From contig JAGFJA010000010.1 in assembly GCA_024103005.1 (NCBI GenBank), positions 1-64,000 on the forward strand: a stretch of 64,000 nucleotides of DNA. Direction: 5' to 3'. The notes below the pieces were generated by a model. It was not told the DNA's origin. It saw only the letters and a program-made list of their open reading frames with translations, and made no database searches. Shown piece by piece: positions 1-64,000 of this stretch. Positions within the stretch are counted from its first letter, which is position 1. The number at the start of each line of letters is the position of its first letter. Source of the DNA: Saprospiraceae bacterium (lineage in GTDB: Bacteria > Bacteroidota > Bacteroidia > Chitinophagales > Saprospiraceae). The position numbers and the translations under genes were made by a program.

Positions 1-125
1 CATTACTGTATAAATTTTTAAAGTTAATAAAAAAGTTATTTCCGTAAATATTTTTGAACTTTTTGGGGAAGTTCAAAAAATTTCCAGAATAACTTTTCAA
101 CTTACACAGTTTATGAAATACTACT
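1..125 (-). mobile_element. IS256-family element, 5' end (inverted copy)
   Basis: These 125 bases are the exact reverse complement of 62962-63086, the left end and leader of the IS256-family element at the right of the window. Positions 1-3 read CAT, the complement of the transposase start codon, so the rest of this copy lies outside the window to the left. Identity stops at 125/126, where the chromosomal sequences diverge, so the end of the element is at or just before 125. A long imperfect hairpin lies at 31-97. The target-site duplication cannot be checked because the far end is not visible. Confidence 0.85.
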
Positions 126-151
126 AAGATCATATAAAAATCAGGAATAAT

Positions 152-2515
152 TTATGGTTTATTAATAGTCTCTTCAAATAGTTTTAGTATTCTCTTGTAT
201 TCATCCGTCCATGCTTCGGGAGATTTGAAGCCGTGAGATTCGAGCGGATATGCTGCCAGCTCCCAATTATTTTTTCCCTTGTCAATCAAAACTTGCTGCA
301 ACCTGACCACATCCTGAAAATGAACATTATCATCCAACATTCCATGGCATATCAACAATCGACTTTTAAGTCCATCAGCGAAATTTATCGGACTGCTCCT
401 TGCATAAGCAATACTATCTGTAGTAGGTGTATTTAATATATTAGAGGTATAACCATGATTGTAATGTGCCCAATCTGTCACAGGTCTCAAAGCCGCACCT
501 GCCCTAAAGGTGCCTGGCTGAGTAAACAAGGCCATTAAAGTAATAAAACCACCATAAGATCCACCGTAAATGCCTATATTATCTTTATTAACCCCCAAGT
601 GCTTTATCAGATATTCTGCTCCATCCACCTGATCATCCAGATCCTTACTTCCCATATGTCTGTAAATTGCCGTGCGCCAATCTCTTCCGTATCCGACACT
701 TGCTCTGTAATCGATATCGAGAACAGTATAACCTCTGTCCGCTAGCAGATTATGGAACATATACTCCCTGTAATAATAACTCCACCAATTGTGTGCATTT
801 TGAAGATATCCGGCACCATGAACAAAAATAACAGCCGGATTATTACGATTAGCTTTTGCCGGTCTGTATAACCTTGCATAGACATCCGCGCCATCTCTGG
901 CTTTAAAAGTAACAATCTCCTGTTCCCGCCAATGATATTTTTTAAATTCTTCACTTCTTCCCTTAAAGGTTATCTGCTTTATTTTTCCTCCTACCCTATT
1001 CTCTGAGATGAATAACTCATTTGGTTTATTGCTATAGCTGGCAAGGAAAGAAACATACTTTTCATCCGGTGATACTGAAACATTTTCCAATCCTCCATTT
1101 AAATCAATAATAATCTCCTGTTTACAATCTCTTAAGTTTAGCCTAACAAAAGTCTTACTCCCGGGATGAGACTGATTAGTGATAAGATACAGATATGTTT
1201 TATCATTTGAGAGAAAGATACTCTGAACTTCGTATTTGCCCTGCGTCAATGCTTTAGTCTGTCCGGTGTTTATATCATATTTATAAACGTGGGAATATCC
1301 GGTTTTCTCGGAGCAAAATAAGATTTCGTGATTGTTGACCCACCGGCAAAATCCCTGCCAATAATTCCCTCCAATTTCAGGTCCGCCTATCCAGGCTTCA
1401 TCATGTTGATGATCTATGATTTTATACGAATTATTATCCGGATTGTATAAAATAAGCCATCTGTCTTTGTTGTCGAAGGAATAAATCTGTACAACTGCAA
1501 GATGACCGTCAACTTGCCACAAAGGACTGAAAATATTCACCTTTTTATTGGTATGTAATTTAACTAACCGTTCGTATTCTTTCGGATAATCCTTATAAAA
1601 AAGTGGAATAGACTTTATTCCGGGAAGAGAATCTATATCCAGGGTAAATAAAGTATCTTTTTGAAAATTGTAAAACTTTAATTGATAGTCTGAAAATGTC
1701 TGTCCTACCTTAGAACGAGTATTTATTACCTTTGTATAGCCACTCCAGGTAACATAATCAGGCATGATTGTCCCTTGCTTATCCGGAGTTTTTGATACTG
1801 TCCTAAAACTCAATATTTTTAAATCCCGGCTTATATCAGTCTGCAAAAGATCTTCATTTCCGATATTGTAAATATAATAGGGCTTTTTGGGGCTTACCTT
1901 TTCTTTATTTTCTTTATTCTCTTTATTCTCCTTAAAGGCAAGAAACAGTCTGGTTTGTTCGTCTTCCAGCCACTTAGCTTTATCATCCAAAGGTTTATCT
2001 GTCTTATTAGATACTTCTTTACCAATGGATAGAATTTGTACGATCTGTCCGCTACTCAGATCGTAGTTAAAAATTTCATCTCCAATTTTATAGATTATTC
2101 TCTTTCGGGAAACATCAAATTCACGAGCAAATTCATAGGCGGAAGTGTTCATCAAGTATCTTGTTTTTCCCTTACTGTCACAATAATAGATATCCGAATC
2201 ATGATTATAAACATATTCTGCCGAACCGGGACACGGGATAATTTCATCCATGAAGATTATGTCTTCAGGATTAATATGCGATTTGCTATATGTATTCAAA
2301 TTCTTAGTTTGGAGGACAAATAAGGAATCATTCTTATTACCAGCTTCATTGAATTGAAAATATAAATTCCCGTCTAAACCCCAGCGAGGATTTACCGGAG
2401 AGGATCCGATCCATTTAGGATCCCTCATAATATATTCTATAGTTAAATCAGGAACCTGGGCATTTGACAAAAATGGAAAACTCAATAGAAGATAGAAAAA
2501 TAGGTATTGCCGCAT
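152..2515 (-). CDS. S9 family peptidase (dipeptidyl peptidase IV-like)
   Basis: This is a secreted or periplasmic serine peptidase of the prolyl oligopeptidase family, which usually removes dipeptides from the N-termini of proline-containing peptides. The protein has 787 residues: a signal peptide ending near SNAQ, a long beta-propeller region, and a C-terminal alpha/beta-hydrolase domain. The triad is visible: GGSYGG (Ser about 653), GMLDDNVHF (Asp about 728) and ESHGF (His about 761). I chose the ATG at 2515; the longer frame would start with TTG three codons upstream, and the ATG places a clean signal peptide at the N-terminus. A short KEN-KEN-KEN repeat sits in the propeller (DNA about 1900-1940). 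No operon partner is evident. Confidence 0.93.
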   Translation of the reverse strand: MRQYLFFYLLLSFPFLSNAQVPDLTIEYIMRDPKWIGSSPVNPRWGLDGNLYFQFNEAGNKNDSLFVLQTKNLNTYSKSHINPEDIIFMDEIIPCPGSAEYVYNHDSDIYYCDSKGKTRYLMNTSAYEFAREFDVSRKRIIYKIGDEIFNYDLSSGQIVQILSIGKEVSNKTDKPLDDKAKWLEDEQTRLFLAFKENKENKENKEKVSPKKPYYIYNIGNEDLLQTDISRDLKILSFRTVSKTPDKQGTIMPDYVTWSGYTKVINTRSKVGQTFSDYQLKFYNFQKDTLFTLDIDSLPGIKSIPLFYKDYPKEYERLVKLHTNKKVNIFSPLWQVDGHLAVVQIYSFDNKDRWLILYNPDNNSYKIIDHQHDEAWIGGPEIGGNYWQGFCRWVNNHEILFCSEKTGYSHVYKYDINTGQTKALTQGKYEVQSIFLSNDKTYLYLITNQSHPGSKTFVRLNLRDCKQEIIIDLNGGLENVSVSPDEKYVSFLASYSNKPNELFISENRVGGKIKQITFKGRSEEFKKYHWREQEIVTFKARDGADVYARLYRPAKANRNNPAVIFVHGAGYLQNAHNWWSYYYREYMFHNLLADRGYTVLDIDYRASVGYGRDWRTAIYRHMGSKDLDDQVDGAEYLIKHLGVNKDNIGIYGGSYGGFITLMALFTQPGTFRAGAALRPVTDWAHYNHGYTSNILNTPTTDSIAYARSSPINFADGLKSRLLICHGMLDDNVHFQDVVRLQQVLIDKGKNNWELAAYPLESHGFKSPEAWTDEYKRILKLFEETINKP

Positions 2516-2589
2516 AAAAGTCAATAGATAAGTTCAGTAAAATTAAACTTTTAACTTTACAATCCGATATTCAACACGGAATTTATTAC

Positions 2590-5160
2590 TTAAAAGGCAC
2601 TTTCATTGAGGCTGGCAAAGAAATTATTCACTTCAGCTTCACTGTGGAATAAAACTTCACGAGGTTTACTTCCTTCATTTGGTCCGACAATACCCAATTC
2701 TTCCAATTGATCCATAATCCTTCCTGCACGGTTATATCCCAGTTTTAGTCGTCTTTGAATCATAGATGTAGAGCCATGTTGATTGGCAACTACCAGCAGT
2801 GCAGCCTCCTGAGCCAAATCATCAATATCAGCAAGTTTCAACTGACCCTTGTCACCACCGTCTGCCGAATCATCCGGCACATCAGGCAACATATAGGGAG
2901 TAGGGAAACCTTGTTGGTCAGCAACAAATTGCACAACCCGATCAACCTCATGAGTATCCACAAAGGCAGATTGAATCCTTACGATTTTACCGTCGGCTGA
3001 AAGCAGCATATCTCCCCTGCCTATCAATTGGTCTGCGCCGCCGGCGTCCAGAATAATTCCGGAATCTATCTTAGATGATACTTTGAAGGCAATTCTCGCC
3101 GGGAAGTTGGCTTTTATAATACCGGTGATAATTTTTACGGAAGGCCGCTGTGTTGCGATAACAAGATGTATTCCAACTGCTCGCGCCAACTGTGCAATAC
3201 GGGCTATAGGCGTTTCGATTTCCTTACCTGCCGTCATAATCAAGTCAGCAAACTCATCGATGACCAGAACAATAAATGGAAGGAATCTGTGGCCTTTATT
3301 AGGATTTAATCTACGTTCCGTAAATTTTTGATTGTATTCACGGATATTTCTCACTCCGGCTTTTTTAAGGAGGTCATATCTGGAATCCATCTCTATTACA
3401 AGGGAATTAAGCGTCCTAATAACTTTCTTGGTATCTGTTATAATTGGTTCATCCTGATCAGGCAGCATGCACATAAAGTGGTTTTCAAGTCTGCTGTAAA
3501 TAGATAATTCCACCTTTTTAGGATCGATTAAAACCAATTTGACATATGCAGGATGGTTGTGCTGAATAATAGATAAAAGTAGTGCATTGATACCCACGGA
3601 TTTTCCTTGCCCTGTAGCTCCGGCGATAAGGAGGTGAGGCATTTTTGCCAGGTCAGCCACAAATACCTCATTACTTATGGTCTTTCCAAAGGCAATCGGC
3701 AGGTCCATCTGAGCTGTCTGGAATCGCTCAGAACTCAGTACTTCTTTTAGCCCGACGATTTGTTTGTTTTGATTAGGAACCTCAATACCAATTGTTCCCC
3801 TACCCGGTATTGGTGCGATAATTCTAATTCCCAATGCTGCCAAAGAAAGGGCTATATCATCTTCAAGGTTTTTAATTTTAGATATCCTGACTCCGGGGGC
3901 CGGTACAATCTCATAAAGAGTAACTGTCGGGCCGATGGTTGCCCTGATTTTTACGATTTCTATTTTGTAATTGAGTAAGGTATTGACGATCTGGTCCTTA
4001 TTGGCGTTTAGCACAGAATGATCTATCTGCACCTGCTTGTCGTCATAAGTATCCAGCAAGTCTAAGCCGGGTTTTTGATACTTTGAAAGCTCCAGAACCG
4101 GATTATAGGGCTCGTCTTCATTATCCAGTTCTGCATTGATTTTGAGCAGCTCTTCTTCATCCTGAGATAAAGGATTTATCGGAGGGTCAACCTCTTGCGC
4201 TGGTTTTACAGTGTCAATATCATCAGTTCCGCTAACAGGCTGATCTTCTATTTCGAATCCGATATCATTGTTATGCTTATCATGGTTTTCTTTATTATCT
4301 GATTGATTCAATTCGAATGGATACGACTGGGTAGAAACATGATTAGAATCTTCCGGCATTGAAAGCTCTATTTCACTATCGAGATGGTTAATTACAGGTT
4401 CTATCCCATTATCACTTTTAACCTCTCCTGAATCATTTTCTTTTTTTATCAATTCAGCCTCAATCTCGTCATTATAATCTTTTCCGTCAAACCTTTTCTT
4501 AAACCCTTCTGCCAATGAAGAAAAATTAAGGAAAGAAAAGAAGTTCTTATTCCATTCAGGAAAAAACCTCTTGAATGTCCACATTTCAGGTCTTGCATTC
4601 CTAAACCAGACAGCAATGGACAAAATTATAAAGCCAAACAATAGCCATGTTCCCGTCCTCCCAAGATAAGCATATCCCCAGGCAACTATCTTCTTTCCGT
4701 AAGCCCCGCTGTATGCAAAAGAAGCGTTGGGTAGGATAAGTTCGAAAAATGTACATCCAAGAATCATGATAAAGAAGACATTCCTAAACATTGGAAAGAT
4801 TCTGGCGCTGCCCTTGCCATTTATTAGCCGATACCCTATTCTAATAAGCAGAAATATTAAAGCAAAAGAACTGATTCCGAAGGTCCAGTAAATAATTGAT
4901 TTTGAAACCAACGCACCAAATTTACCAAACCAATTCTCCGCCTGTATATCTGCATCAAACAGATTATCCCATTTAAATGGTCTTAAAAAGCTATCGTCGG
5001 CTTCCCAGGTAAATATGTAAGAAGAAAATGAAATAAACAGAAACAAAGCAAGAAGGTAACAGAACAAGCCTGTAATCTTGGGTACACGATCATCAGTCAA
5101 TAACTTCTTGACTTTTTGGGTAAAAGAAAGTGGTGTTTCTTTAGGCTTTCTTGTTGCCAT
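2590..5160 (-). CDS. ftsK: DNA translocase FtsK/SpoIIIE
   Basis: This is a membrane-anchored hexameric DNA pump that clears and resolves chromosomes at the division septum. The 856 residues show about four membrane segments (residues 30-50, 88-110, 124-145, 170-187), an acidic low-complexity linker (about 225-350), and the RecA-like motor with Walker A GATGQGKS (514-521) and Walker B LVIDEFADL (632-640). The C-terminal winged-helix gamma domain (about 790-850) contains RRLKLGYNRAGRIMDQLE, which normally reads KOPS-like polarity sequences. The length is typical for Bacteroidota. The start is the only plausible ATG before the basic N-terminus. Confidence 0.96.
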   Translation of the reverse strand: MATRKPKETPLSFTQKVKKLLTDDRVPKITGLFCYLLALFLFISFSSYIFTWEADDSFLRPFKWDNLFDADIQAENWFGKFGALVSKSIIYWTFGISSFALIFLLIRIGYRLINGKGSARIFPMFRNVFFIMILGCTFFELILPNASFAYSGAYGKKIVAWGYAYLGRTGTWLLFGFIILSIAVWFRNARPEMWTFKRFFPEWNKNFFSFLNFSSLAEGFKKRFDGKDYNDEIEAELIKKENDSGEVKSDNGIEPVINHLDSEIELSMPEDSNHVSTQSYPFELNQSDNKENHDKHNNDIGFEIEDQPVSGTDDIDTVKPAQEVDPPINPLSQDEEELLKINAELDNEDEPYNPVLELSKYQKPGLDLLDTYDDKQVQIDHSVLNANKDQIVNTLLNYKIEIVKIRATIGPTVTLYEIVPAPGVRISKIKNLEDDIALSLAALGIRIIAPIPGRGTIGIEVPNQNKQIVGLKEVLSSERFQTAQMDLPIAFGKTISNEVFVADLAKMPHLLIAGATGQGKSVGINALLLSIIQHNHPAYVKLVLIDPKKVELSIYSRLENHFMCMLPDQDEPIITDTKKVIRTLNSLVIEMDSRYDLLKKAGVRNIREYNQKFTERRLNPNKGHRFLPFIVLVIDEFADLIMTAGKEIETPIARIAQLARAVGIHLVIATQRPSVKIITGIIKANFPARIAFKVSSKIDSGIILDAGGADQLIGRGDMLLSADGKIVRIQSAFVDTHEVDRVVQFVADQQGFPTPYMLPDVPDDSADGGDKGQLKLADIDDLAQEAALLVVANQHGSTSMIQRRLKLGYNRAGRIMDQLEELGIVGPNEGSKPREVLFHSEAEVNNFFASLNESAF

Positions 5161-5233
5161 AAGACCTAATAATATTACGTAGTTATCTTATCAAATACTC
5201 GGCAATCGATTATATATGCTTAGAGTTCAATCA

Positions 5234-5241
5234 CAAAGATA
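5234..5241 (-). promoter_or_regulatory. Candidate -7 box for ftsK
   Basis: The minus strand reads TATCTTTG, a full match to the Bacteroidota -7 element TAnnTTTG, 74 bases upstream of the ftsK start. I see no clear TTG at the -33 distance, so this is suggestive only. Confidence 0.4.
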
Positions 5242-5311
5242 ATATTAATATTTAATATATGGGCATAATATTCTGTTTTATCCCGAATCTATAAAAATTT
5301 CTCTTATATAT

Positions 5312-6898
5312 TTAATTAATTTGTTCTGTTGTAATGTGGAAGTCAATTTCCGGATGATTCTCCCTGACCGTCTTCAAAGCCCAGGCGCTTTCAGCAAGGT
5401 AAACCAGGTTGCCATCCTGATCTCTGGCAATATCTTTTTTGCGCCTCTTGACAAAATCATCCATGTCGCCCTGCTTTACGGAAGTAACCCAGCATGCTTT
5501 ATACAGGTTAACAGGCTCATAAGTACATTTGGCGCCATATTCGTGTTCAAGCCTGAACTGGATGACGTCAAACTGAAGAGCACCTACCGTACCTACAATT
5601 TTTCTGCCATTATCCTCCTTGGTAAACATCTGAGCAACTCCTTCATCCATTAATTGTTCAAGACCTTTGGACAGTTGTTTAGCCTTCATCGGATCGGCAT
5701 TATTAACATATCTAAACTGCTCCGGTGAAAAGCTGGGCAATCCTTTAAAATGCAGGATTTCCCCTTCGGTCAGAGCGTCTCCAATCTTAAAATTACCTGA
5801 ATCATATAGTCCTACAACATCTCCGGGGTATGCCTCTTCCACAATCTCTTTCTTTGAAGCCATAAATGTCGTTGGATTGCTAAATTTTAATTGCTTTCCT
5901 TTGCGCACATGAAAATAATTGGTATTCCTACGGAACTCACCTGAGCATATTCGCAGAAAAGCTATTCTGTCTCTATGTTTGGGATCCATATTGGCATGGA
6001 TTTTAAACACAAAACCGGAAAATGCCGGCTCTTCAGGCTTTACCATCCTTTCTTCAGTTTCACGAGCTTGAGGTGGCGGAGCTATTTGAATAAAGCAGTC
6101 TAAAAGCTCCTTTACCCCGAAATTATTCACAGCACTTCCGAAGAATACTGGTGATTGTCTTCCATTTATGTACATTTCCTTATCAAAATGAGGATAAACA
6201 CCCTGAACTGTTTCCATTTCTCCTCTAAATTCTTCAGCTGCCCTTTTCCCTATCAAATCATCGAGTTCGGGACTCTGAATATCTTTTATGTGGACAGTTT
6301 CATCGTCCCTTTGTTTTCCGTGAGCTTTAAACAAGGATAGATTTTCTTCAAAAATGTTGTAAACTCCCTGGAAATGCTGTCCCATACCTATCGGCCAGGA
6401 AAGTGGACAGGCATTTAATCCGAGTTTTTGCTCAATTTCGTCCAAAAGATCAAATGCATCCAGACCTTCTCTGTCGAGCTTATTTACAAATACAATAATG
6501 GGGGTGTTTCGCATTCTGCTGACTTCTACCAGCCTTTCTGTCTGAGGTTCGACACCCTTTGCAACATCGATTACCACTATAACACTGTCCACCGCTGTCA
6601 GGGTGCGATAAGTATCTTCTGCAAAATCTTTGTGACCCGGCGTATCCAGTATATTTATCTGAAGATCCTTATATTCAAAGCCCATTACCGAGGTAGCCAC
6701 TGAAATGCCTCTTTGTTTTTCGATTTCCATAAAATCTGATGTGGCAGTTTTCTTGATTTTGTTGGACTTCACAGCACCGGCAACCTGGATCGCACCACCA
6801 AAAAGCAATAATTTTTCCGTCAAAGTCGTCTTTCCGGCATCCGGATGGCTGATGATTCCGAAGGTTCTTCTCTTTGCTATTTCCTTTAATCTATCCAT
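5312..6898 (-). CDS. prfC: Peptide chain release factor 3 (GTPase)
   Basis: This GTPase recycles RF1 and RF2 from the ribosome after termination. All GTPase motifs are present in the 528 residues: G1 HPDAGKT (18-24), G3 DTPGH (85-89) and G4 NKLD (139-142). The stretch [10 protein letters not shown] and the overall length are typical of RF3 and distinguish it from EF-G, which is longer. The start ATG is followed by [20 protein letters not shown], the usual RF3 N-terminus. It is monocistronic with its own strong promoter just upstream. Confidence 0.97.
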
Positions 6899-6919
6899 CT
6901 ATGTATTTTAATATGCCCG

Positions 6920-6950
6920 CAAAAGTAAACAAATACATATAATCATTCAA
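6920..6950 (-). promoter_or_regulatory. Promoter of prfC (Bacteroidota -33/-7)
   Basis: On the minus strand TTG (6948-6950) is followed by exactly 20 bases and then TACTTTTG (6920-6927). This fits the Bacteroidota consensus TTTG-N19/21-TAnnTTTG, and it ends about 20 bases before the prfC start codon, implying a very short leader. Confidence 0.65.
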
Positions 6951-7181
6951 TTACTATTCAAATTGAAAAGGCTTTGTTCATCAGTGAAATCCGGCATTAG
7001 AAAATCTAAATTAATTCTATCCATTTCCTGTTTGCCAATTTTAGTGTAATCAGAAAGAAAAGGCCTTACCCATCTATATTCATTGGGTATTCAATTTATT
7101 ACCATAAACGCACACTGTAATTTCAAATCGCAATAATTTATTGCTAAAAATAATCCGCAATCATCATTTTTAATAAAATTC

Positions 7182-7892
7182 TTACTGAATCAAATTTAAT
7201 CCCCGAAACACGGATACAGCGTACAACCCTGCCGTCTCGGTACGGAGTCTTGAACTGCCCAGACTGATTGGCAAAAAGCCACTTTTTAGCGCAATGGTAA
7301 CTTCATCTGGTGTAAAATCGCCTTCCGGTCCGATTAAAATCAAAGTGTCTTTTAGTTTAATTATTTCTCGACATAATGGTTGTTTATCTCCATCACCACA
7401 ATGAGCTATGAAACCATTTAGTTCATTTGCATTAAAATCCTGTATCAAACCGGTGAATGATTTTTGTATAATTAATGGTTTGTAAACATTATTTGACTGC
7501 TTCATAGCTGATTGAACTATTCGGTTTATTCTGTCCAGCCTGATATTTACTTTTTGGCTTCTTTCGCATTGAATAAAGTAAATACAGTCAATACCAATTT
7601 CTACTATTTTTTCTACAAGCCATTCAATTCTATCTAGATTTTTGGTGGGAGAAACGGCCAGCGAAAGAGAATTCTTCCAATTTTTTTCCATCAATTCTTC
7701 TGACATCACAACGGCATCGACCTGATTCCTCGTTATTTTGGTAATAACACAATGAAAGACCTTTCCGCTTCCGTCTATCAAATTGACTTCATCACCTATT
7801 TTTTTTCGGAGACTTTTGGAAATATGCCCCACATCTTCCCCCTGGACGATTAAAACAGAATCATTAATTTTATTTCCCCAGAATAACTGCAT
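7182..7892 (-). CDS. rsmE: 16S rRNA (uracil-1498-N3)-methyltransferase
   Basis: This SPOUT-class methyltransferase uses SAM to methylate U1498 of 16S rRNA at the N3 position in assembled 30S subunits. The 236-residue protein has an N-terminal PUA-like domain and a C-terminal trefoil-knot domain with the signature IGPEGDFTPDE followed by LGSSRLRTETA, the SAM-binding knot loops. I chose the ATG at 7892; the codon before it is GTG, which would add one residue. It is divergent from rseP, with a 126-base shared intergenic region. Confidence 0.94.
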   Translation of the reverse strand: MQLFWGNKINDSVLIVQGEDVGHISKSLRKKIGDEVNLIDGSGKVFHCVITKITRNQVDAVVMSEELMEKNWKNSLSLAVSPTKNLDRIEWLVEKIVEIGIDCIYFIQCERSQKVNIRLDRINRIVQSAMKQSNNVYKPLIIQKSFTGLIQDFNANELNGFIAHCGDGDKQPLCREIIKLKDTLILIGPEGDFTPDEVTIALKSGFLPISLGSSRLRTETAGLYAVSVFRGLNLIQ

Positions 7893-7924
7893 CACAAATA
7901 GATATAATCTGAAAGCAATAATAG

Positions 7925-7932
7925 CAAAACTA
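7925..7932 (-). promoter_or_regulatory. Candidate -7 box for rsmE
   Basis: The minus strand reads TAGTTTTG, a match to TAnnTTTG, 32 bases before the rsmE ATG. No convincing -33 TTG is seen. It sits close to the divergent rseP -7 box at 7944-7951. Confidence 0.45.
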
Positions 7933-7943
7933 ATAGAATCTTT

Positions 7944-7951
7944 TACCTTTG
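7944..7951 (+). promoter_or_regulatory. Candidate -7 box for rseP-hscB
   Basis: The plus strand reads TACCTTTG followed by CGC, a full match to the Bacteroidota -7 element, 67 bases before the rseP start. The -33 element is not obvious. Confidence 0.5.
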
Positions 7952-8018
7952 CGCACTAATTGATACAACCAAAAAGGTGAATTTGTGTTTGTAGTAGGTA
8001 AAATTAAAATTTAATTGA

Positions 8019-9356
8019 ATGGATGTTGTAATTATGATTGCCCAGCTGATATTGAGTTTATCGATATTAGTTATATTGCATGAATTAGGTCACTTTATCC
8101 CCGCCAAGTTATTCAAAACCAGGGTAGAGAAATTTTATTTGTTTTTTGATCCTTGGTTTTCTTTATTCAAGACAAAAAGAGGAGATACTGAATATGGTAT
8201 CGGATGGCTCCCATTGGGCGGGTATGTAAAAATATCCGGAATGGTGGACGAGAGCATGGATAAAGAGTTCACAAAACGTCCTCCTCAACCATGGGAATTT
8301 CGTTCAAAAAAGGCATGGCAAAGATTAATTATTATGATCGGCGGCGTGACCGTCAATTTTATACTTGGATTTTTAATTTTTGGCTTTTTACTTTATTTCT
8401 ACGGAGAGAAAAAATTATCAATATCTGAGATGAAATATGGAATTGCCACTACCCAATTGGCAAAAGATATGGGCCTGCAAGATGGCGACCATATTTTAAA
8501 GATTGGTGACAATACAGTAAAATATTTCAATGGTGCTGAGGTGGCTAAAGATGTTCTACTAAACAATGTTCGTACCATTGAGGTTGATAGAAACGGAATT
8601 GCAACTAAGATAAATATACCTGAAAGTGCAGTAGCAAAACTGAGTGCCAATCAAAAAGAAGCTGTCGGGATGTTAGCTCCAAGGTTTCCTACAGTCGTTT
8701 ACAAAATAGATCAGGCCTCTTCCGGAGCAAAGGCCGGTCTGAAAGAAGGCGATCAAATCATTGGCATCGATGATCATTCAACTCCATATTTTAATGACTT
8801 GACAACTGAGTTGCAAAAATTAAAAGGTAAAAATGTAGATTTATCTGTAATCCGTAGCGGAGACACAATGACAGTATCCAAGGTGCCTATTTCTGAACAG
8901 GGATTAATCGGCTTCAATCCTGCACCATTGTCTGAATTTTTTAAGTTGGATACGCTTAAATATTCCTTTTTTCAGGCAATGCCTACCGGTTTCAAAAACG
9001 GGTATGATTTTATTGCAACCCAGGTTGCAGCCTTTGGTCAGATGTTTACAGGGAAAATTAAGCCTTCTGAGTCATTAGGCGGATTTGCAAGTATTACTAA
9101 ATTGTTCCCTACACAGTGGGATACAGAAAGATTCTGGAATATAACTGCCATCCTGTCATTGATCCTTGGCTTTATGAATTTGTTGCCGATACCTGCATTA
9201 GATGGCGGATATATCATGTTTCTTTTATGGGAAGTAATCACAGGTAAAAAAGTAAATGACAAAGTGATGGAAGTTGCCACCACCGTCGGAATGATTTTAC
9301 TTTTAGGTTTATTATTGTATGCCAATGGTTTGGATGTAGTAAGAGCGTTAAAATGA
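8019..9356 (+). CDS. rseP: RIP metalloprotease RseP (site-2 protease)
   Basis: This is an inner-membrane zinc protease that cuts transmembrane substrates such as anti-sigma factors within the bilayer. The zinc motif HELGH (21-25) lies in the first membrane helix, and the third ligand lies in NLLPIPALDGG near the C-terminus (Asp about 395). Two central PDZ-like regions are present (about 130-200 and 210-280, the latter with SSGAKAGLKEGDQIIGID). Length 445 residues is normal. Its stop overlaps the start of hscB by 4 bases, so the two genes are translationally coupled. Confidence 0.95.
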   Translation: MDVVIMIAQLILSLSILVILHELGHFIPAKLFKTRVEKFYLFFDPWFSLFKTKRGDTEYGIGWLPLGGYVKISGMVDESMDKEFTKRPPQPWEFRSKKAWQRLIIMIGGVTVNFILGFLIFGFLLYFYGEKKLSISEMKYGIATTQLAKDMGLQDGDHILKIGDNTVKYFNGAEVAKDVLLNNVRTIEVDRNGIATKINIPESAVAKLSANQKEAVGMLAPRFPTVVYKIDQASSGAKAGLKEGDQIIGIDDHSTPYFNDLTTELQKLKGKNVDLSVIRSGDTMTVSKVPISEQGLIGFNPAPLSEFFKLDTLKYSFFQAMPTGFKNGYDFIATQVAAFGQMFTGKIKPSESLGGFASITKLFPTQWDTERFWNITAILSLILGFMNLLPIPALDGGYIMFLLWEVITGKKVNDKVMEVATTVGMILLLGLLLYANGLDVVRALK

Positions 9357-9868
9357 TGAATTATTTTGAATGGTTTGGCATAGAACGAGGTTTTAATCTC
9401 GATCAGGGTAAGTTAAGAAAATTGTTCCTTGCAAAATCAATGGATTTGCATCCTGATAAATCAGTATTGAGTGAAGATGAAGCTATAAGACTTTCTGAGT
9501 TTAACAATATGGCTTATGCCACTCTCAAAGATGACACTAAAAGGTTGGAATACATACTTCATTTAGAGAAAATAGTCCTTCCGGATGAAAAATACCAGTT
9601 ACCTCCGGAATTCCTGATGGAAATGCTTGATTTAAATATGGGAATTGAGGCAGCAAAAGAAGAACAGGATGAAGACCAATTGGCAAAGTTCAAAAACGAG
9701 TTGGTCCAAAAAAAATCTTATGAAGCCAATGCTATAAAAGACGCTATAAATCAATACGATACGCATAAGATAGATCACAATGGATATGAAAAACTGAAAA
9801 ATTTTTATTTTATTAGCAAATATCTGTTGCGTATTGAAGAAAGTATTAATACTTTTGCATCCCATTGA
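9353..9868 (+). CDS. hscB: Fe-S assembly co-chaperone HscB (J-domain protein)
   Basis: This 171-residue J-protein delivers the scaffold protein IscU to the Hsp70 HscA during iron-sulfur cluster assembly. The J-domain carries the HPD motif (33-35) within LHPDKS, and the C-terminal half (about 90-165) is the helical HSCB_C-type domain with many charged residues. The start overlaps the rseP stop as ATGA; a second ATG follows immediately. There is no hscA, iscU or fdx beside it, so its isc partners must be elsewhere. A generic short DnaJ-like protein is the main alternative. Confidence 0.85.
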   Translation: MMNYFEWFGIERGFNLDQGKLRKLFLAKSMDLHPDKSVLSEDEAIRLSEFNNMAYATLKDDTKRLEYILHLEKIVLPDEKYQLPPEFLMEMLDLNMGIEAAKEEQDEDQLAKFKNELVQKKSYEANAIKDAINQYDTHKIDHNGYEKLKNFYFISKYLLRIEESINTFASH

Positions 9869-9894
9869 ATGGACGATTCAATTAAAATAAGTTT

Positions 9895-9978
9895 GCCGCT
9901 GTGGCGGAATTGGTAGACGCGCTGGATTCAAAATCCAGTGACAGCAATGTCGTGTGGGTTCGATTCCCACCGGCGGTA
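9895..9978 (+). tRNA. tRNA-Leu (anticodon CAA)
   Basis: The 84-base sequence folds as a class II tRNA. The acceptor stem is GCCGCTG with CGGCGGT, including a G-U pair at each of positions 1-72 and 6-67. The anticodon stem CTGGA/TCCAG encloses the loop TTCAAAA (anticodon CAA). A long variable arm, GACA-gcaa-TGTC, is typical of leucine tRNAs, and the T arm is GTGGG-TTCGATT-CCCAC with discriminator A. CCA is not encoded. It lies 26 bases after hscB on the same strand and is followed by a terminator. Confidence 0.96.
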
Positions 9979-9985
9979 CACAATT

Positions 9986-10012
9986 AAGGGAACTGTCAAG
10001 TTCCCTTTTTTT
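9986..10012 (+). terminator. Rho-independent terminator after tRNA-Leu
   Basis: A perfect 9-bp stem AAGGGAACT / AGTTCCCTT with a 4-base loop (GTCA) is followed by a run of T. It would end the tRNA-Leu transcript and any read-through from rseP-hscB. Confidence 0.85.
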
Positions 10013-10076
10013 GTTTTCTTTGTACAGCTAAATTTTAATACTATTGTTATAAGGCAGATACAGCGCCTTAAAGATT

Positions 10077-10478
10077 ATGAACAAAATATTCCTAAAATAC
10101 GGATTTCCACTTTCGCTTGTATTTATTTTGTTGTGTTTGGCAATAAATGAAAACACTCTATTTGCCGTACATTGGAATGAAGAATTTAATCTGGGTTTAG
10201 ACCCCAGACTTTGCTATTACTTATCTATTATATATCTGGCACTTTTGACCACATATATTTCTTATTATTTTTATATCAAATTGATGGAAAAGGATCCGGA
10301 ACAATATTTCCATAAAGGATATTTCATCTTTTCATGGCTACTATCTTTTCCGTTGATGATGCTTATTATTATCGGACCTTTCGCAGACCAGTTAATATTA
10401 GGTTCAATATTTATGTCATTAGTGTGGGCAGCAAATCAGGTATATACCAGATTAACTCTTCACGACAAAGAACATTGA
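10077..10478 (+). CDS. Small integral membrane protein, function unknown
   Basis: I do not recognise this 133-residue protein. It has about four hydrophobic segments (roughly residues 9-26, 45-68, 80-103 and 104-122) separated by short charged loops, and a short charged C-terminus (LTLHDKEH), so it should sit in the inner membrane. The ATG follows a 65-base gap after the tRNA terminator. The next gene is on the other strand, so it appears to stand alone. Codon use and base composition look like those of its neighbours. Confidence 0.7.
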   Translation: MNKIFLKYGFPLSLVFILLCLAINENTLFAVHWNEEFNLGLDPRLCYYLSIIYLALLTTYISYYFYIKLMEKDPEQYFHKGYFIFSWLLSFPLMMLIIIGPFADQLILGSIFMSLVWAANQVYTRLTLHDKEH

Positions 10479-10813
10479 ATTATAAAACAAGGCAATTTCA
10501 TCTAAACTCAAGTTTCTGAGTAACAATTAAATTCTGGAGCTCGGTTTGAGATTGCCTTTACTGAGTAGTTTGACAGCTTCACGGTTTGTCGGTTTCGCCG
10601 TAAAATTTCCCGAATTTAGTAATACCAAAGTGCATGCGATTGAGGCTTTAAGGTCAATCCAAGGGGAAAGAAAGTTAGAATTATATCATAAATTTAATAA
10701 ATAGGCATATACCACTAATAACCAACAATTTAAGAAAAGTTATATAAATATTTAATTATTCATAATAATTTGATTATCTGTTGGCTATCAACTCAGAAGC
10801 TTCAGATCTAAAT
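10479..10813. other. Intergenic region without a supported gene
   Basis: This 335-base stretch separates a plus-strand and a minus-strand gene. About 10535-10700 is less AT-rich than usual for spacers here and keeps one plus-strand frame open for about 55 codons ending at TAG near 10702, but it has no ATG and no family I recognise. It might be a gene remnant. I see no clear terminator hairpin. Confidence 0.4.
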
Positions 10814-12172
10814 TTAAGCTAAATTCTGTATGATATCATATTGGGTCAGAATATTTCTCTGACCTGTTGAATCAACGACTATCACAGCAGGAATCTTTTT
10901 GGAAATATAACTGCTTAATGATTTTACCGGAAGATGTTCGTCAACCACAGGAAAGGGACCCTGCATAATTTCACGGACTTTTATGGAAGAAATGTGATCG
11001 GGATTAGCCAAAACACTACTTATAATGTCACTCTCGGTAACTGAGCCGACAATTTCATCCCCTGACTTTACGACTACCTGTGAAATATCTTTCTCTTTCA
11101 TAAGTGAAGAAACTTCGCTCAATATATCCTCAGAATCAACATAAATTAATCCAAGATTCTTCTTCCTTCTGATTAAATCAGACAATTTCAACTCCGAACT
11201 GATGAATCCTCTATCCCGCATCCAGTCATCATTATATATTTTGGCTACATACCGGCTTCCATGATCATGAAAGATTACCACCACCACGTCATCCTTATCA
11301 AAAGTATCTTTCAACTTCATAACACCGGCCATGGCTGAACCTGCACTGTAGCCCAATAATAATCCTTCTTCCCTGGCAAGTCTCCTTGCCATCAGCGCAC
11401 CATCTTTATCGGTAACTTTCTCAAATTTATCAATCAGGTCAAAATTTACATTCAGAGGAAGAATATCTTCTCCTATACCTTCTGTAATGTATGGATAGAT
11501 TTCTTTTTCGTCAAAGATTCCAGTTTCTTTATATTTTTTGAAAACTGAACCGTAGGTATCAATACCAATCACTTCAATATCAGGATTCATTTCCTTTAGG
11601 TATTTGGCTGTACCACTTATTGTACCACCTGTCCCCACTCCTACTACTAATTTGGTGATTTTTCCTTCAGTCTGATTCCAGATTTCAGGGCCGGTAGATT
11701 CGTAATGTGCTTGGGTATTGGCAAGATTATCGTATTGATTAAACCAAACTGAATTCGGAATTTCTTTACTTAATCTTTCTGCTACCGAATAATATGATCT
11801 GGGATCAGTGGGCTCTACATTCGTCGGACATACAATAACTTCAGCGCCCATGGCTTTAAGCATATCTATTTTTTCCTTGGATTGTTTGTCACTTGTTGTA
11901 AATATGGCTTTATAGCCCTTAACGGTAGCAACAAGTGCCAGTCCCATACCAGTATTTCCGGAAGTACATTCAATCAAAGTACCACCGGGTTTAAGTTTAC
12001 CACTTTTCTCGGCCTCCTCAACCATCTTCAAAGCCATTCTGTCTTTAATAGAATGCCCCGGATTAAAGGTTTCCACTTTTGCCAACACAGTACATGGGAG
12101 TTCCGAGGTGATTTTATTAATTCTGACCAAGGGTGTATTGCCTATTGTTTCAAGGATATTATTCAAATACAT
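10814..12172 (-). CDS. PLP-dependent cystathionine beta-synthase-like enzyme with CBS domains
   Basis: This is a fold-type II PLP enzyme that joins a sulfur nucleophile with serine or an activated serine, giving cystathionine or cysteine. Residues 1-315 form the catalytic core: Schiff-base lysine K43 in SIKDRM, substrate loop SGNTG (71-75), and phosphate-binding loop GVGTGGT (178-184). Residues about 330-452 form a pair of CBS domains, which in this family sense adenosyl compounds or other nucleotides. The C-terminal CBS pair makes cystathionine beta-synthase more likely than plain cysteine synthase CysK; activity cannot be decided from sequence alone. It is monocistronic. Confidence 0.9.
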   Translation of the reverse strand: MYLNNILETIGNTPLVRINKITSELPCTVLAKVETFNPGHSIKDRMALKMVEEAEKSGKLKPGGTLIECTSGNTGMGLALVATVKGYKAIFTTSDKQSKEKIDMLKAMGAEVIVCPTNVEPTDPRSYYSVAERLSKEIPNSVWFNQYDNLANTQAHYESTGPEIWNQTEGKITKLVVGVGTGGTISGTAKYLKEMNPDIEVIGIDTYGSVFKKYKETGIFDEKEIYPYITEGIGEDILPLNVNFDLIDKFEKVTDKDGALMARRLAREEGLLLGYSAGSAMAGVMKLKDTFDKDDVVVVIFHDHGSRYVAKIYNDDWMRDRGFISSELKLSDLIRRKKNLGLIYVDSEDILSEVSSLMKEKDISQVVVKSGDEIVGSVTESDIISSVLANPDHISSIKVREIMQGPFPVVDEHLPVKSLSSYISKKIPAVIVVDSTGQRNILTQYDIIQNLA

Positions 12173-12195
12173 TTAATAGATTTTCAATTAATGAG

Positions 12196-12203
12196 CAAAG
12201 GTA
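12196..12203 (-). promoter_or_regulatory. Candidate -7 box for the CBS-like gene
   Basis: The minus strand reads TACCTTTG, a full match to TAnnTTTG, 24 bases before the start codon. The -33 element is not clear. Confidence 0.5.
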
Positions 12204-12310
12204 GTAAAAGTAAGTGAATACGTCATCACTGTTGCAGATAAGCAATAATAAGCCAACGTTTTCCATGATAGAGTATAATAATACAAATGTCTTGCCCAAA
12301 TAGGGTTTAG

Positions 12311-12340
12311 AATAAAAAAGGGTGGCAAAATTTGCCACCC
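12311..12340 (-). terminator. Rho-independent terminator after the hydrolase-like gene
   Basis: The hairpin GGGTGGCAAA / TTTGCCACCC (12320-12340) is followed on the minus strand by TTTTTTATT. It lies just past the stop of the gene at 12364 and would end the receptor-hydrolase operon. Confidence 0.85.
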
Positions 12341-12363
12341 TCAAATTTCATTGAATTTAATTG

Positions 12364-13884
12364 TTATTTAATAAATGAAACCCTGATTGTGGAGGATTCC
12401 TTCTCAAACTTGACATTTATATAGTAAACTCCGGGAGGAAGATTATTTCTTTCAAGGCGATATTGTCTTGACTGAATATTGGGAATAGCCTTCACAGCTC
12501 TACCGGACGCATCATATAACACAATTCCTTTTATTTCTTTGTTCTCAGTATTAATCATAACATAATCACTTGCAGGGTTTGGTGACACTGACAGACCAGC
12601 CTGATCAGCAGAAATAACTTTTGTAGAGGAGACATAGTCTTTCAAATCACAGCCCAGATCAAGCACAAGACATGCTCGTGGCGCAAAGTAAGTTATAATT
12701 GTATCCATATATAATGATGCCTTGTCGTATGACATATCCGGATTGGTTAAAATACCGGAAGCATCATTTGGGTTAGTAGCTCTGTCCCAATAATCCCATG
12801 GTGAAGAATCATATACATTTGCTTTAAAAATAGGATATAATCCTTCGAATCCATCATTTACGGTTGATACATATTGTGACAAAGGATCAATAAAGGTAAC
12901 ATCAGCAAATTTTGAATTTATTCCAAGCGCTGAAGCCTTCTTTTGTATCTCATAGGCACCCTGAACCTGCACTACCGGCAAATTTGGACCCGGCACAATC
13001 AGGACATCGTCTTTATAAGGTGCAAACGGATCGGTAGTTGTTTGAAACGACAATACAGGGGGAGTATTTTCATCCAACCAGGAAATGTCTCCTAATGCAC
13101 CACCCATATTTACAATCATTTGAAAATCAGATGATGGACCTAAATTATTTGGTAAGTTCAAGGTATCTCCATTTATAGGATTCAATCCCAGACTAGTACC
13201 CCATATATTTCCATTGACCTGCTCGATAACCATAGGGAAACCATTCGTTCCAATGAATTTAGATTCAGGATTGGTAGTAGTTACCACTTTGGAATACTTA
13301 TCAAGAGCTCCAGTATTCAAAGTAATGTAACCACCGGTGCCTTGACCCCACATGACAATTTTACTTGTATCGACACCATAGGTGCCGGCATTGAGTTTAA
13401 AGTATCTAACAGCAGTCCTGGCATCCTGTACACCTCTGTAAGCAGCATTTATCAGTGTATTCACACGGGTATCCTGCTCCGGAGCGACCGGATTCCATCC
13501 AAGTCGGTAATCAACAGAAGCAACGACATATCCCATACGAGCCAATCGGCGACTCATTTCTACGACAGTTGAGTCAGACCTTGTTCCACTGACACTTTGG
13601 TTTTGAGGAAAAGGCAAAAAATTACCTGAATGAAAATACAATATTAATGGACGATTAACTTCAGTATCGCCTGTCGGTGTATAAACATCAGCTACCAGTG
13701 GCTGAATTGCTGAGTGACCGGTAACAGGTACAAATAATATATGGAAATTCTGACCATATATAACTGTCTGCTTTGTTACACCGGTAAATACTTCATCAAG
13801 GTATCGTTCCTGACTATACGATGAAATCACCGTAATGATAGCCAATCCGATAGTAAGTAAACATTTTTTCATCATAAATCTCAT
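12364..13884 (-). CDS. Secreted alpha/beta-hydrolase-like protein with T9SS sorting domain, nucleophile missing
   Basis: The protein has 506 residues: a signal peptide (to about SSYSQ, 25), an alpha/beta-hydrolase region resembling carboxylesterases (LILYFHSG at about 80-87; DYRLGW), and a C-terminal T9SS type A domain (about 430-506) beginning SVSPNPASDYV and ending in VSFIK. The nucleophile elbow should read G-x-S-x-G but is GQGTG (180-184), with Gly182 (codon GGC) where Ser is expected. It may therefore be a non-catalytic binding protein or use another residue. It lies 20 bases after the TonB-dependent receptor gene, so the two are one operon and probably handle one ligand. Confidence 0.82.
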   Translation of the reverse strand: MRFMMKKCLLTIGLAIITVISSYSQERYLDEVFTGVTKQTVIYGQNFHILFVPVTGHSAIQPLVADVYTPTGDTEVNRPLILYFHSGNFLPFPQNQSVSGTRSDSTVVEMSRRLARMGYVVASVDYRLGWNPVAPEQDTRVNTLINAAYRGVQDARTAVRYFKLNAGTYGVDTSKIVMWGQGTGGYITLNTGALDKYSKVVTTTNPESKFIGTNGFPMVIEQVNGNIWGTSLGLNPINGDTLNLPNNLGPSSDFQMIVNMGGALGDISWLDENTPPVLSFQTTTDPFAPYKDDVLIVPGPNLPVVQVQGAYEIQKKASALGINSKFADVTFIDPLSQYVSTVNDGFEGLYPIFKANVYDSSPWDYWDRATNPNDASGILTNPDMSYDKASLYMDTIITYFAPRACLVLDLGCDLKDYVSSTKVISADQAGLSVSPNPASDYVMINTENKEIKGIVLYDASGRAVKAIPNIQSRQYRLERNNLPPGVYYINVKFEKESSTIRVSFIK

Positions 13885-13904
13885 TTTTTAGGTTTATTTA
13901 AAAA

Positions 13905-16727
13905 TCACTTTTTAACAAAATTATATAAAAGGCTGATATAAGCCATTCTTCCAACTTTCGGGCCACCATAGGTCTGATATACCCTATTGTTCAATACATT
14001 GGATCCTCCTATTTTTAACGTTGTATTGAACTTATTAATTCCGAATGAAATCTGAGCATCCAATAATCCATAGCTGTCAATATATCCGGTAAATTGTGGT
14101 GAGCCCTCGAAAATAAAGCCCTGCAGCCATTTATAGGTCACATTCAATCCAATGTTTTCCATTTTCTTCTTACCCAGATTAATTTCCAAATTCCTGGCAG
14201 ACAAAGACAAATTGTACTTATGCTCCGGAGTATTAAATGCAGGTATAATCGGGTCGTCTTCAAATGTCTTATTCAACTTATTCCAGGAATAATTTCCTCC
14301 AAACATAAAGTATGTTGCAAAATAATAATTCAACCCTATATTAAAGCCTTGGGTTGTTACTTTATTGGTCGAATTGGCAGAATAACGATAAACCTGTGTA
14401 TTTTTAGGTAAATTTGTTACAGCTTCAAATTCACTCTTTATTCCAATATTATATCCAATAAAGTCTTCATAAATACTAAAATAATATCCGGCATCAATGT
14501 ATAGACTTTCAAAGAGGGTCGTCCTTGCACCCACCTCAAAAGATTTCACCTTTTCAGGTCGAATAGGTCTGATATTAAAGTATTTAACAGGTTTACTCAA
14601 ATCCCTTAAGTGGTCAATAAAAGATTCAACATTTATGACACTATCCACTCCATGAAGGTTCCCCACCAAAATAGCAGGACCCACATTTAAGTTAAGATAC
14701 TGGTCTGTTAAAGTCGGATTTCTTACAGCGGATGAAAAGGATAATCTGAAATAGTTATTTGGCATTGGATTCCATACGATGCTTGCGGCAGGCGAAACCA
14801 AGAAATCAAAATTTTTGTTCTTATCAACACGAGCGGCAATATTCGCTGTCCATTTATCCCGGAAAAACTTTTTTTCATATCCTGCGTAAGCACCATATTC
14901 ATAAGTTGATATCTTGACACCTATCGTATCATAAAAAATTGTGCCATTGCTATTGGGGGCATAATATCTGCCACTTCCTCCCAGTGTAATTGTTCCAAAA
15001 TCTTCTATAAACTTGTATTCACCCTGGATATGATACAGGGCAGACTTGTCATAAAATCTACTTCCCAACTTCTGACCTTTATTGTTGGATGTAGCACTGG
15101 TAATTTCTTTAAATTTTTGATTAAAACGTTCGGTTCCCGGTTCATAAAACCCATTCTCATCAGGCAACTTAACAACTCCGTCGGAATAGTTTATTGCTTC
15201 ATTATACCAGGAGGATAAAGAATCAAGATGAGTTGCAAACCATGACTCAAGTGCACCTGGTTCAAACTTAAAGCTTCCATCCGGGAATTGAACTAAGGAA
15301 GGGTATTCGTTAGCTTTTGCCCTTTTATTGATGTTTGTCTGCCAGTATCTTATAAAATTGGTATAAAACAATTCACTGTTTTTATTACTTTTTTGCAAGG
15401 CAAGCGCCGTAAAATATGGATCATAAGAGTTTCCTGCATCTTCGTTAGTAGCATATGCTCTTATATAATATTTATCTGCCTTACTAAATTCAATCTTATT
15501 TTGAAAAAATAGAATATCCTTCAGGCTGAATCTATTGTCTCCCTGATAAACTGTGGTACCGGAACCAAAACTCGACGAAATGATTAATTCAGGTGACTTT
15601 AACCCCTTAGACGGTTTTGTTTTAAAATATAAACCAACATTTGCCTTTGTATTCCGGGTGTCATAGTCAACCAGGTCGATTTCCTTATAACCCTTACGAG
15701 ACCAGGTAGTCAATCCTTTATAACCGTTAAGATTACTGTTTTTAAATCGGTTATCATCTTCATCTCCGTATATATTAACAGCATCGTAACCTCCCGGGTT
15801 ACCTACTGTATCTCTGGAATCATATACAGCATCATAATTGTCAGCTACCCAATCATCTGCCCGAAGGTGAAAGAAGTTCAATTTATAACCAAAAACATCT
15901 TCACCCTTTTTATTTTTGACGACATCTGCCCATCGAATTGCAGTTTCAAGGAGGTTTCGCTCACCGCCTTTAACAGATACAGATAATCCTTTATGAAAAA
16001 AAGGACTTTTGGTCGTCATATTTATCACCCCGTTAAATGCATTGGGACCGTATAATGTACTGCTTGCGCCTGCAATGAGGTCCACCTTTAAAATATCAAG
16101 TTCAGAAACACCTAAAAAATTACCGAGTGAGAAATTTAAGCCTGGCGCCTGATTATCCACACCATCTATCAATTGCAGAGATCTGACAGGGCTGGTACTG
16201 TTAAATCCTCTGGTATTAATAATTGTAAAACCAAGACTTGCTGTTGTTAGGTCAACACCTTTTAAATTGCCTAATCCCGAGTAAAAACTGATTGATGGTG
16301 TCTCTTTGATAGACAAAATGTCCATGGTTTCTACCGAGCGCGGATCGGCTTTCTGTTTATCCGACACACGTTGTCCTTTAACAACTACGCCCTCAAGAAT
16401 CTGACCTTCTTCTTCCAGCGTGATTACCACAGGTCCATCCGGCTGGGAATTAAATGTCCTTGATACGTCAGAATAACCTATAAAGGAAATTTTTAATGTC
16501 AGCGGATATTGAGGTTTAATGATATAGGCGATTCCCTGTTCATCACTGACAGTATTGTTGCCTGCATCATTTAAATCAATCACAGTTGCGCCAATAAGCA
16601 CTTCCCGGGTAGATTTATCGATAAGTTTCAAAGATAACTTCTGCTGTCCGAAGACAAAAAATGGTAATAAAAATAGCAGTATCGTAAATAGTTGTTTCCA
16701 ACAAATGATTCGTAAAGTTATACCCAT
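13905..16727 (-). CDS. TonB-dependent receptor with carboxypeptidase-like regulatory domain
   Basis: This is an outer-membrane active transporter of 940 residues. It has a signal peptide (ending about FVFGQ, 28), an N-terminal CarboxypepD_reg-like domain (about 29-110), a plug domain (about 130-240, with LQLIDGVDNQ and GASSTLYGPNAFNGVINMTT) and a 22-strand barrel ending in an aromatic C-terminus (LLYNFVKK). It is not followed by SusD, so it is not a SusC pair; its partner is the secreted hydrolase-like protein downstream. The substrate cannot be told from the sequence. Confidence 0.9.
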   Translation of the reverse strand: MGITLRIICWKQLFTILLFLLPFFVFGQQKLSLKLIDKSTREVLIGATVIDLNDAGNNTVSDEQGIAYIIKPQYPLTLKISFIGYSDVSRTFNSQPDGPVVITLEEEGQILEGVVVKGQRVSDKQKADPRSVETMDILSIKETPSISFYSGLGNLKGVDLTTASLGFTIINTRGFNSTSPVRSLQLIDGVDNQAPGLNFSLGNFLGVSELDILKVDLIAGASSTLYGPNAFNGVINMTTKSPFFHKGLSVSVKGGERNLLETAIRWADVVKNKKGEDVFGYKLNFFHLRADDWVADNYDAVYDSRDTVGNPGGYDAVNIYGDEDDNRFKNSNLNGYKGLTTWSRKGYKEIDLVDYDTRNTKANVGLYFKTKPSKGLKSPELIISSSFGSGTTVYQGDNRFSLKDILFFQNKIEFSKADKYYIRAYATNEDAGNSYDPYFTALALQKSNKNSELFYTNFIRYWQTNINKRAKANEYPSLVQFPDGSFKFEPGALESWFATHLDSLSSWYNEAINYSDGVVKLPDENGFYEPGTERFNQKFKEITSATSNNKGQKLGSRFYDKSALYHIQGEYKFIEDFGTITLGGSGRYYAPNSNGTIFYDTIGVKISTYEYGAYAGYEKKFFRDKWTANIAARVDKNKNFDFLVSPAASIVWNPMPNNYFRLSFSSAVRNPTLTDQYLNLNVGPAILVGNLHGVDSVINVESFIDHLRDLSKPVKYFNIRPIRPEKVKSFEVGARTTLFESLYIDAGYYFSIYEDFIGYNIGIKSEFEAVTNLPKNTQVYRYSANSTNKVTTQGFNIGLNYYFATYFMFGGNYSWNKLNKTFEDDPIIPAFNTPEHKYNLSLSARNLEINLGKKKMENIGLNVTYKWLQGFIFEGSPQFTGYIDSYGLLDAQISFGINKFNTTLKIGGSNVLNNRVYQTYGGPKVGRMAYISLLYNFVKK

Positions 16728-16931
16728 AGACTGTCTTGAAATAGTTTGTGTTACCTATTTTGTTCAGCTTTATTATTATAAACTGTACAAAAATTATGAT
16801 ACAAGGTAAGAAGTATATTTTATATAGTTGAATTTATTTTGTCTAAAATTAGGTTAAAATTTAGTTTTTTATTCAATTAATAAAGCATCTAATTTATTCA
16901 TTAAAATATTATTTTGTGAACTAAATTATTA

Positions 16932-16968
16932 CAAAATAAAAATAGCCGACTGTTAAAACAATCGGCTA
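16932..16968 (-). terminator. Rho-independent terminator after the OmpA gene
   Basis: The inverted repeat TAGCCGACTGTT / ACAATCGGCTA (16943-16968) forms a nearly perfect stem. The minus strand continues with TTTTTATTTTG, so it acts for the gene ending at 16992. Confidence 0.8.
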
Positions 16969-16991
16969 TTAAATAAATATATTTCCTAGAA

Positions 16992-18395
16992 TTATTTTAG
17001 CTCGAGTTCAAATTCTACCCTTCTGTTTTTAATCCTTCCTTCTTCGGTGGCGTTGTCAAATCGAGGCTTATCAGGTCCGTAACCAATATATTCCATTCGA
17101 CCTGTACTTATACCCTTAGACACCAGATAGTTGTAACATGCTTTAGCCCTATTGGTTGATAATTTACGGTTGGTTTCAATTTTCCCGCTAGGATCTGTAT
17201 GACCACTTATCATAAGTTTATAATCAGGATATCTTTTCATGATGTCGGCAATATCGTTCAAAATAGGGAAACTTGAAGGCAAGAGCGTAGTTTTCCCTAA
17301 TTCAAACTGAACTGCCTGCATAGCAAATTCCAATTTTTGTTTGTCTTCCTTTTTAATTTCAGGACAACCTTTATTATTCAAAGAGCCCGCGACTGTCGGA
17401 CATCGATCATACCGATCCTCTACTCCATCACCATCAGTGTCGGGGCAGCCGTTAAACTTAGCCAATCCAGCCACGTCCGGGCATTCATCCAGATGGTCCG
17501 GCACTCCATCACCATCCATATCAGGGCATCCATGAGTAGTTGCCGGGCCCGCCTGATCCGGACATTTATCCATATCATCATTTATGCCATCACCATCCTT
17601 ATCCAGTATAGGACACCCGTTGTTGGATTGAGGACCTGCCTGATCCGGACACTTATCCAAATGATCAGCAATTCCATCGCCATCTTTATCAGGACAACCT
17701 TTTAGTGACGCTATCCCCGCAACATCTATACAATCATCCAGATGATCCGGTACTCCATCACCATCCGTATCCGGGCAGCCATTAAAAGCAGCCAGACCAC
17801 TGATGGTAGGACAATGATCCAATGTATCTGTCACACCATCCCCATCCATATCCTGGACCTTCATCGTTTTTCCCAGTAGGTATTTAAAACCAATGCCGTG
17901 AATGAAATTGTTACGGTTTTCTTTCAGACTGAACCTGTATTCTGTACCAAAATTAAAATAGCCACGATCAAACATTCTTATATCAACTCCCAGACCAACG
18001 GGTATCTGCAGATCTGCTCCTTCACTTTTAATATAATGAGAGCCCAACCCTACCAATGCATAAGGAATTACACGGTGTTCAGGCTTATAATATTGAGCAT
18101 GTAACTGAACATCACCACCAAAAGCAAAGGTATTGGCTGAATGATCTTTTAACCTTCCATTCAGGAACCTTACAGGTACAGCAAGATTCAGATAATGATT
18201 AAGGTTTCGGGTATAAGTGGCGCCGTATCCATATCTATATGGTTTATAGTCAGACAAGTCACCGCCATTTGGATTATAATAATCAGCCCACAATGCTCTA
18301 AAAGTGACTCCATTCTTATTTCCCGGATTTTGGGCTATGGCTGAAAAAGAGTATATTAAAAAAAATATTACTACATGTATCCTATTCATCGTCAT
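16992..18395 (-). CDS. OmpA family protein with thrombospondin type 3 repeats
   Basis: This 467-residue protein probably ties the outer membrane to peptidoglycan. It has a signal peptide (ending IAQ, 22), an N-terminal outer-membrane barrel-like region (about 30-175), six calcium-binding thrombospondin type 3 repeats (182-345, each with DxDGDGxxD and CP), and a C-terminal OmpA peptidoglycan-binding domain (about 352-467) with GHTDPSG and NRRVEFEL. Such proteins are common in gliding Bacteroidota envelopes. It is a single gene with its own terminator. Confidence 0.93.
   Translation of the reverse strand: MTMNRIHVVIFFLIYSFSAIAQNPGNKNGVTFRALWADYYNPNGGDLSDYKPYRYGYGATYTRNLNHYLNLAVPVRFLNGRLKDHSANTFAFGGDVQLHAQYYKPEHRVIPYALVGLGSHYIKSEGADLQIPVGLGVDIRMFDRGYFNFGTEYRFSLKENRNNFIHGIGFKYLLGKTMKVQDMDGDGVTDTLDHCPTISGLAAFNGCPDTDGDGVPDHLDDCIDVAGIASLKGCPDKDGDGIADHLDKCPDQAGPQSNNGCPILDKDGDGINDDMDKCPDQAGPATTHGCPDMDGDGVPDHLDECPDVAGLAKFNGCPDTDGDGVEDRYDRCPTVAGSLNNKGCPEIKKEDKQKLEFAMQAVQFELGKTTLLPSSFPILNDIADIMKRYPDYKLMISGHTDPSGKIETNRKLSTNRAKACYNYLVSKGISTGRMEYIGYGPDKPRFDNATEEGRIKNRRVEFELELK
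17361..17852 (-). repeat. Six tandem thrombospondin type 3 coding repeats
   Basis: About 492 bases encode six units of 25-28 residues with the pattern DxDGDGxxDxxDxCP-x4-G-x6-GCP. The Asp residues bind calcium in this family. The repeats are diverged enough at DNA level to be stable, but they create a long shadow open frame on the other strand (17337-17705). Confidence 0.9.
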
Positions 18396-18448
18396 ATTTT
18401 AATAAATTGTAAGACGGATATTCTATTATAAATTCATTTGAAATATTG

Positions 18449-18456
18449 CAAAAATA
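18449..18456 (-). promoter_or_regulatory. Candidate -7 box for the OmpA gene
   Basis: The minus strand reads TATTTTTG followed by C, matching TAnnTTTG, 54 bases before the start. The flanks are extremely AT-rich, so a chance match is possible. Confidence 0.35.
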
Positions 18457-18551
18457 TAAAATATATTTATTATATATAAATTATATTTAATTGATATTCT
18501 GAATCTGCTTAAAATGGATAAACCAAAAGGTTACATTTATAAAATATAGTA

Positions 18552-19778
18552 TTAATCATGAGGTCTGCCATAACCCTTTCCACCGGCAGCTTTTATTTGA
18601 TCGTACTTAATTACAGTAGAATCCACTTTCCAGACAGCCTTAAAATTATTTGAAAAATTGATATCTGGCGAACCTGCTTCTACCCAGGCAGAATACCAAA
18701 GTGATCCAATGCTGTGAATAGCTTGCCGCATCCTCCTCTCTACCATCCCATTCATGGCCTCTTGGTATGCAAAGGCAAAATCCTGGCATTGGATCCAAAC
18801 GGACTGACCAAGGCGCTGATCAAAACACATCTGCTGTTCTTTGGGATAGGTTGCCTTTAATTCAGCTTCAATAGATAAAACCGTATCAGCCAAAGCCCCG
18901 CTTTCATGAATAGTTTGCCAGGCAAATTCTCTGACATCTCTTATATAGGTAGCTTTCCCGACCAGGTAGTCATAATCTTTATCAGCAAATAATTCAGGGA
19001 TGCGACTTTCCCAGAATGCATGAATCCCATACTGATCAGTCTTTTGACCATTATAATTGCTACAGGCATGGAGTGGAACGTGTGCATCAGCAATATAATG
19101 ACCTAAATCTGCAGAAATATTGATGATTGCATCTTTGTCTTGATTTTTAAAAGCTTTTACTAATCGATAATATTGCTGCTCGATAATATAAGGAACGATA
19201 CCATGCTCTGTAAAATGGTCAACCAGGCGGACACTTTTGACCCCGGTATGCTCGTCAGTCAATAAAGGCAACAATGAATCCACCGGAATTTTATAATCCG
19301 AATCATAATATTGGGGAAGGACAAAGCGACTGAATATCCTCTTCAAGCTACTTTTTGGAAAATCCCATATTTGATTTCCATCTGTCAGGGATGCATCAGG
19401 TAAATGGTTACACCAGGAAGAATCAATTGAATGGATTTTGATTGTATCAGCTTCATTGGTAACAAATTCTATTTCAGCAAATGACAAAAAGGCCTCATTA
19501 AAGTCTCTGGACAAACAAACATTGGCATATCTGTCCATATCTAAGAAATGACGAGGCGCCTCCAATCGAAAAGCATATCTCCTCTTATCCGGATCAACTG
19601 CATGCTCTGTAAGGAAGTCAATATTGCTTTTATACAAGGGCAGCATTTCTTCCGGTAAGGTAAAAACCGCCAATCTATTAATCCGGCGATGTCCGAAGAA
19701 ACCCCAGTCATCTTCAGCCGGAACAATAAAACTGACACAAATCAGTCCAATAAAAATGACTGTAAAAAATGGCTTCAT
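18552..19778 (-). CDS. Secreted zinc-dependent S1/P1 nuclease or phospholipase C-like protein
   Basis: This 408-residue protein has a signal peptide (hydrophobic to about residue 20) followed by WGFFGH (25-30), which resembles the mature N-terminus of S1/P1 nucleases and zinc-dependent phospholipases C, where Trp and His bind zinc. Further zinc-ligand-like motifs follow: RHFLDMD, GHYIADAHVPLH and HAFWESR. The last has Glu where Asp is usual. Substrate could be nucleic acid or phospholipid. The start codon overlaps the DUF4340 stop by one base, so it is translationally coupled to the end of the gld operon. Confidence 0.78.
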   Translation of the reverse strand: MKPFFTVIFIGLICVSFIVPAEDDWGFFGHRRINRLAVFTLPEEMLPLYKSNIDFLTEHAVDPDKRRYAFRLEAPRHFLDMDRYANVCLSRDFNEAFLSFAEIEFVTNEADTIKIHSIDSSWCNHLPDASLTDGNQIWDFPKSSLKRIFSRFVLPQYYDSDYKIPVDSLLPLLTDEHTGVKSVRLVDHFTEHGIVPYIIEQQYYRLVKAFKNQDKDAIINISADLGHYIADAHVPLHACSNYNGQKTDQYGIHAFWESRIPELFADKDYDYLVGKATYIRDVREFAWQTIHESGALADTVLSIEAELKATYPKEQQMCFDQRLGQSVWIQCQDFAFAYQEAMNGMVERRMRQAIHSIGSLWYSAWVEAGSPDINFSNNFKAVWKVDSTVIKYDQIKAAGGKGYGRPHD

Positions 19779-20776
19779 CAGCTAAAGAAATATGAATAAC
19801 CCCAGAAAATCTTCTTAAAAACAATCAATTGGCAGTTATAATAGCTATTATTATCTACAATGGCGTAGAAATAGTCAGGTTCTGACCCGAGTTGCATTTT
19901 CTTTGTTTCATCCAGAATGGGATACAGATCCACTTTTTTTACCTGATTATGTAAATCAGTCACAACTATTCTGGCAAATGGAACAATTGAAACAGTAGAA
20001 TCCACTCCTAAAATATTTTGTTTGATGACGGAGGCTGCATCTAATTTTTCAATATTTGACAGATACTGCTCCACTGCACCTTTGCTTACTTTTTTAGGGA
20101 TAGGTGTAACAGTCGGGCTGATTGGTTCGACAATATAATTGCTCAGGCCATTTATAGTTAGTTTGAAAGATTCGTTTTTATCCCTGTCATAATTAACTTC
20201 AATGCTCTTTATATCGCCGGGCTTATAATTGAAGATAGATTTAGATCGTATATCTATTAAATGCAAGGGCCAAAGACGCCCCCCCAAATCGCCAGTAAAT
20301 CCGGGATAACTCATTTCATAAGGGATATTATAGCCATCCAGTACCATATAGGAGGCAGTGACTCTTTGATTAGCCCCTCCGATATAAAAAGCTTTCAAAA
20401 GCTTACCGTTCCTGTCATAGACTTCTACCTTCTTGCCAAGAGTTGCTATGTCCCTCATGACGTTTTTTATAGCTGGTTTCGGAACAAGGTTTACAACAGT
20501 CATTCTACGCAATGTAGTCAGGACTACATCTACAAAACCAGGATCTGCCTGATAAATACTGTCTGCAAACCATGTATCATTTCTCCTCTCAAGAGTATAA
20601 CTATTACCTGCCCTATCGGTTACAAATATTTTCCCGATTTTATCGGTATTTGGAATGGCAAAATCCCGACTGTTGTCTGCAAGTGAGGTATTGCCGGATT
20701 TTTTATAATATACAAATGCCGTAATTCCTGTTAAAAGGACGAAAAAGAGAATTACTATTTTTAGTTTATTATTCAT
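19778..20776 (-). CDS. DUF4340 domain protein of the gld operon
   Basis: This 332-residue protein has one N-terminal membrane segment (about residues 7-24, VILFFVLLTGITAFVYY) and an extracytoplasmic beta-rich region with a repeated layout typical of DUF4340 (IGKIFVTDRAG, then WFADSIYQADPGFVDVVLTTLRRM). DUF4340 proteins commonly sit beside GldG-type ABC transporter auxiliary proteins, as here: it begins 10 bases after gldG. Molecular function is not known; it is probably a periplasmic partner of the transporter. Confidence 0.8.
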   Translation of the reverse strand: MNNKLKIVILFFVLLTGITAFVYYKKSGNTSLADNSRDFAIPNTDKIGKIFVTDRAGNSYTLERRNDTWFADSIYQADPGFVDVVLTTLRRMTVVNLVPKPAIKNVMRDIATLGKKVEVYDRNGKLLKAFYIGGANQRVTASYMVLDGYNIPYEMSYPGFTGDLGGRLWPLHLIDIRSKSIFNYKPGDIKSIEVNYDRDKNESFKLTINGLSNYIVEPISPTVTPIPKKVSKGAVEQYLSNIEKLDAASVIKQNILGVDSTVSIVPFARIVVTDLHNQVKKVDLYPILDETKKMQLGSEPDYFYAIVDNNSYYNCQLIVFKKIFWGYSYFFS

Positions 20777-20786
20777 CTAATAACGT

Positions 20787-22532
20787 TTATGCATGGGTTG
20801 CGAACCTTTTCTTCCGAATAAAATTAAAGATTAAGGTTCCCAAACCAAGGATTAATATCGGGACAAGGACATTTAATATTTGCCAGTATGTTTTTTCTTC
20901 TTTTATTTTTACATCATCCAAGAGTCGCAACTTGACTTCTTTCGCTCTTGCAGTCAGTATTCCGGTTTCATCAAACATATATTCAATGGAATTAATGACA
21001 AAGTCCTTATTCCCGTATAGATGCTTATCAAAAGTATTATAACCCAACGGCAAATACTCGTTATTCTGGGGATTGTACACGTTGTTAATCAGCTTTCCAT
21101 AAGACATTACCATAATCTTTGCAGGTGTACCTTCAGCCAAGTACTTCATTTTTAATTGTGCAAGCCCATTCATCATTTCAGGGCTTACTCTGTTTTCATA
21201 TAATGAAGGAAACTTACCCTCCAGGAGCCATGCAACCGGCTGATATGGTTTGTCAAATTTACTCGGATCGGGCTCATATCGAAGAATTTCAAAGTTAATT
21301 CGGACAGGTGCATATTGTAGCCTTGAATGTTTACTGGATGCCAGAAGGTTTGTTTTTACGATATGTGTTTTAGTCTTGACCGTATCAATGGTTGATGTCC
21401 AGTATGCATTTACCCTATCAATGTTTTTGATTATAGGATGAGTCCCGGTGCCTGCCAGAATTGGCGCATAATACCAAGGGAATAATTCTGTCTGAACCCC
21501 TGTGCCCAATTTTCCAACAACCAAAGGTATTTTAGAGCATTCCAAATCAAGTACCAGATTGGGTTCGATTCGAAAACCATACTTGAAAAACATGTCTTCC
21601 AGGTTGAGTTCATTCTCGATTGGGACATATTCAGATTTCGGGTTACGCAGTGAATCCATGTCAATTTTCAATCTGTTGATTAAAAACATGCAATTACCGC
21701 CCCTCATAATGTATTGATCCAGTACAAATTTTTCCTTTTCACTGAATGGGCTGGACGGATTAGACACTATGATTAGTTTGATATTATCCGGAACTTTATA
21801 TATACTGTCCAGATTAATCCATTCCAGATTATAAAATGGCGCCAATGTAGTTAATAAATCCCTGGACTCAATCGGCTTGGATTCACCATGACCTTTCGTA
21901 AAGGCAATTGTAGGTTTACTTTTGCGGAGAATCTTATTAATGGCATCCGCCAACTTGTACTCCAACAGATTAATTGATTGGTTCAGAACCTCTTCATCGC
22001 TGAATCCTGCAATTGAATTTTCAAGGAGATTCACCGGGATTACCTGAGAACCGTATTTTACGACTGCAACCGGATAAATCAGTTTTTCAGTTGCTTCGTT
22101 ATTTTCCATTACCCTTAGGTTGGTCGGTTTAATTCCCTGATCAGCGAGATCCTTTATTCTTTCATTTTTGTCCTGCGTACTTTTTGTGTCTAAGGGGTCA
22201 AGAAACCTGTATTGAATATAACTTGTCTGATTTCTAAATTGGTCAAGAGTAGATTGGGTAGATTCCTGAAGTCTTTTAAAACCTGCCGGCAAGTTGCCAT
22301 CCAATAAAACTTCAACATAAATATTATCCTTAAGATTCTTCAGCATCTTAACAGTTGCTGGTGTAAGGGTATAACGTTTTTCTTCTGTTAAATCCAATCT
22401 TATATTACTGAATGATACCAAAAGATTGACAATTATCACAAAACCGGCAACCAGAGCCAGAATAATGAGATTTCTAGACCGCGGAGAAATATCTTTATTT
22501 ACAGAATTGCTATGTCGATTAGTATTTACCAT
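20787..22532 (-). CDS. gldG: Gliding motility-associated ABC transporter substrate-binding protein GldG
   Basis: GldG is the auxiliary protein of the GldAFG transporter needed for gliding in Flavobacterium johnsoniae. The 581 residues have one N-terminal membrane helix (about 22-42), a large periplasmic ABC_transp_aux-type domain (SFSNIRLDLTEEKRYTLTP, then FTKGHGESKP) and one C-terminal membrane helix (about 550-575) followed by RKKRF. It overlaps gldF by 7 bases. In lineages without gliding the complex may have another role. Confidence 0.9.
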   Translation of the reverse strand: MVNTNRHSNSVNKDISPRSRNLIILALVAGFVIIVNLLVSFSNIRLDLTEEKRYTLTPATVKMLKNLKDNIYVEVLLDGNLPAGFKRLQESTQSTLDQFRNQTSYIQYRFLDPLDTKSTQDKNERIKDLADQGIKPTNLRVMENNEATEKLIYPVAVVKYGSQVIPVNLLENSIAGFSDEEVLNQSINLLEYKLADAINKILRKSKPTIAFTKGHGESKPIESRDLLTTLAPFYNLEWINLDSIYKVPDNIKLIIVSNPSSPFSEKEKFVLDQYIMRGGNCMFLINRLKIDMDSLRNPKSEYVPIENELNLEDMFFKYGFRIEPNLVLDLECSKIPLVVGKLGTGVQTELFPWYYAPILAGTGTHPIIKNIDRVNAYWTSTIDTVKTKTHIVKTNLLASSKHSRLQYAPVRINFEILRYEPDPSKFDKPYQPVAWLLEGKFPSLYENRVSPEMMNGLAQLKMKYLAEGTPAKIMVMSYGKLINNVYNPQNNEYLPLGYNTFDKHLYGNKDFVINSIEYMFDETGILTARAKEVKLRLLDDVKIKEEKTYWQILNVLVPILILGLGTLIFNFIRKKRFATHA

Positions 22533-23257
22533 TTTCTGCGTTGAAGGACAAAGTGTGTTAAAGCTAAAAAGATCGATATGACTGAAAGAAAATAGACGAC
22601 ATCTTTCAAATCAATAACTCCTTTACTCATATTACCGTAATGGTAGTCAATTCCCAATTTCTGTAACCAGTAATCAATTTTACCGACAAAGACCGGAATC
22701 TTACTTACATATAAAAAGAACCATTGGCAGATAAAACATAAAAAAGTTCCTATTACAAAGGCAACTACCTGATTTTGGGTCAGTGAACTGGCGAAAATAC
22801 CGATAGACAGAAAGCTAGCTGAAAGAAAAAGCAAGCCGACATAAGATCCCATTATTCCTCCTGTATCCAGATTGCCTTTTGGTGAACCAAGCTGATACAC
22901 TGAATAATAGTAAACCAGAGTCGGCAATAAACATAAAATTATGAGAAAAAGGCCTGCAATGAACTTACCCAATATTATTTTAAAGTCTGAAATAGGCTTG
23001 GTGGCGAGGAGTTCAATTGTTCCGTTTTGTAATTCCTCTGCAAAAAAACGCATAGTTATTGCAGGAATTACGAAGGTAAAAATAGTTGGAGCCAAATAAA
23101 ACAAACCATCCATGTTGGCGTAATTTCCACTAAGGATACTGGTATCAGGGAAGAAAAACAACATCAATCCCATGACAAGCAAAAATACTCCGCTGATAAT
23201 CAATCCGGCTAATGAACTAAAGAAGGAAGCCATTTCTTTTAAAGCTATCGTCCACAT
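22526..23257 (-). CDS. gldF: Gliding motility-associated ABC transporter permease GldF
   Basis: This is an ABC-2 type permease of 243 residues with about six membrane helices. The signature between helices, FFAEELQNGTIELLATKPISDFKIILGKF (about 69-97), is characteristic of GldF and the related NosY-type permeases. It starts 6 bases after gldA and overlaps gldG, giving the canonical order gldA-gldF-gldG. The N-terminal MWTIALKEMASFFSS is the usual cytoplasmic lead-in. Confidence 0.92.
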   Translation of the reverse strand: MWTIALKEMASFFSSLAGLIISGVFLLVMGLMLFFFPDTSILSGNYANMDGLFYLAPTIFTFVIPAITMRFFAEELQNGTIELLATKPISDFKIILGKFIAGLFLIILCLLPTLVYYYSVYQLGSPKGNLDTGGIMGSYVGLLFLSASFLSIGIFASSLTQNQVVAFVIGTFLCFICQWFFLYVSKIPVFVGKIDYWLQKLGIDYHYGNMSKGVIDLKDVVYFLSVISIFLALTHFVLQRRKW

Positions 23258-23263
23258 AATTCG

Positions 23264-24181
23264 TTATCCTTTTGAGGTCAATTCATGAAAAACATCTTCC
23301 ATACTCAAAACTCTTTGTTCCATCCTGATGATTTTATAACCTGACTGAACTGCCAAGTTAAACAATTCTTCTCTGATATCTGCATCTCCTGCAATATGGA
23401 ATTCAAAAGCGTTATCTGCCTGAGAATTGATATGCCTGATTGATACAATTTTCTTAAAAACATTTAAATCAATTTGATTTTCCCGGGCAAACTGAATCAG
23501 AATACTGCTATTACCCTGATTTACTGTATGGAGTTGCTCTATTTTATCGTCCAGGACAATTTTCCCTTTATTTATAATGACTACTCTATTGCACAGTGCT
23601 TCAACCTCCTGCATTATATGGGTAGAGAAAATTACCACTTTTTCCTTTCCTATTTCTTTAATAACGTTCCTTATTTCAGCTAATTGATTTGGATCCAATC
23701 CGCTGGTTGGTTCATCCATTATCAAAATCTGAGGATTATGTATCATTGCCTGAGCCAGACCGACTCTCTGACGATATCCTTTAGAAATCTGACTTATTAG
23801 TTTATGTTGTTCCCGACCGAGCCCCGTCAATTCTATCATGTCCCTGACTTTGGCAGAAGGGTTATCCAATTTATACAATTTGGCCACATACAACAGATAT
23901 TCCTTGATATACATATCTTTGTATAATGGATTATTCTCGGGCAAGTAGCCCACTATTTTGCGTACCTCAATGGAATCAGTTTTTACATCGTAACCACCCA
24001 GCCGTACTTCACCGGATGTCTGGGGTATAAAACAGGATAATATCTTCATAGTTGTTGACTTACCGGCACCATTCGGACCGAGAAATCCAAGGATATCACC
24101 TTTAGAAACAGTAAAACTGACTGAATCCAGGGCTTTTTGCTGTCCGTATATTTTAGTCAGGTTCTTTACCTCTATAGACAT
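23264..24181 (-). CDS. gldA: Gliding motility-associated ABC transporter ATPase GldA
   Basis: This 305-residue ABC ATPase energises GldFG. It shows Walker A GPNGAGKST (35-43), the signature region ISKGYRQRVGLAQ, Walker B ILIMDEPTSGLD and the switch His in FSTHIMQE. The C-terminal 80 residues form the extension seen in GldA and related ABC-2 ATPases. I chose the ATG at 24181; the frame could start two codons earlier at TTG, which is less likely. It is the first gene of the operon gldA-gldF-gldG-DUF4340-zinc enzyme. Confidence 0.93.
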   Translation of the reverse strand: MSIEVKNLTKIYGQQKALDSVSFTVSKGDILGFLGPNGAGKSTTMKILSCFIPQTSGEVRLGGYDVKTDSIEVRKIVGYLPENNPLYKDMYIKEYLLYVAKLYKLDNPSAKVRDMIELTGLGREQHKLISQISKGYRQRVGLAQAMIHNPQILIMDEPTSGLDPNQLAEIRNVIKEIGKEKVVIFSTHIMQEVEALCNRVVIINKGKIVLDDKIEQLHTVNQGNSSILIQFARENQIDLNVFKKIVSIRHINSQADNAFEFHIAGDADIREELFNLAVQSGYKIIRMEQRVLSMEDVFHELTSKG

Positions 24182-24199
24182 ATTCAATGCTTAAAAATG

Positions 24200-24207
24200 C
24201 AAAGCTA
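24200..24207 (-). promoter_or_regulatory. Candidate -7 box for the gld operon
   Basis: The minus strand reads TAGCTTTG followed by C, a full match to TAnnTTTG, 19 bases before the gldA ATG. No clear -33 TTG is visible. Confidence 0.4.
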
Positions 24208-24302
24208 AAAATTAATCTAATATCAGATTATTAATAAACAATTAAGTCAATAATTCATCATGAAAGAGATTTTTTAAGAACAAAGGGTAAGGAAATGGAA
24301 CA

Positions 24303-24731
24303 CTACTCCCACAATTCGCCCGTGTAGCATACTGTTCCTTTAAAAATAGCTACTTGTTTACCTTGTTGGTTAAAAGCATGCACCAAAAAATGACCTAATG
24401 TTTTCCCGATTTTAACTATTTCTGATTTTGCTGTTATTATATTGTTCAAAAAAACCGGTGACAGGAGATTTATAGAAGATTCGACAGTTACAGCTTTATT
24501 GCCAAAAGAATTAGAGTGAAATGCCAATGCACTGTCACATAGTGAAAAGAGGATACCTCCATGTGCCAGCTGAAATCCATTGGTCATCGATTGCGTAATC
24601 CGGCAAGAAAGCACAACAGAATCTTCATTGACTTCATCTATATGTATTTCCATCCATCTGCTAAAGCCATCATTCGAATACATCTGATTATGGATGATGG
24701 ATAAGGCTCTTTCTTTGGACCATGCTGGCAT
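24303..24731 (-). CDS. PaaI-type hotdog-fold thioesterase
   Basis: This 142-residue protein hydrolyses acyl- or aryl-CoA thioesters in the PaaI subfamily. The active-site segment LAHGGILFSLCDSALAF (from about 55) holds HGG (57-59) and the catalytic Asp (D66). Length and layout match the family. Its ATG follows the stop codon of the molybdoenzyme gene without a gap (TAG then ATG), so the two are cotranscribed. Nothing else of the phenylacetate pathway is here, so its acyl-CoA substrate is unknown. Confidence 0.87.
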   Translation of the reverse strand: MPAWSKERALSIIHNQMYSNDGFSRWMEIHIDEVNEDSVVLSCRITQSMTNGFQLAHGGILFSLCDSALAFHSNSFGNKAVTVESSINLLSPVFLNNIITAKSEIVKIGKTLGHFLVHAFNQQGKQVAIFKGTVCYTGELWE

Positions 24732-27026
24732 CTATACTATCTTTTCTACCCTGATTTTAATAGATTTTGATACAGGCGTATTGCTTTTCTTAGCTGTCAA
24801 ATGAATGGGAACCAATGGATTAGCTTCAGGAAAATAGGTGGCTGTACAACCTTGAGGGATATCATAAGGAATAACTAAAAAGTTATGAACAATCCTTCTT
24901 TGACCATCATAGTTACTTACCAGGTTAACACATTCTAGTTCGGCTAACTTTAAATCTCGGACATCGGTGGGATTCATGAAAATTACTCTTCGTTCATTTT
25001 GCACTCCTCTATATCTGTCATTAAGCCCGTAAATAGTAGTATTAAACTGATCATGACTCCTGATTGTCATCATGAGCAGCTCTCCTTCTTCAATTTCCGT
25101 CTTCTTGGGTATAGTAACCGTAAAATTGGCTTTTCGGTTATGTGTATAATACTCATTTATTCTGGCACCATTGGGCAAATAAAAACCGCCATTCTTCCGA
25201 ACTCTTTCGTTGTAGTTTTCAAATCCCGGAATAGCTCTTTCAATATCATCACGGATGTTGTCATAATGAATCAAATATTTATCCCAGTCAATTCCGCTGT
25301 TGTCAAGGGTTGCCTTTGCCATTCTGACAATTATTTCCGGCTCAGACAGCATAAAATCACTCAGAGATTTCAGATTTCCGTTACTCTGATGTACGACTCC
25401 CATTGAATCTTCAACAGACACAAATTGTTTTGCTTCATTCTTAATATCAATATCTGTTCTTCCCAGGCTTGGAAGAATCAATGCTTCCTTTCCGTGAATT
25501 ACATGACTTCTGTTTAATTTGGTAGAAACCTGGACTGTCAGATTTGTATTCGTCAATGCCTGAGAAGTGTAATAGGTGTCCGGCGTGGCAGAAATAAAGT
25601 TACCGCCCATAGCAACAAAGACTTTTGCCTTTCCGGTATGAATTGCCTGAATTGCTTCCACTACATCATAGCCGTGATTTCTTGGAAATTTTTTATTAAA
25701 TGTCATATCCAATCTATCCAGAAAGGCTGTTGTCGGTTTTTCAAAAATACCCATTGTACGGTCGCCTTGTACATTTGAATGGCCTCTAACCGGACATAAT
25801 CCGGCACCGGGTTTACCTATAGAGCCTTTGAGTAACAGCAGGTTGACGCCTTCTTGAATGACTTCTACCGCATTCACGTGCTGAGTCCAACCCATAGCCC
25901 AGCATAGAATAATTTTTTCACTTTGGGCAATTTTATAGGCAGCAGCTTCTACTTCCTCATAAGTTAGCCCTGTTTCAGCAACCAAGTCTTCTATGGAGTA
26001 AGATTTTACATTTTGTTTCATTTCTTCAAAACCATGTGTATGATTCTGAATAAAGTTATGGTTGAGGATATTTCCTTTTTCTTCTTCCCATTTTAGTAAA
26101 AATGCTATCAGCGCTTTAAACAAGAACAAATCTGCGTTTATCTTTACCTGTAAATACTGGTCGCTTAGATGGGTGGACTGACCTAACCAGCCTTTAACAG
26201 ACTGAGGGTCACTAAAATTGAGCAAACCGGCTTCTTTGAGCGGATTAACGGCAATAATTTTACTGCCGTTGATTTTTGCTTTTTTCAAGGCCGAAAGCAT
26301 TCTAGGATGATTGGTACCGGGGTTCTGTCCGGCAATAATTATCAAATCGGTATTATAAAAATCTTCCAGTTTGACAGTGCCCTTTCCGATGCCGATTGTT
26401 TCAGTCAGAGCGACACCACTGGATTCATGACACATATTACTGCAATCCGGCAAATTGTTAGTGCCATAAGACCGGACAAAGAGCTGATAGAGAAATGCGG
26501 CTTCATTACTTGTTCTTCCTGATGTGTAAAAAACCGCTTCATTCGGATTTTCTAAACTTTTTAAATGTTTTGCTATAATAGTAAAGGCATTATCCCATGA
26601 TATTTCTTCATAATGACTTCCACCTTCCCTCAGGTACATCGGATGAGTAATTCTCCCGGCTTTTCCGAGTTCATAATCTGTCCATGATAATAATTCTGCA
26701 ACGGAATGTGAATTGAAAAATTCAGGACTTACTTTCTTGGTAGTGGCTTCTTCAGCAATAGCTTTGGCACCATTTTCACAATATTCTGCTACGCTGTTCC
26801 GGTGATCGTCGGGATCAGGCCATGCACACCCGGGGCAATCAACTCCTTGAAATTGATTCAAGCTATTCAGTGCTTTCAATCCTCTTCGGATGGGCATTTC
26901 ATCGATGATATGTTTAACCGACTGAACTACTGCCGGTATGCCTGCAGCTACTTTTTTAGCTTCACTCAATTCAATATCCAGCAAATGCTCGGGCATTGGT
27001 TGATCAGAAGGTGTCTCCTCTTTCAT
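24732..27026 (-). CDS. FdhF/YdeP family molybdopterin oxidoreductase
   Basis: This 764-residue enzyme belongs to the YdeP branch of the formate dehydrogenase-like molybdoproteins. The N-terminus has GVDCPGCAWPDPD (C64, C67) with a further Cys at 83, followed by molybdopterin-binding segments (YTSGRTSNEAAF, DCSNMCHESSG, IAGQNPGTNHPR, MGWTQHVNAVE) and a C-terminal dinucleotide-binding domain (MTIRSHDQFNTTIYGLNDRY). Physiological substrate is unknown in this branch; E. coli YdeP is linked to acid resistance. No fdhD or cofactor synthesis gene is nearby. Confidence 0.9.
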   Translation of the reverse strand: MKEETPSDQPMPEHLLDIELSEAKKVAAGIPAVVQSVKHIIDEMPIRRGLKALNSLNQFQGVDCPGCAWPDPDDHRNSVAEYCENGAKAIAEEATTKKVSPEFFNSHSVAELLSWTDYELGKAGRITHPMYLREGGSHYEEISWDNAFTIIAKHLKSLENPNEAVFYTSGRTSNEAAFLYQLFVRSYGTNNLPDCSNMCHESSGVALTETIGIGKGTVKLEDFYNTDLIIIAGQNPGTNHPRMLSALKKAKINGSKIIAVNPLKEAGLLNFSDPQSVKGWLGQSTHLSDQYLQVKINADLFLFKALIAFLLKWEEEKGNILNHNFIQNHTHGFEEMKQNVKSYSIEDLVAETGLTYEEVEAAAYKIAQSEKIILCWAMGWTQHVNAVEVIQEGVNLLLLKGSIGKPGAGLCPVRGHSNVQGDRTMGIFEKPTTAFLDRLDMTFNKKFPRNHGYDVVEAIQAIHTGKAKVFVAMGGNFISATPDTYYTSQALTNTNLTVQVSTKLNRSHVIHGKEALILPSLGRTDIDIKNEAKQFVSVEDSMGVVHQSNGNLKSLSDFMLSEPEIIVRMAKATLDNSGIDWDKYLIHYDNIRDDIERAIPGFENYNERVRKNGGFYLPNGARINEYYTHNRKANFTVTIPKKTEIEEGELLMMTIRSHDQFNTTIYGLNDRYRGVQNERRVIFMNPTDVRDLKLAELECVNLVSNYDGQRRIVHNFLVIPYDIPQGCTATYFPEANPLVPIHLTAKKSNTPVSKSIKIRVEKIV

Positions 27027-27044
27027 CTGTTAAAATAGTTTTTG

Positions 27045-27075
27045 TAAAGGTACGGAATTTTCCGTCACCTTCCAA
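27045..27075 (-). promoter_or_regulatory. Promoter of the FdhF-thioesterase pair
   Basis: On the minus strand TTG (27073-27075) is followed by 20 bases and TACCTTTA (27045-27052), one mismatch from TAnnTTTG. It sits directly after the stop of the upstream M20 gene and 19 bases before the FdhF start, so this pair can be expressed apart from the SusC operon. Confidence 0.5.
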
Positions 27076-28383
27076 CTAAAATTCAGATAACAGTGACAAC
27101 CGGTATAACAAAAGAGCTGTTCTCTTTGCTTCAATTGGAAGGCAATTCAGATCTGCTGTCTCTTCAATGGTATGGCCGCCGGTTCCGCACATACCTATTC
27201 CGTCTATTGCCATCTTGACGTCATCTGCCACAAAAGAAATATCAGCTGCGCCCGAGTTCCGAGGGTTTACAGGATAGACCGGACCATAATCAAGGTCTTC
27301 ACTAATCTTAGAATACATAGCCAATAGTTGTTTGTTGCCCTCCGTCATTGTCATGGGTGGATATCCATCATCTCCAAAAGTCAGGGTTGCTGTGGTATGA
27401 GGATAGTTATCACGGATAATTTCCATCATAATTTGCCGTGTCCTTTCGAGCTGATCCTTTGAAACAGCCCTCATGTCTCCCGTAACGATTACTTCTTTTG
27501 ATACGATATTATTCTTACCGAAGGCTTCTGATTTTTGCGTTTCAACATTATAGGAGACTGAATTACCTCCGCTTATCAAACCCGGATTAAAAGTAAAGTT
27601 GACTTCAGTGCCAAGTTTTTTATAAAATTCGTTTAAAATACGCGCAGTCTCAAAAATTGCTCCTGCGCCTATTTCAGGCTGGAATATCTGTGAGCTGTGT
27701 GCTGGAATTCCGGTTACTTTAAGCGTCCAGTCTGCCGACCCGCGTCTGGATATATTTGCATTTTCCAATTTACCGTCACCGTCTTCAAATCCGATAGCAA
27801 TATCAGCCCATTTGCCGGCTTCAACTAAATCTTTCTTAGATAATTCCAATGGATTACCACTTAGTTCTTCATCGCCAACAAGGAAAACTTTGACGGAAAC
27901 CTTGTCTAAAAGATTGTTTTCTTTCAAAGCTTTAAGTGCCAGTAGCATGATGACGTCTCCACCCTTCATATCCAGAGCTCCTGGACCATGAATCATATGG
28001 CCGTCTTTGATTTCATATTGCTGAAAGGGACTATCCGGTTCAAAGACTGTGTCCAAATGCCCGATTAAAAGGATTTTTGGACCTTTAGATGAAATTTTCG
28101 TAGCCACAAGGTGACCTGCTCTGCCAAACGCATCACCCGGAATCCATTGGACTTCAAATCCCAAGTCCTTATATTCCCTGGCAAATATTTCACCGACCTG
28201 ACGCACTCCCTTCAGGTTAAAGGTACCACTATTGATATTGACAACTGTTTTCAACAAATCAATTGCCATCTCAGTATTTTGATCAACAGATCGAACTAAT
28301 TTTTTTTCGGTTTTTGCCAATTGAGCCTCTGCCACGAAGACATAATTTATCGTACAAAACAAGAGTAGAAATAATCTCAACAT
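27076..28383 (-). CDS. Secreted M20 family metallopeptidase (glutamate carboxypeptidase-like)
   Basis: This 435-residue dizinc exopeptidase resembles carboxypeptidase G2. It has a signal peptide (ending about VAEAQ, 21). Visible metal and catalytic residues are H109 and D111 in GHLDT, the bridging D138 in GALDMKGG, the catalytic Glu and zinc Glu in DEE (171-173), and a C-terminal His in TGGHTIEE. The insert between them is the dimerisation domain. It directly follows the cyanophycinase gene with no gap, so it could cleave the dipeptides released by that enzyme, for example beta-Asp-Arg. That substrate is inference. Confidence 0.88.
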   Translation of the reverse strand: MLRLFLLLFCTINYVFVAEAQLAKTEKKLVRSVDQNTEMAIDLLKTVVNINSGTFNLKGVRQVGEIFAREYKDLGFEVQWIPGDAFGRAGHLVATKISSKGPKILLIGHLDTVFEPDSPFQQYEIKDGHMIHGPGALDMKGGDVIMLLALKALKENNLLDKVSVKVFLVGDEELSGNPLELSKKDLVEAGKWADIAIGFEDGDGKLENANISRRGSADWTLKVTGIPAHSSQIFQPEIGAGAIFETARILNEFYKKLGTEVNFTFNPGLISGGNSVSYNVETQKSEAFGKNNIVSKEVIVTGDMRAVSKDQLERTRQIMMEIIRDNYPHTTATLTFGDDGYPPMTMTEGNKQLLAMYSKISEDLDYGPVYPVNPRNSGAADISFVADDVKMAIDGIGMCGTGGHTIEETADLNCLPIEAKRTALLLYRLSLLSEF

Positions 28384-29235
28384 CTATTTTATTAATTTAA
28401 ACCTTTCTCCTTCAGTGAAAATATCTACTTTGATATCTCTTGCTGAAAATCGTCCTGATTTGGCTACCTTTATGTGTTTACCCGGACGGAATACAAGAAC
28501 CTGACTTTCACCAAAGACAGTACCATAATTTCCCTGTACCATTAAAGCAGTTGATTCATCTATCCCGATTCCAATATTATGAGGATATTCAAGGATAGCC
28601 GTTAATAATCGATTGTGCCTGCTTCTAATGATAAAATGCTGGTCGATAATAGCATTTCGTAAAAATCCTAATCCTTGAGCTGTATCTACATTATTTTTCC
28701 TAATTGTTTTAAAGGTTGCACTATAGACAGTATCCAGTTTTTGGTTGCCGGTAAGCATTATGGCGCTCATAACAGCAGCTCCTGCGCTGGTTCCGGCAAT
28801 CATTCCACCGTTTTCCAGGCAAGACCTCATTGCTTTTTCAACAGGTGTATTGAGGACCGCTTCCATAAATCTGTTTTGGTCCCCACCACTGATGAAAACA
28901 ATTTTAGCTTTTCTGACAGAATCAATCTTAAGTGTATTAGAAGTATCATTTTTGTCAAAATTGATTCCAAAGCAGTTCTTAATGCCAATTTGTTGCATAG
29001 ATTTTTGCATGGAAGTTATTGCCTGATTGGGATAGCTGCTTGCCATTGGTAAGACGACCATATAATCAGCTTCGTTGAAATGGGCTTCACTTATCATTTG
29101 ATTCAATAAAGAGGCGGGTTTATTCCCGCCTCCTATGATAAATAACTTACCTTTTGAAGTAATCCCTTGTCCAGTTATTGAGTTGAAAACAAAACAACCA
29201 AAGAGTATAAATAAATTTAGTGTTGTCCGCATCAT
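28384..29235 (-). CDS. Secreted cyanophycinase (peptidase family S51)
   Basis: Cyanophycinase cuts the polymer cyanophycin into beta-Asp-Arg dipeptides. The 283 residues carry a signal peptide (to about TGQ, 23) and the S51 fold: FIIGGG (32-37), ISGGDQNR (115-122), nucleophile S150 in GTSAGA, DQHF (198-201) and GIDEST (224-229). The spacings S150-H200-E227 agree with the Ser132-His174-Glu201 triad of Synechocystis CphB as I recall it, and D198, Q199, R204 and R209 fall at its substrate-binding positions. The signal peptide implies action outside the cytoplasm. It overlaps the PKD lipoprotein gene by 4 bases and abuts the M20 gene. Confidence 0.9.
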   Translation of the reverse strand: MMRTTLNLFILFGCFVFNSITGQGITSKGKLFIIGGGNKPASLLNQMISEAHFNEADYMVVLPMASSYPNQAITSMQKSMQQIGIKNCFGINFDKNDTSNTLKIDSVRKAKIVFISGGDQNRFMEAVLNTPVEKAMRSCLENGGMIAGTSAGAAVMSAIMLTGNQKLDTVYSATFKTIRKNNVDTAQGLGFLRNAIIDQHFIIRSRHNRLLTAILEYPHNIGIGIDESTALMVQGNYGTVFGESQVLVFRPGKHIKVAKSGRFSARDIKVDIFTEGERFKLIK

Positions 29236-30371
29236 CCTTTTTTCTTGCCAAAGACAATACCTTTCGGGCTGGCTCCTGAAGCCTGATAAAAAGTCTCCAG
29301 GCCTGAACCATCCGGATTACATCTTTTGATGGCACCCAGATTTCTATCCCCGAAGTAAATCATTCCGGTTGTGGGTTCATAGTTCAAGCCATAGACAACT
29401 CTTGTAATTCCGGTCGTCAAGGTAGCGACATTACCACCGTAAAAATCGGCAGACTTCAAATGTATATCGCCTGATCCGTTATAATAATCAAAGAATATCC
29501 TATTTCCTACTACGATAATACTTCCGCCTTCAGCATCAGGGATAATTTCTTTTTCAGCTCCGCCGTCAAGTCCTTTAGTCCATACACCGCCATCGTAATT
29601 TATCCAAAACAAGCTTCTAGTTACCGGGTCGAGGGCAACACCATCCGGGTCATTGCTCTGCCCGGTCACAAAATCTTCATACAAATCAACCTGATCACTA
29701 TTCAAATCTGTGCGTTGAATTCCTGAAGAATTATCCCAATACATTTTATTGGATTGGTAATCTATACACATACCATTTGGCGAGTCCAGCCCGCTTCGCC
29801 AAATTTTTTGATTTTTCCCATCCAGATCAGCCTGTATAATCTGACCGGCATCTACATCAGATATATATAGTTTATTATGTAATGTATCAATACACATACC
29901 ATACGATCCCTGAATATTTGAAATAGGAATTTGTTCAAAAACGGGCGCAACATCATTGATTAGCCCTGAAAACACCAGAGTACCATCTGTAAAGTAAATA
30001 GGAATTCCTGAAGCATTTGGATCTTTAATTACGATGGTTTGGCTAGTCTGCTTGATTAGCCCATTTCCTGATGTAACAACAACTAATTTTACTTCATATA
30101 TTCCTGATTCCTGATATAGATGGACCGGATTGACTTCATTAGATGTTGTATTATCTCCGAAATTCCAGGTATATTGTGCTGTACCGGCTTCAGCAGGAAT
30201 AATTGAATTATTGGTGAATGTTACCGTAGCGGGTGCAATACCATCATTATCAACCGTAAAGGTAAACTTAGGAACCACACTGGCAGGAGGAACAGGAAAA
30301 TCATCCTTATCACATGAAAAGAATAATGCAACCAGAAGGAAAAATAAACTATATTTTATGAATAATTTCAT
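29232..30371 (-). CDS. Lipoprotein with PKD domain and YWTD-like beta-propeller
   Basis: This 379-residue protein has a lipoprotein signal peptide (LVALFFSC, Cys about 20) followed by DKDD, an acidic stretch like the surface-export signal of Bacteroidota lipoproteins. Residues about 33-115 form a PKD domain (YTWNFGDNTTSNEVNPVH). Residues about 125-375 form a propeller with repeats such as NKMYWDNSSGIQRTDLN and RSLFWINYDG, like LDL-receptor class B repeats. It probably binds a ligand at the cell surface. It is a paralogue of the next gene upstream and lies between it and the cyanophycinase gene. Confidence 0.8.
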   Translation of the reverse strand: MKLFIKYSLFFLLVALFFSCDKDDFPVPPASVVPKFTFTVDNDGIAPATVTFTNNSIIPAEAGTAQYTWNFGDNTTSNEVNPVHLYQESGIYEVKLVVVTSGNGLIKQTSQTIVIKDPNASGIPIYFTDGTLVFSGLINDVAPVFEQIPISNIQGSYGMCIDTLHNKLYISDVDAGQIIQADLDGKNQKIWRSGLDSPNGMCIDYQSNKMYWDNSSGIQRTDLNSDQVDLYEDFVTGQSNDPDGVALDPVTRSLFWINYDGGVWTKGLDGGAEKEIIPDAEGGSIIVVGNRIFFDYYNGSGDIHLKSADFYGGNVATLTTGITRVVYGLNYEPTTGMIYFGDRNLGAIKRCNPDGSGLETFYQASGASPKGIVFGKKKG

Positions 30372-30397
30372 CCAATTATGAAATTTTATGTATTAAA

Positions 30398-31741
30398 TTA
30401 TTTTATTAAAATGCCTCTTGGGCTATCCAATCCTGTGAGAAAAGATTCTTCTGAAGTGCCATCCAGATTAGCCCTTCTGATTTCGCCCAAGTCTCGGTCC
30501 GCCCAATACAGCTTATTATGATCATAGTCAATGGCAAATCCATGGATTCTGGTTTTACCGGTTGTTGCAAAAGTAACAGTACCGGTACCATCCAGGTTGG
30601 ATTGAATAATTGACTGGCTGTTTCTTTCGTCATAATATAGCTTATTGTTAACCTCATCAACAAGTATTCCATATCCGTAAACGCCTGATACCAAGGCGGT
30701 AACACCTGTTCCATCAGCATTTGCGACGTAAAGATCTTCATTATTTACTTCATAAAAATAGAGTTTGTTATTCTTGCTATCAAAAGCAAGTCCACGCATC
30801 TGACCATCTGGAATATTGATAAATGCAGTCTCCAATCCTGTTCCATCAAGATTTGCCCTTGAAATGTTTCCATTGTCGTCCGCCCAGTATATTTTACCGT
30901 CTGCAAGATTCAAAGCAACAGAATAAGGATCCGTAATTCCGCTTGCAATCTCTTCTAAGTTGGTTCCATCAGCATTTACTCTCCATATCTTTCCTTCATC
31001 GGCATTTTCGAAGTCACTGAAGTAGAACTTATTATTTGTTGCGTCAAAAGCCAATCCAACTCCCCCTTTACCTGCAATATCCAGAAACAGTTCAGAAGCA
31101 GAACCTGATGCCAGATTGATTTTCTTAATAGTGTTAGCATCACCCAATTCAATATAATACAGGTCTTTGGCAACAGTTCCCTGCTTAACTGTAATTTCTT
31201 TGGTTGCGGTTGCCGATCCGCCTGCTCCCGTTGCTTTAAGAGATACGGTATATGTACCTGCTTCCGCATAAGTAAATTTAGGATTCTCTTCTGTGGATTT
31301 TGAGTTATTGGCATCACCAAAACTCCATTCATAAGTGGCAGCACCCTTTGATTGATTTGTAAATTGTACAGCATTACCGGAGCTTAAATTACTTTCATCC
31401 TCAACAACAAATGCAGAAAGAGGTGTAACTGTAATTTGAGCCTGAGACGAACTGGTTCCACCGGCTCCTGTAGCAGTCATTGAAACGGTATATGTTCCGG
31501 AAGTACTGTAGGACTTTTTTGGATTGGCATCTGTGGAAGTTGTTCCGTCGCCAAAACTCCATACATAAGAAGATGCATTTTTTGAGTTATTGGTAAACTG
31601 AATTTCCTCATCAACCGTGACCGTAGTTTTGCTGGCAGTAAATGAGCCTTCTGTTTTGGGTGTATCATCATCTTTTTTACACCCTACAAATACAATTAAT
31701 GTCAAAAACAATAATGGTAATAGTCTTTTTAAATTATTCAT
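30398..31741 (-). CDS. Lipoprotein with two PKD domains and YWTD-like beta-propeller
   Basis: This 447-residue protein has a lipoprotein signal (IVFVGC, Cys 21) followed by KKDDDT, a likely surface-export signal. Two PKD domains follow (about 30-110 and 112-190; SSYVWSFGDGTT and ATYEWSFGDANN). A propeller fills about 195-447 with units such as GKIYWADDNGNISRANLDG and NKLYWADRDLGEIRRANLDG. It is probably a surface binding protein. It lies 21 bases after susD and shares its architecture with the following gene, which has one PKD domain less, suggesting a tandem duplication. Confidence 0.82.
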   Translation of the reverse strand: MNNLKRLLPLLFLTLIVFVGCKKDDDTPKTEGSFTASKTTVTVDEEIQFTNNSKNASSYVWSFGDGTTSTDANPKKSYSTSGTYTVSMTATGAGGTSSSQAQITVTPLSAFVVEDESNLSSGNAVQFTNQSKGAATYEWSFGDANNSKSTEENPKFTYAEAGTYTVSLKATGAGGSATATKEITVKQGTVAKDLYYIELGDANTIKKINLASGSASELFLDIAGKGGVGLAFDATNNKFYFSDFENADEGKIWRVNADGTNLEEIASGITDPYSVALNLADGKIYWADDNGNISRANLDGTGLETAFINIPDGQMRGLAFDSKNNKLYFYEVNNEDLYVANADGTGVTALVSGVYGYGILVDEVNNKLYYDERNSQSIIQSNLDGTGTVTFATTGKTRIHGFAIDYDHNKLYWADRDLGEIRRANLDGTSEESFLTGLDSPRGILIK

Positions 31742-31762
31742 TTTATGGTATTTTAAACTTAA

Positions 31763-33091
31763 TCAATAACCCGGATTTTGATTCATTCCCGGATTTGTAT
31801 TCGTCAATATTTCACTTTGCGGTATGGGGAAAAGAAGTTGATAGCTCTCCTTGACATTTGGCAGAATATCTAAAGCTCTTCCTGTCCTGACAAGGTCAAA
31901 CCATCGCTGTCCTTCGAATGCAAGTTCAAACCTTCTTTCTTTCTCAATAGCTGATAGTAATTCGCTTATATTATTGGTAGTAATATCTTCCAAACCTGCG
32001 CGTTTTCTTATTTTATTCAAATCAGAAAGAATATCATTCGCATTACTGTTCAATTGTGCCAATGCCTCTGCACGAATTAAATACATTTCAGCCAACCTCA
32101 GCACGATGATATTATCTCCTCCGGTAGATAAGTCATCATATTTAATTACATACGGAGTTGTCCCGGAATAAGCAAAAGTAGCATCCAACCGACTATCATT
32201 AACATCATAGGAAGCGACAAAATCGGGATCCGGAGCTACTTCCCCTCTACCGTTTTTAGTCAATGGAAAATTATACTCAGCTACCCTGTTTCTGTCAAGA
32301 GGAGTAAAGTCAACTTCAAATATAGATTCTTTTGATTCATCTGTAGAAAATACGTCAGCATAATTATCCAATAAGGTATAGCCGCCTTCATTAATAACCT
32401 TGGAGGCATACACAACTGCATTGTTATAATCCTTTTTATACAAATAAACTCTTGCTAATAAAGCATTTGCAGCACCACGAGATGCTCTTGTTTTTTGAGA
32501 AGAATTATTTGTAAGATGATCTGATGCAAAGGTCAGATCCTGAATAATGGAGGCATACATCTCATCAACGGAATTGCGGACCGCATTAACTTCAGATAAT
32601 CCAATTGTGGGCTTTAACTTTAATGGCACACCACCAAAGTAAATCAATAGATTAAAATGATTAAGGGCCCTTAAAAAATATAATTCCCCAAGTGCCTTAT
32701 CCTTCTCTTCCTGTGAAAGAAAATTCATTTGAGGTATTTTAGCAATAACATTATTTGCAACATTCAAACCATCGTAAATGGCTGACCACATACCATCAAC
32801 CGAGGCATTTTCCGGAAGTATGTGATTGTTATCAATTTCGGCATATTCCGTAGAAGTAGCATTTAAAGGGTGTATCAGATTATCACTCGCCAGATCGGAA
32901 AAGGTTATATATGTACGACCATAATAACTAAGGGCCTGGAGTGAGTTGTAAGCCCCTAAAATACCTCTGTCAACATCCGCTTTTGTTTTATAAACCTCTG
33001 ATGCAGGGATAGAAGCCGTAGGTTCGACATCCAAAACGTCACAAGATGAAAACCCAATTATAAATATTAAAAAAATAAAAATACTTTTCAT
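31763..33091 (-). CDS. RagB/SusD family outer-membrane lipoprotein
   Basis: SusD-type proteins are surface lipoproteins that cap the SusC channel and capture the nutrient. I chose the ATG at 33091, which gives MKSIFIFLIFIIGFSSC, a clean lipoprotein signal; the frame could begin 5 codons earlier at an ATG inside susC. The protein then has 442 residues, with LDVEP just after the Cys, TPR-like helices, and the typical C-terminal block RRFELAFEGQRWFDLVRTG (about 395-413). The preferred start lies 1 base past the SusC stop codon, showing tight coupling. Confidence 0.93.
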   Translation of the reverse strand: MKSIFIFLIFIIGFSSCDVLDVEPTASIPASEVYKTKADVDRGILGAYNSLQALSYYGRTYITFSDLASDNLIHPLNATSTEYAEIDNNHILPENASVDGMWSAIYDGLNVANNVIAKIPQMNFLSQEEKDKALGELYFLRALNHFNLLIYFGGVPLKLKPTIGLSEVNAVRNSVDEMYASIIQDLTFASDHLTNNSSQKTRASRGAANALLARVYLYKKDYNNAVVYASKVINEGGYTLLDNYADVFSTDESKESIFEVDFTPLDRNRVAEYNFPLTKNGRGEVAPDPDFVASYDVNDSRLDATFAYSGTTPYVIKYDDLSTGGDNIIVLRLAEMYLIRAEALAQLNSNANDILSDLNKIRKRAGLEDITTNNISELLSAIEKERRFELAFEGQRWFDLVRTGRALDILPNVKESYQLLFPIPQSEILTNTNPGMNQNPGY

Positions 33092-33092
33092 A

Positions 33093-36047
33093 TTAAAAAC
33101 CAGCATTTAATCCAAACGAAAAGCTTCTTGCCTGTGGATAAGTGAAAAAATCTGTTCCTATACGTGCATTGTCATCTCCCCGGTAATTTACCTCGGGATC
33201 CAGTCCGGAATAATTGGTAAATGTCAACAAATTTTGACTTGTAAAATATAATCTGAGGGATGAAATCTTACCTTTCAATATATTTTTTGTATTAAAATTA
33301 TATCCAAAAGTAAGGTTTTTAAGCCTCAAATAAGAGCCATCCTCCAGAAATCGGGAAGATTGTCGCTTATTATTCGCTGAGGCTACCGGATCCAGCGTAG
33401 CACGCGGTATATCTGTAATATCTCCTACATTTTTCCATCTCCGGTTTATGGCTGCCAACTGATTGTCGCCACCTTGTAATGATTCCAGATAAAGCCTTGA
33501 CCCGTTAAAAATGTCATTTCCCTGAGACCCCTGAAAGAAGATATTAAGATCAAAGTTCCCATATCTGAAGGAATTCGTTACTCCGTAAATAAAATCCGGA
33601 TGAGGATCTCCTATTTTTGTTCGGTCGTCTGAAGTAATTTGACCGTCAAAATTCTTATCGGCATAAACTACATCACCGGTCGAAGGATCGACTCCCAACC
33701 ATTCGAAGCTGTAAAAGATTCCAATTGGCTCACCTTCTTCAATACGATTTCCACCTCTTCCCAGATCATCTATCGGCTGGTGATTGTACAGCTTAACGAC
33801 TTTGTTTCTATTCATCGAAAAGTTAACTCTCGTATTCCATTGCAGTTTTCGGCCGGACAAGTTTTCAGATGAAACCGTAACTTCCAATCCCTTATTTTCT
33901 ACTACGCCGATATTCTCGGTGATGGAGGAGAAACCGGATGACGGAGGCAGAGGACGACTTAAAAGTAAATCTTTGGTCATTTTTCGATAAACATCAAGGT
34001 TAACCAGCAATCTGTCAGCAAAAAAGCCCAGATCCAACCCTACATTAGCTTGTGCCGTGGACTCCCATTTCAGGTCAGGATTGGGGATATTGCTCGGGTA
34101 AACTGCAGGTTTGCCACCATAGGTTGTATTTCCATACAATTCAGCATAGAGAAAGGCAGGAATATCATCATTTCCGGTAATTCCATAACTTGCTCTCAAT
34201 TTCAACTCAGATATGACACCTTTAGGAAAAAAATCTTCAGCTCCGATTCGCCATGCAGCCGAAACAGCCGGAAAAAATCCGTTTCTATTTTTTTCACTGA
34301 AATTTGACGAACCATCCAAGCGACCGGAAAGAGATACGATGTATTTGTCAAGAAGATTATAATTCACTCTTCCAAACCAACTCCTGATACCTGCATCAGA
34401 GGCCCCAGAACTCGCCGAAACAATGGTAGAGGCGCTATTGATATATTGCAGACTCGGATCAGCATAATCCTGTGCACGGATAAAGGAGCTTCTGTAATTT
34501 TTCTTTTCGAAAGAATATCCGCCTAAAATTTCAAACTTATTGTCTGAGAGGTCAAAGGCATACTTTAATGTATTGTTTGACACCAGATTTGCTACATTAG
34601 TATATGTTTCGAATCCCAGGCCATTGTATTTTGCACCTTGAATAGTTTTAATTGACTCATAGGCATGCTCTCTAAAATTAAGAAAATCTATTCCCCATTT
34701 AGTCGAAAAGGTCAGACCATCAATCAATTTTATGTCAGCATAAACATTACCAAGCCCGCGATATGAAAAGTTTTGGTTGATTGCCTCATTGGCTATTGAG
34801 ACCGGGTTAGAGTAAGGTCCGCTTTGATTGTAGCTACCATCCTCATTATATACAGGGAAAATAGCCGGCGTTGAAATACCATTTGGCAGTGGCCCATGCA
34901 ATGTCTGATCACCTTCTACCCTGTCTGTTTTAGCATAGGACAATCCTATGCTGGTACCTATAGTAATAAACTTATTGACCTTGTGATCCAGATTTACCCT
35001 GCCATTCATTCGACTGTAATCTGTGCCTATCAAAATACCTGTCTGATTAAATAAATTACCGCTTATGTAAAATCTGGTTTTTTTATCTCCGCCTGTGGTG
35101 GACAACTCATAATTAGACATCGGAGCCGTCCTGAAAATCACATCTTGCCAATTTGTGTTAATGGTATTGTCATTTATTTGATCTTGCGTGAAAACCTCTG
35201 TTCCGAACAAGTCATTTCTGTATATCTTCCAATCGTGTGCATTAAGCATGTCCAGCTTTCGCCAGGTATTCTGCCAGCCATAGGAAGCAGTAAAATTTAT
35301 ACTAGAATTTTTCTGACTACCTCTTTTAGTTGTAATCAAAACGACACCATTGGATGCCCTTGCTCCATAAATAGCTGCAGCCGCGGCATCTTTCAGGATG
35401 GTGATAGATTCAATATCACCCGGACTTAAATCAGATAGCTGATTTACGCCCTGACCTTCATAACCAATCTGCGCATAGTCACCTGTAGTCACCGGAATAC
35501 CATCAATCACATACAGAGGTTGAGAGCTTCCACCAATCGAACTGACGCCCCTTATCCTAACTGACATACCTCCGCCCGGCGTACCTGAATTCTGAACCAC
35601 CTGAACACCTGATGCCTGCCCCTGCATAACACCATCAATAGTAGGAACAGGCAAATCCTTAATCTCGTCCGAACCAACAATTCCTACCGAAGACGTCAGA
35701 GTCTTTTTTTGTTCCACGCCATAGCCCACGACAACAACCTCATTCAGAATCTTGATATCTTCCTGTAAGACAACATCAATTTTGGTTCTATTGCCTATTT
35801 CGACAGTTTGAGGCAAATAACCTACATAAGAAAATTCAATTGATTTTATATCCGGAGAAATCATCAGTGAATAATTACCGTCAATATCAGTAGATGTAAC
35901 GATATTGCTATCCGTAGCTTTCACTGTAACCCCGATGAGCGGAGTACCGGAATTATCCTTGACGGTTCCGCCTATTTGCCCGAAAAGGGCGCAGGTCGAT
36001 ATTACCAATCCAATAAGAGTGAAACACCTAAGTAATTTAACTTTCAT
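33093..36047 (-). CDS. SusC/RagA family TonB-linked outer-membrane transporter
   Basis: This 984-residue protein imports oligomers across the outer membrane together with SusD. It has a signal peptide (ending LFGQ, 24), a CarboxypepD_reg-like domain (about 26-105, GGTVKDNSGTPLIGVTVKA), the SusC plug signature (VVVGYGVEQKKTLTSSVG, about 106-123; IRGVSSIGGSSQPLYVIDG) and a 22-strand barrel ending FSFGLNAGF. It is the first gene of the operon with SusD, two propeller lipoproteins, cyanophycinase and M20 peptidase, which suggests import of a peptide-like polymer product, not a glycan. Confidence 0.95.
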   Translation of the reverse strand: MKVKLLRCFTLIGLVISTCALFGQIGGTVKDNSGTPLIGVTVKATDSNIVTSTDIDGNYSLMISPDIKSIEFSYVGYLPQTVEIGNRTKIDVVLQEDIKILNEVVVVGYGVEQKKTLTSSVGIVGSDEIKDLPVPTIDGVMQGQASGVQVVQNSGTPGGGMSVRIRGVSSIGGSSQPLYVIDGIPVTTGDYAQIGYEGQGVNQLSDLSPGDIESITILKDAAAAAIYGARASNGVVLITTKRGSQKNSSINFTASYGWQNTWRKLDMLNAHDWKIYRNDLFGTEVFTQDQINDNTINTNWQDVIFRTAPMSNYELSTTGGDKKTRFYISGNLFNQTGILIGTDYSRMNGRVNLDHKVNKFITIGTSIGLSYAKTDRVEGDQTLHGPLPNGISTPAIFPVYNEDGSYNQSGPYSNPVSIANEAINQNFSYRGLGNVYADIKLIDGLTFSTKWGIDFLNFREHAYESIKTIQGAKYNGLGFETYTNVANLVSNNTLKYAFDLSDNKFEILGGYSFEKKNYRSSFIRAQDYADPSLQYINSASTIVSASSGASDAGIRSWFGRVNYNLLDKYIVSLSGRLDGSSNFSEKNRNGFFPAVSAAWRIGAEDFFPKGVISELKLRASYGITGNDDIPAFLYAELYGNTTYGGKPAVYPSNIPNPDLKWESTAQANVGLDLGFFADRLLVNLDVYRKMTKDLLLSRPLPPSSGFSSITENIGVVENKGLEVTVSSENLSGRKLQWNTRVNFSMNRNKVVKLYNHQPIDDLGRGGNRIEEGEPIGIFYSFEWLGVDPSTGDVVYADKNFDGQITSDDRTKIGDPHPDFIYGVTNSFRYGNFDLNIFFQGSQGNDIFNGSRLYLESLQGGDNQLAAINRRWKNVGDITDIPRATLDPVASANNKRQSSRFLEDGSYLRLKNLTFGYNFNTKNILKGKISSLRLYFTSQNLLTFTNYSGLDPEVNYRGDDNARIGTDFFTYPQARSFSFGLNAGF

Positions 36048-36350
36048 AGATATTTATTATAGAAAACAATGCAATATTATAAATTTAATAAGAGCAAACA
36101 TAACAAATAATATTTTATATTTTACTGTATCAACAATAAATCATGGAATCAATAAAATAATAATAACTAAAAATTTGGTTGTATTTAAATTAAAACAAAG
36201 TCTATTATAAATGTTTTAAAGATATTAAAAATATTTAAACCTTTCTCAATAAAAACAAGTGTATTTTAGTTATATATTATATCATATTTGATTATCTTAG
36301 CGCCCATTAGGCATTCCTTTTTCGTAATTTTTTACCAATCATATATTATT
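36048..36350. other. Divergent intergenic region between SusC and DUF1800 genes
   Basis: This 303-base, very AT-rich spacer must hold the promoters of both the SusC operon (minus) and the DUF1800-DUF1501 pair (plus). The minus-strand -7 box is at 36095-36102. For the plus strand TATCTTAG at 36293-36300 is one mismatch from TAnnTTTG. No hairpin or obvious operator repeat is seen, and there is no sigma/anti-sigma pair beside it. Confidence 0.5.
36095..36102 (-). promoter_or_regulatory. Candidate -7 box for the SusC operon
   Basis: The minus strand reads TATGTTTG followed by C, a full match to TAnnTTTG, 48 bases before the SusC start codon. The -33 element is not clear. Confidence 0.45.
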
Positions 36351-37799
36351 ATGGCAGATTGTAATAATTCAAATCTGGATACTTATGTTCCATCATCCGA
36401 GAAACCATGGAACGAACAACGTATCAAGCATTTATATTTCAGACTGGGTTATGGCATTACGACCAAGGAAATCACTCAGTTGTTATCTGTTAATCCGATT
36501 GATCATATTGAGAATATGTTGGATCATGCTTATTCTCTACCTGTTTATCCCGAACCGGTCTGGGCTAATTGGAAGCCTGACCAGTTTAATGAAGAGGACG
36601 GTACAGAGCACTATATCATTTACAATCAATTCGTTACGGACTGGATCAATGAATGTGTGCAAGATCCGGTGCGGAATAAGATAGCATTTTTTTGGAGCAA
36701 CCATTTGGTTACCAAGTGGGAAGACTACTATTATTCACCTATATTATATAGGTATGTTATACTATTGCAGCGGAATGCATTGGGTAATTTTAAAACAATG
36801 ATTTCAGAGATCGGGTTGGATGACAGTATGCTGATCTTTCTCAATGGTATCCAAAATACAAAGTATGAACCAAATGAGAATTACGCACGGGAATTATTCG
36901 AATTGTTTACGTTAGGTCTGGATAATGGCTATACCGAAACGGATATTCGTGAAGCCGCCAGGGCTTTTACAGGGTTTAATGATGTAGATTACGAGAATAT
37001 TACCATTAAATTTTATCCGGGAACCCATGATTATGGTTCCAAAACAATTTTTGGAGAAACCGGACCATTTGGTTATGATGATGTGGTAAATCTATTATTC
37101 GAAAAGAGGGGGCAATTAGTCTGTAAATTTGTGTGCACCAAGATTTACAAGCATTTTGTAAATGCTGAACCAAATCAGGCAATTATAGACCAATTGGCTC
37201 AGATAATGTATGATAACAACTTTGAATTACTACCCGTATTTAAAAAACTATTCTGTTCTGAGCATTTCTTTGATCAGATGGAATTTAATACACATATCAA
37301 AAGTCATGTTGAATACTTCACCGGAATTTTAAAACAATTCGGCTATACGATTAATTACGACGAAGGCGGCTCAATTATTTGGTTTAATTCGTCGCTCGGA
37401 CAGACTTATTTTGACCCGATAGATGTAGCCGGCTGGAAGGAAAACAAGACCTGGATTGACTCCGGAAGTTTGATGACAAGATGGCTTTATACCGGATGGA
37501 TGGTCGATAGCATTATCTGGAACAACAAAGATTTTGTCATTAACTTTTTAAAAGAAATTTCCAACGACAGTAATGATGTGGAATATGTCATGCAATGTAT
37601 AATCGCCCCATTCTTTGTTAATGGTTTATCCGCACCTATATATTATGACAATTTATTGAGGGCATTCAAGGCAGATTTGCCTCAGAACTATTACGATCAG
37701 GGACTTTGGAATTTAAATTGGGATCCGGATTTTATATGTTATCAGGTTTCATTATTGTTTGCTGAAATGAAATTATTACCTGAATTCGGACTTTGTTAA
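36351..37799 (+). CDS. DUF1800 family protein
   Basis: The 482-residue protein carries the DUF1800 hallmark NYARELFELFTLGLDNGYTETDIREAARAF (about 183-212 of the ATG form) and the late block DVAGWKENKTWIDSGSLMTRW. DUF1800 proteins are almost always encoded next to DUF1501 proteins; their activity is not established. I chose the ATG at 36351 (MADCNNSNLDT), which leaves no signal peptide. The open frame extends upstream to a TTG at 36288, adding a partly hydrophobic stretch, but that overlaps the likely promoter. It is followed 36 bases later by the DUF1501 gene. Confidence 0.88.
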   Translation: MADCNNSNLDTYVPSSEKPWNEQRIKHLYFRLGYGITTKEITQLLSVNPIDHIENMLDHAYSLPVYPEPVWANWKPDQFNEEDGTEHYIIYNQFVTDWINECVQDPVRNKIAFFWSNHLVTKWEDYYYSPILYRYVILLQRNALGNFKTMISEIGLDDSMLIFLNGIQNTKYEPNENYARELFELFTLGLDNGYTETDIREAARAFTGFNDVDYENITIKFYPGTHDYGSKTIFGETGPFGYDDVVNLLFEKRGQLVCKFVCTKIYKHFVNAEPNQAIIDQLAQIMYDNNFELLPVFKKLFCSEHFFDQMEFNTHIKSHVEYFTGILKQFGYTINYDEGGSIIWFNSSLGQTYFDPIDVAGWKENKTWIDSGSLMTRWLYTGWMVDSIIWNNKDFVINFLKEISNDSNDVEYVMQCIIAPFFVNGLSAPIYYDNLLRAFKADLPQNYYDQGLWNLNWDPDFICYQVSLLFAEMKLLPEFGLC

Positions 37800-37835
37800 A
37801 ATTTAAATTATTGAATTTCATCAAAAAACTAAAAA

Positions 37836-39455
37836 ATGAAAAACAACATATATAAAAGAGGGCTTCAATTAAAGGATGGTATTTTACACGAAGAAGACCA
37901 CATTGAATATTCCCGCAGACGATTTATAAAATCCTTTGGTCTGGCCGGTGGTGTTGGATTTATGCTGGGAAAACTTCCAATAAGTGTTGCGAGTCTTACC
38001 AGATGGTCTATGCCTCCTATCCTGGAAAAATCTGACAGAATTCTAATTCTGATAAGATTAAAAGGCGGAAATGATGGCATCAATACCATTATACCACTCG
38101 ATCAATTATCAGCGTATCACAATGCAAGACCTACCCTGGGATTTGCCGACGAAGAAATGATAAATCTGAATGATCAGATTGCCATGAATCCGTATATGGT
38201 TGAATTGAAGAGACTTTGGGATGATGGAATGATGAAGGTTATTCAGGGAGTCGGCTATCCTGAACAAAACATGTCACACTTCAGATCAACTGATATCTGG
38301 GCAAGTGCTTCAGATAGTGACAAGTTAGTTAACTCAGGTTGGATAGGCCGGTATGTCGAAGATATCTTTCCGAATTATGTAGAGGACACACCTATTTATC
38401 CTCCGGCTATTCAAATAGGTGGCGGAAGCTCTCTTCTATTTACCGGAGAACAGGTTGATAAGTTAGGTTTTGAAGCATTTTCAGCAGAACAAATATCTGA
38501 ATTAGCTGCAAGTGGACAGGTTCACTCATTAGATAATCTTCCGGCATGTTCATATGGGGACCAGTTGAAATACATCCGAATAATGACAAACTCTACTTAC
38601 AAGTTTGTAGAATCATTGAAAGCAGCCTACGATCTTGGTTCTGAATCATCCTTGCCTTATGAAGATGCTGATTTTCCTCAGGCTTTAAAGATTATCGCCA
38701 GGCTTATAAAAGGAGGATTAAAAACTAAAATTTATGTCGTAGAGTTGGATGGATTTGACACCCATGCAAATCAAATTCCTACCCATGAAATGCTGTGGAA
38801 GCAATTCTCCGGTGGCGTGAATAATTTTTACAAAGATTTTGAAGGCACTACCTATGAAGACAAGATTCTAACCGTAACATTTTCTGAATTCGGCCGACGG
38901 GTGCAACAAAATGATGGACCCGGTACTGACCATGGTGCCGCAAGTGTTATGCTGGCGTTTGGAAAATGCCTTGAAGGTAATGGTACCCTGGGTAAATATC
39001 CGAGTCTGACTGAATTAGACGACAATGACAATTTGGTCTTTAATGTAGATTTCAGGCACATATATAGTACGTTGTTTACAGAATGGCTTTGCCTGGAAGA
39101 TGACCACAGCGATGCCATTCTATTCAAGGATTTCGGTGATCCACTTGATTTCGGTTTTATGTGCCAAGAAGTTTCATCAGTCAATAAAAGACCTAAGTCA
39201 AGCTACAGTCATTTTGCTTCTTATGGGCTTGGAGATGTATTTATAAATTATACCATCCCTAAAGACACCATGGTAATGGTCGAACTTATATCTATGGATG
39301 GGAAAGCCATCTTACTAGACAGACCAATGTTAAAAAAAGCCGGAACATACCAGATACCGGTTAAACAAAGCCAAAGAAAATTAATGCCGGGAGCTTATGT
39401 TTATCGAATACGCATAACCGGAGCTGAATTTTCCGGCAAACTGATTTTACATTAA
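37836..39455 (+). CDS. DUF1501 family protein with Tat-like signal and T9SS-like tail
   Basis: DUF1501 proteins are alkaline-phosphatase/sulfatase-fold proteins of unknown activity. The 539 residues show a twin-arginine motif SRRRFIK (about 26-32) followed by a hydrophobic stretch (GLAGGVGFMLG), the family motifs KGGNDGINTIIP (about 74-85) and SEFGRRVQQNDGPGTDHGAA (about 350-369), and a C-terminal region (about 465-539) ending PGAYVYRIRITGAEFSGKLILH that looks like a T9SS type A sorting domain. It forms a pair with DUF1800. Combining Tat and T9SS signals would be uncommon. Confidence 0.87.
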   Translation: MKNNIYKRGLQLKDGILHEEDHIEYSRRRFIKSFGLAGGVGFMLGKLPISVASLTRWSMPPILEKSDRILILIRLKGGNDGINTIIPLDQLSAYHNARPTLGFADEEMINLNDQIAMNPYMVELKRLWDDGMMKVIQGVGYPEQNMSHFRSTDIWASASDSDKLVNSGWIGRYVEDIFPNYVEDTPIYPPAIQIGGGSSLLFTGEQVDKLGFEAFSAEQISELAASGQVHSLDNLPACSYGDQLKYIRIMTNSTYKFVESLKAAYDLGSESSLPYEDADFPQALKIIARLIKGGLKTKIYVVELDGFDTHANQIPTHEMLWKQFSGGVNNFYKDFEGTTYEDKILTVTFSEFGRRVQQNDGPGTDHGAASVMLAFGKCLEGNGTLGKYPSLTELDDNDNLVFNVDFRHIYSTLFTEWLCLEDDHSDAILFKDFGDPLDFGFMCQEVSSVNKRPKSSYSHFASYGLGDVFINYTIPKDTMVMVELISMDGKAILLDRPMLKKAGTYQIPVKQSQRKLMPGAYVYRIRITGAEFSGKLILH

Positions 39456-39520
39456 TAATGAAATATCTCAGGTAAGTAATATTCTACCATTATATATTAA
39501 AAAAAATATGATATTATAAT

Positions 39521-39528
39521 TATCTTTG
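39521..39528 (+). promoter_or_regulatory. Candidate -7 box for recR
   Basis: The plus strand reads TATCTTTG followed by C, a full match to TAnnTTTG, 46 bases before the recR ATG. No clear -33 TTG precedes it. Confidence 0.5.
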
Positions 39529-39574
39529 CAGAGTTTATATTAGACTGTATTGTCATAATTCAGAAAATTACTGC

Positions 39575-40201
39575 ATGAAATATTCTTCTCAATTAATTGA
39601 GAAAGCTGTCGAATCCTTTAGCTCATTACCCGGAATTGGTAAAAAGAGTGCATTGCGATTGGCATTATACTTATTAAATAAGGATCCGGAATGGGTACGG
39701 TCTTTTTCCGATTCATTTGTTCGGTTGAGAAATGAATTGAAAGAATGTGAAGAATGTCACAATTTAGGAGATGACACTGAGTGCTCCGTCTGCAAAGACA
39801 AACATCGCAATCAGGATATAATCTGTGTTGTTGAATCAATCAGGGATCTGATGGCCATTGAAGAAACAAGGCACTTTAACGGATTGTACCATGTGATTGG
39901 AGGGCTTATTTCACCTATTGACGGTATCGGACCTGATCAATTGAATATTGACGATTTAGCAGACAGGATTCAAAAAAGGAATATAAAGGAAGTTGTTATG
40001 GCCATCAGCCCAAATATAGAGGGCGAAACAACGATGTTTTACCTGTCTAAAAAATTGAAATCATTGAATGTCAAAATTTCTACCATAGCCAGGGGCATCA
40101 GCTTTGGAGGTGAATTGGAGTACGCTGACGAAATTACCCTTGGCAGATCTATTCTATCCCGGATACCTTATATGCTATATGATGCTGAAACATCTGCATA
40201 A
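39575..40201 (+). CDS. recR: Recombination mediator protein RecR
   Basis: RecR works with RecO and RecF to load RecA on gapped DNA. The 208 residues contain the N-terminal helix-hairpin-helix (FSSLPGIGKKSALRLALYLL, 15-34), a Cys4 zinc finger (C58, C61, C70, C73), and a Toprim domain beginning ICVVESIRDLMAIEET. Length and start are typical. It is a single gene with no partner; recB, recC and recD lie about 4-12 kb downstream on the other strand. Confidence 0.96.
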   Translation: MKYSSQLIEKAVESFSSLPGIGKKSALRLALYLLNKDPEWVRSFSDSFVRLRNELKECEECHNLGDDTECSVCKDKHRNQDIICVVESIRDLMAIEETRHFNGLYHVIGGLISPIDGIGPDQLNIDDLADRIQKRNIKEVVMAISPNIEGETTMFYLSKKLKSLNVKISTIARGISFGGELEYADEITLGRSILSRIPYMLYDAETSA

Positions 40202-40504
40202 GGTGTTATTTATCAGACAAAGTTAAATTGCTGGTATTGTCGGTTATGCTTAGAAAATATAGGTCTGGTCTATTCCACTTACTGAGAATTATTTATTAAT
40301 ATATAATAAGTTATTTATCAATATTATATTCGCAATATTAAAAAATAAGCATTAAGTTTTTCTTTTTAAATGTTCAAATCTTTGGAATTTAGTTCAAAAT
40401 AAATAATTTTGGACTACGTAGAATATTCTGAATATTTACTCATTTTCCCCAATACCTATTGACCACCAAGGCAATACCATTGTCTGATAATAAAATATTC
40501 AATC
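40202..40504. other. Intergenic region between recR and the antiporter gene
   Basis: This 303-base AT-rich spacer holds the antiporter promoter (40381-40411). No reading frame or convincing terminator is seen after recR. Confidence 0.5.
40381..40411 (+). promoter_or_regulatory. Promoter of the cation/proton antiporter gene
   Basis: TTTG (40381-40384), 19 bases, then TAATTTTG (40404-40411): a full match to the Bacteroidota consensus in both elements and spacing. It lies 93 bases before the start codon, implying a leader of about 85 bases. Confidence 0.62.
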
Positions 40505-42661
40505 ATGTTTGAGTTTTTTCAAAGTTTTGCACACGAATTTGAATTACCGCTTAAAAATCCGGTACTGATTTTTTCTCTGGTTCTTCTTATTATATTGTTA
40601 TCTCCCATTTTACTTCGTAAACTGAACATTCCGGGTATCATTGGGTTGATTCTTTCAGGTGTATTAGTAGGTCCGCATGGATTAAATTTATTGGCAAAGA
40701 ATTCAGCTGTTGAATTATTTTCCACGATTGGACTCCTCTACATCATGTTTATTGCAGGGTTGGAGCTTGATTTGAATGAGTTTAAAGCCAATCGGAATAA
40801 AAGTCTTGCCTTTGGGTTTTTTACCTTTATTATCCCATTAGCGTTAGGATACCCGGTATGTTTTTATTTATTGGGTTATGATTTCAATGCCAGTTTTTTG
40901 ACAGCAAGTATGTTTGCCACGCATACCTTAGTAGCCTACCCTATTGTCAGCAGGTTGGGTGTGTCTAAAAATCAGGCAGTTGCGATAACAGTCGGGGGAA
41001 CCATATTGACGGATACAGCAGTATTGATTATTCTGGCAGTAATTATGGAGAACAGCAAAGGTAGCCTGAACCAGGAATTCTGGATAAGACTGGGCATCTC
41101 ACTTGCCATTTTTTCGGCAATAATGTTCCTGTTGATTCCCAAAATAGCAAAATGGTTTTTCCGAAAGTTGGAAAGCGAAAAACATTCACATTACATTTTT
41201 GTGCTTTCAGTTGTTTTTTTTGCTGCCTTCCTGGCAGAAGTTGCCGGTATAGAAGCCATCATCGGTGCATTCGTTGCCGGACTGGCCCTTAATAAGCTGA
41301 TACCTCATTCTTCTGCTTTAATGAACAGGATTGAGTTTATCGGCAATTCGCTTTTTATCCCATTCTTTTTAATCAGCGTAGGGATGCTGGTAGATATTAG
41401 GGTTATTATGAGCGGTCCGGAAGCTTTAATCGTAGCTGCTGCACTGACCATAGTAGCCGTTTCTGGCAAATGGCTTGCAGCTCTTGTAACACAGTTGGTA
41501 TTTAAATATACAGGCGCACAGAGGCAACTCATTTTCGGGCTCAGCGGTGCACATGCCGCTGCCACATTAGCCGTAATTCTGGTTGGTTATAAGGCAAACG
41601 TGCTGGATGAAAATATCCTGAACGGAACGGTTATCCTCATACTAATAACTTGTATAATCGCTTCATTTGCAACAGAAAAGGCATCTAAAAAAATAATTAA
41701 ATACAACGAAGGTGACAACTTTGAAGTAGTTATACCAAGCGAGATGGAAGACGAACACATCCTTTTACCGATTGCAAATGTCGAGAATATAGACAAACTC
41801 CTTGAGTTATCAATTTATTTAAAGGATAAAAAGTCAGTAAATCCTATTTCTATCTTATCGGTTGTCTCAAACAATGATGAAGCTGAAATCAACATCGTTA
41901 AGGCAAGAAATAAATTGGAGAACTTTGTTAAACAGGCATCTGCCTTTGAAACCAAAGTTAATATCATCACGACCATCGATTACAATGCAGCCAGTGGAAT
42001 TGCACGAATTGCAAAGGAAATTATGGCAGATATAATCGTCCTTGGATGGCCAAGAAAAGCCGGACTCATCGATAAAATAGTCGGCGAAAAAGTAAACAGC
42101 ATATTAGTTAATACTGATAAGAGCGCTTATGTCTGCCACCTTGAAAAACCTTTAGAGTTGCATAAGAAAATTTCAGTGGCAGCACCACCATTGGCGGAAC
42201 ATGAAAAAGGATTTGAACATTGGTTGACTAAAATAGTTAAGTTGTCACAGGAGTTTACGGTTAGTGTAGAATTCTATTGTGATATGATAACCGAGAAAGC
42301 CATTTTGAAAGCAATAAAACAGTTAAAACTTAACGGATCATTCCTATTTAAGAGATTTACCGACTGGGACGAGTTTTTAATACTGGCGAGAGATATCCAT
42401 CCTGAAGATTTATTTATATTGGTATCTGCAAGAAAAGGCGCACCGTCTCACATGACCGTCCTGGAAAGTTTACCTATTAAGCTGGAGAAGCATTTTGCCT
42501 CATTTAGCAGGATAATCATTTATCCGCAACAATACAATCAGAATCACGTTATCGAGAGATTTGAAGACATTTCAGCCGAACCACTAAATAAGAGTATTGA
42601 AACCATTCAAAAGCTTGGTAAGAAAATCGGTGAAATATTTAAGGGCGAAGAAGTTAAATAA
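40505..42661 (+). CDS. Kef-type cation:proton antiporter (CPA2) with universal stress domains
   Basis: This 718-residue inner-membrane antiporter exchanges Na+ or K+ for protons. Residues about 17-385 form the Na_H_Exchanger domain with about 12 helices (NIPGIIGLILSGVLVGPHGLNLL near 38-60; VGGTILTDTAVLII; AGIEAIIGAFVAGLALN). The cytoplasmic C-terminus (about 410-700) looks like two universal-stress-protein-type domains, the first with DIIVLGWPRKAG. No KTN/RCK domain is evident, so regulation probably goes through the USP part. It stands alone with its own promoter. Confidence 0.9.
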   Translation: MFEFFQSFAHEFELPLKNPVLIFSLVLLIILLSPILLRKLNIPGIIGLILSGVLVGPHGLNLLAKNSAVELFSTIGLLYIMFIAGLELDLNEFKANRNKSLAFGFFTFIIPLALGYPVCFYLLGYDFNASFLTASMFATHTLVAYPIVSRLGVSKNQAVAITVGGTILTDTAVLIILAVIMENSKGSLNQEFWIRLGISLAIFSAIMFLLIPKIAKWFFRKLESEKHSHYIFVLSVVFFAAFLAEVAGIEAIIGAFVAGLALNKLIPHSSALMNRIEFIGNSLFIPFFLISVGMLVDIRVIMSGPEALIVAAALTIVAVSGKWLAALVTQLVFKYTGAQRQLIFGLSGAHAAATLAVILVGYKANVLDENILNGTVILILITCIIASFATEKASKKIIKYNEGDNFEVVIPSEMEDEHILLPIANVENIDKLLELSIYLKDKKSVNPISILSVVSNNDEAEINIVKARNKLENFVKQASAFETKVNIITTIDYNAASGIARIAKEIMADIIVLGWPRKAGLIDKIVGEKVNSILVNTDKSAYVCHLEKPLELHKKISVAAPPLAEHEKGFEHWLTKIVKLSQEFTVSVEFYCDMITEKAILKAIKQLKLNGSFLFKRFTDWDEFLILARDIHPEDLFILVSARKGAPSHMTVLESLPIKLEKHFASFSRIIIYPQQYNQNHVIERFEDISAEPLNKSIETIQKLGKKIGEIFKGEEVK

Positions 42662-42754
42662 TTACATCTCCGACTTTTTTCTATACAACCTAAAAAACAG
42701 TAAAATGATTAAACTTTTCTTATTTTGATGCATTCTAAATAAGAAATCAAAATC

Positions 42755-42780
42755 AAGAATCAATAAAGATTCTATTTTTT
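42755..42780 (+). terminator. Possible weak terminator after the antiporter gene
   Basis: AGAATC (42756-42761), a 6-base loop and GATTCT (42768-42773) are followed by ATTTTTT. The stem is short and AT-rich, and lies about 95 bases past the stop codon. Confidence 0.35.
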
Positions 42781-42810
42781 ATAACTTATTAATTATTTTA
42801 CTTTAACGAT

Positions 42811-43230
42811 ATGAAAAAACATACAGCCAGTGCACTTTGGCAAGGTTCAATTAAAGAAGGAAATGGCACAATTTCGACCAGAAGTAAGGTTCTGGAAAGC
42901 AGCAACTATTCATTTGGCAGCAGATTCGGAGACGATCCGGCTACAAATCCGGACGAACTTCTGGCTGCGGCACATGCCGGATGCTATGTAATGGCTTTAA
43001 GTCTAATATTGGGAGAAGCAGGTTTTACGCCTGAAAAATTAGGTGCTAAAGCCGAGATAACTATGGACCCGTCCATTTTATCAATAACACAATCCCACAT
43101 TAAGTTAAAAGGAAAAATTCCGGGAATAAGTCAGGAAAAATTTTTAGAATGTGCCAATGCAGCAAAAGAAAGCTGCCCAATCAGCAAGGCCCTTAACATT
43201 CCGATAAGCCTGGATGCAACCTTAGAATAA
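42811..43230 (+). CDS. OsmC family peroxiredoxin
   Basis: This 139-residue protein reduces organic hydroperoxides with thiols. The two redox cysteines are visible: C58 in AAAHAGCYVMAL and C122 in AKESCPISKAL; an extra Cys is at 114. The N-terminal ALWQGSIKEGNGTISTRS and length match the OsmC subgroup closely, more than Ohr. It is followed after 28 bases by an AhpD-like gene on the same strand, forming a likely peroxide-defence pair. Confidence 0.93.
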   Translation: MKKHTASALWQGSIKEGNGTISTRSKVLESSNYSFGSRFGDDPATNPDELLAAAHAGCYVMALSLILGEAGFTPEKLGAKAEITMDPSILSITQSHIKLKGKIPGISQEKFLECANAAKESCPISKALNIPISLDATLE

Positions 43231-43258
43231 TCTATAAAAAAATCAAAAAAATTCTTGT

Positions 43259-43594
43259 ATGGAACAAAACAATGAAATGTACCCCAAAGCAACAGCCGAA
43301 TCGGCAAAAAAGAAAGCTGAGTTAGCTCCTGAACAAATCGAAACCTGGCGCAAATTCAGTCATTCGGTATTTAACCGGGGTGTACTGGATAAAAAAACTA
43401 AACAATTGATTGCGGTAGCTGTAGCACATGTGACGCAATGCCCCTACTGCATCAAGGGTCACGTACCTCAAGCAATGAAGGAAGGAGCTACAAAGGCTGA
43501 AATAATGGAAGCTATTTGGGTTGCTGCCGAGATGCGTGCAGGCGCTGCTTACGCACATGCAAATATCGCCCTGGAAGCAATGGGCGATGAATAA
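43259..43594 (+). CDS. Carboxymuconolactone decarboxylase family protein (AhpD-like)
   Basis: This 111-residue protein has the AhpD-like motif CPYCIKGH (C61, C64, H68) that gives alkylhydroperoxidase or disulfide-reductase activity in this family, followed by EIMEAIWVAAEMRAGAAYAHA. It most likely supports peroxide reduction together with OsmC just upstream. True carboxymuconolactone decarboxylases lack this CxxC, so that activity is unlikely here. Confidence 0.9.
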   Translation: MEQNNEMYPKATAESAKKKAELAPEQIETWRKFSHSVFNRGVLDKKTKQLIAVAVAHVTQCPYCIKGHVPQAMKEGATKAEIMEAIWVAAEMRAGAAYAHANIALEAMGDE

Positions 43595-43600
43595 AATTAA

Positions 43601-43629
43601 TTTGAAACGTTGACCTGCTTTTATTTTTG
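43601..43629 (+). promoter_or_regulatory. Candidate promoter of the SDR gene
   Basis: TTTG (43601-43604) and TATTTTTG (43622-43629) are 17 bases apart, slightly closer than the usual 19-21. The -7 box lies 28 bases before the SDR start. Confidence 0.4.
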
Positions 43630-43657
43630 TTATCGCAGATTGTTTTAAATAAAATAG

Positions 43658-44374
43658 ATGGATTTAAAAGGTAAGACAGCAATTGTTACCGGAGCGACAA
43701 AAGGTCTGGGCGAGGCTATTTCTATGGCGTTAATTGAAAAAAGTGCCATTGTTTATGGTTTAGGGAGGGATCAAAAGGCATTAGAGACGATTGAAAGAAA
43801 AGCGGGTCAGCATTTTCACGCTGTTAAATTGGATATTAGCGTTGAAGAAGATGTGAAAAAATGGTTCACTCAAGAATTTGAAGGGAAAGCCGGCCCTGAT
43901 ATTCTTATAAATAATGCAGGGGTGGGAAGCTTTGCAAAGATTGAGGAGACTGCGACCGGTGACTGGCTAAAAATGATAAATACAAATATCAATGGTCTCT
44001 TTTTTATGACTCAAAACGCAGTTTCATTCATGAAGATTAAAAGTAATCATTGCCATATTATTAATATTGGTTCTATCCTTGGGACTGTTGGCAGAGCAGA
44101 AAGCTCGGGATATTGCGCCACCAAGTTTGGTGTAAGAGGATTTAGTGAATCCATATTTTTAGAGTTGAGGAAATATAATATCAAGGTAACATGTGTCAAT
44201 CCCGGCTCCATCGAAACGAATTTTTTCAAAGACAGCGGTGTGGAGGCTCATCACAATATGCTTCAGACCAGCGATATAGCCGATACTATTATTCATATTT
44301 TAGAAACCCCGGACAATATGTTAATCGATGAAATTACTATCAGACCGCTTAATCCCAAAGCTCCTTCGTCCTGA
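43658..44374 (+). CDS. Short-chain dehydrogenase/reductase (SDR) family oxidoreductase
   Basis: This 238-residue classical SDR has the cofactor motif TGATKGLGEA (11-20), NNAG (85-88), and the catalytic Ser139, Tyr152 and Lys156 (YCATK). It resembles the 3-oxoacyl-ACP reductase/FabG-like group used in many pathways, but the substrate cannot be told. Arg38 of GLGRD after the second strand suggests NADPH preference, which is inference. It converges on recB with a 26-base gap. Confidence 0.9.
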   Translation: MDLKGKTAIVTGATKGLGEAISMALIEKSAIVYGLGRDQKALETIERKAGQHFHAVKLDISVEEDVKKWFTQEFEGKAGPDILINNAGVGSFAKIEETATGDWLKMINTNINGLFFMTQNAVSFMKIKSNHCHIINIGSILGTVGRAESSGYCATKFGVRGFSESIFLELRKYNIKVTCVNPGSIETNFFKDSGVEAHHNMLQTSDIADTIIHILETPDNMLIDEITIRPLNPKAPSS

Positions 44375-44400
44375 ATGCATACATCTCAGTGTACTAAGGC

Positions 44401-47400
44401 TTAAATATTGGGATTCAATATTTCGTGTAATCTTTTGATATACTCACCCGACGGCTTATCGGTAAATATTCCTGAACCGGCATCTGCCCTTACTCCCCGG
44501 ATAAAAAAGTATATAATCCCTCCGAAATCTCTTTCGTAATTATAGCCTTCACCCAGTCTTTGTGAGAGGTATTTATCGGCTGCAAGGGTATAAATAAGAT
44601 ACTGGAGATTGTACTGATGCTCTACCATCGCCTGTTGCAATTTTACCTCTTCATAGTCACTTAAATCACAACCCAGGTAATTTGATTTCCAGTCGAGGAT
44701 ATAGTATTTGGAACCGTATTGGAATATCAGGTCAATAAATCCAACCATCATGCCATTTAAAGTATTGAATTTGTCTGTTATTTGAGCGTTATACTTATAT
44801 TCCCTGAGCAGCGGATTGAGCATTTTAACTATTTCTACATCACCTATCGGGAAATTAAACTCTACTTCATGAATACATTGATCTTGCGGCACGTCCTTTA
44901 AATAAAAACTAACATTATCCATCTGTATCCTGGCATGCATGATGTGATGAAGCATCTGAGAAATTTCCCCGATATAGCTTTGGTCTTTGGAATCAAATAA
45001 GCTAAGCATCCGCTGTTCATATTCACTTATACTGGATAAATCCCGATAATCTTTGGCAAACCGGACTTTTTCAAGCAATTGGTGTAGCCGTGTTCCGGGA
45101 TCTGCACCTCTGGGCAATACATTAAATATGAAATGATTATATTCATCTTCCTGCACTGCTATTGGAGCAGATAATAAATCATGCTCCATACGTAGAGAAG
45201 AATAACTGTATAATTCCCAGTCAGACTTACTTTGAATAAGAGCATGCAGGGGTAAATCTATTTCTCGAATTGAAGAATTTTCCTGTTCAAAATGGTGAAG
45301 TTCTACCGGGAAATGATCGAAAGTGATATTCTTTGTCACATTCTCCACATCACCGATTGATTTGAGCATATTCAATAAGGCTCCTTGTTTTGCATTATTG
45401 GAAAAACTAATATTGCAATAATATACAGCCCTCGTCATTGCGACATAAACCAATCTGCAATTTTCCTGATATTCATTTCGTATGTAATAATTCAAATATT
45501 TCGGCTCAAAGGAATTATCCGGTTTTTTATAAACTATTATCTTTCTTCCCTGACCATCCTTTGCTTCAATAAAGGATAAGTCTTGTTTTATTTCTTGATT
45601 TAAACCATGGACTAAAACTATCGGGAACTCAAGCCCTTTGGATTTATGGGCTGTAATAAGTGTTACAGAATTTCGGTCACTTTCAATGCGTAAAAGGGAA
45701 TCATCTGATTCACCTTGATTAGATTTATTTTTTTTATTTTTCTTAAGCCATAAAATCAAATCTTGTGGAGTGGATCCATTTCTGTATTCGTAGTCATGAA
45801 TTAATTCGGCCAATTGGATGACATTAGAAAGAATACGTTGTGTAGATGGCTGTTTAGTAAAATACGGATATATACTAAAATCGTTAAATAGCTTAGTAAG
45901 TGCATGATATGCCCCTTTTTCAAACATCACCTTTTTGTATTCATTGAATAATTCAATCAGACTGATTTCCTCAAAGTTGGCGACAGGCATGATATCATTG
46001 CTTAAAATTTTATAAACTCTATGGACAAACGTCATAAAAAGAGCACTTTTGATTCTGTTCAAATCATTGTGGACCATAGCTTCCATAATCAGAATCAAAT
46101 CATCTGCTTCCCTGCTTTGAAATACTGAGTTTGATTGCAGAGAAACAGATGGTATATTACGATCTGAAAGAATATTTTTAAATTTCTGCAAGGTATCATT
46201 GTCCCGGGTAAGAACAGCTATATCACTTGGTTGTACCGGTCGCTTATTGTCCTTATCCAAAACCAGTTCGTATCGACTCTCCGGATTTAACAATTGACCA
46301 ATTAAATTGACTATATTTTCAACTGCTTTCTCTTTAGATGACAATTCTGAAAAAGTAAGACATTCTGTTATTTCTATTCCGTTTTTAAGCAATCCTTTCT
46401 CGTTATCATTTGTCTTTACCTTCTGATATTTTATGGAAGCATTCTCAGAATCTTCATATCCGAAGGCAATGTCACCAACTGCCTGATAAAAATTATTAAC
46501 GGAATTAATCATATTTCGGGATGATCTGAAATTTGTATCCATGGTATATTGCTTTGCTATCGACCTTCCTGCATGGAGGTAACTTTCTACGTCAGCATTC
46601 CTGAATGAGTATATACTTTGTTTCGGATCTCCTATTAAAAAAAGGATATTGTCCTGATTGGCAGAAGGACCTACAAACAATTCTCTAAATATTTGAAACT
46701 GAATAAAATCCGTATCCTGAAATTCATCAATCAATACAGCAGAGAATTTTTGTTGGATAAGTTGTATTAATCTGGAATTCTTTTCCTGAACTATAGATTG
46801 ATGAAGGTTTAAAATAAGTGCATCAAAGGTCAATACATTGGCATTGAAAATTGCATCCTTTAGTCGGGGCAAATATATTTTTACTCCCTTCACCATCAGA
46901 TAATGTGATAATTCAATTTTCTTACTTTTCAGTTTCTCAGATTCTTCAATTTGCCTCAAAAGCATAGACCATATAGAGGATTTGAAGGTGGGGATATAAT
47001 CTGATATGCCTTTTGTAGCCCGGGCTAAAACTTTACTTAGAAGTTCATCTTTCCGGATTGGAACACTAATTTTTGTTATCCTTTTGATACCATTGTAATC
47101 ATCAATAATCTGATTGAAATTGAGATTAAGTTCATTTTGAATTTCCTGCTCAATTGAATCAAGGTTTTCTAGTATTGAAGTTATTTCATAAATCAATCCT
47201 GAAATTTTTTCCGTAATATCCTCAATAAATTTATCAAAATCTAACAGATAGACTTCTCCAAGTCCTTTTTTCAAAAAATGTGATATATCGTTCTTTAAAT
47301 TCTTGAGTTCTTTTATATCAAATATTTCCGGTGGCAAAAGGGATAGTTCTTTTCTCCAAAATTCATTTGTGTACAAGTCTATGTAGGCAGAAACATCATT

Positions 47401-47841
47401 TTGGAGTTCCGCCATAAAATTTTGTTTTGTTTCGAAGGCAAAATCATTCAACATTTTCTGACAAAACCCGTGAATCGTGAATATACCTGCGTCATCTATA
47501 GATTGAATTGCCAATTTAAGCCTATTGATAACCTCATCTTTGGCATCATAACCAGAACAAAGTGCCCTGATTAATTCGTTGTCACCTTTGGCATTCGGAT
47601 TTATCATATAATTAAGTGCCTCGGATATAAATGAGCGTATTCGTTCTTTCAGCTCGGCGACGGCTGAATTGGTAAATGTGACTACAAGAAGATTTTCAAT
47701 GGCAATTTTCTTTTCAATCAAAAGCCTAAGAACCAGAATTGCAATAGAGAATGTCTTTCCTGTACCTGCACTTGCCTCAATGAGATTTTGACCTTCAAGC
47801 TTAACATTCAAAACATCGAAGGTCTCTTTCGCCCTATTCAT
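44401..47841 (-). CDS. recB: Exodeoxyribonuclease V subunit beta (RecB)
   Basis: RecB is the 3'-5' helicase and nuclease subunit of RecBCD, which processes DNA double-strand ends. The 1146 residues show Walker A ASAGTGKT (23-30), the UvrD-type motif II VLIDEFQDTD, motif VTLITAHKSKGLEFPIVLVHG, and the C-terminal nuclease with GFIDLIF (Asp about 1037) and DWKSN (Asp about 1050, Lys about 1052). All nuclease residues appear intact. It overlaps recC by 8 bases and is the last gene of the recD-recC-recB operon. Confidence 0.95.
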   Translation of the reverse strand: MNRAKETFDVLNVKLEGQNLIEASAGTGKTFSIAILVLRLLIEKKIAIENLLVVTFTNSAVAELKERIRSFISEALNYMINPNAKGDNELIRALCSGYDAKDEVINRLKLAIQSIDDAGIFTIHGFCQKMLNDFAFETKQNFMAELQNDVSAYIDLYTNEFWRKELSLLPPEIFDIKELKNLKNDISHFLKKGLGEVYLLDFDKFIEDITEKISGLIYEITSILENLDSIEQEIQNELNLNFNQIIDDYNGIKRITKISVPIRKDELLSKVLARATKGISDYIPTFKSSIWSMLLRQIEESEKLKSKKIELSHYLMVKGVKIYLPRLKDAIFNANVLTFDALILNLHQSIVQEKNSRLIQLIQQKFSAVLIDEFQDTDFIQFQIFRELFVGPSANQDNILFLIGDPKQSIYSFRNADVESYLHAGRSIAKQYTMDTNFRSSRNMINSVNNFYQAVGDIAFGYEDSENASIKYQKVKTNDNEKGLLKNGIEITECLTFSELSSKEKAVENIVNLIGQLLNPESRYELVLDKDNKRPVQPSDIAVLTRDNDTLQKFKNILSDRNIPSVSLQSNSVFQSREADDLILIMEAMVHNDLNRIKSALFMTFVHRVYKILSNDIMPVANFEEISLIELFNEYKKVMFEKGAYHALTKLFNDFSIYPYFTKQPSTQRILSNVIQLAELIHDYEYRNGSTPQDLILWLKKNKKNKSNQGESDDSLLRIESDRNSVTLITAHKSKGLEFPIVLVHGLNQEIKQDLSFIEAKDGQGRKIIVYKKPDNSFEPKYLNYYIRNEYQENCRLVYVAMTRAVYYCNISFSNNAKQGALLNMLKSIGDVENVTKNITFDHFPVELHHFEQENSSIREIDLPLHALIQSKSDWELYSYSSLRMEHDLLSAPIAVQEDEYNHFIFNVLPRGADPGTRLHQLLEKVRFAKDYRDLSSISEYEQRMLSLFDSKDQSYIGEISQMLHHIMHARIQMDNVSFYLKDVPQDQCIHEVEFNFPIGDVEIVKMLNPLLREYKYNAQITDKFNTLNGMMVGFIDLIFQYGSKYYILDWKSNYLGCDLSDYEEVKLQQAMVEHQYNLQYLIYTLAADKYLSQRLGEGYNYERDFGGIIYFFIRGVRADAGSGIFTDKPSGEYIKRLHEILNPNI

Positions 47842-50800
47842 AAATGGCCATTAATTGATCAATAATAGAATTCATACCTTGCCATAACTTGACTCTGTTC
47901 ACACCTAACGAAATTTCTTTTGCGTGGTCTTTATACTTATCTATGCTTTTATTGTTGTTATAATTACTCTTTAATTCTTTATCTATGGTCTTTTCAATAG
48001 ATTCCCAATCACCTTGTTTTGTATATGTATTAAACTTAAACAAATTAGGTTCTTCCTGATTTTCTATAAAATAATCCAACAATCCATTTAACAGATTTCT
48101 TGCTTCTTCCCTGTCAATCTGCCGTGTTTTTTGAAATCCGTCATTATAAAAAAGATAGGCTGATTGGGTATTGGTATCGACTATTTTTGCAATAAGCAAA
48201 TAGAATATAAGTTCAGCTTTTTGACCGGTTTTCAATTCTTTTCCAGATTTATTAATCAATTCAACGGGGGAGTGATTGACCAACTTAGGTATTGTCCCAT
48301 AAAACCGAATATTTTTATATGTATAATCTATTGAAATGGAATATAATGTTTGATTTTCTTCAAATATTTGGACGACATTCCGGAACAAGTTTTTCAGATT
48401 GTCATCCAACATCATTTTATAAGCCTCACCGGCATTCTTCAGGGGAAATTTACCATTTAGGTACAGTTTCGAATATATTTCACTTTCATTATTCCTGAAT
48501 TTGGAATGAATTAATGCTTGATTGAGGTGCCATATTTCTAAGTTATCTAAATCAAATAGTTCAGTATCCGATATTTCCTCATCATCCTTGGATGTATATA
48601 TATTCAGAATTTCATTATAATAATATTGAATACCTTTCTTAAAGAACTTTAATACTTTTGCAATATCAATTTCTTCGACTTTTTTATTAGAGTTACCTGT
48701 ATTTTCTTCCTTAGGTTCTTCTTCTTTACTTTTAAGTGGCCAGGGTGCTGCATGATGGATAAAATAATTATGTTTTGTATTATCCTCATCCTTATTGTAT
48801 TCTTCACTGAAAGAATGAAGCGGATGTTTTTGGATCAGGATTTCGGCAACATTTTCAGAGCATCCGCTTTGAATAAAATCTATTAATTCATCAATTAAAA
48901 ATGACGGCGGCAGATCTTTATTATTCTGAATTGATTTGCCGATATAACTCAGATATAAATAATTTCTAGCTGATAAAATGGATTCCAAAAACAAATGTTT
49001 GTCATTGTTGCGTATATTCCTGTCTCCGGGTCTTGGGTTAGCCGCCATCAGATCAAACTGCAATTTTTTTAACTTGCGTGGAAAGGTGTCTTGATTCAAA
49101 CCAAGCATGGCGACCACCTTAAATGGAATGCTTCTATATGGCAAGGGTGAACAGAAAGTAATTCCCCTACTCAGGAAGTTGCCTGATGAGGATTCATAAT
49201 TGAGGCTGTTCACCAGTTTTTTAGTAAATACATCAAAAGGAACTTCTAAATCCTTTAAAAACTTGCTTACATAGTCGATTTCATCAAATTTATTTATTAT
49301 TTGGCTGTAGAGATCATCTTTATCTGATTCATCAGAGATAATAAAGTCTGCTAAAATATCTTCGATAAATGTTTTCCATTCAGAAACAGACATCTGATAT
49401 TGCCGTTTTTTCATGTTGACCGCAAGCATTTCAACCATGGTGACAAACCTTGTTATCTGATTTATTTCAGCGATATTGTCAGCACATTCTACGGTATAAA
49501 AAGGATGGTGGTAATGCATTAGATTTTCTCCGGCAATACATATCCCGTACATTAATTTTTGGATGCCATATTTCCAGGATACCAGGTAGGTATCGTCAAT
49601 AGGTTGGTAATAATCATTTTCATAGCCAAAATGAATATTGGCGGTTATCACTGCATTGCGAATCAGTTCTGTGTTTTCTATCCCAAATTTTTTTCTGATT
49701 TTCCTGAATGAAAGTAATTTTAGGACTTCTTCGGCAGTGAAGGTTGATTGAGATAATTGCAAAATAGCCATCAAGGCAGAAATGACTGAATCGCCGTTGG
49801 TGATAGCTTCATCCGCAATTGAGTATTGATACTTATACGGTGCGTTGTCAAAGACTGCTCTGATGATGGGAGCATATTCATTGATGTTGCTGACCATGAC
49901 AATGACGTCCCTCTCCTTAATATTATCCTGTTTGTTCTTACTTAAAACATCTGTAAGGTAATTATAAACTCCTTCTACTTCCCTAAATTTGGAGAAATGA
50001 GAAGCAATGACGATACTTCCATCTTTGAGCTTAGAAGAATCTATGTTTAATTGTTTATCATCATTTTTATGAATAGAACTTTGCACTGTAGATAACAAGG
50101 TGTGACTATCAAAATCAAGAATATTTACTTCTGAATAGAGGTTGATTAAATCATCATCTTTAAACAACAATTTGTATGTATCTTTGATGACTTTACCCCA
50201 ACTTGTCAGTAGCGGGTGTCCCACGATTTTATATTCGTTATTCTCCTTTTTCAGTAGATCTGAAAGGAATTTTTTTTCATGAATGTCATCAATCCAGTAC
50301 ACTTCGGGAGCAGGGTTGGTTAAGTACCACCCCATTTCAATATGTTGGCTTAATTGCTTAAATATTTCCAAATGCAAGGGTGTCAAAATTGAAAGACCAA
50401 AAAGGTAGATTCCGGGAATTTTTGCAATTAACTCGTTTACTTTATTTTTATCTTGTAGAGCTTCATTGATAAACTTTTTCACCTCTGACATATCTATTAT
50501 GTTGTCAGAAGTAATTTGTTTCAATTGTCTCCAGATATAAGCTTGCCATCTTTCATCTATTTCATTACCATCCTCTTCTCCCCTGTTCCAATTCGAAATT
50601 ACACCTTCCCTGTATATTTGGTACTGGTCAAACAGGTCGGCAATTTTAAAGGCCAATTCCCATTTTTTCAAAGGGTCATCGCCTGATGCGGAATGAAAAT
50701 ATCCGGCCTGATGTGGAAATTTTTTACAAAATTCGTCATCACTTAAAATCTCGTAAATAAGCCAATCTACATGTAGTTTTTTAACCTTTCCGGCATAATT

Positions 50801-51034
50801 GCCGCCTAAAACCTTATAAACTTCATAAATGACATCATCAGGGGACAGAAAATTCAAATTAGCTGCTATTCCCAGATCTTCGGCAATCTTATACTTCAAC
50901 CAGTTATTCATTCCTTTTGTCTGGGTCACGATGTATGTGGGGACAAATACATTACCACCGGTCTTTTGTAAACACATTTCCAGTTCATTAGCTAAAGACA
51001 GGATGTCATTGGATACAAATACAGAGAGACTCAT
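47834..51034 (-). CDS. recC: Exodeoxyribonuclease V subunit gamma (RecC)
   Basis: RecC scans for the Chi recombination signal and holds the complex together. The 1066 residues show the inactive UvrD-like layout with GLNQDTFPRKL (about 665) and FDLMAANPRPGDRNIRNNDKHLFLE, which are RecC hallmarks. I chose the ATG at 51034; the frame could start two codons earlier at TTG. With the ATG, the recD stop lies 2 bases before the start. It sits between recD and recB in one operon. Chi of this lineage cannot be predicted from this window. Confidence 0.94.
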   Translation of the reverse strand: MSLSVFVSNDILSLANELEMCLQKTGGNVFVPTYIVTQTKGMNNWLKYKIAEDLGIAANLNFLSPDDVIYEVYKVLGGNYAGKVKKLHVDWLIYEILSDDEFCKKFPHQAGYFHSASGDDPLKKWELAFKIADLFDQYQIYREGVISNWNRGEEDGNEIDERWQAYIWRQLKQITSDNIIDMSEVKKFINEALQDKNKVNELIAKIPGIYLFGLSILTPLHLEIFKQLSQHIEMGWYLTNPAPEVYWIDDIHEKKFLSDLLKKENNEYKIVGHPLLTSWGKVIKDTYKLLFKDDDLINLYSEVNILDFDSHTLLSTVQSSIHKNDDKQLNIDSSKLKDGSIVIASHFSKFREVEGVYNYLTDVLSKNKQDNIKERDVIVMVSNINEYAPIIRAVFDNAPYKYQYSIADEAITNGDSVISALMAILQLSQSTFTAEEVLKLLSFRKIRKKFGIENTELIRNAVITANIHFGYENDYYQPIDDTYLVSWKYGIQKLMYGICIAGENLMHYHHPFYTVECADNIAEINQITRFVTMVEMLAVNMKKRQYQMSVSEWKTFIEDILADFIISDESDKDDLYSQIINKFDEIDYVSKFLKDLEVPFDVFTKKLVNSLNYESSSGNFLSRGITFCSPLPYRSIPFKVVAMLGLNQDTFPRKLKKLQFDLMAANPRPGDRNIRNNDKHLFLESILSARNYLYLSYIGKSIQNNKDLPPSFLIDELIDFIQSGCSENVAEILIQKHPLHSFSEEYNKDEDNTKHNYFIHHAAPWPLKSKEEEPKEENTGNSNKKVEEIDIAKVLKFFKKGIQYYYNEILNIYTSKDDEEISDTELFDLDNLEIWHLNQALIHSKFRNNESEIYSKLYLNGKFPLKNAGEAYKMMLDDNLKNLFRNVVQIFEENQTLYSISIDYTYKNIRFYGTIPKLVNHSPVELINKSGKELKTGQKAELIFYLLIAKIVDTNTQSAYLFYNDGFQKTRQIDREEARNLLNGLLDYFIENQEEPNLFKFNTYTKQGDWESIEKTIDKELKSNYNNNKSIDKYKDHAKEISLGVNRVKLWQGMNSIIDQLMAIYE

Positions 51035-51036
51035 TA

Positions 51037-52803
51037 TCAAGAGGAAGTTTTAAAGTGTGAGGCTAATCCAGATACACGTCTAACCGTTTGGTTACAAATA
51101 GTAGTAATGATGTCTTTGCTGCCTAAGATGCTTACTTTCTTCTTGGCACGAGTTATTGCCGTATATAACAATTCTCTGGTCAGCAGTAAGTTATCTTTAT
51201 TATCAGGCAGGAGAATCAATACCTCATTATATTCCGAGCCCTGGCTCTTGTGTATGGTCATAGCAAAGGAAGGCGTAAAGGAATTTATTTGAGCAGGACT
51301 TAATTTTAAGAACCCTTTGTTGCCTTTGTCAAAGTACACCTCCGGCTTATTATTGTTTTCAAGGACGACACCTATATCGCCGTTGTAAATATCCTGCTCG
51401 GGTTGATTTTGTGTGACCATAATTAATTGATAGTTTCCAAAGATATTATCTCCTATGTTATATTTTTGGAGAAAATGTTTGTTGATAGCTGTCACACCAT
51501 ATTTACCCTCATTGGTAGCGCATAAAACCGTACTGTTATTTAATTTTAGTAAAATATCATTTACATCATGCAAACCAACATAACCACCATTATCAGAAAA
51601 AAGAAGGTTGACCGCATGATCAATCCTATCTTTATACTCGTTAAAGTGGTAGATTTTGACATTTTCATATCTGTTATTAAAAAATTCATCCAACACAGAT
51701 ACATCATTTTGTAAAACAGCTTTACTCAATATTCCAATGCCATCATTGTCACTAAACCGAAAACTTTTCTTTAATTCTATTAGATGTTGGAATAACGGAT
51801 GATTTTCCTCCTTAATATGATTTTGTATGGGGATTTGATTTTTTTCCATGGGTATAAATTGATTAAGAAATTGTATTCGCTCCTTTGAGAATGCATTCAT
51901 ACCTGCAGTATCTTCACAAATATCCCGAAATATGGAGCCTGCATTAACTGAAGCCAATTGATTTTTATCACCTAAGAGAATAACCACTGTCTTTTCCGGA
52001 TCAATAGCCTGAAACAGTTTATAGAACAGCGTTATATCGATCATGGAGCATTCATCAACCAGGATAACATCAGCTTGAATGTAGTTATCTGCATCATGTT
52101 TGAAATAAATGCTGTTATGCACATATCCCAATAAAGAATGAATTGTCGTGGACTGTAAGTTGCCAAGAGTGTCCAGTAGTTGTCCGTCAATTCCTCTTTC
52201 CTTCATAGCAGCAGCTGCACGCGATATGCTTTCTTGCATACGGGCTGCGGCTTTTCCTGTAGGTGCACAAAGTTTAATGGTGGATTCAGGATTGTCCTTA
52301 AGGAAGAGCAGGAGCAGTTTTGTGATGGTAGTTGTCTTTCCGGTGCCGGGTCCGCCGGAGATAATGCTAAAATTGTGTAAAAAAGAATTAAGGCAGGCTA
52401 TTTGTTGCCAGTCTGTTTCATCCAATCCATCACTTTCCGGGAAAAGCTGATATTGCACAAAGTCCTTAAGCTGCAGTAGCTTACCGGATTGCAGAGCAAT
52501 ATTTTTTTCATGGCATAAGGCTGATATTTTATCTGCCAGAGATTTCTCATAATGGAAATACCTCTGGAAGTATAATTTATTGTTTGAATAAATGAAAGGT
52601 TTAATTTCGGAGGGTGAACCAACCAATTCATGATTGGTTAATATATACTGTCCGGGCAATTCAGTTGAATCATTGGCTTCAATGACAGAAGGTACATCCA
52701 AACAGACATTTCCCGCTTCAACGGAGGCGAATAATTCTACCAGCCATGGATTCAGATTATCCTTACAAAAATAATCAGCAAATGAAATAGCACTATAACT
52801 CAT
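51037..52803 (-). CDS. recD: Exodeoxyribonuclease V subunit alpha (RecD)
   Basis: RecD is the 5'-3' helicase subunit. The 588 residues show Walker A GPGTGKTT (151-158), Walker B VILVDECSMID, and C-terminal motifs FAMTIHKSQGSEYNEVLILLP and LLTRELLYTAITRAKKKV. The N-terminal domain of about 130 residues fits RecD, not the longer RecD2. It is the first gene of the recD-recC-recB operon. Many Bacteroidota use AddAB instead, so the complete RecBCD is worth noting. Confidence 0.94.
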   Translation of the reverse strand: MSYSAISFADYFCKDNLNPWLVELFASVEAGNVCLDVPSVIEANDSTELPGQYILTNHELVGSPSEIKPFIYSNNKLYFQRYFHYEKSLADKISALCHEKNIALQSGKLLQLKDFVQYQLFPESDGLDETDWQQIACLNSFLHNFSIISGGPGTGKTTTITKLLLLFLKDNPESTIKLCAPTGKAAARMQESISRAAAAMKERGIDGQLLDTLGNLQSTTIHSLLGYVHNSIYFKHDADNYIQADVILVDECSMIDITLFYKLFQAIDPEKTVVILLGDKNQLASVNAGSIFRDICEDTAGMNAFSKERIQFLNQFIPMEKNQIPIQNHIKEENHPLFQHLIELKKSFRFSDNDGIGILSKAVLQNDVSVLDEFFNNRYENVKIYHFNEYKDRIDHAVNLLFSDNGGYVGLHDVNDILLKLNNSTVLCATNEGKYGVTAINKHFLQKYNIGDNIFGNYQLIMVTQNQPEQDIYNGDIGVVLENNNKPEVYFDKGNKGFLKLSPAQINSFTPSFAMTIHKSQGSEYNEVLILLPDNKDNLLLTRELLYTAITRAKKKVSILGSKDIITTICNQTVRRVSGLASHFKTSS

Positions 52804-52859
52804 ATATTCTTATGACATGTATCAGAATGAATAAAAATACAGCTTAATAAACAGCTAAG

Positions 52860-53081
52860 CTAATTATTTTTTTCTATCAGTGATAAGGCTGATTCCTTAT
52901 GAGCTGCAATATGATTGGTTTTTAAGCTTTTAATTTCATATTGGGGCATTTGTTTGCTTGCATGGTGCGTATATCCCTTAAACTCAAAATCAGAAACATG
53001 TATTTTTATGATTGTCCCGGATACAATTCCCGCTTCAGAATTCCAGCTGACTTTATCTCCAATTTTAAATTTGGTTTCCAT
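52860..53081 (-). CDS. DUF2945 (TUDOR-like) small protein
   Basis: This 73-residue protein matches the DUF2945 family (hypervirulence-associated TUDOR domain): KFKIGDKVSWNSEAGIVSGTIIKI at the start and KQMPQYEIKS in the middle. These are small SH3-like barrels of unknown binding partner. It precedes recD by 56 bases on the same strand and could be cotranscribed, but no functional tie to RecBCD is known. Confidence 0.85.
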   Translation of the reverse strand: METKFKIGDKVSWNSEAGIVSGTIIKIHVSDFEFKGYTHHASKQMPQYEIKSLKTNHIAAHKESALSLIEKNN

Positions 53082-53250
53082 TTATATGTTTATATTTAAT
53101 AATATATGTATTCACCTGACATTAAAGCTATTCAGTATATATTAAATGCTTAATTGTAGGTATTGAATGCGCATAAGTGCAAGACCATATTGTTTTCTTT
53201 TGAAACTCTACCCGACTTATCTTTTCTTGTCAGGAAACTAAAATCTTTTC

Positions 53251-53946
53251 TTACTTATTAAAGGCATTCAAATATTTGTCAATATATAATTGCTTTTCCT
53301 TTGATTTATATTGCTGAATAAATCGCGGGTGCTCTAAAATAGTCATTTTTTCGAATAAACTGTACTCGTCATTTAATTTTTTAATAAACTTCGCATTTTT
53401 TACGCCCAAGACAAAGACCTCTGAAGTATCGCATCCCATTTCAAAATGTTTTTTCATAGATTGAATCATAAAATCTTTTACGCTTTCAAAGAGTTGATTA
53501 TCGTCATAATAGTTGGCGTTCAACCAGATATTATTCTTTGTTTTTCTCACAATTGCCAGTGGAAAGGGTGAATTGATATAGAATTGGCTATAAAATGCTT
53601 CCGGCCCTCCAAAACTATCAATCATATCATACACAAACACGGATGAAACTTCGTGTGTCCTGACGGAATACATCGGTAATCCACATACGCTTTCCAACCT
53701 TTTGGTATCCGTAAAAGGCACTCCGGTAACTCCGGCACCGTGTCTGCTAGGATTGATTCCAACAATAAACCTGCGACGGTATTGGTCATTATAAAATTTC
53801 CTGTAAAAGGCTTCCATTACCGGAACAGTTTCAGGATTATCCAGATAGGGATTAAGTACGCTAAAATTTTCAGGAAGCGAAACGTTGTACTCAAGATTCT
53901 TATTGAATTGAATAACCTTTTCTCCAAAGGTTGGCTGAATCGACAT
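53251..53946 (-). CDS. SMUG2-type uracil-DNA glycosylase (DUF4918)
   Basis: This 231-residue protein resembles the SMUG2/DUF4918 group of the uracil-DNA glycosylase superfamily, which removes uracil and related damaged bases in base-excision repair. The active-site motif is GINPSRHGAGVTGVPFTD (63-80), and the C-terminal DNA-intercalation motif is LEHPRFIQQYKSK (about 206-218). It lies near the recDCB operon on the same strand, separated by the small DUF2945 gene, forming a local repair cluster. Confidence 0.87.
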   Translation of the reverse strand: MSIQPTFGEKVIQFNKNLEYNVSLPENFSVLNPYLDNPETVPVMEAFYRKFYNDQYRRRFIVGINPSRHGAGVTGVPFTDTKRLESVCGLPMYSVRTHEVSSVFVYDMIDSFGGPEAFYSQFYINSPFPLAIVRKTKNNIWLNANYYDDNQLFESVKDFMIQSMKKHFEMGCDTSEVFVLGVKNAKFIKKLNDEYSLFEKMTILEHPRFIQQYKSKEKQLYIDKYLNAFNK

Positions 53947-53977
53947 ATATGTTTATGAAATGGTATTTGGTCTGGTA

Positions 53978-53991
53978 ACAAATGAATTTGT
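53978..53991. promoter_or_regulatory. Operator-like palindrome upstream of the glycosylase gene
   Basis: ACAAAT-GA-ATTTGT is a perfect 6-bp inverted repeat with a 2-base centre, 32 bases upstream of the SMUG2-like start. It could be a repressor site; no known consensus was matched. Confidence 0.25.
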
Positions 53992-54076
53992 CCTTTGGTT
54001 TAGGAAAATAAAATGACCGAGGCAAATATCCAAGGTTCCAGTCAAACAAAGAATCTATCCAAAAACAACTATCAAA

Positions 54077-55066
54077 TCAACGGTCCAAAGGAATTTGTTC
54101 ATGGGGAATAAATTCATCTGTCCGTTCATTTATCAGATAACTTAATGGCGGATGAGGATATCTGTCAACAATTTCAAGTGGAATGCCCCATGGATTCCAC
54201 ATATTGGTAAGCACCTGGGCAAAAATATCATCTTTCCAGGGAGCAAATTTCGGTTTCCCGTTATACGGATTCTTTGGTAAACGAAGTGTAACTTTTTCAT
54301 CTGTGTACCGGATTTCATAATCTTCAGTATCGCTCAACAGGTAATTAGCATATACAAATCTACCGTACAATTCTTCAAATTGAGCCGGGTGCAATGTATT
54401 ATTGCCTATTTTCCGGATAATTTCTTTTTCACGGAGCCCTACCTCCCCGTTGTCCTGAAGGCAAGCTGCTATTCCGAGATAATTGAGGCTCAGGCAAAAA
54501 TTCAGATGTTGAACTTCATCCTTATAATTAAATATATCTTTGGAGATATCAACCTTATATCTTTGAATCGTCCAGGGAATAAAACCATCGAATTCTATCT
54601 GCCTGTATAATGATTGAAGCATAAGATGTAAATTCTTGAATTTTTGGACTAATGCGGGATTAACCTTAAACAGTTCTCTTTTTTCCTCACTTTCTATCAT
54701 TCCTTGCTTTAAATCATGGTACAGGACACCGTAAAACATTCGTGCCATAACCTGAAATATCGTTAAATCAGATAGTTTCACCAATTCCTCATACCCACCT
54801 TCAAAAGCGTTCCGGCTTTCTTCATCCAACCTATTGATAGCTTCAACCACTCTTTCAGAGGCAGGCATTTTCAAATCTTTATACTGTAACCTTGTACCTC
54901 CTAACATGAGGATATAGTTATCACGAAGTTGATATCGGTCTAAAATCCACTCAGGGAAGGCATAAACCCATCGTACAGACTCCGGGTCAATATAATCACC
55001 CGACAAAAAACATCTGGTATTATCAAACAAAGCCTCAGCAAAAGGATTATAAGGAGCATCAATCAT
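54077..55066 (-). CDS. Unrecognised 329-residue cytoplasmic protein
   Basis: I do not recognise this protein. It has no signal peptide or membrane segment. The N-terminus holds TRCFLSGDYIDPESVRWVYAFPEWILDRYQL (18-48), which in layout recalls a degenerate HNH-like or treble-clef module but has only one Cys. The middle is helical, and the C-terminus ends in PLDR after a proline-rich stretch. It starts 138 bases before the aconitase terminator region on the same strand and ends 130 bases before the SMUG2-like gene. A role in DNA metabolism is only a guess from position. Confidence 0.72.
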   Translation of the reverse strand: MIDAPYNPFAEALFDNTRCFLSGDYIDPESVRWVYAFPEWILDRYQLRDNYILMLGGTRLQYKDLKMPASERVVEAINRLDEESRNAFEGGYEELVKLSDLTIFQVMARMFYGVLYHDLKQGMIESEEKRELFKVNPALVQKFKNLHLMLQSLYRQIEFDGFIPWTIQRYKVDISKDIFNYKDEVQHLNFCLSLNYLGIAACLQDNGEVGLREKEIIRKIGNNTLHPAQFEELYGRFVYANYLLSDTEDYEIRYTDEKVTLRLPKNPYNGKPKFAPWKDDIFAQVLTNMWNPWGIPLEIVDRYPHPPLSYLINERTDEFIPHEQIPLDR

Positions 55067-55160
55067 TTATATAATATTGTATTTCAAATATGTACAGTAT
55101 ATTACTTAAATTTAAAATTTAATTAAAAAAAAAAATAAAGTTTACGAGAAAACTATTATG

Positions 55161-55193
55161 TATAAAAGAAAAGCTCCCTTTGCAGAGAGCTTT
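55161..55193 (-). terminator. Rho-independent terminator after aconitase
   Basis: On the minus strand a 10-bp stem AAAGCTCTCT / AGGGAGCTTT (one G-U pair) with loop GCAA is followed by TCTTTTATA. It lies directly past the aconitase stop codon. Confidence 0.82.
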
Positions 55194-55204
55194 GCTTTAA
55201 AGGC

Positions 55205-57982
55205 TTAATTATTTTTCAGGTATTGTCTCAGGACATATTGGAGAATTCCCTGATTCTTATAGTACTCTATTTCAATAGCAGAATCCAACCTTGCTTCTAC
55301 TTTAAAATCTGTTTGCTTACCTGTTGGATGAACAGCCTTAACATCCAGAATTTTATGAGGAGTCAAATCGTTTTCCAAACCTGAAATAGAATAGATTTCG
55401 GTTCCATCTAAGCCAAGGCTCGCCGCACTCTGACCTTCACAGAAGACCAAGGGTGCAACTCCCATTCCAACAAGGTTACTACGGTGAATTCTCTCATAGC
55501 TTTCTGCAATAACAGCTTTTACTCCAAGAAGGAATGTACCCTTGGCTGCCCAGTCTCTGGAAGAGCCTGAACCATATTCTTTACCTGCAAGAATAATAAG
55601 AGGCGTACCGTCTTCCTTGTACTTCATGGCAGTATCAAATACGGTTCCAACCTCTCCGGTTGGCAGGTAGTTACTATAACCACCTTCCCTATTGGCTATT
55701 TTATTCTTAATACGCACATTGGCAAAGGTACCGCGCATCATTACCTCGTGATTACCCCTTCGGGAACCATAAGAGTTGAAGGCTTCTTTAGGGACACCGT
55801 GCCCAACCAGATATCTGCCGGCAGAGGAATCTTCCTTAAATGATCCTGCAGGTGAAATATGGTCTGTGGTAACTGAATCACCCAAATAAAGCAGCACTCT
55901 CGCTCCATGAATATCGGTAACAGGGTCAGGATTAGATTTCAGGTTTTCAAAGAAAGGAGCTTCCCTGATATATGTTGAAGTGGTACTCCATTCAAAATCC
56001 TGATCTAAGTTGACTGCAAGTTCCTGCCAGTCAGTTGAACCGTCAAATATAACGTCATATACTTCCTCAAAGTCGCCTTGTTTGAGGCAATCATTGATCG
56101 TATTTTGTATCTCTTCTCTGGAAGGCCAGATATCTTTCAGGTAAACAGGTTCACCATTCGGATCTAAATCAATCGGCTCGGTCATCAAATTTATATCGAC
56201 CCGACCTGCCAAGGCGTAGGCAACAACAAGCATAGGAGACATCAGGAAGTTCATCTTTACCTGTGGGTGTACCCGAGCTTCAAAGTTTCGGTTACCTGAT
56301 AGAACAGAAGCAACCACCAGCTCGCCCTTATCTACTGCTGTCGCAATAGCAGGAGGCAGAGGTCCGGAATTTCCGATACAGGAAGTACATCCATAACCTA
56401 CAGTATGGAATCTGAGTGCTTCTAAATCCACATTAAGGCCGGATCTTTCGAGATATCGTGTTACGACCTTTGAACCGGGGGCAAGGGATGTTTTAACCCA
56501 AGACTTGGTACGAAGCCCTTTTTCTATGGCATTTCGTGCCAACAAGCCTGCCCCTACCATAACAGCCGGGTTAGAAGTGTTGGTACAACTGGTAATTGCA
56601 GCGATAACAATACTTCCATCACTCAGAACAAATTCTTTATTTGCCTGCTTAATTCTGACGGAATGGTGTTCATTGTCTGCAATAACTTCAGAATGTGGCT
56701 CCCCACTCAGCGGAACCTTCCCGAAGGTAAACTCAGTTCCTGATCCGCCTTCCATCAGCCAGGCATATTCTTTACGATCATTTTTGGGTTGATAATCCCT
56801 GCTAAATTCATTTTTTAAAATCTCACAAAACTTGCCGGACAAATCTTTTACAAGAATCTTATCCTGAGGCCTTTTTGGTCCTGAAACTGTCGGTTCCAGG
56901 GTAGAAAGATCTAACTCCACAACTTTCGTATAAACAATGTTTTCTGAACCTGTTCTCCAAAGTAGATTTTCCTTGCAATAGGCTTCAACGATAGCTCTCT
57001 GCTCTGCCGAACGGTTGGTGGAATGCATATATTCCAATGTACGATTGTCAATAGGGAAATAAGTAACGGTACATCCGAATTCGGGTGACATATTGGAAAT
57101 AGTGGCACGGTCAGTAACGGAAAGGTTATCCAGTCCGTCACCGAAAACTTCTACAAACTTACCTACTACTCCGGTATCTCTTAACAATCTTGTAATTGAC
57201 AATACCAAGTCTGTAGCGGTACACTGGTCCGGAATCTTACCGGTCAGCTTAAGTCCTACAACTTCCGGGCACGAAAAGAAAATTGGCTGACCAAGCATGG
57301 CGGCTTCTGCTTCAATTCCACCTACTCCCCATGCTATTACACCGATTCCATTGACCATTGGCGTATGGGAATCCGTACCTACGAGGGTATCCGGAAAAGC
57401 CCATCCGTCTCTAACACTCACACCCTGCGCCAGATATTCAAGGTTAACCTGATGGCAAATGCCCATTCCGGGAGGCACAACGGTAAAATTATTCAGCCCT
57501 TTCTGAGCCCACTTAAGCAATTCATATCGCTCTTTATTTCTTTCAAACTCCAACTCAACGTTTTTGTCATAGGAATAATCCGTTCCGAAATAATCCACCT
57601 GAACAGAGTGATCGATAACTAAATCAACCGGAATAGCAGGATTTATTTTTTGACCGTCCTTCCCATGGCGGATAAATTCAGACCTGAGAGATGCCATATC
57701 GACAACAGCAGGCACACCGGTAAAATCCTGCATTAAAATACGTCCCGGCATAAAGGGAATATCCTTATCATCAGTGTCAGGCTTCCAGTTTAACAAAGTA
57801 GAAACATGCTCTTCAGTGATGCTGAATCCATCAAAATTTCGAAGAACATTTTCCAATAATATGCGGATGCTGAAAGGTAAGTGGTTGATGTTTTCCTCTC
57901 CAAGATCCTTCAAAGAGCTGTATTTATAACTCTTTCCATTAACAGATATTTCTTTAACTGATTTAGCTTTAGAATAACTCAT
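55205..57982 (-). CDS. acnA: Aconitate hydratase (AcnA-type)
   Basis: This enzyme interconverts citrate and isocitrate in the citric acid cycle. The 925 residues match the AcnA/IRP-like class in length. The [4Fe-4S] ligands are C466 (SCTNTSNP), C532 and C535 (GCTSCIGNSG). Substrate-binding blocks PGMGICHQVN, VGTDSHTPMVNGIGVIAWGVGG and the swivel-domain GSSRDWAAKG are all present. It is monocistronic with a terminator directly after it. Bacteroidota often carry other aconitase types, so the AcnA form is a lineage marker worth noting. Confidence 0.96.
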   Translation of the reverse strand: MSYSKAKSVKEISVNGKSYKYSSLKDLGEENINHLPFSIRILLENVLRNFDGFSITEEHVSTLLNWKPDTDDKDIPFMPGRILMQDFTGVPAVVDMASLRSEFIRHGKDGQKINPAIPVDLVIDHSVQVDYFGTDYSYDKNVELEFERNKERYELLKWAQKGLNNFTVVPPGMGICHQVNLEYLAQGVSVRDGWAFPDTLVGTDSHTPMVNGIGVIAWGVGGIEAEAAMLGQPIFFSCPEVVGLKLTGKIPDQCTATDLVLSITRLLRDTGVVGKFVEVFGDGLDNLSVTDRATISNMSPEFGCTVTYFPIDNRTLEYMHSTNRSAEQRAIVEAYCKENLLWRTGSENIVYTKVVELDLSTLEPTVSGPKRPQDKILVKDLSGKFCEILKNEFSRDYQPKNDRKEYAWLMEGGSGTEFTFGKVPLSGEPHSEVIADNEHHSVRIKQANKEFVLSDGSIVIAAITSCTNTSNPAVMVGAGLLARNAIEKGLRTKSWVKTSLAPGSKVVTRYLERSGLNVDLEALRFHTVGYGCTSCIGNSGPLPPAIATAVDKGELVVASVLSGNRNFEARVHPQVKMNFLMSPMLVVAYALAGRVDINLMTEPIDLDPNGEPVYLKDIWPSREEIQNTINDCLKQGDFEEVYDVIFDGSTDWQELAVNLDQDFEWSTTSTYIREAPFFENLKSNPDPVTDIHGARVLLYLGDSVTTDHISPAGSFKEDSSAGRYLVGHGVPKEAFNSYGSRRGNHEVMMRGTFANVRIKNKIANREGGYSNYLPTGEVGTVFDTAMKYKEDGTPLIILAGKEYGSGSSRDWAAKGTFLLGVKAVIAESYERIHRSNLVGMGVAPLVFCEGQSAASLGLDGTEIYSISGLENDLTPHKILDVKAVHPTGKQTDFKVEARLDSAIEIEYYKNQGILQYVLRQYLKNN

Positions 57983-58357
57983 ACGTTGTAACTAAAATTG
58001 ATTTATGTTTTAAATGAAAATATTTAAATTGAAATTCTTTAGAAAAATACTAAGATACTAAATATCCACTTCTTATGAGTGAATTACTTCAATTTAATGG
58101 TCAAATTTCGATAATTGTTTTAACTATTAATAATAAAATACATATATTTCCATTTACGACATCATATAGTGCTATGTAACAGATTAATACATATTTATTA
58201 ATATTTTTATTTCATTAGTGGTTTTAAATCACTGAAAATAACACCCGGTACCACAGAACTAAATTCTTACCAAAGCAATACCATCTATTTTTACCTTGCT
58301 TTAAGATAATTATTCTTTAAAGAGAAGAATAACTGTTTTTATTATATTTTTGGATCG
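57983..58357. other. Divergent intergenic region between aconitase and epimerase genes
   Basis: This 375-base AT-rich spacer has no supported gene. It contains a TATTTTTG box at 58345-58352 for the epimerase gene and a weaker minus-strand TATCTTAG near 58060-58070 for aconitase. No strong hairpin was found. Confidence 0.45.
58345..58352 (+). promoter_or_regulatory. Candidate -7 box for the epimerase gene, possibly leaderless
   Basis: TATTTTTG matches TAnnTTTG and ends only 5 bases before the ATG at 58358. If it is used, transcription would begin at or next to the start codon. The -33 element is weak. Confidence 0.35.
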
Positions 58358-59338
58358 ATGAAAATCGGAGTTACCGGAGCAGCCGGACATATTGGAACCG
58401 CTATCTGCCACGAATTGGTCAGGCAAGGGCATGAAGTTAATGCGCTGGTATTCAGAGATAATTCTTCCCTGAAAGACTTACCTGTCAAATATTTCAGCGG
58501 CGATATTTCCGATAAGAAATCATTAACTAACTGGGCAAAACACTGTGAATACATTATTCACGCAGCAGCCGGATTTGGGCTGGCTAAAAATCAGGACCCA
58601 AGGCTGTTTCAGCTAAACGTAACAGGCACACAAAATGTAATAGATGTCGCCATTGAGTACAGCATAAAAAGATTAGTGTATATCAGTTCGATTGTAGTAT
58701 TTTCTTCTCATCCACAAAATATAATGATGGATGAATCAAGGGAGTTTGTCCGGGATGGCAGCTTTGACTATTGGATAACAAAGAGGGATGCTCATTTACT
58801 TGTTAAAGATTCTTCGAAAAAAGGTTTGGATATAGTAATTGTCTGCCCTACCTCTGTTATAGGGCCTCCTGACAAAAAACCTTCTAAAATTGGCAATGCG
58901 CTCATTAATATATATCAGAGAAAAATTCCCTTTATTTTTGAAGGCGGATTTGATTTTACAGACGTACGTGATGTCGCATTCGGCATTGTTGGTGCTCTCC
59001 TGGATGGTCATTCAGGTGAGACCTATATATTGGGCGGTCATTATCATACAATAAAGGAATTTGCAGACATGGTTTTAAAGATAAAGGGAAGTTGGAGAAG
59101 AGCCATTCGATTGCCATATCAAATCGTATACGCTGCATTACCCTTTGTAAGTCTTTATGCCGGGATAACTCACACACAGCCCCTCTATGAGGCGGGATAT
59201 ATAGACACACTGCGCCATAGCAATAAATTTATCAGCTCCGAAAAAGCCAGAAGGCATTTCGGTTACCTTTCCAGGCCTTTGGAAGAAACCATCTATGATA
59301 CTATCCTTTATTTTAAAAATTCAGGAAAACTTAAATAA
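58358..59338 (+). CDS. NAD-dependent epimerase/dehydratase, 3-beta-hydroxysteroid dehydrogenase-like
   Basis: This 326-residue extended SDR has the NAD motif GVTGAAGHIG (4-13) and the catalytic pair Tyr138 and Lys142 (YWITK), with Ser110 or Ser111 in YISSIVVF. The pattern YISSIVVFS and FDFTDVRDVA resembles 3-beta-hydroxysteroid dehydrogenase or dihydroflavonol reductase-like enzymes more than sugar epimerases. It is followed 5 bases later by a 5-alpha-reductase-like gene, which supports a steroid or isoprenoid substrate, by inference. Confidence 0.85.
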   Translation: MKIGVTGAAGHIGTAICHELVRQGHEVNALVFRDNSSLKDLPVKYFSGDISDKKSLTNWAKHCEYIIHAAAGFGLAKNQDPRLFQLNVTGTQNVIDVAIEYSIKRLVYISSIVVFSSHPQNIMMDESREFVRDGSFDYWITKRDAHLLVKDSSKKGLDIVIVCPTSVIGPPDKKPSKIGNALINIYQRKIPFIFEGGFDFTDVRDVAFGIVGALLDGHSGETYILGGHYHTIKEFADMVLKIKGSWRRAIRLPYQIVYAALPFVSLYAGITHTQPLYEAGYIDTLRHSNKFISSEKARRHFGYLSRPLEETIYDTILYFKNSGKLK

Positions 59339-59343
59339 ACCGG

Positions 59344-60099
59344 ATGATCGCTGAATTATACAATCAATTTGTACTGATATGGACTGCACTTGCTGTAGTG
59401 ATATTTATGGTTCTTTTATTTATCACAGCACCATACGGACGTCATGTCAAAAAGTCATGGGGGCCATTGATAGACAATCGGACCGGTTGGATCATTATGG
59501 AGTTGTTTGTTTTGGTAGCTTTACTCCTGTTTGTTTTAACTGGAAAATATAAACAAACTCTTGTCAATTGGCTGATTATAGGGATTTTTAGCCTTCATTA
59601 TATCAACCGAAGCTTAATATTTCCCTTCAGGTTAAGGACAAATGGTAAAAAAATGCCAATATCCATCATGTTTATGGGGATATTTTTTAATCTGATTAAT
59701 GGTTTTTTAATTGGTTACTATTTAGGAAATTGTCGACAATATCCCATTGAATGGTTTTACTCAGGATCCTTTATTTCAGGTACTTTACTCTTTATTCTTG
59801 GCATGACTATTAATTGGAAATCAGATAATTATTTGATAAATTTACGGAAACCCGGTGAAACCGGATATAAGATACCTTCCGGCAGACTTTTTAATTACGT
59901 CAGTTGTCCGAATCTTTTGGGAGAAATTATCGAATGGGGAGGATTTGCAATCTTAACCTGGAGCATACCCGGTTTAGCATTTTTTATCTGGACATGTGCC
60001 AATTTAATTCCGCGAGCCATCTCGCATCACAGGTGGTATAAATCTCATTTTGAAAATTATCCTACCAAAAGAAAAGCAATTTTACCTTATTTGATTTAA
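59344..60099 (+). CDS. 3-oxo-5-alpha-steroid 4-dehydrogenase-like membrane protein
   Basis: The 251-residue protein has about six membrane segments and the C-terminal signature of steroid 5-alpha-reductases: SGRLFNYVSCPNLLGEIIEW (about 178-198) and HHRWYKSHFENYPTKRKAILPYLI at the very end, where NADPH binds. Members reduce the 4,5 double bond of 3-oxo-steroids or related enones. It begins 5 bases after the SDR gene, so both are one transcript. In bacteria the physiological substrate is usually unknown. Confidence 0.87.
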   Translation: MIAELYNQFVLIWTALAVVIFMVLLFITAPYGRHVKKSWGPLIDNRTGWIIMELFVLVALLLFVLTGKYKQTLVNWLIIGIFSLHYINRSLIFPFRLRTNGKKMPISIMFMGIFFNLINGFLIGYYLGNCRQYPIEWFYSGSFISGTLLFILGMTINWKSDNYLINLRKPGETGYKIPSGRLFNYVSCPNLLGEIIEWGGFAILTWSIPGLAFFIWTCANLIPRAISHHRWYKSHFENYPTKRKAILPYLI

Positions 60100-60189
60100 C
60101 CTTGTTTTTATAAACAGCTTATCTGAATGACAAAGTACACGCATTTCAAATAATTCTCTATATTTATCAGCAATAAATCAAGTCTGCAA

Positions 60190-61008
60190 ATGCAATTATT
60201 CGATAAAATAACGGAAACAACGAATTTCATCAAGGGCCAACTCGGCAATATGCCAACCATAGGCATCATCCTTGGAAGTGGGTTGGGCTCTTTGGCTGAC
60301 TCACTTGAAGTTGAAAAGGAAATACCATATCATGAAATACCTCATTTCCCTGCGTCAACGGTTGCCGGCCATAAAGGAATGTTGTCATTTGGTAAGTTTG
60401 GGGGCAAGATTGTAGTCGTGATGAGGGGAAGATTTCATTATTACGAAGGTTACAATATGCAGGAAGTGACTTTTCCGATAAGAGTGATGAAACAATTGGG
60501 AGTTGAAACTTTAATAGTCTCCAATGCAGCCGGCGGAATGAATCCTTCGTATAAGATAGGAGACATCATGCTGATTAATGATCATATCAATCTTTTTCCT
60601 GAACATCCTTTAAGAGGTCCTGCTGACTCAAGATTGGGAGTCAGATTTCCTGATATGAGTGAGCCATATACAGAAAATTTACTGAGACTGGCACGAGAAT
60701 CAGCATCCCAACATAATATTCCGGTGCATGAAGGTGTTTATATCGGCATTCAGGGACCTACCTTCGAGACACGGGCCGAATATCGCTGGTTACATATCAT
60801 CGGCGGAGATGCTGTCGGTATGAGTACTGTCCCGGAAGTCATTGTGGCAATTCATTCCGGTATGAACGTTTTAGCCGCGAGTATTATAACTGATTTGGGA
60901 ATACAGGAAATTGCAGTCGAAGTAAATCATAATGAAGTGTTGGAGGCTGCAAATAAAGCAGCACCAAAACTTGCAACGATATTTACAAGCGTTATAAAAT
61001 CACTTTAA
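60190..61008 (+). CDS. Purine-nucleoside phosphorylase (trimeric type)
   Basis: This enzyme splits purine nucleosides with phosphate during salvage. The 272 residues show the phosphate-binding GSGLGSL (29-35) with Ser30, His61 in AGHKG, the RFHYYEGY loop, SNAAGGMN, GPTFETRAEYR, the purine-site Glu in that motif, GMSTVPEV, and VNHNEVLEA. This is the low-molecular-mass trimeric class specific for guanine and hypoxanthine nucleosides. The gene is separate from the preceding one by 90 bases. Confidence 0.95.
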   Translation: MQLFDKITETTNFIKGQLGNMPTIGIILGSGLGSLADSLEVEKEIPYHEIPHFPASTVAGHKGMLSFGKFGGKIVVVMRGRFHYYEGYNMQEVTFPIRVMKQLGVETLIVSNAAGGMNPSYKIGDIMLINDHINLFPEHPLRGPADSRLGVRFPDMSEPYTENLLRLARESASQHNIPVHEGVYIGIQGPTFETRAEYRWLHIIGGDAVGMSTVPEVIVAIHSGMNVLAASIITDLGIQEIAVEVNHNEVLEAANKAAPKLATIFTSVIKSL

Positions 61009-61054
61009 AAAGAAAAGTTTCCAATTAAAATTCAATTTCCGGGGTTAGATTATA

Positions 61055-61450
61055 TCAGGACACAGAAGCAAGGGTCAGCAGAAAGAAACTTTCGCACTTA
61101 GCTTCTACACTATGAGGGATGTTGGGTTGAAGTGCAATCATCTGTCCTTGGGTCAATGAATAGCTCTCATCAGGTGTAACAAAAACGATATTGCCTTCTA
61201 TCACCTGAACGCTTATAACTGCATTGCTATGATGCTTCTTTAATACAGCTTTGTCATGAAGACCGATCAGGACAATTCTCATCTGATCTGATTTAAATAT
61301 TGTAATCGAATTGTGGCCACTTGATTTCCAGGTTTCCTCATTTCGTATTTGTACGATAAACTTGTTCAGATCCATTTCAACGGCGGGTGCATTAAGAACA
61401 CGCTTTCCTTCCGGTCTTAGTGGTGTGGCATTATTTGATTTTTCCTCCAT
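61055..61450 (-). CDS. Cupin domain protein
   Basis: This 131-residue cytoplasmic protein has a single cupin barrel: motif 1 around KKHHSNAVISVQVIEGNIVF (about 73-92) and motif 2 LQPNIPHSVEA (about 110-120). Two His residues in motif 1 and one in motif 2 could bind a metal. No enzymatic activity can be assigned. The first 20 residues are unstructured-looking. It converges with the purine-nucleoside phosphorylase gene and lies 35 bases after the ArsC-like gene, possibly cotranscribed. Confidence 0.8.
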   Translation of the reverse strand: MEEKSNNATPLRPEGKRVLNAPAVEMDLNKFIVQIRNEETWKSSGHNSITIFKSDQMRIVLIGLHDKAVLKKHHSNAVISVQVIEGNIVFVTPDESYSLTQGQMIALQPNIPHSVEAKCESFFLLTLASVS

Positions 61451-61485
61451 AGTATAATTTTATAATAAATAGTAAAACAGCTTCT

Positions 61486-61830
61486 TTAAAGAATCTCAAC
61501 AACCCTGGATGGTGGCCGGCCGATAACAGCTTTTCCATCTTTTACTACTATAGGACGCTCCAAAAGTATGGGGTTTTCAACGATTGCTTCAATCCATTCT
61601 CTATCGGTCAAATTCTTCCCGGCATAATTTTCTTTAAAGATATTTTCGTTATGCCGGATAACCTCCAGTGGTGACAATTTCAACATTTTCAAAAGACCTT
61701 CAATTTCAGCATAATCCGGTGGTTCTTTCAGATAGTTTCTGATTACCACATCATCTCTTTTACTTTCCAGAATATTCAGGCATTCCCTGCTCTTAGAGCA
61801 TCTGGCATTATGATAAATAATAGTCTCCAT
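61486..61830 (-). CDS. ArsC-like arsenate reductase (glutaredoxin-dependent family)
   Basis: This 114-residue thioredoxin-fold protein has the ArsC-like N-terminus IIYHNARCSKSRECLNIL with the redox Cys at position 11, and the later block LLERPIVVKDGKAVIGRPPSRV, which includes the arginines that hold arsenate in this family. No ars operon genes are nearby, so it may act in general thiol redox (like YfgD or Spx relatives) instead of arsenic resistance. Confidence 0.85.
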   Translation of the reverse strand: METIIYHNARCSKSRECLNILESKRDDVVIRNYLKEPPDYAEIEGLLKMLKLSPLEVIRHNENIFKENYAGKNLTDREWIEAIVENPILLERPIVVKDGKAVIGRPPSRVVEIL

Positions 61831-62449
61831 ATATCTGTAGATAAATTGTCTTATTCATTCCTATTTTTACAATCGTTATGAATAATTGTTCATTCATTAA
61901 ACCCAAAATATGGCATTTTCATTGCTTATAAATATTTGCCTTGAGCTTTTGGAATTAAAATTGATAAAAAATTCTGCATTCTTCCAGTCGATCTCCTCCA
62001 TTTTTTCAATTACAATTGACTGTAGGTTTGGTAAAATTTAAACAATACACTCAATCAACTTTTACATTATTATTTTAAATCCTTGCCGGGATTCCAAAAG
62101 AGTATTCAAAAATTTGAAAAACATTTATAATTCATTAATAAATCTTAAATTAATTTGAATTAACATTTGATTGACAATAATATTAATAAAAATTAAATTT
62201 TTTGTATTAATCTACAGGTATTTACTAAAATTTTATAAATTTTCTTTGAAAAAATTACTGAGTATTAATATAAAGTACGTATTATTGTTGAAAGTAATTA
62301 TAAAGTTTACACTTTACTACCAATAGCTTAAATAAGTCAAAACATTTTTGATCTTTAAAAAACCGGTTTTGCTTTAGCCAGCTTGCTAGCAATGCTCGTC
62401 TGCGTAATCATGTAACTAATTAAATTATTAATATTTAAAAAAAGGATTT
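61831..62449. other. Long AT-rich intergenic region
   Basis: This 619-base spacer lies between the divergent ArsC-like and lipocalin-like genes. I see no reading frame of note. A TTGACA-N17-TAAATT (62171-62199) resembles a sigma-70 promoter of other phyla but not the Bacteroidota form. A short palindrome TTGCTAGCAA occurs at about 62384-62393. The last bases before the next start read AAAAAGGATTT. Confidence 0.45.
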
Positions 62450-62899
62450 ATGAAAAGTACATTACTAAATTTAATCATTTTACTATTCATTACCGGCTTA
62501 CTTGCTTCTTGTAAAAAAGATGTGTCTAAAACACCTGCTGAGTTATTGACCAATGGTTGCTGGAAAGTTACCAAAAAAGAACAAAAATTCGAAAATACTG
62601 ATTACCAAGACATTACCGATTATCTTGACGCATGCGATTTGGATAACTGTCTGACCTACACCTCTGATGGCAAATTTACTGAGAATGAGGGAGAAACCAA
62701 ATGTTCTGCTGAGGATCCGGATTTAGTAACTGAAGGTACCTGGACACTATCAGCAGAAAATAAAACCTTGTCAATAGTCGCCGATGGTGTTTCAAAAGAT
62801 TATAATGTTGAAGTTCTGACTGAAGATATGTTGGTAGTCGAGAGAACTTTTGATTTATTCGGAGATCTTAGCAGTAGTAGAATAACATATTCACATTAA
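62450..62899 (+). CDS. Lipocalin-like small lipoprotein
   Basis: This 149-residue protein has a lipoprotein signal (ITGLLASC, Cys 21) followed by KKD. The mature part resembles small Bacteroidota lipocalin-like domains: CWKVTKKEQKFEN, LTYTSDGKFTENEGETKC, EGTWTLSAENKTLSIVADG, then a C-terminal strand. Four further Cys (about 37, 62, 67, 84) could form disulfides. The ligand is unknown. It is the last chromosomal gene before the right IS copy, 62 bases from its end, and appears intact. Confidence 0.8.
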   Translation: MKSTLLNLIILLFITGLLASCKKDVSKTPAELLTNGCWKVTKKEQKFENTDYQDITDYLDACDLDNCLTYTSDGKFTENEGETKCSAEDPDLVTEGTWTLSAENKTLSIVADGVSKDYNVEVLTEDMLVVERTFDLFGDLSSSRITYSH

Positions 62900-62989
62900 T
62901 TTTATTAAACTGCAATAAGTAAATTCTACACAATATATAATGTAGAATTGTAATATCTCCGAGTAGTATTTCATAAACTGTGTAAGTTG

Positions 62990-63056
62990 AAAAGTTATTC
63001 TGGAAATTTTTTGAACTTCCCCAAAAAGTTCAAAAATATTTACGGAAATAACTTTT
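62990..63056 (+). terminator. Terminator-like hairpin in the IS leader
   Basis: Two arms, 62990-63018 and 63026-63056, pair as AAAAGTTATT/AATAACTTTT at the base and AAATTTTTTGAACTT/AAGTTCAAAAATATTT at the top, with a small internal mismatch (CTGG against ACGGA) and a loop of about 7 bases (CCCCAAA). A T-run follows at 63053-63058. It sits 28 bases before the transposase ATG and could block transcription entering from flanking DNA. The same structure is mirrored at 31-97. Confidence 0.55.
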
Positions 63057-63083
63057 TTATTAACTTTAAAAATTTATACAGTA

Positions 63084-64000
63084 ATGATTAACAAAGAAGA
63101 ATTATTAAATGACAAGGGATTTTTAAAATCCTTTAAGGATGGACCAGAGCTCACCTCTTTTTTCAAAGAACTTCAAAAGAAGGCTATTGAGAGTATGCTG
63201 GAAGGAGAGTTGGATGCCCATTTGGACAATGAAAAGCATCAGAAGACCAAGACCGGGAACTACCGAAACGGCTATAGTAATAAGAAAATAAAGACTTCCT
63301 TTGGAGAAGATCAGATCCAGGTTCCCAGGGACAGGGAAGGCAGTTTTGATCCATTTCTTATTCCTAAAAGGCGCAATATCATAGATGGTTTGGAGAATAT
63401 CATCGTCTCCTTTTATGCCAAAGGAATGAGCGTTAGCGATATTGAAGAGCAGATCCGGGAGCTATATGGTTTTGATGTATCAACATCGACAATATCCCGA
63501 ATCACCGATGCAGTGTCCAATGAGGTCATTTCTTGGCAGAACAGGCCGCTGGAATCGCTTTACCTTATTGTATGGATGGACGGCATAGTGTTCAAAGTTA
63601 GAGAGAACTCCAAGGTAATAAATAAAACCATTTATCTAGCTGTCGGACTAAGAAAAGACGGAAGGAAAGAGGTTCTTGGGATGTGGCTGGGCAAGAATGA
63701 GAGTTCGGCCTTCTGGATGAATGTATTAACCGATTTAAAGGCACGTGGTGTAGAAGATATTCTGATTACGGCTACCGACAACTTAAATGGTTTTACCCAA
63801 ACCATTCGTTCTGTATTCCCCGAATCTCAGACTCAAATTTGCGTAGTTCATCAAATCAGAAATGCCTGTAAATACGTCGTTTGGAAAGACCGCAAAGCTT
63901 TTACGGCCGATATGAAAGGCATATATACCGCTCCAAACAAACAAGTTGCTGAATTGGCCTTAGATGATTTTGAGAAGAAATGGGGCTCTAAATATGGTTA
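63084..64000 (+). CDS. IS256-family (mutator-type) transposase, 3'-truncated by the window
   Basis: The first 305 codons of a DDE transposase are visible; the frame is still open at the window end (families are about 390-420 residues). Evidence: an N-terminal region with ESMLEGELDAHLDNEKHQ and TGNYRNGYSNK, the first catalytic Asp in WMDGIVFKV (D166), the second in TATDNLNGF (D232), and the hallmark QICVVHQIRNACKYV (251-265). The third acidic residue should lie just beyond the window. The start ATG is the first in frame after the leader hairpin. The visible part has no frameshift. Confidence 0.93.
   Translation, partial: MINKEELLNDKGFLKSFKDGPELTSFFKELQKKAIESMLEGELDAHLDNEKHQKTKTGNYRNGYSNKKIKTSFGEDQIQVPRDREGSFDPFLIPKRRNIIDGLENIIVSFYAKGMSVSDIEEQIRELYGFDVSTSTISRITDAVSNEVISWQNRPLESLYLIVWMDGIVFKVRENSKVINKTIYLAVGLRKDGRKEVLGMWLGKNESSAFWMNVLTDLKARGVEDILITATDNLNGFTQTIRSVFPESQTQICVVHQIRNACKYVVWKDRKAFTADMKGIYTAPNKQVAELALDDFEKKWGSKYG

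Follow-up and report, generated by a model that had tools for sequence, protein, structure and literature searches.

Gene content and conservation of the operon

Do six adjacent genes of a Saprospiraceae bacterium, lying in the 64,000-nucleotide stretch of DNA that we analyzed (hereafter, the window), make up a system for feeding on cyanophycin, the polymer in which cyanobacteria store nitrogen, from the environment? We consider it quite probable that they form one operon that scavenges environmental cyanophycin, or a closely similar beta-aspartyl polymer, which the host cannot make. All six open reading frames were found on the minus strand (27076–36047) in the tight array described in the initial annotation, with overlaps and with gaps of at most 26 bases (−14, 21, 26, −4 and 0 bases in order from SusC to M20). 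A SusC/RagA-type TonB-dependent outer-membrane transporter (33093–36047; 984 aa), which scored 882 bits against TIGR04056 (cut-off 368) and carries the TIGR04057 signature, overlaps by 14 bases with a SusD/RagB-type surface lipoprotein (31763–33106; 447 aa) matching SusD_RagB (PF07980) and SusD-like_3 (PF14322). Two predicted surface lipoproteins follow: PropA (30398–31741), with two PKD domains and a YWTD/DUF5050-like propeller (matches to PKD_4, DUF5050 above its cut-off, and Ldl_recept_b), and PropB (29232–30371), with a PKD domain and an SGL-like propeller (PKD_4 and SGL). The sequence after the lipobox is C-KKDDD in PropA and C-DKDDF in PropB, the latter fitting the export-signal motif C-X-K-(D/E)2 of surface lipoproteins (PMC5080379), and a similar motif was present in all ten PropA orthologues inspected; these signals support the earlier placement of both proteins on the cell surface. 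The last two genes encode a cyanophycinase-type S51 serine exopeptidase (28384–29235; 283 aa) and a carboxypeptidase-G2-like M20 metallopeptidase (27076–28383; 435 aa), each with a signal peptide, as assigned by eye. The locus has the make-up of a PUL-like uptake locus, since SusC and SusD adjoin and share an operon with surface lipoproteins and an enzyme for degradation.

Eleven further genomes share the order SusC-SusD-PropA-PropB-S51, and in ten of them M20 adjoins it; among the eleven, M20 was inverted in one and missing in one (locus L069, where none lies within 10 kb of the operon). Window-type SusD proteins, defined by at least 60% identity, were confined to operon-bearing genomes, both in a set of 149 relatives and in a sample of 395 genomes from the phylum. 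The carriers belong to Flavobacteriaceae, Cytophagales and the window's own lineage, and they include the named cultured species Gelidibacter algens, Winogradskyella thalassocola, Winogradskyella psychrotolerans and Pseudochryseolinea flava, which makes the proposal testable. The operon and a window-type S51 are both missing from a genome of the same genus as the host (G001), and the operon is therefore dispensable.

The probability that a chance neighborhood or an assembly artefact accounts for the cluster is negligible. The host genome is a draft of 80 contigs (3.46 Mb; estimated completeness 100%), and nothing further speaks for an artefact, but the order is kept in the eleven other genomes, one of which (G367) is a single contig of 4.5 Mb, and full SusC genes are scarce in the host, with seven in 3.46 Mb, the operon's own included. 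Conserved order, the distribution of SusD and the proximity of S51 genes to SusCD pairs (described below) led us to reject chance clustering: the six-gene arrangement is not fortuitous, and S51 and M20 accompany SusCD operons elsewhere as well.

A cyanophycinase-type S51 enzyme

The S51 protein, a Peptidase_S51 family member, scored 163.4 bits against the cyanophycinase model TIGR02069 (NCBI cut-off 126.6), and the solved structures closest to it are cyanophycinases (7uqv, 3en0 and 7uqw). Membership in TIGR02069 alone would be no proof of activity. Residues S150, H200, E227, D198, Q199, R204 and R209, which had been likened to those of Synechocystis CphB, do align with its S132, H174, E201, D172, Q173, R178 and R183, and R206 (CphB R180) and Q120 (CphB Q101), both not listed at first, are likewise present. 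The Ser-His-Glu triad and the pocket of Q101, D172, Q173, R178, R180 and R183 listed for CphB (PMC3235067) are complete in the window S51 (9/9); Q120, S150, D198, H200, R204, R206, R209 and E227 do not vary among the 94 related proteins, and Q199 is kept in 93 of the 94. Family score and residue set together uphold the identification as a cyanophycinase-type enzyme. Assignment to peptidase E was rejected on its score of 41 bits against the PepE model (cut-off 156). A scan of viral contigs for S51 returned no matches.

Of the 66 long-flank loci with related S51 genes, 45 have a SusCD pair no more than about 10 kb away (14 of 29 outside Flavobacterium), as against 0 of 17 loci with CphB-type S51 genes. 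At the 37 long-flank loci of Flavobacterium, S51 has an ornithine aminotransferase gene nearby at 34 and an arginase gene at 11, associations that represent one ancestral arrangement rather than 37 independent cases; outside that genus, S51 genes are found by genes for IadA or IaaA, which are named beta-aspartyl peptidases, and for a putative basic amino acid antiporter. Such isoaspartyl dipeptidase and arginine-catabolism neighbors fit an Asp-Arg polymer. They also weigh against an account that we regard as unlikely, in which the operon works like RagAB and serves to take in and trim other peptides, such as isoaspartyl-containing or acidic oligopeptides from decaying protein, with S51 as a beta-aspartyl or peptidase-E-like enzyme and M20 as a general carboxypeptidase. 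SusCD pairs can take up oligopeptides (RagAB, cited in PMC9723704), carboxypeptidase G2 is the closest relative of M20, and S51 does match PepE weakly; yet the cyanophycinase score far exceeds the PepE score, and all nine pocket residues are retained.

Probable scavenging rather than storage

S51 cyanophycinases usually serve storage and are encoded beside CphA, and the operon enzyme might likewise mobilize the cell's own cyanophycin store. We judge this highly improbable: the best match to the CphA (cyanophycin synthetase) model in the whole host genome reached 112.7 bits (cut-off 850), CphA did not exceed its cut-off in G000, G002 or G049, and the S51 that adjoins CphA in CphA-bearing genomes is of a different type, about 30% identical. 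The lack of a synthetase, noted at first for the window, thus extends to the whole genome; a storage role was rejected on this ground, and the preference for scavenging that had been voiced therefore fits.

Neither S51 nor M20 carries a lipobox or a T9SS tail, so both are probably periplasmic and would act after SusCD import. This probably reverses the step order of the initial annotation, in which the two enzymes made the fragments that SusCD imports. The extracellular cyanophycinase is likely to be a second, T9SS-tailed S51, a better candidate for that role than the operon enzyme; its gene lies outside the window in the host, and in several relatives it immediately follows the operon. We infer the following scheme, including its substrate, its compartments, the sequence of its steps and what M20 does. 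SusD, PropA and PropB would bind the polymer at the cell surface, a first cut into the granule would be made outside the cell, probably by the separate T9SS-secreted S51, and TonB-energized SusC would import chains or oligomers. Once these are in the periplasm, beta-Asp-Arg dipeptides would be released from them by the S51 cyanophycinase and split by M20 into Asp and Arg, with inner-membrane uptake to follow. Cyanophycin chains typically comprise 80–400 units (PMC10206079), a length that is large for SusCD import and counts against this scheme, as do the M20 relatives found away from the operon, the M20-less locus L069 and the operon-less G001.

The M20 peptidase and the dipeptide step

The M20 protein matches Peptidase_M20 (PF01546) and M20_dimer (PF07687), and by sequence and by fold its best match was carboxypeptidase G2 (1cg2), a fold that does not settle the substrate. 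Its presumed metal-site residues H109, D111, D138, E172, E173, E200 and H404 are invariant in nine operon orthologues. Against the curated glutamate carboxypeptidase model NF004788 it scored 167.7 bits, below the cut-off of 349, and its match to Peptidase_M20 sets it apart from IadA (TIGR01975) and IaaA (PF01112). A profile search of the host genome gave no IadA match; IadA exceeded its cut-off in 0 of 11 genomes with window-type loci versus 4 of 4 with YfcC-type S51 loci, and of the 12 window-type operons, the window's own counted, 11 have M20 beside S51. Because of this gene order and a distribution complementary to that of IadA, M20 is a candidate for beta-Asp-Arg cleavage. We suggest, tentatively, that it may be a periplasmic beta-Asp-Arg dipeptidase from a family in which such activity is not known; SusCD, a T9SS-secreted and a periplasmic cyanophycinase and this enzyme would then make up a complete extracytoplasmic cyanophycin pathway.

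An account with not quite an even chance of being right keeps cyanophycin as the substrate but has M20 cut another bond, the dipeptides being split in the cytoplasm or by a glycosylasparaginase. Members of the M20 subfamily are also encoded outside the operon context, at 60% identity in G091 and 47% in G060, and the host genome encodes a glycosylasparaginase-type Asparaginase_2 protein. Cleavage of beta-aspartyl peptides has been reported for enzymes of this type. A role for the protein as a dedicated IaaA was rejected, since among solved structures it matches glycosylasparaginases best (386 bits vs 128 for isoaspartyl peptidase) and its gene is also present in the operon-less G001. The latter point, with the IadA distribution and the pairing of M20 with S51, argues against M20 cutting a different bond. 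According to a 2023 survey (PMC10206079), there are isoaspartyl dipeptidases in Bacteroidota that "remain undiscovered"; M20 is a candidate for the final enzyme missed there and, if a true beta-Asp-Arg dipeptidase, would be one of them. What is new here is this putative use of M20 in place of IadA.

Comparison with known systems

Cyanophycin is 26% nitrogen by mass (PMC10206079), and its recycling by Bacteroidota after cyanobacterial death has so far been mostly inferred; the conserved operon is a concrete candidate for an uptake system. The general idea is already known, and the window holds a variant of it: according to PMC10206079, a "cyanophycin utilization locus" made up of cyanophycinase, iadA and transporter was described by Ben Hania et al. 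in 2017. As described there, the locus of Salinivirga cyanobacteriivorans L21-Spi-D4 resembles ours in clustering cyanophycinase, transporter and dipeptidase genes, with no storage role, in a Bacteroidota scavenger of cyanobacteria; it has iadA, whereas the window type has M20 in the cluster, two PKD/propeller lipoproteins and a genome without iadA. The transport complex reported by Ben Hania et al. is said to be homologous to polysaccharide utilization loci. Measured against that published description, the window has the clustered cyanophycinase and transporter and no synthetase, and it lacks iadA. The initial annotation stands in its SusCD-type operon, cyanophycinase-type S51, surface lipoproteins and scavenging; its step order probably needs correction, and its cleavage of beta-Asp-Arg by M20 is a hypothesis.

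Among characterized enzymes, intracellular Synechocystis CphB (3en0/7uqw) shares the S51 family and the full catalytic and pocket set with the window enzyme, which differs in having a signal peptide and no CphA partner. Extracellular CphE of Pseudomonas is an exported S51, as is ours, but has a 1260-bp gene and Thr in place of Gln173 (PMC3235067), where the 283-aa window enzyme has Gln; the T9SS-tailed S51 of the host genome has Thr at this position and is the more CphE-like of the two. In Citromicrobium sp. JLT1363, which is not a member of Bacteroidota, a TonB-dependent transporter gene beside a cyanophycinase gene led to cyanophycin being inferred as the substrate in 2012, in a passage that mentions no SusD, lipoproteins or M20 (PMC3400609). 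RagAB of Porphyromonas gingivalis is, by its description, a SusCD-type pair for oligopeptide import like that of the window, and that description mentions no cyanophycinase partner. No linked regulator (ECF sigma/anti-sigma, hybrid sensor) was seen next to the window susC, upstream of which lies a divergent DUF1800 gene; in locus L068, a FecR-like gene precedes susC.

Structure and conservation of the operon

Searches with Pfam and NCBIfam bore out the six minus-strand genes proposed in the initial annotation, namely susC (36047-33093; TIGR04056), susD (33106-31763; SusD_RagB), PropA (31741-30398) and PropB (30371-29232), both with PKD and propeller domains, an S51 peptidase (29235-28384; Peptidase_S51 and the TIGR02069 cyanophycinase model) and an M20 peptidase (28383-27076; Peptidase_M20 and its dimerisation domain). 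Successive spacings from susC to M20 are -14, 21, 26, -4 and 0 bases. Because the window's genome has just seven full SusC genes in its 3.46 Mb, S51 and M20 genes inside a SusCD operon are not expected by chance. This observation was confirmed, and the interpretation placed on it was supported in part.

The operon recurs in eleven other genomes, with M20 adjacent in ten of them, which answers the proposed test of whether the gene order is conserved. The order susC-susD-PropA-PropB-S51-M20 was found again in G002 (same genus; susC and M20 frames interrupted in the record), G049 (same family, other genus), G367 (other family of the class), Gelidibacter algens (L068), Flavobacteriaceae UBA5544 (L076), Arcticiflavibacter luteus (L097), Winogradskyella thalassocola (L106), Winogradskyella psychrotolerans (L111) and Aequorivita sp. 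(L127). Pseudochryseolinea flava (L102) has all six genes with M20 inverted, and Bacteroidetes OLB9 (L069) has the first five with no M20 nearby. As a reciprocal test of linkage, we searched for SusD in 149 relatives, where only the window's genome, G002 and G049 reached at least 60% identity (next best about 39-41%), and then in 395 Bacteroidota genomes, where the only other strong match (60%) was in G367, which carries the whole operon.

Flanking genes were also noted. A DUF1800 and DUF1501 gene pair (36288-39455), divergent from susC, is absent beside the G002 operon. Just behind M20, a thioesterase-like gene is immediately adjacent to one for a molybdopterin oxidoreductase (24303-27026); G002 has the former directly after M20 and lacks the latter there. 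Three same-strand genes at 20787-24187 resemble, by eye, a GldG-GldF-GldA gliding-type ABC exporter.

Substrate and compartments

The operon S51 scored 163.4 bits against TIGR02069 (curated cut-off 126.6), and its closest solved structures are cyanophycinases (7uqv, 3en0 and 7uqw). According to PMC3235067, which follows Law et al. 2009, the Synechocystis intracellular enzyme CphB depends on Gln101, Asp172, Gln173, Arg178, Arg180 and Arg183 both for its activity and for a pocket beside Ser132. Their equivalents here are Q120, D198, Q199, R204, R206 and R209, and the catalytic triad is S150, H200 and E227; eight of these nine residues are invariant in 94 of 94 related S51 proteins from other genomes, and the Gln173 equivalent is kept in 93. 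Cyanophycin is likely the substrate of the operon.

A profile search found no cyanophycin synthetase (CphA) over cut-off in the window's genome, G002, G049 or the operon-less congener G001, upholding the earlier preference for scavenging over storage. Where genomes do bear CphA, the neighbouring S51 is of a different, about 30%-identical type. Ornithine aminotransferase, present in the window's genome, is not specific to the operon, since G001 also has it. Among the CphA-linked, CphB-type S51 proteins of relatives (L047-L065), the nine checked differ from the window type in having Ser or Thr at the Gln173 position; some of these loci adjoin an IaaA-like gene.

The surface export signal of Bacteroidetes lipoproteins is C-X-K-(D/E)2 (PMC5080379), and the residues following the lipobox in PropA (C-KKDDD) and PropB (C-DKDDF) both fit it. 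The S51 N terminus is, by eye, signal-peptide-like without a lipobox, as in most operon orthologues. Because neither S51 nor M20 has a lipobox or a T9SS tail, both are probably periplasmic, which reverses the originally proposed order in which they acted before SusCD import: import would come first, and S51 and M20 would act afterwards.

A second S51 protein of 432 aa, encoded outside the window (contig C17, L064:8146-9444), carries a T9SS type A sorting domain, and its counterparts lie directly behind M20 in G049, G367, L068, L097, L106, L111 and L127. That domain and placement make it a better candidate than the operon S51 for an extracellular cut. Its substrate is uncertain, as it scored 64.8 bits, under the cyanophycinase cut-off, has Thr at the Gln173 position, like the Pseudomonas extracellular cyanophycinase CphE, and lacks an Arg178 equivalent in the alignment. 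Its gene adjoins a Na+/solute-symporter-like gene.

The M20 peptidase

By sequence and predicted fold, the nearest relative of the operon M20 is carboxypeptidase G2, and the protein falls far under the cut-off of the curated glutamate carboxypeptidase model. The isoaspartyl peptidase IadA was over cut-off in none of 11 genomes with window-type loci (the window's own, G002, G049, G367 and those of L068, L069, L076, L102, L106, L111 and L127) versus 4 of 4 with YfcC-type S51 loci; three Flavobacterium and Pedobacter genomes lack it as well and have no M20 beside S51. This complementarity and its adjacency to S51 make M20 the natural, if tentative, candidate for a beta-Asp-Arg dipeptidase. The locus classes are clades, however, so the pattern does not represent many independent events, and G091 (60%) and G060 (47%) have M20 orthologues away from any such operon. 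A glycosylasparaginase-type enzyme of the window's genome could perform the dipeptidase step instead.

Related S51 loci

The general idea of a cyanophycin utilization locus is already published: the locus of Ben Hania et al. 2017, as summarized in PMC10206079, comprises cyanophycinase genes, iadA and a transporter, and such clusters occur in genomes without CphA1. The window operon differs in having M20 where that locus has iadA; this replacement, the two PKD/propeller lipoproteins and an order conserved across several families are new. The same source's remark that isoaspartyl dipeptidases of Firmicutes and Bacteroidota are yet to be discovered concerned CphA1-containing genomes, a set outside which the window's genome, without CphA1, falls. 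In Citromicrobium, a cyanophycinase gene with a TonB-dependent transporter next to it received the same reading in 2012 (PMC3400609).

We sampled the 80 S51 loci nearest the window S51 among about 85,000 species genomes, 66 of them with long flanks. SusC and SusD lay within about 10 kb of S51 in 45 of these 66 (14 of 29 outside Flavobacterium), a rate that, given selection by similarity, does not stand for S51 genes in general, versus 0 of 17 control CphB-type loci. Five arrangements were seen: (a) the window-type operon; (b) a Bacteroidales-like SusC-SusD-PKD lipoprotein-S51-YfcC, with IadA too in L146; (c) in Flavobacterium, SusCD, ornithine aminotransferase (34/37), arginase (11/37), an AsnC-type regulator, S51 and a penicillin-amidase-family enzyme; (d) in Pedobacter, SusCD-S51b-S51; and (e) in Salinimicrobium and Salegentibacter, S51 convergent to SusDC. 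Flavobacterium SusD shares only about 27-33% identity with the window's, less than do many SusDs of relatives that have no such linkage, and repeated origins of the SusCD-S51 association are therefore probable.

Arginase and ornithine aminotransferase act in arginine degradation. By family name, IadA and IaaA are beta-aspartyl peptidases and YfcC is a putative basic amino acid antiporter, and the neighbourhoods fit a polymer built from aspartate and arginine. In L072:6997-13055 and comparable loci of Flavobacterium, SusCD and S51 are separated by the AsnC-type regulator and by divergent genes for arginase and ornithine aminotransferase, and S51 is followed by a PvdQ-like penicillin-amidase-family enzyme; this looks like another kind of cyanophycin locus. 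L079, L086, L133, L135 and L146, where S51 is followed by YfcC (IadA in L133 and L146), come nearest to the iadA-type locus already described. In L158:1513-7198 (G022, contig C420) and L148 (G003, contig C25), an IaaA-type beta-aspartyl-peptidase directly follows SusC-SusD, and in L148 S51, YfcC and a T9SS-type S51 are also near.
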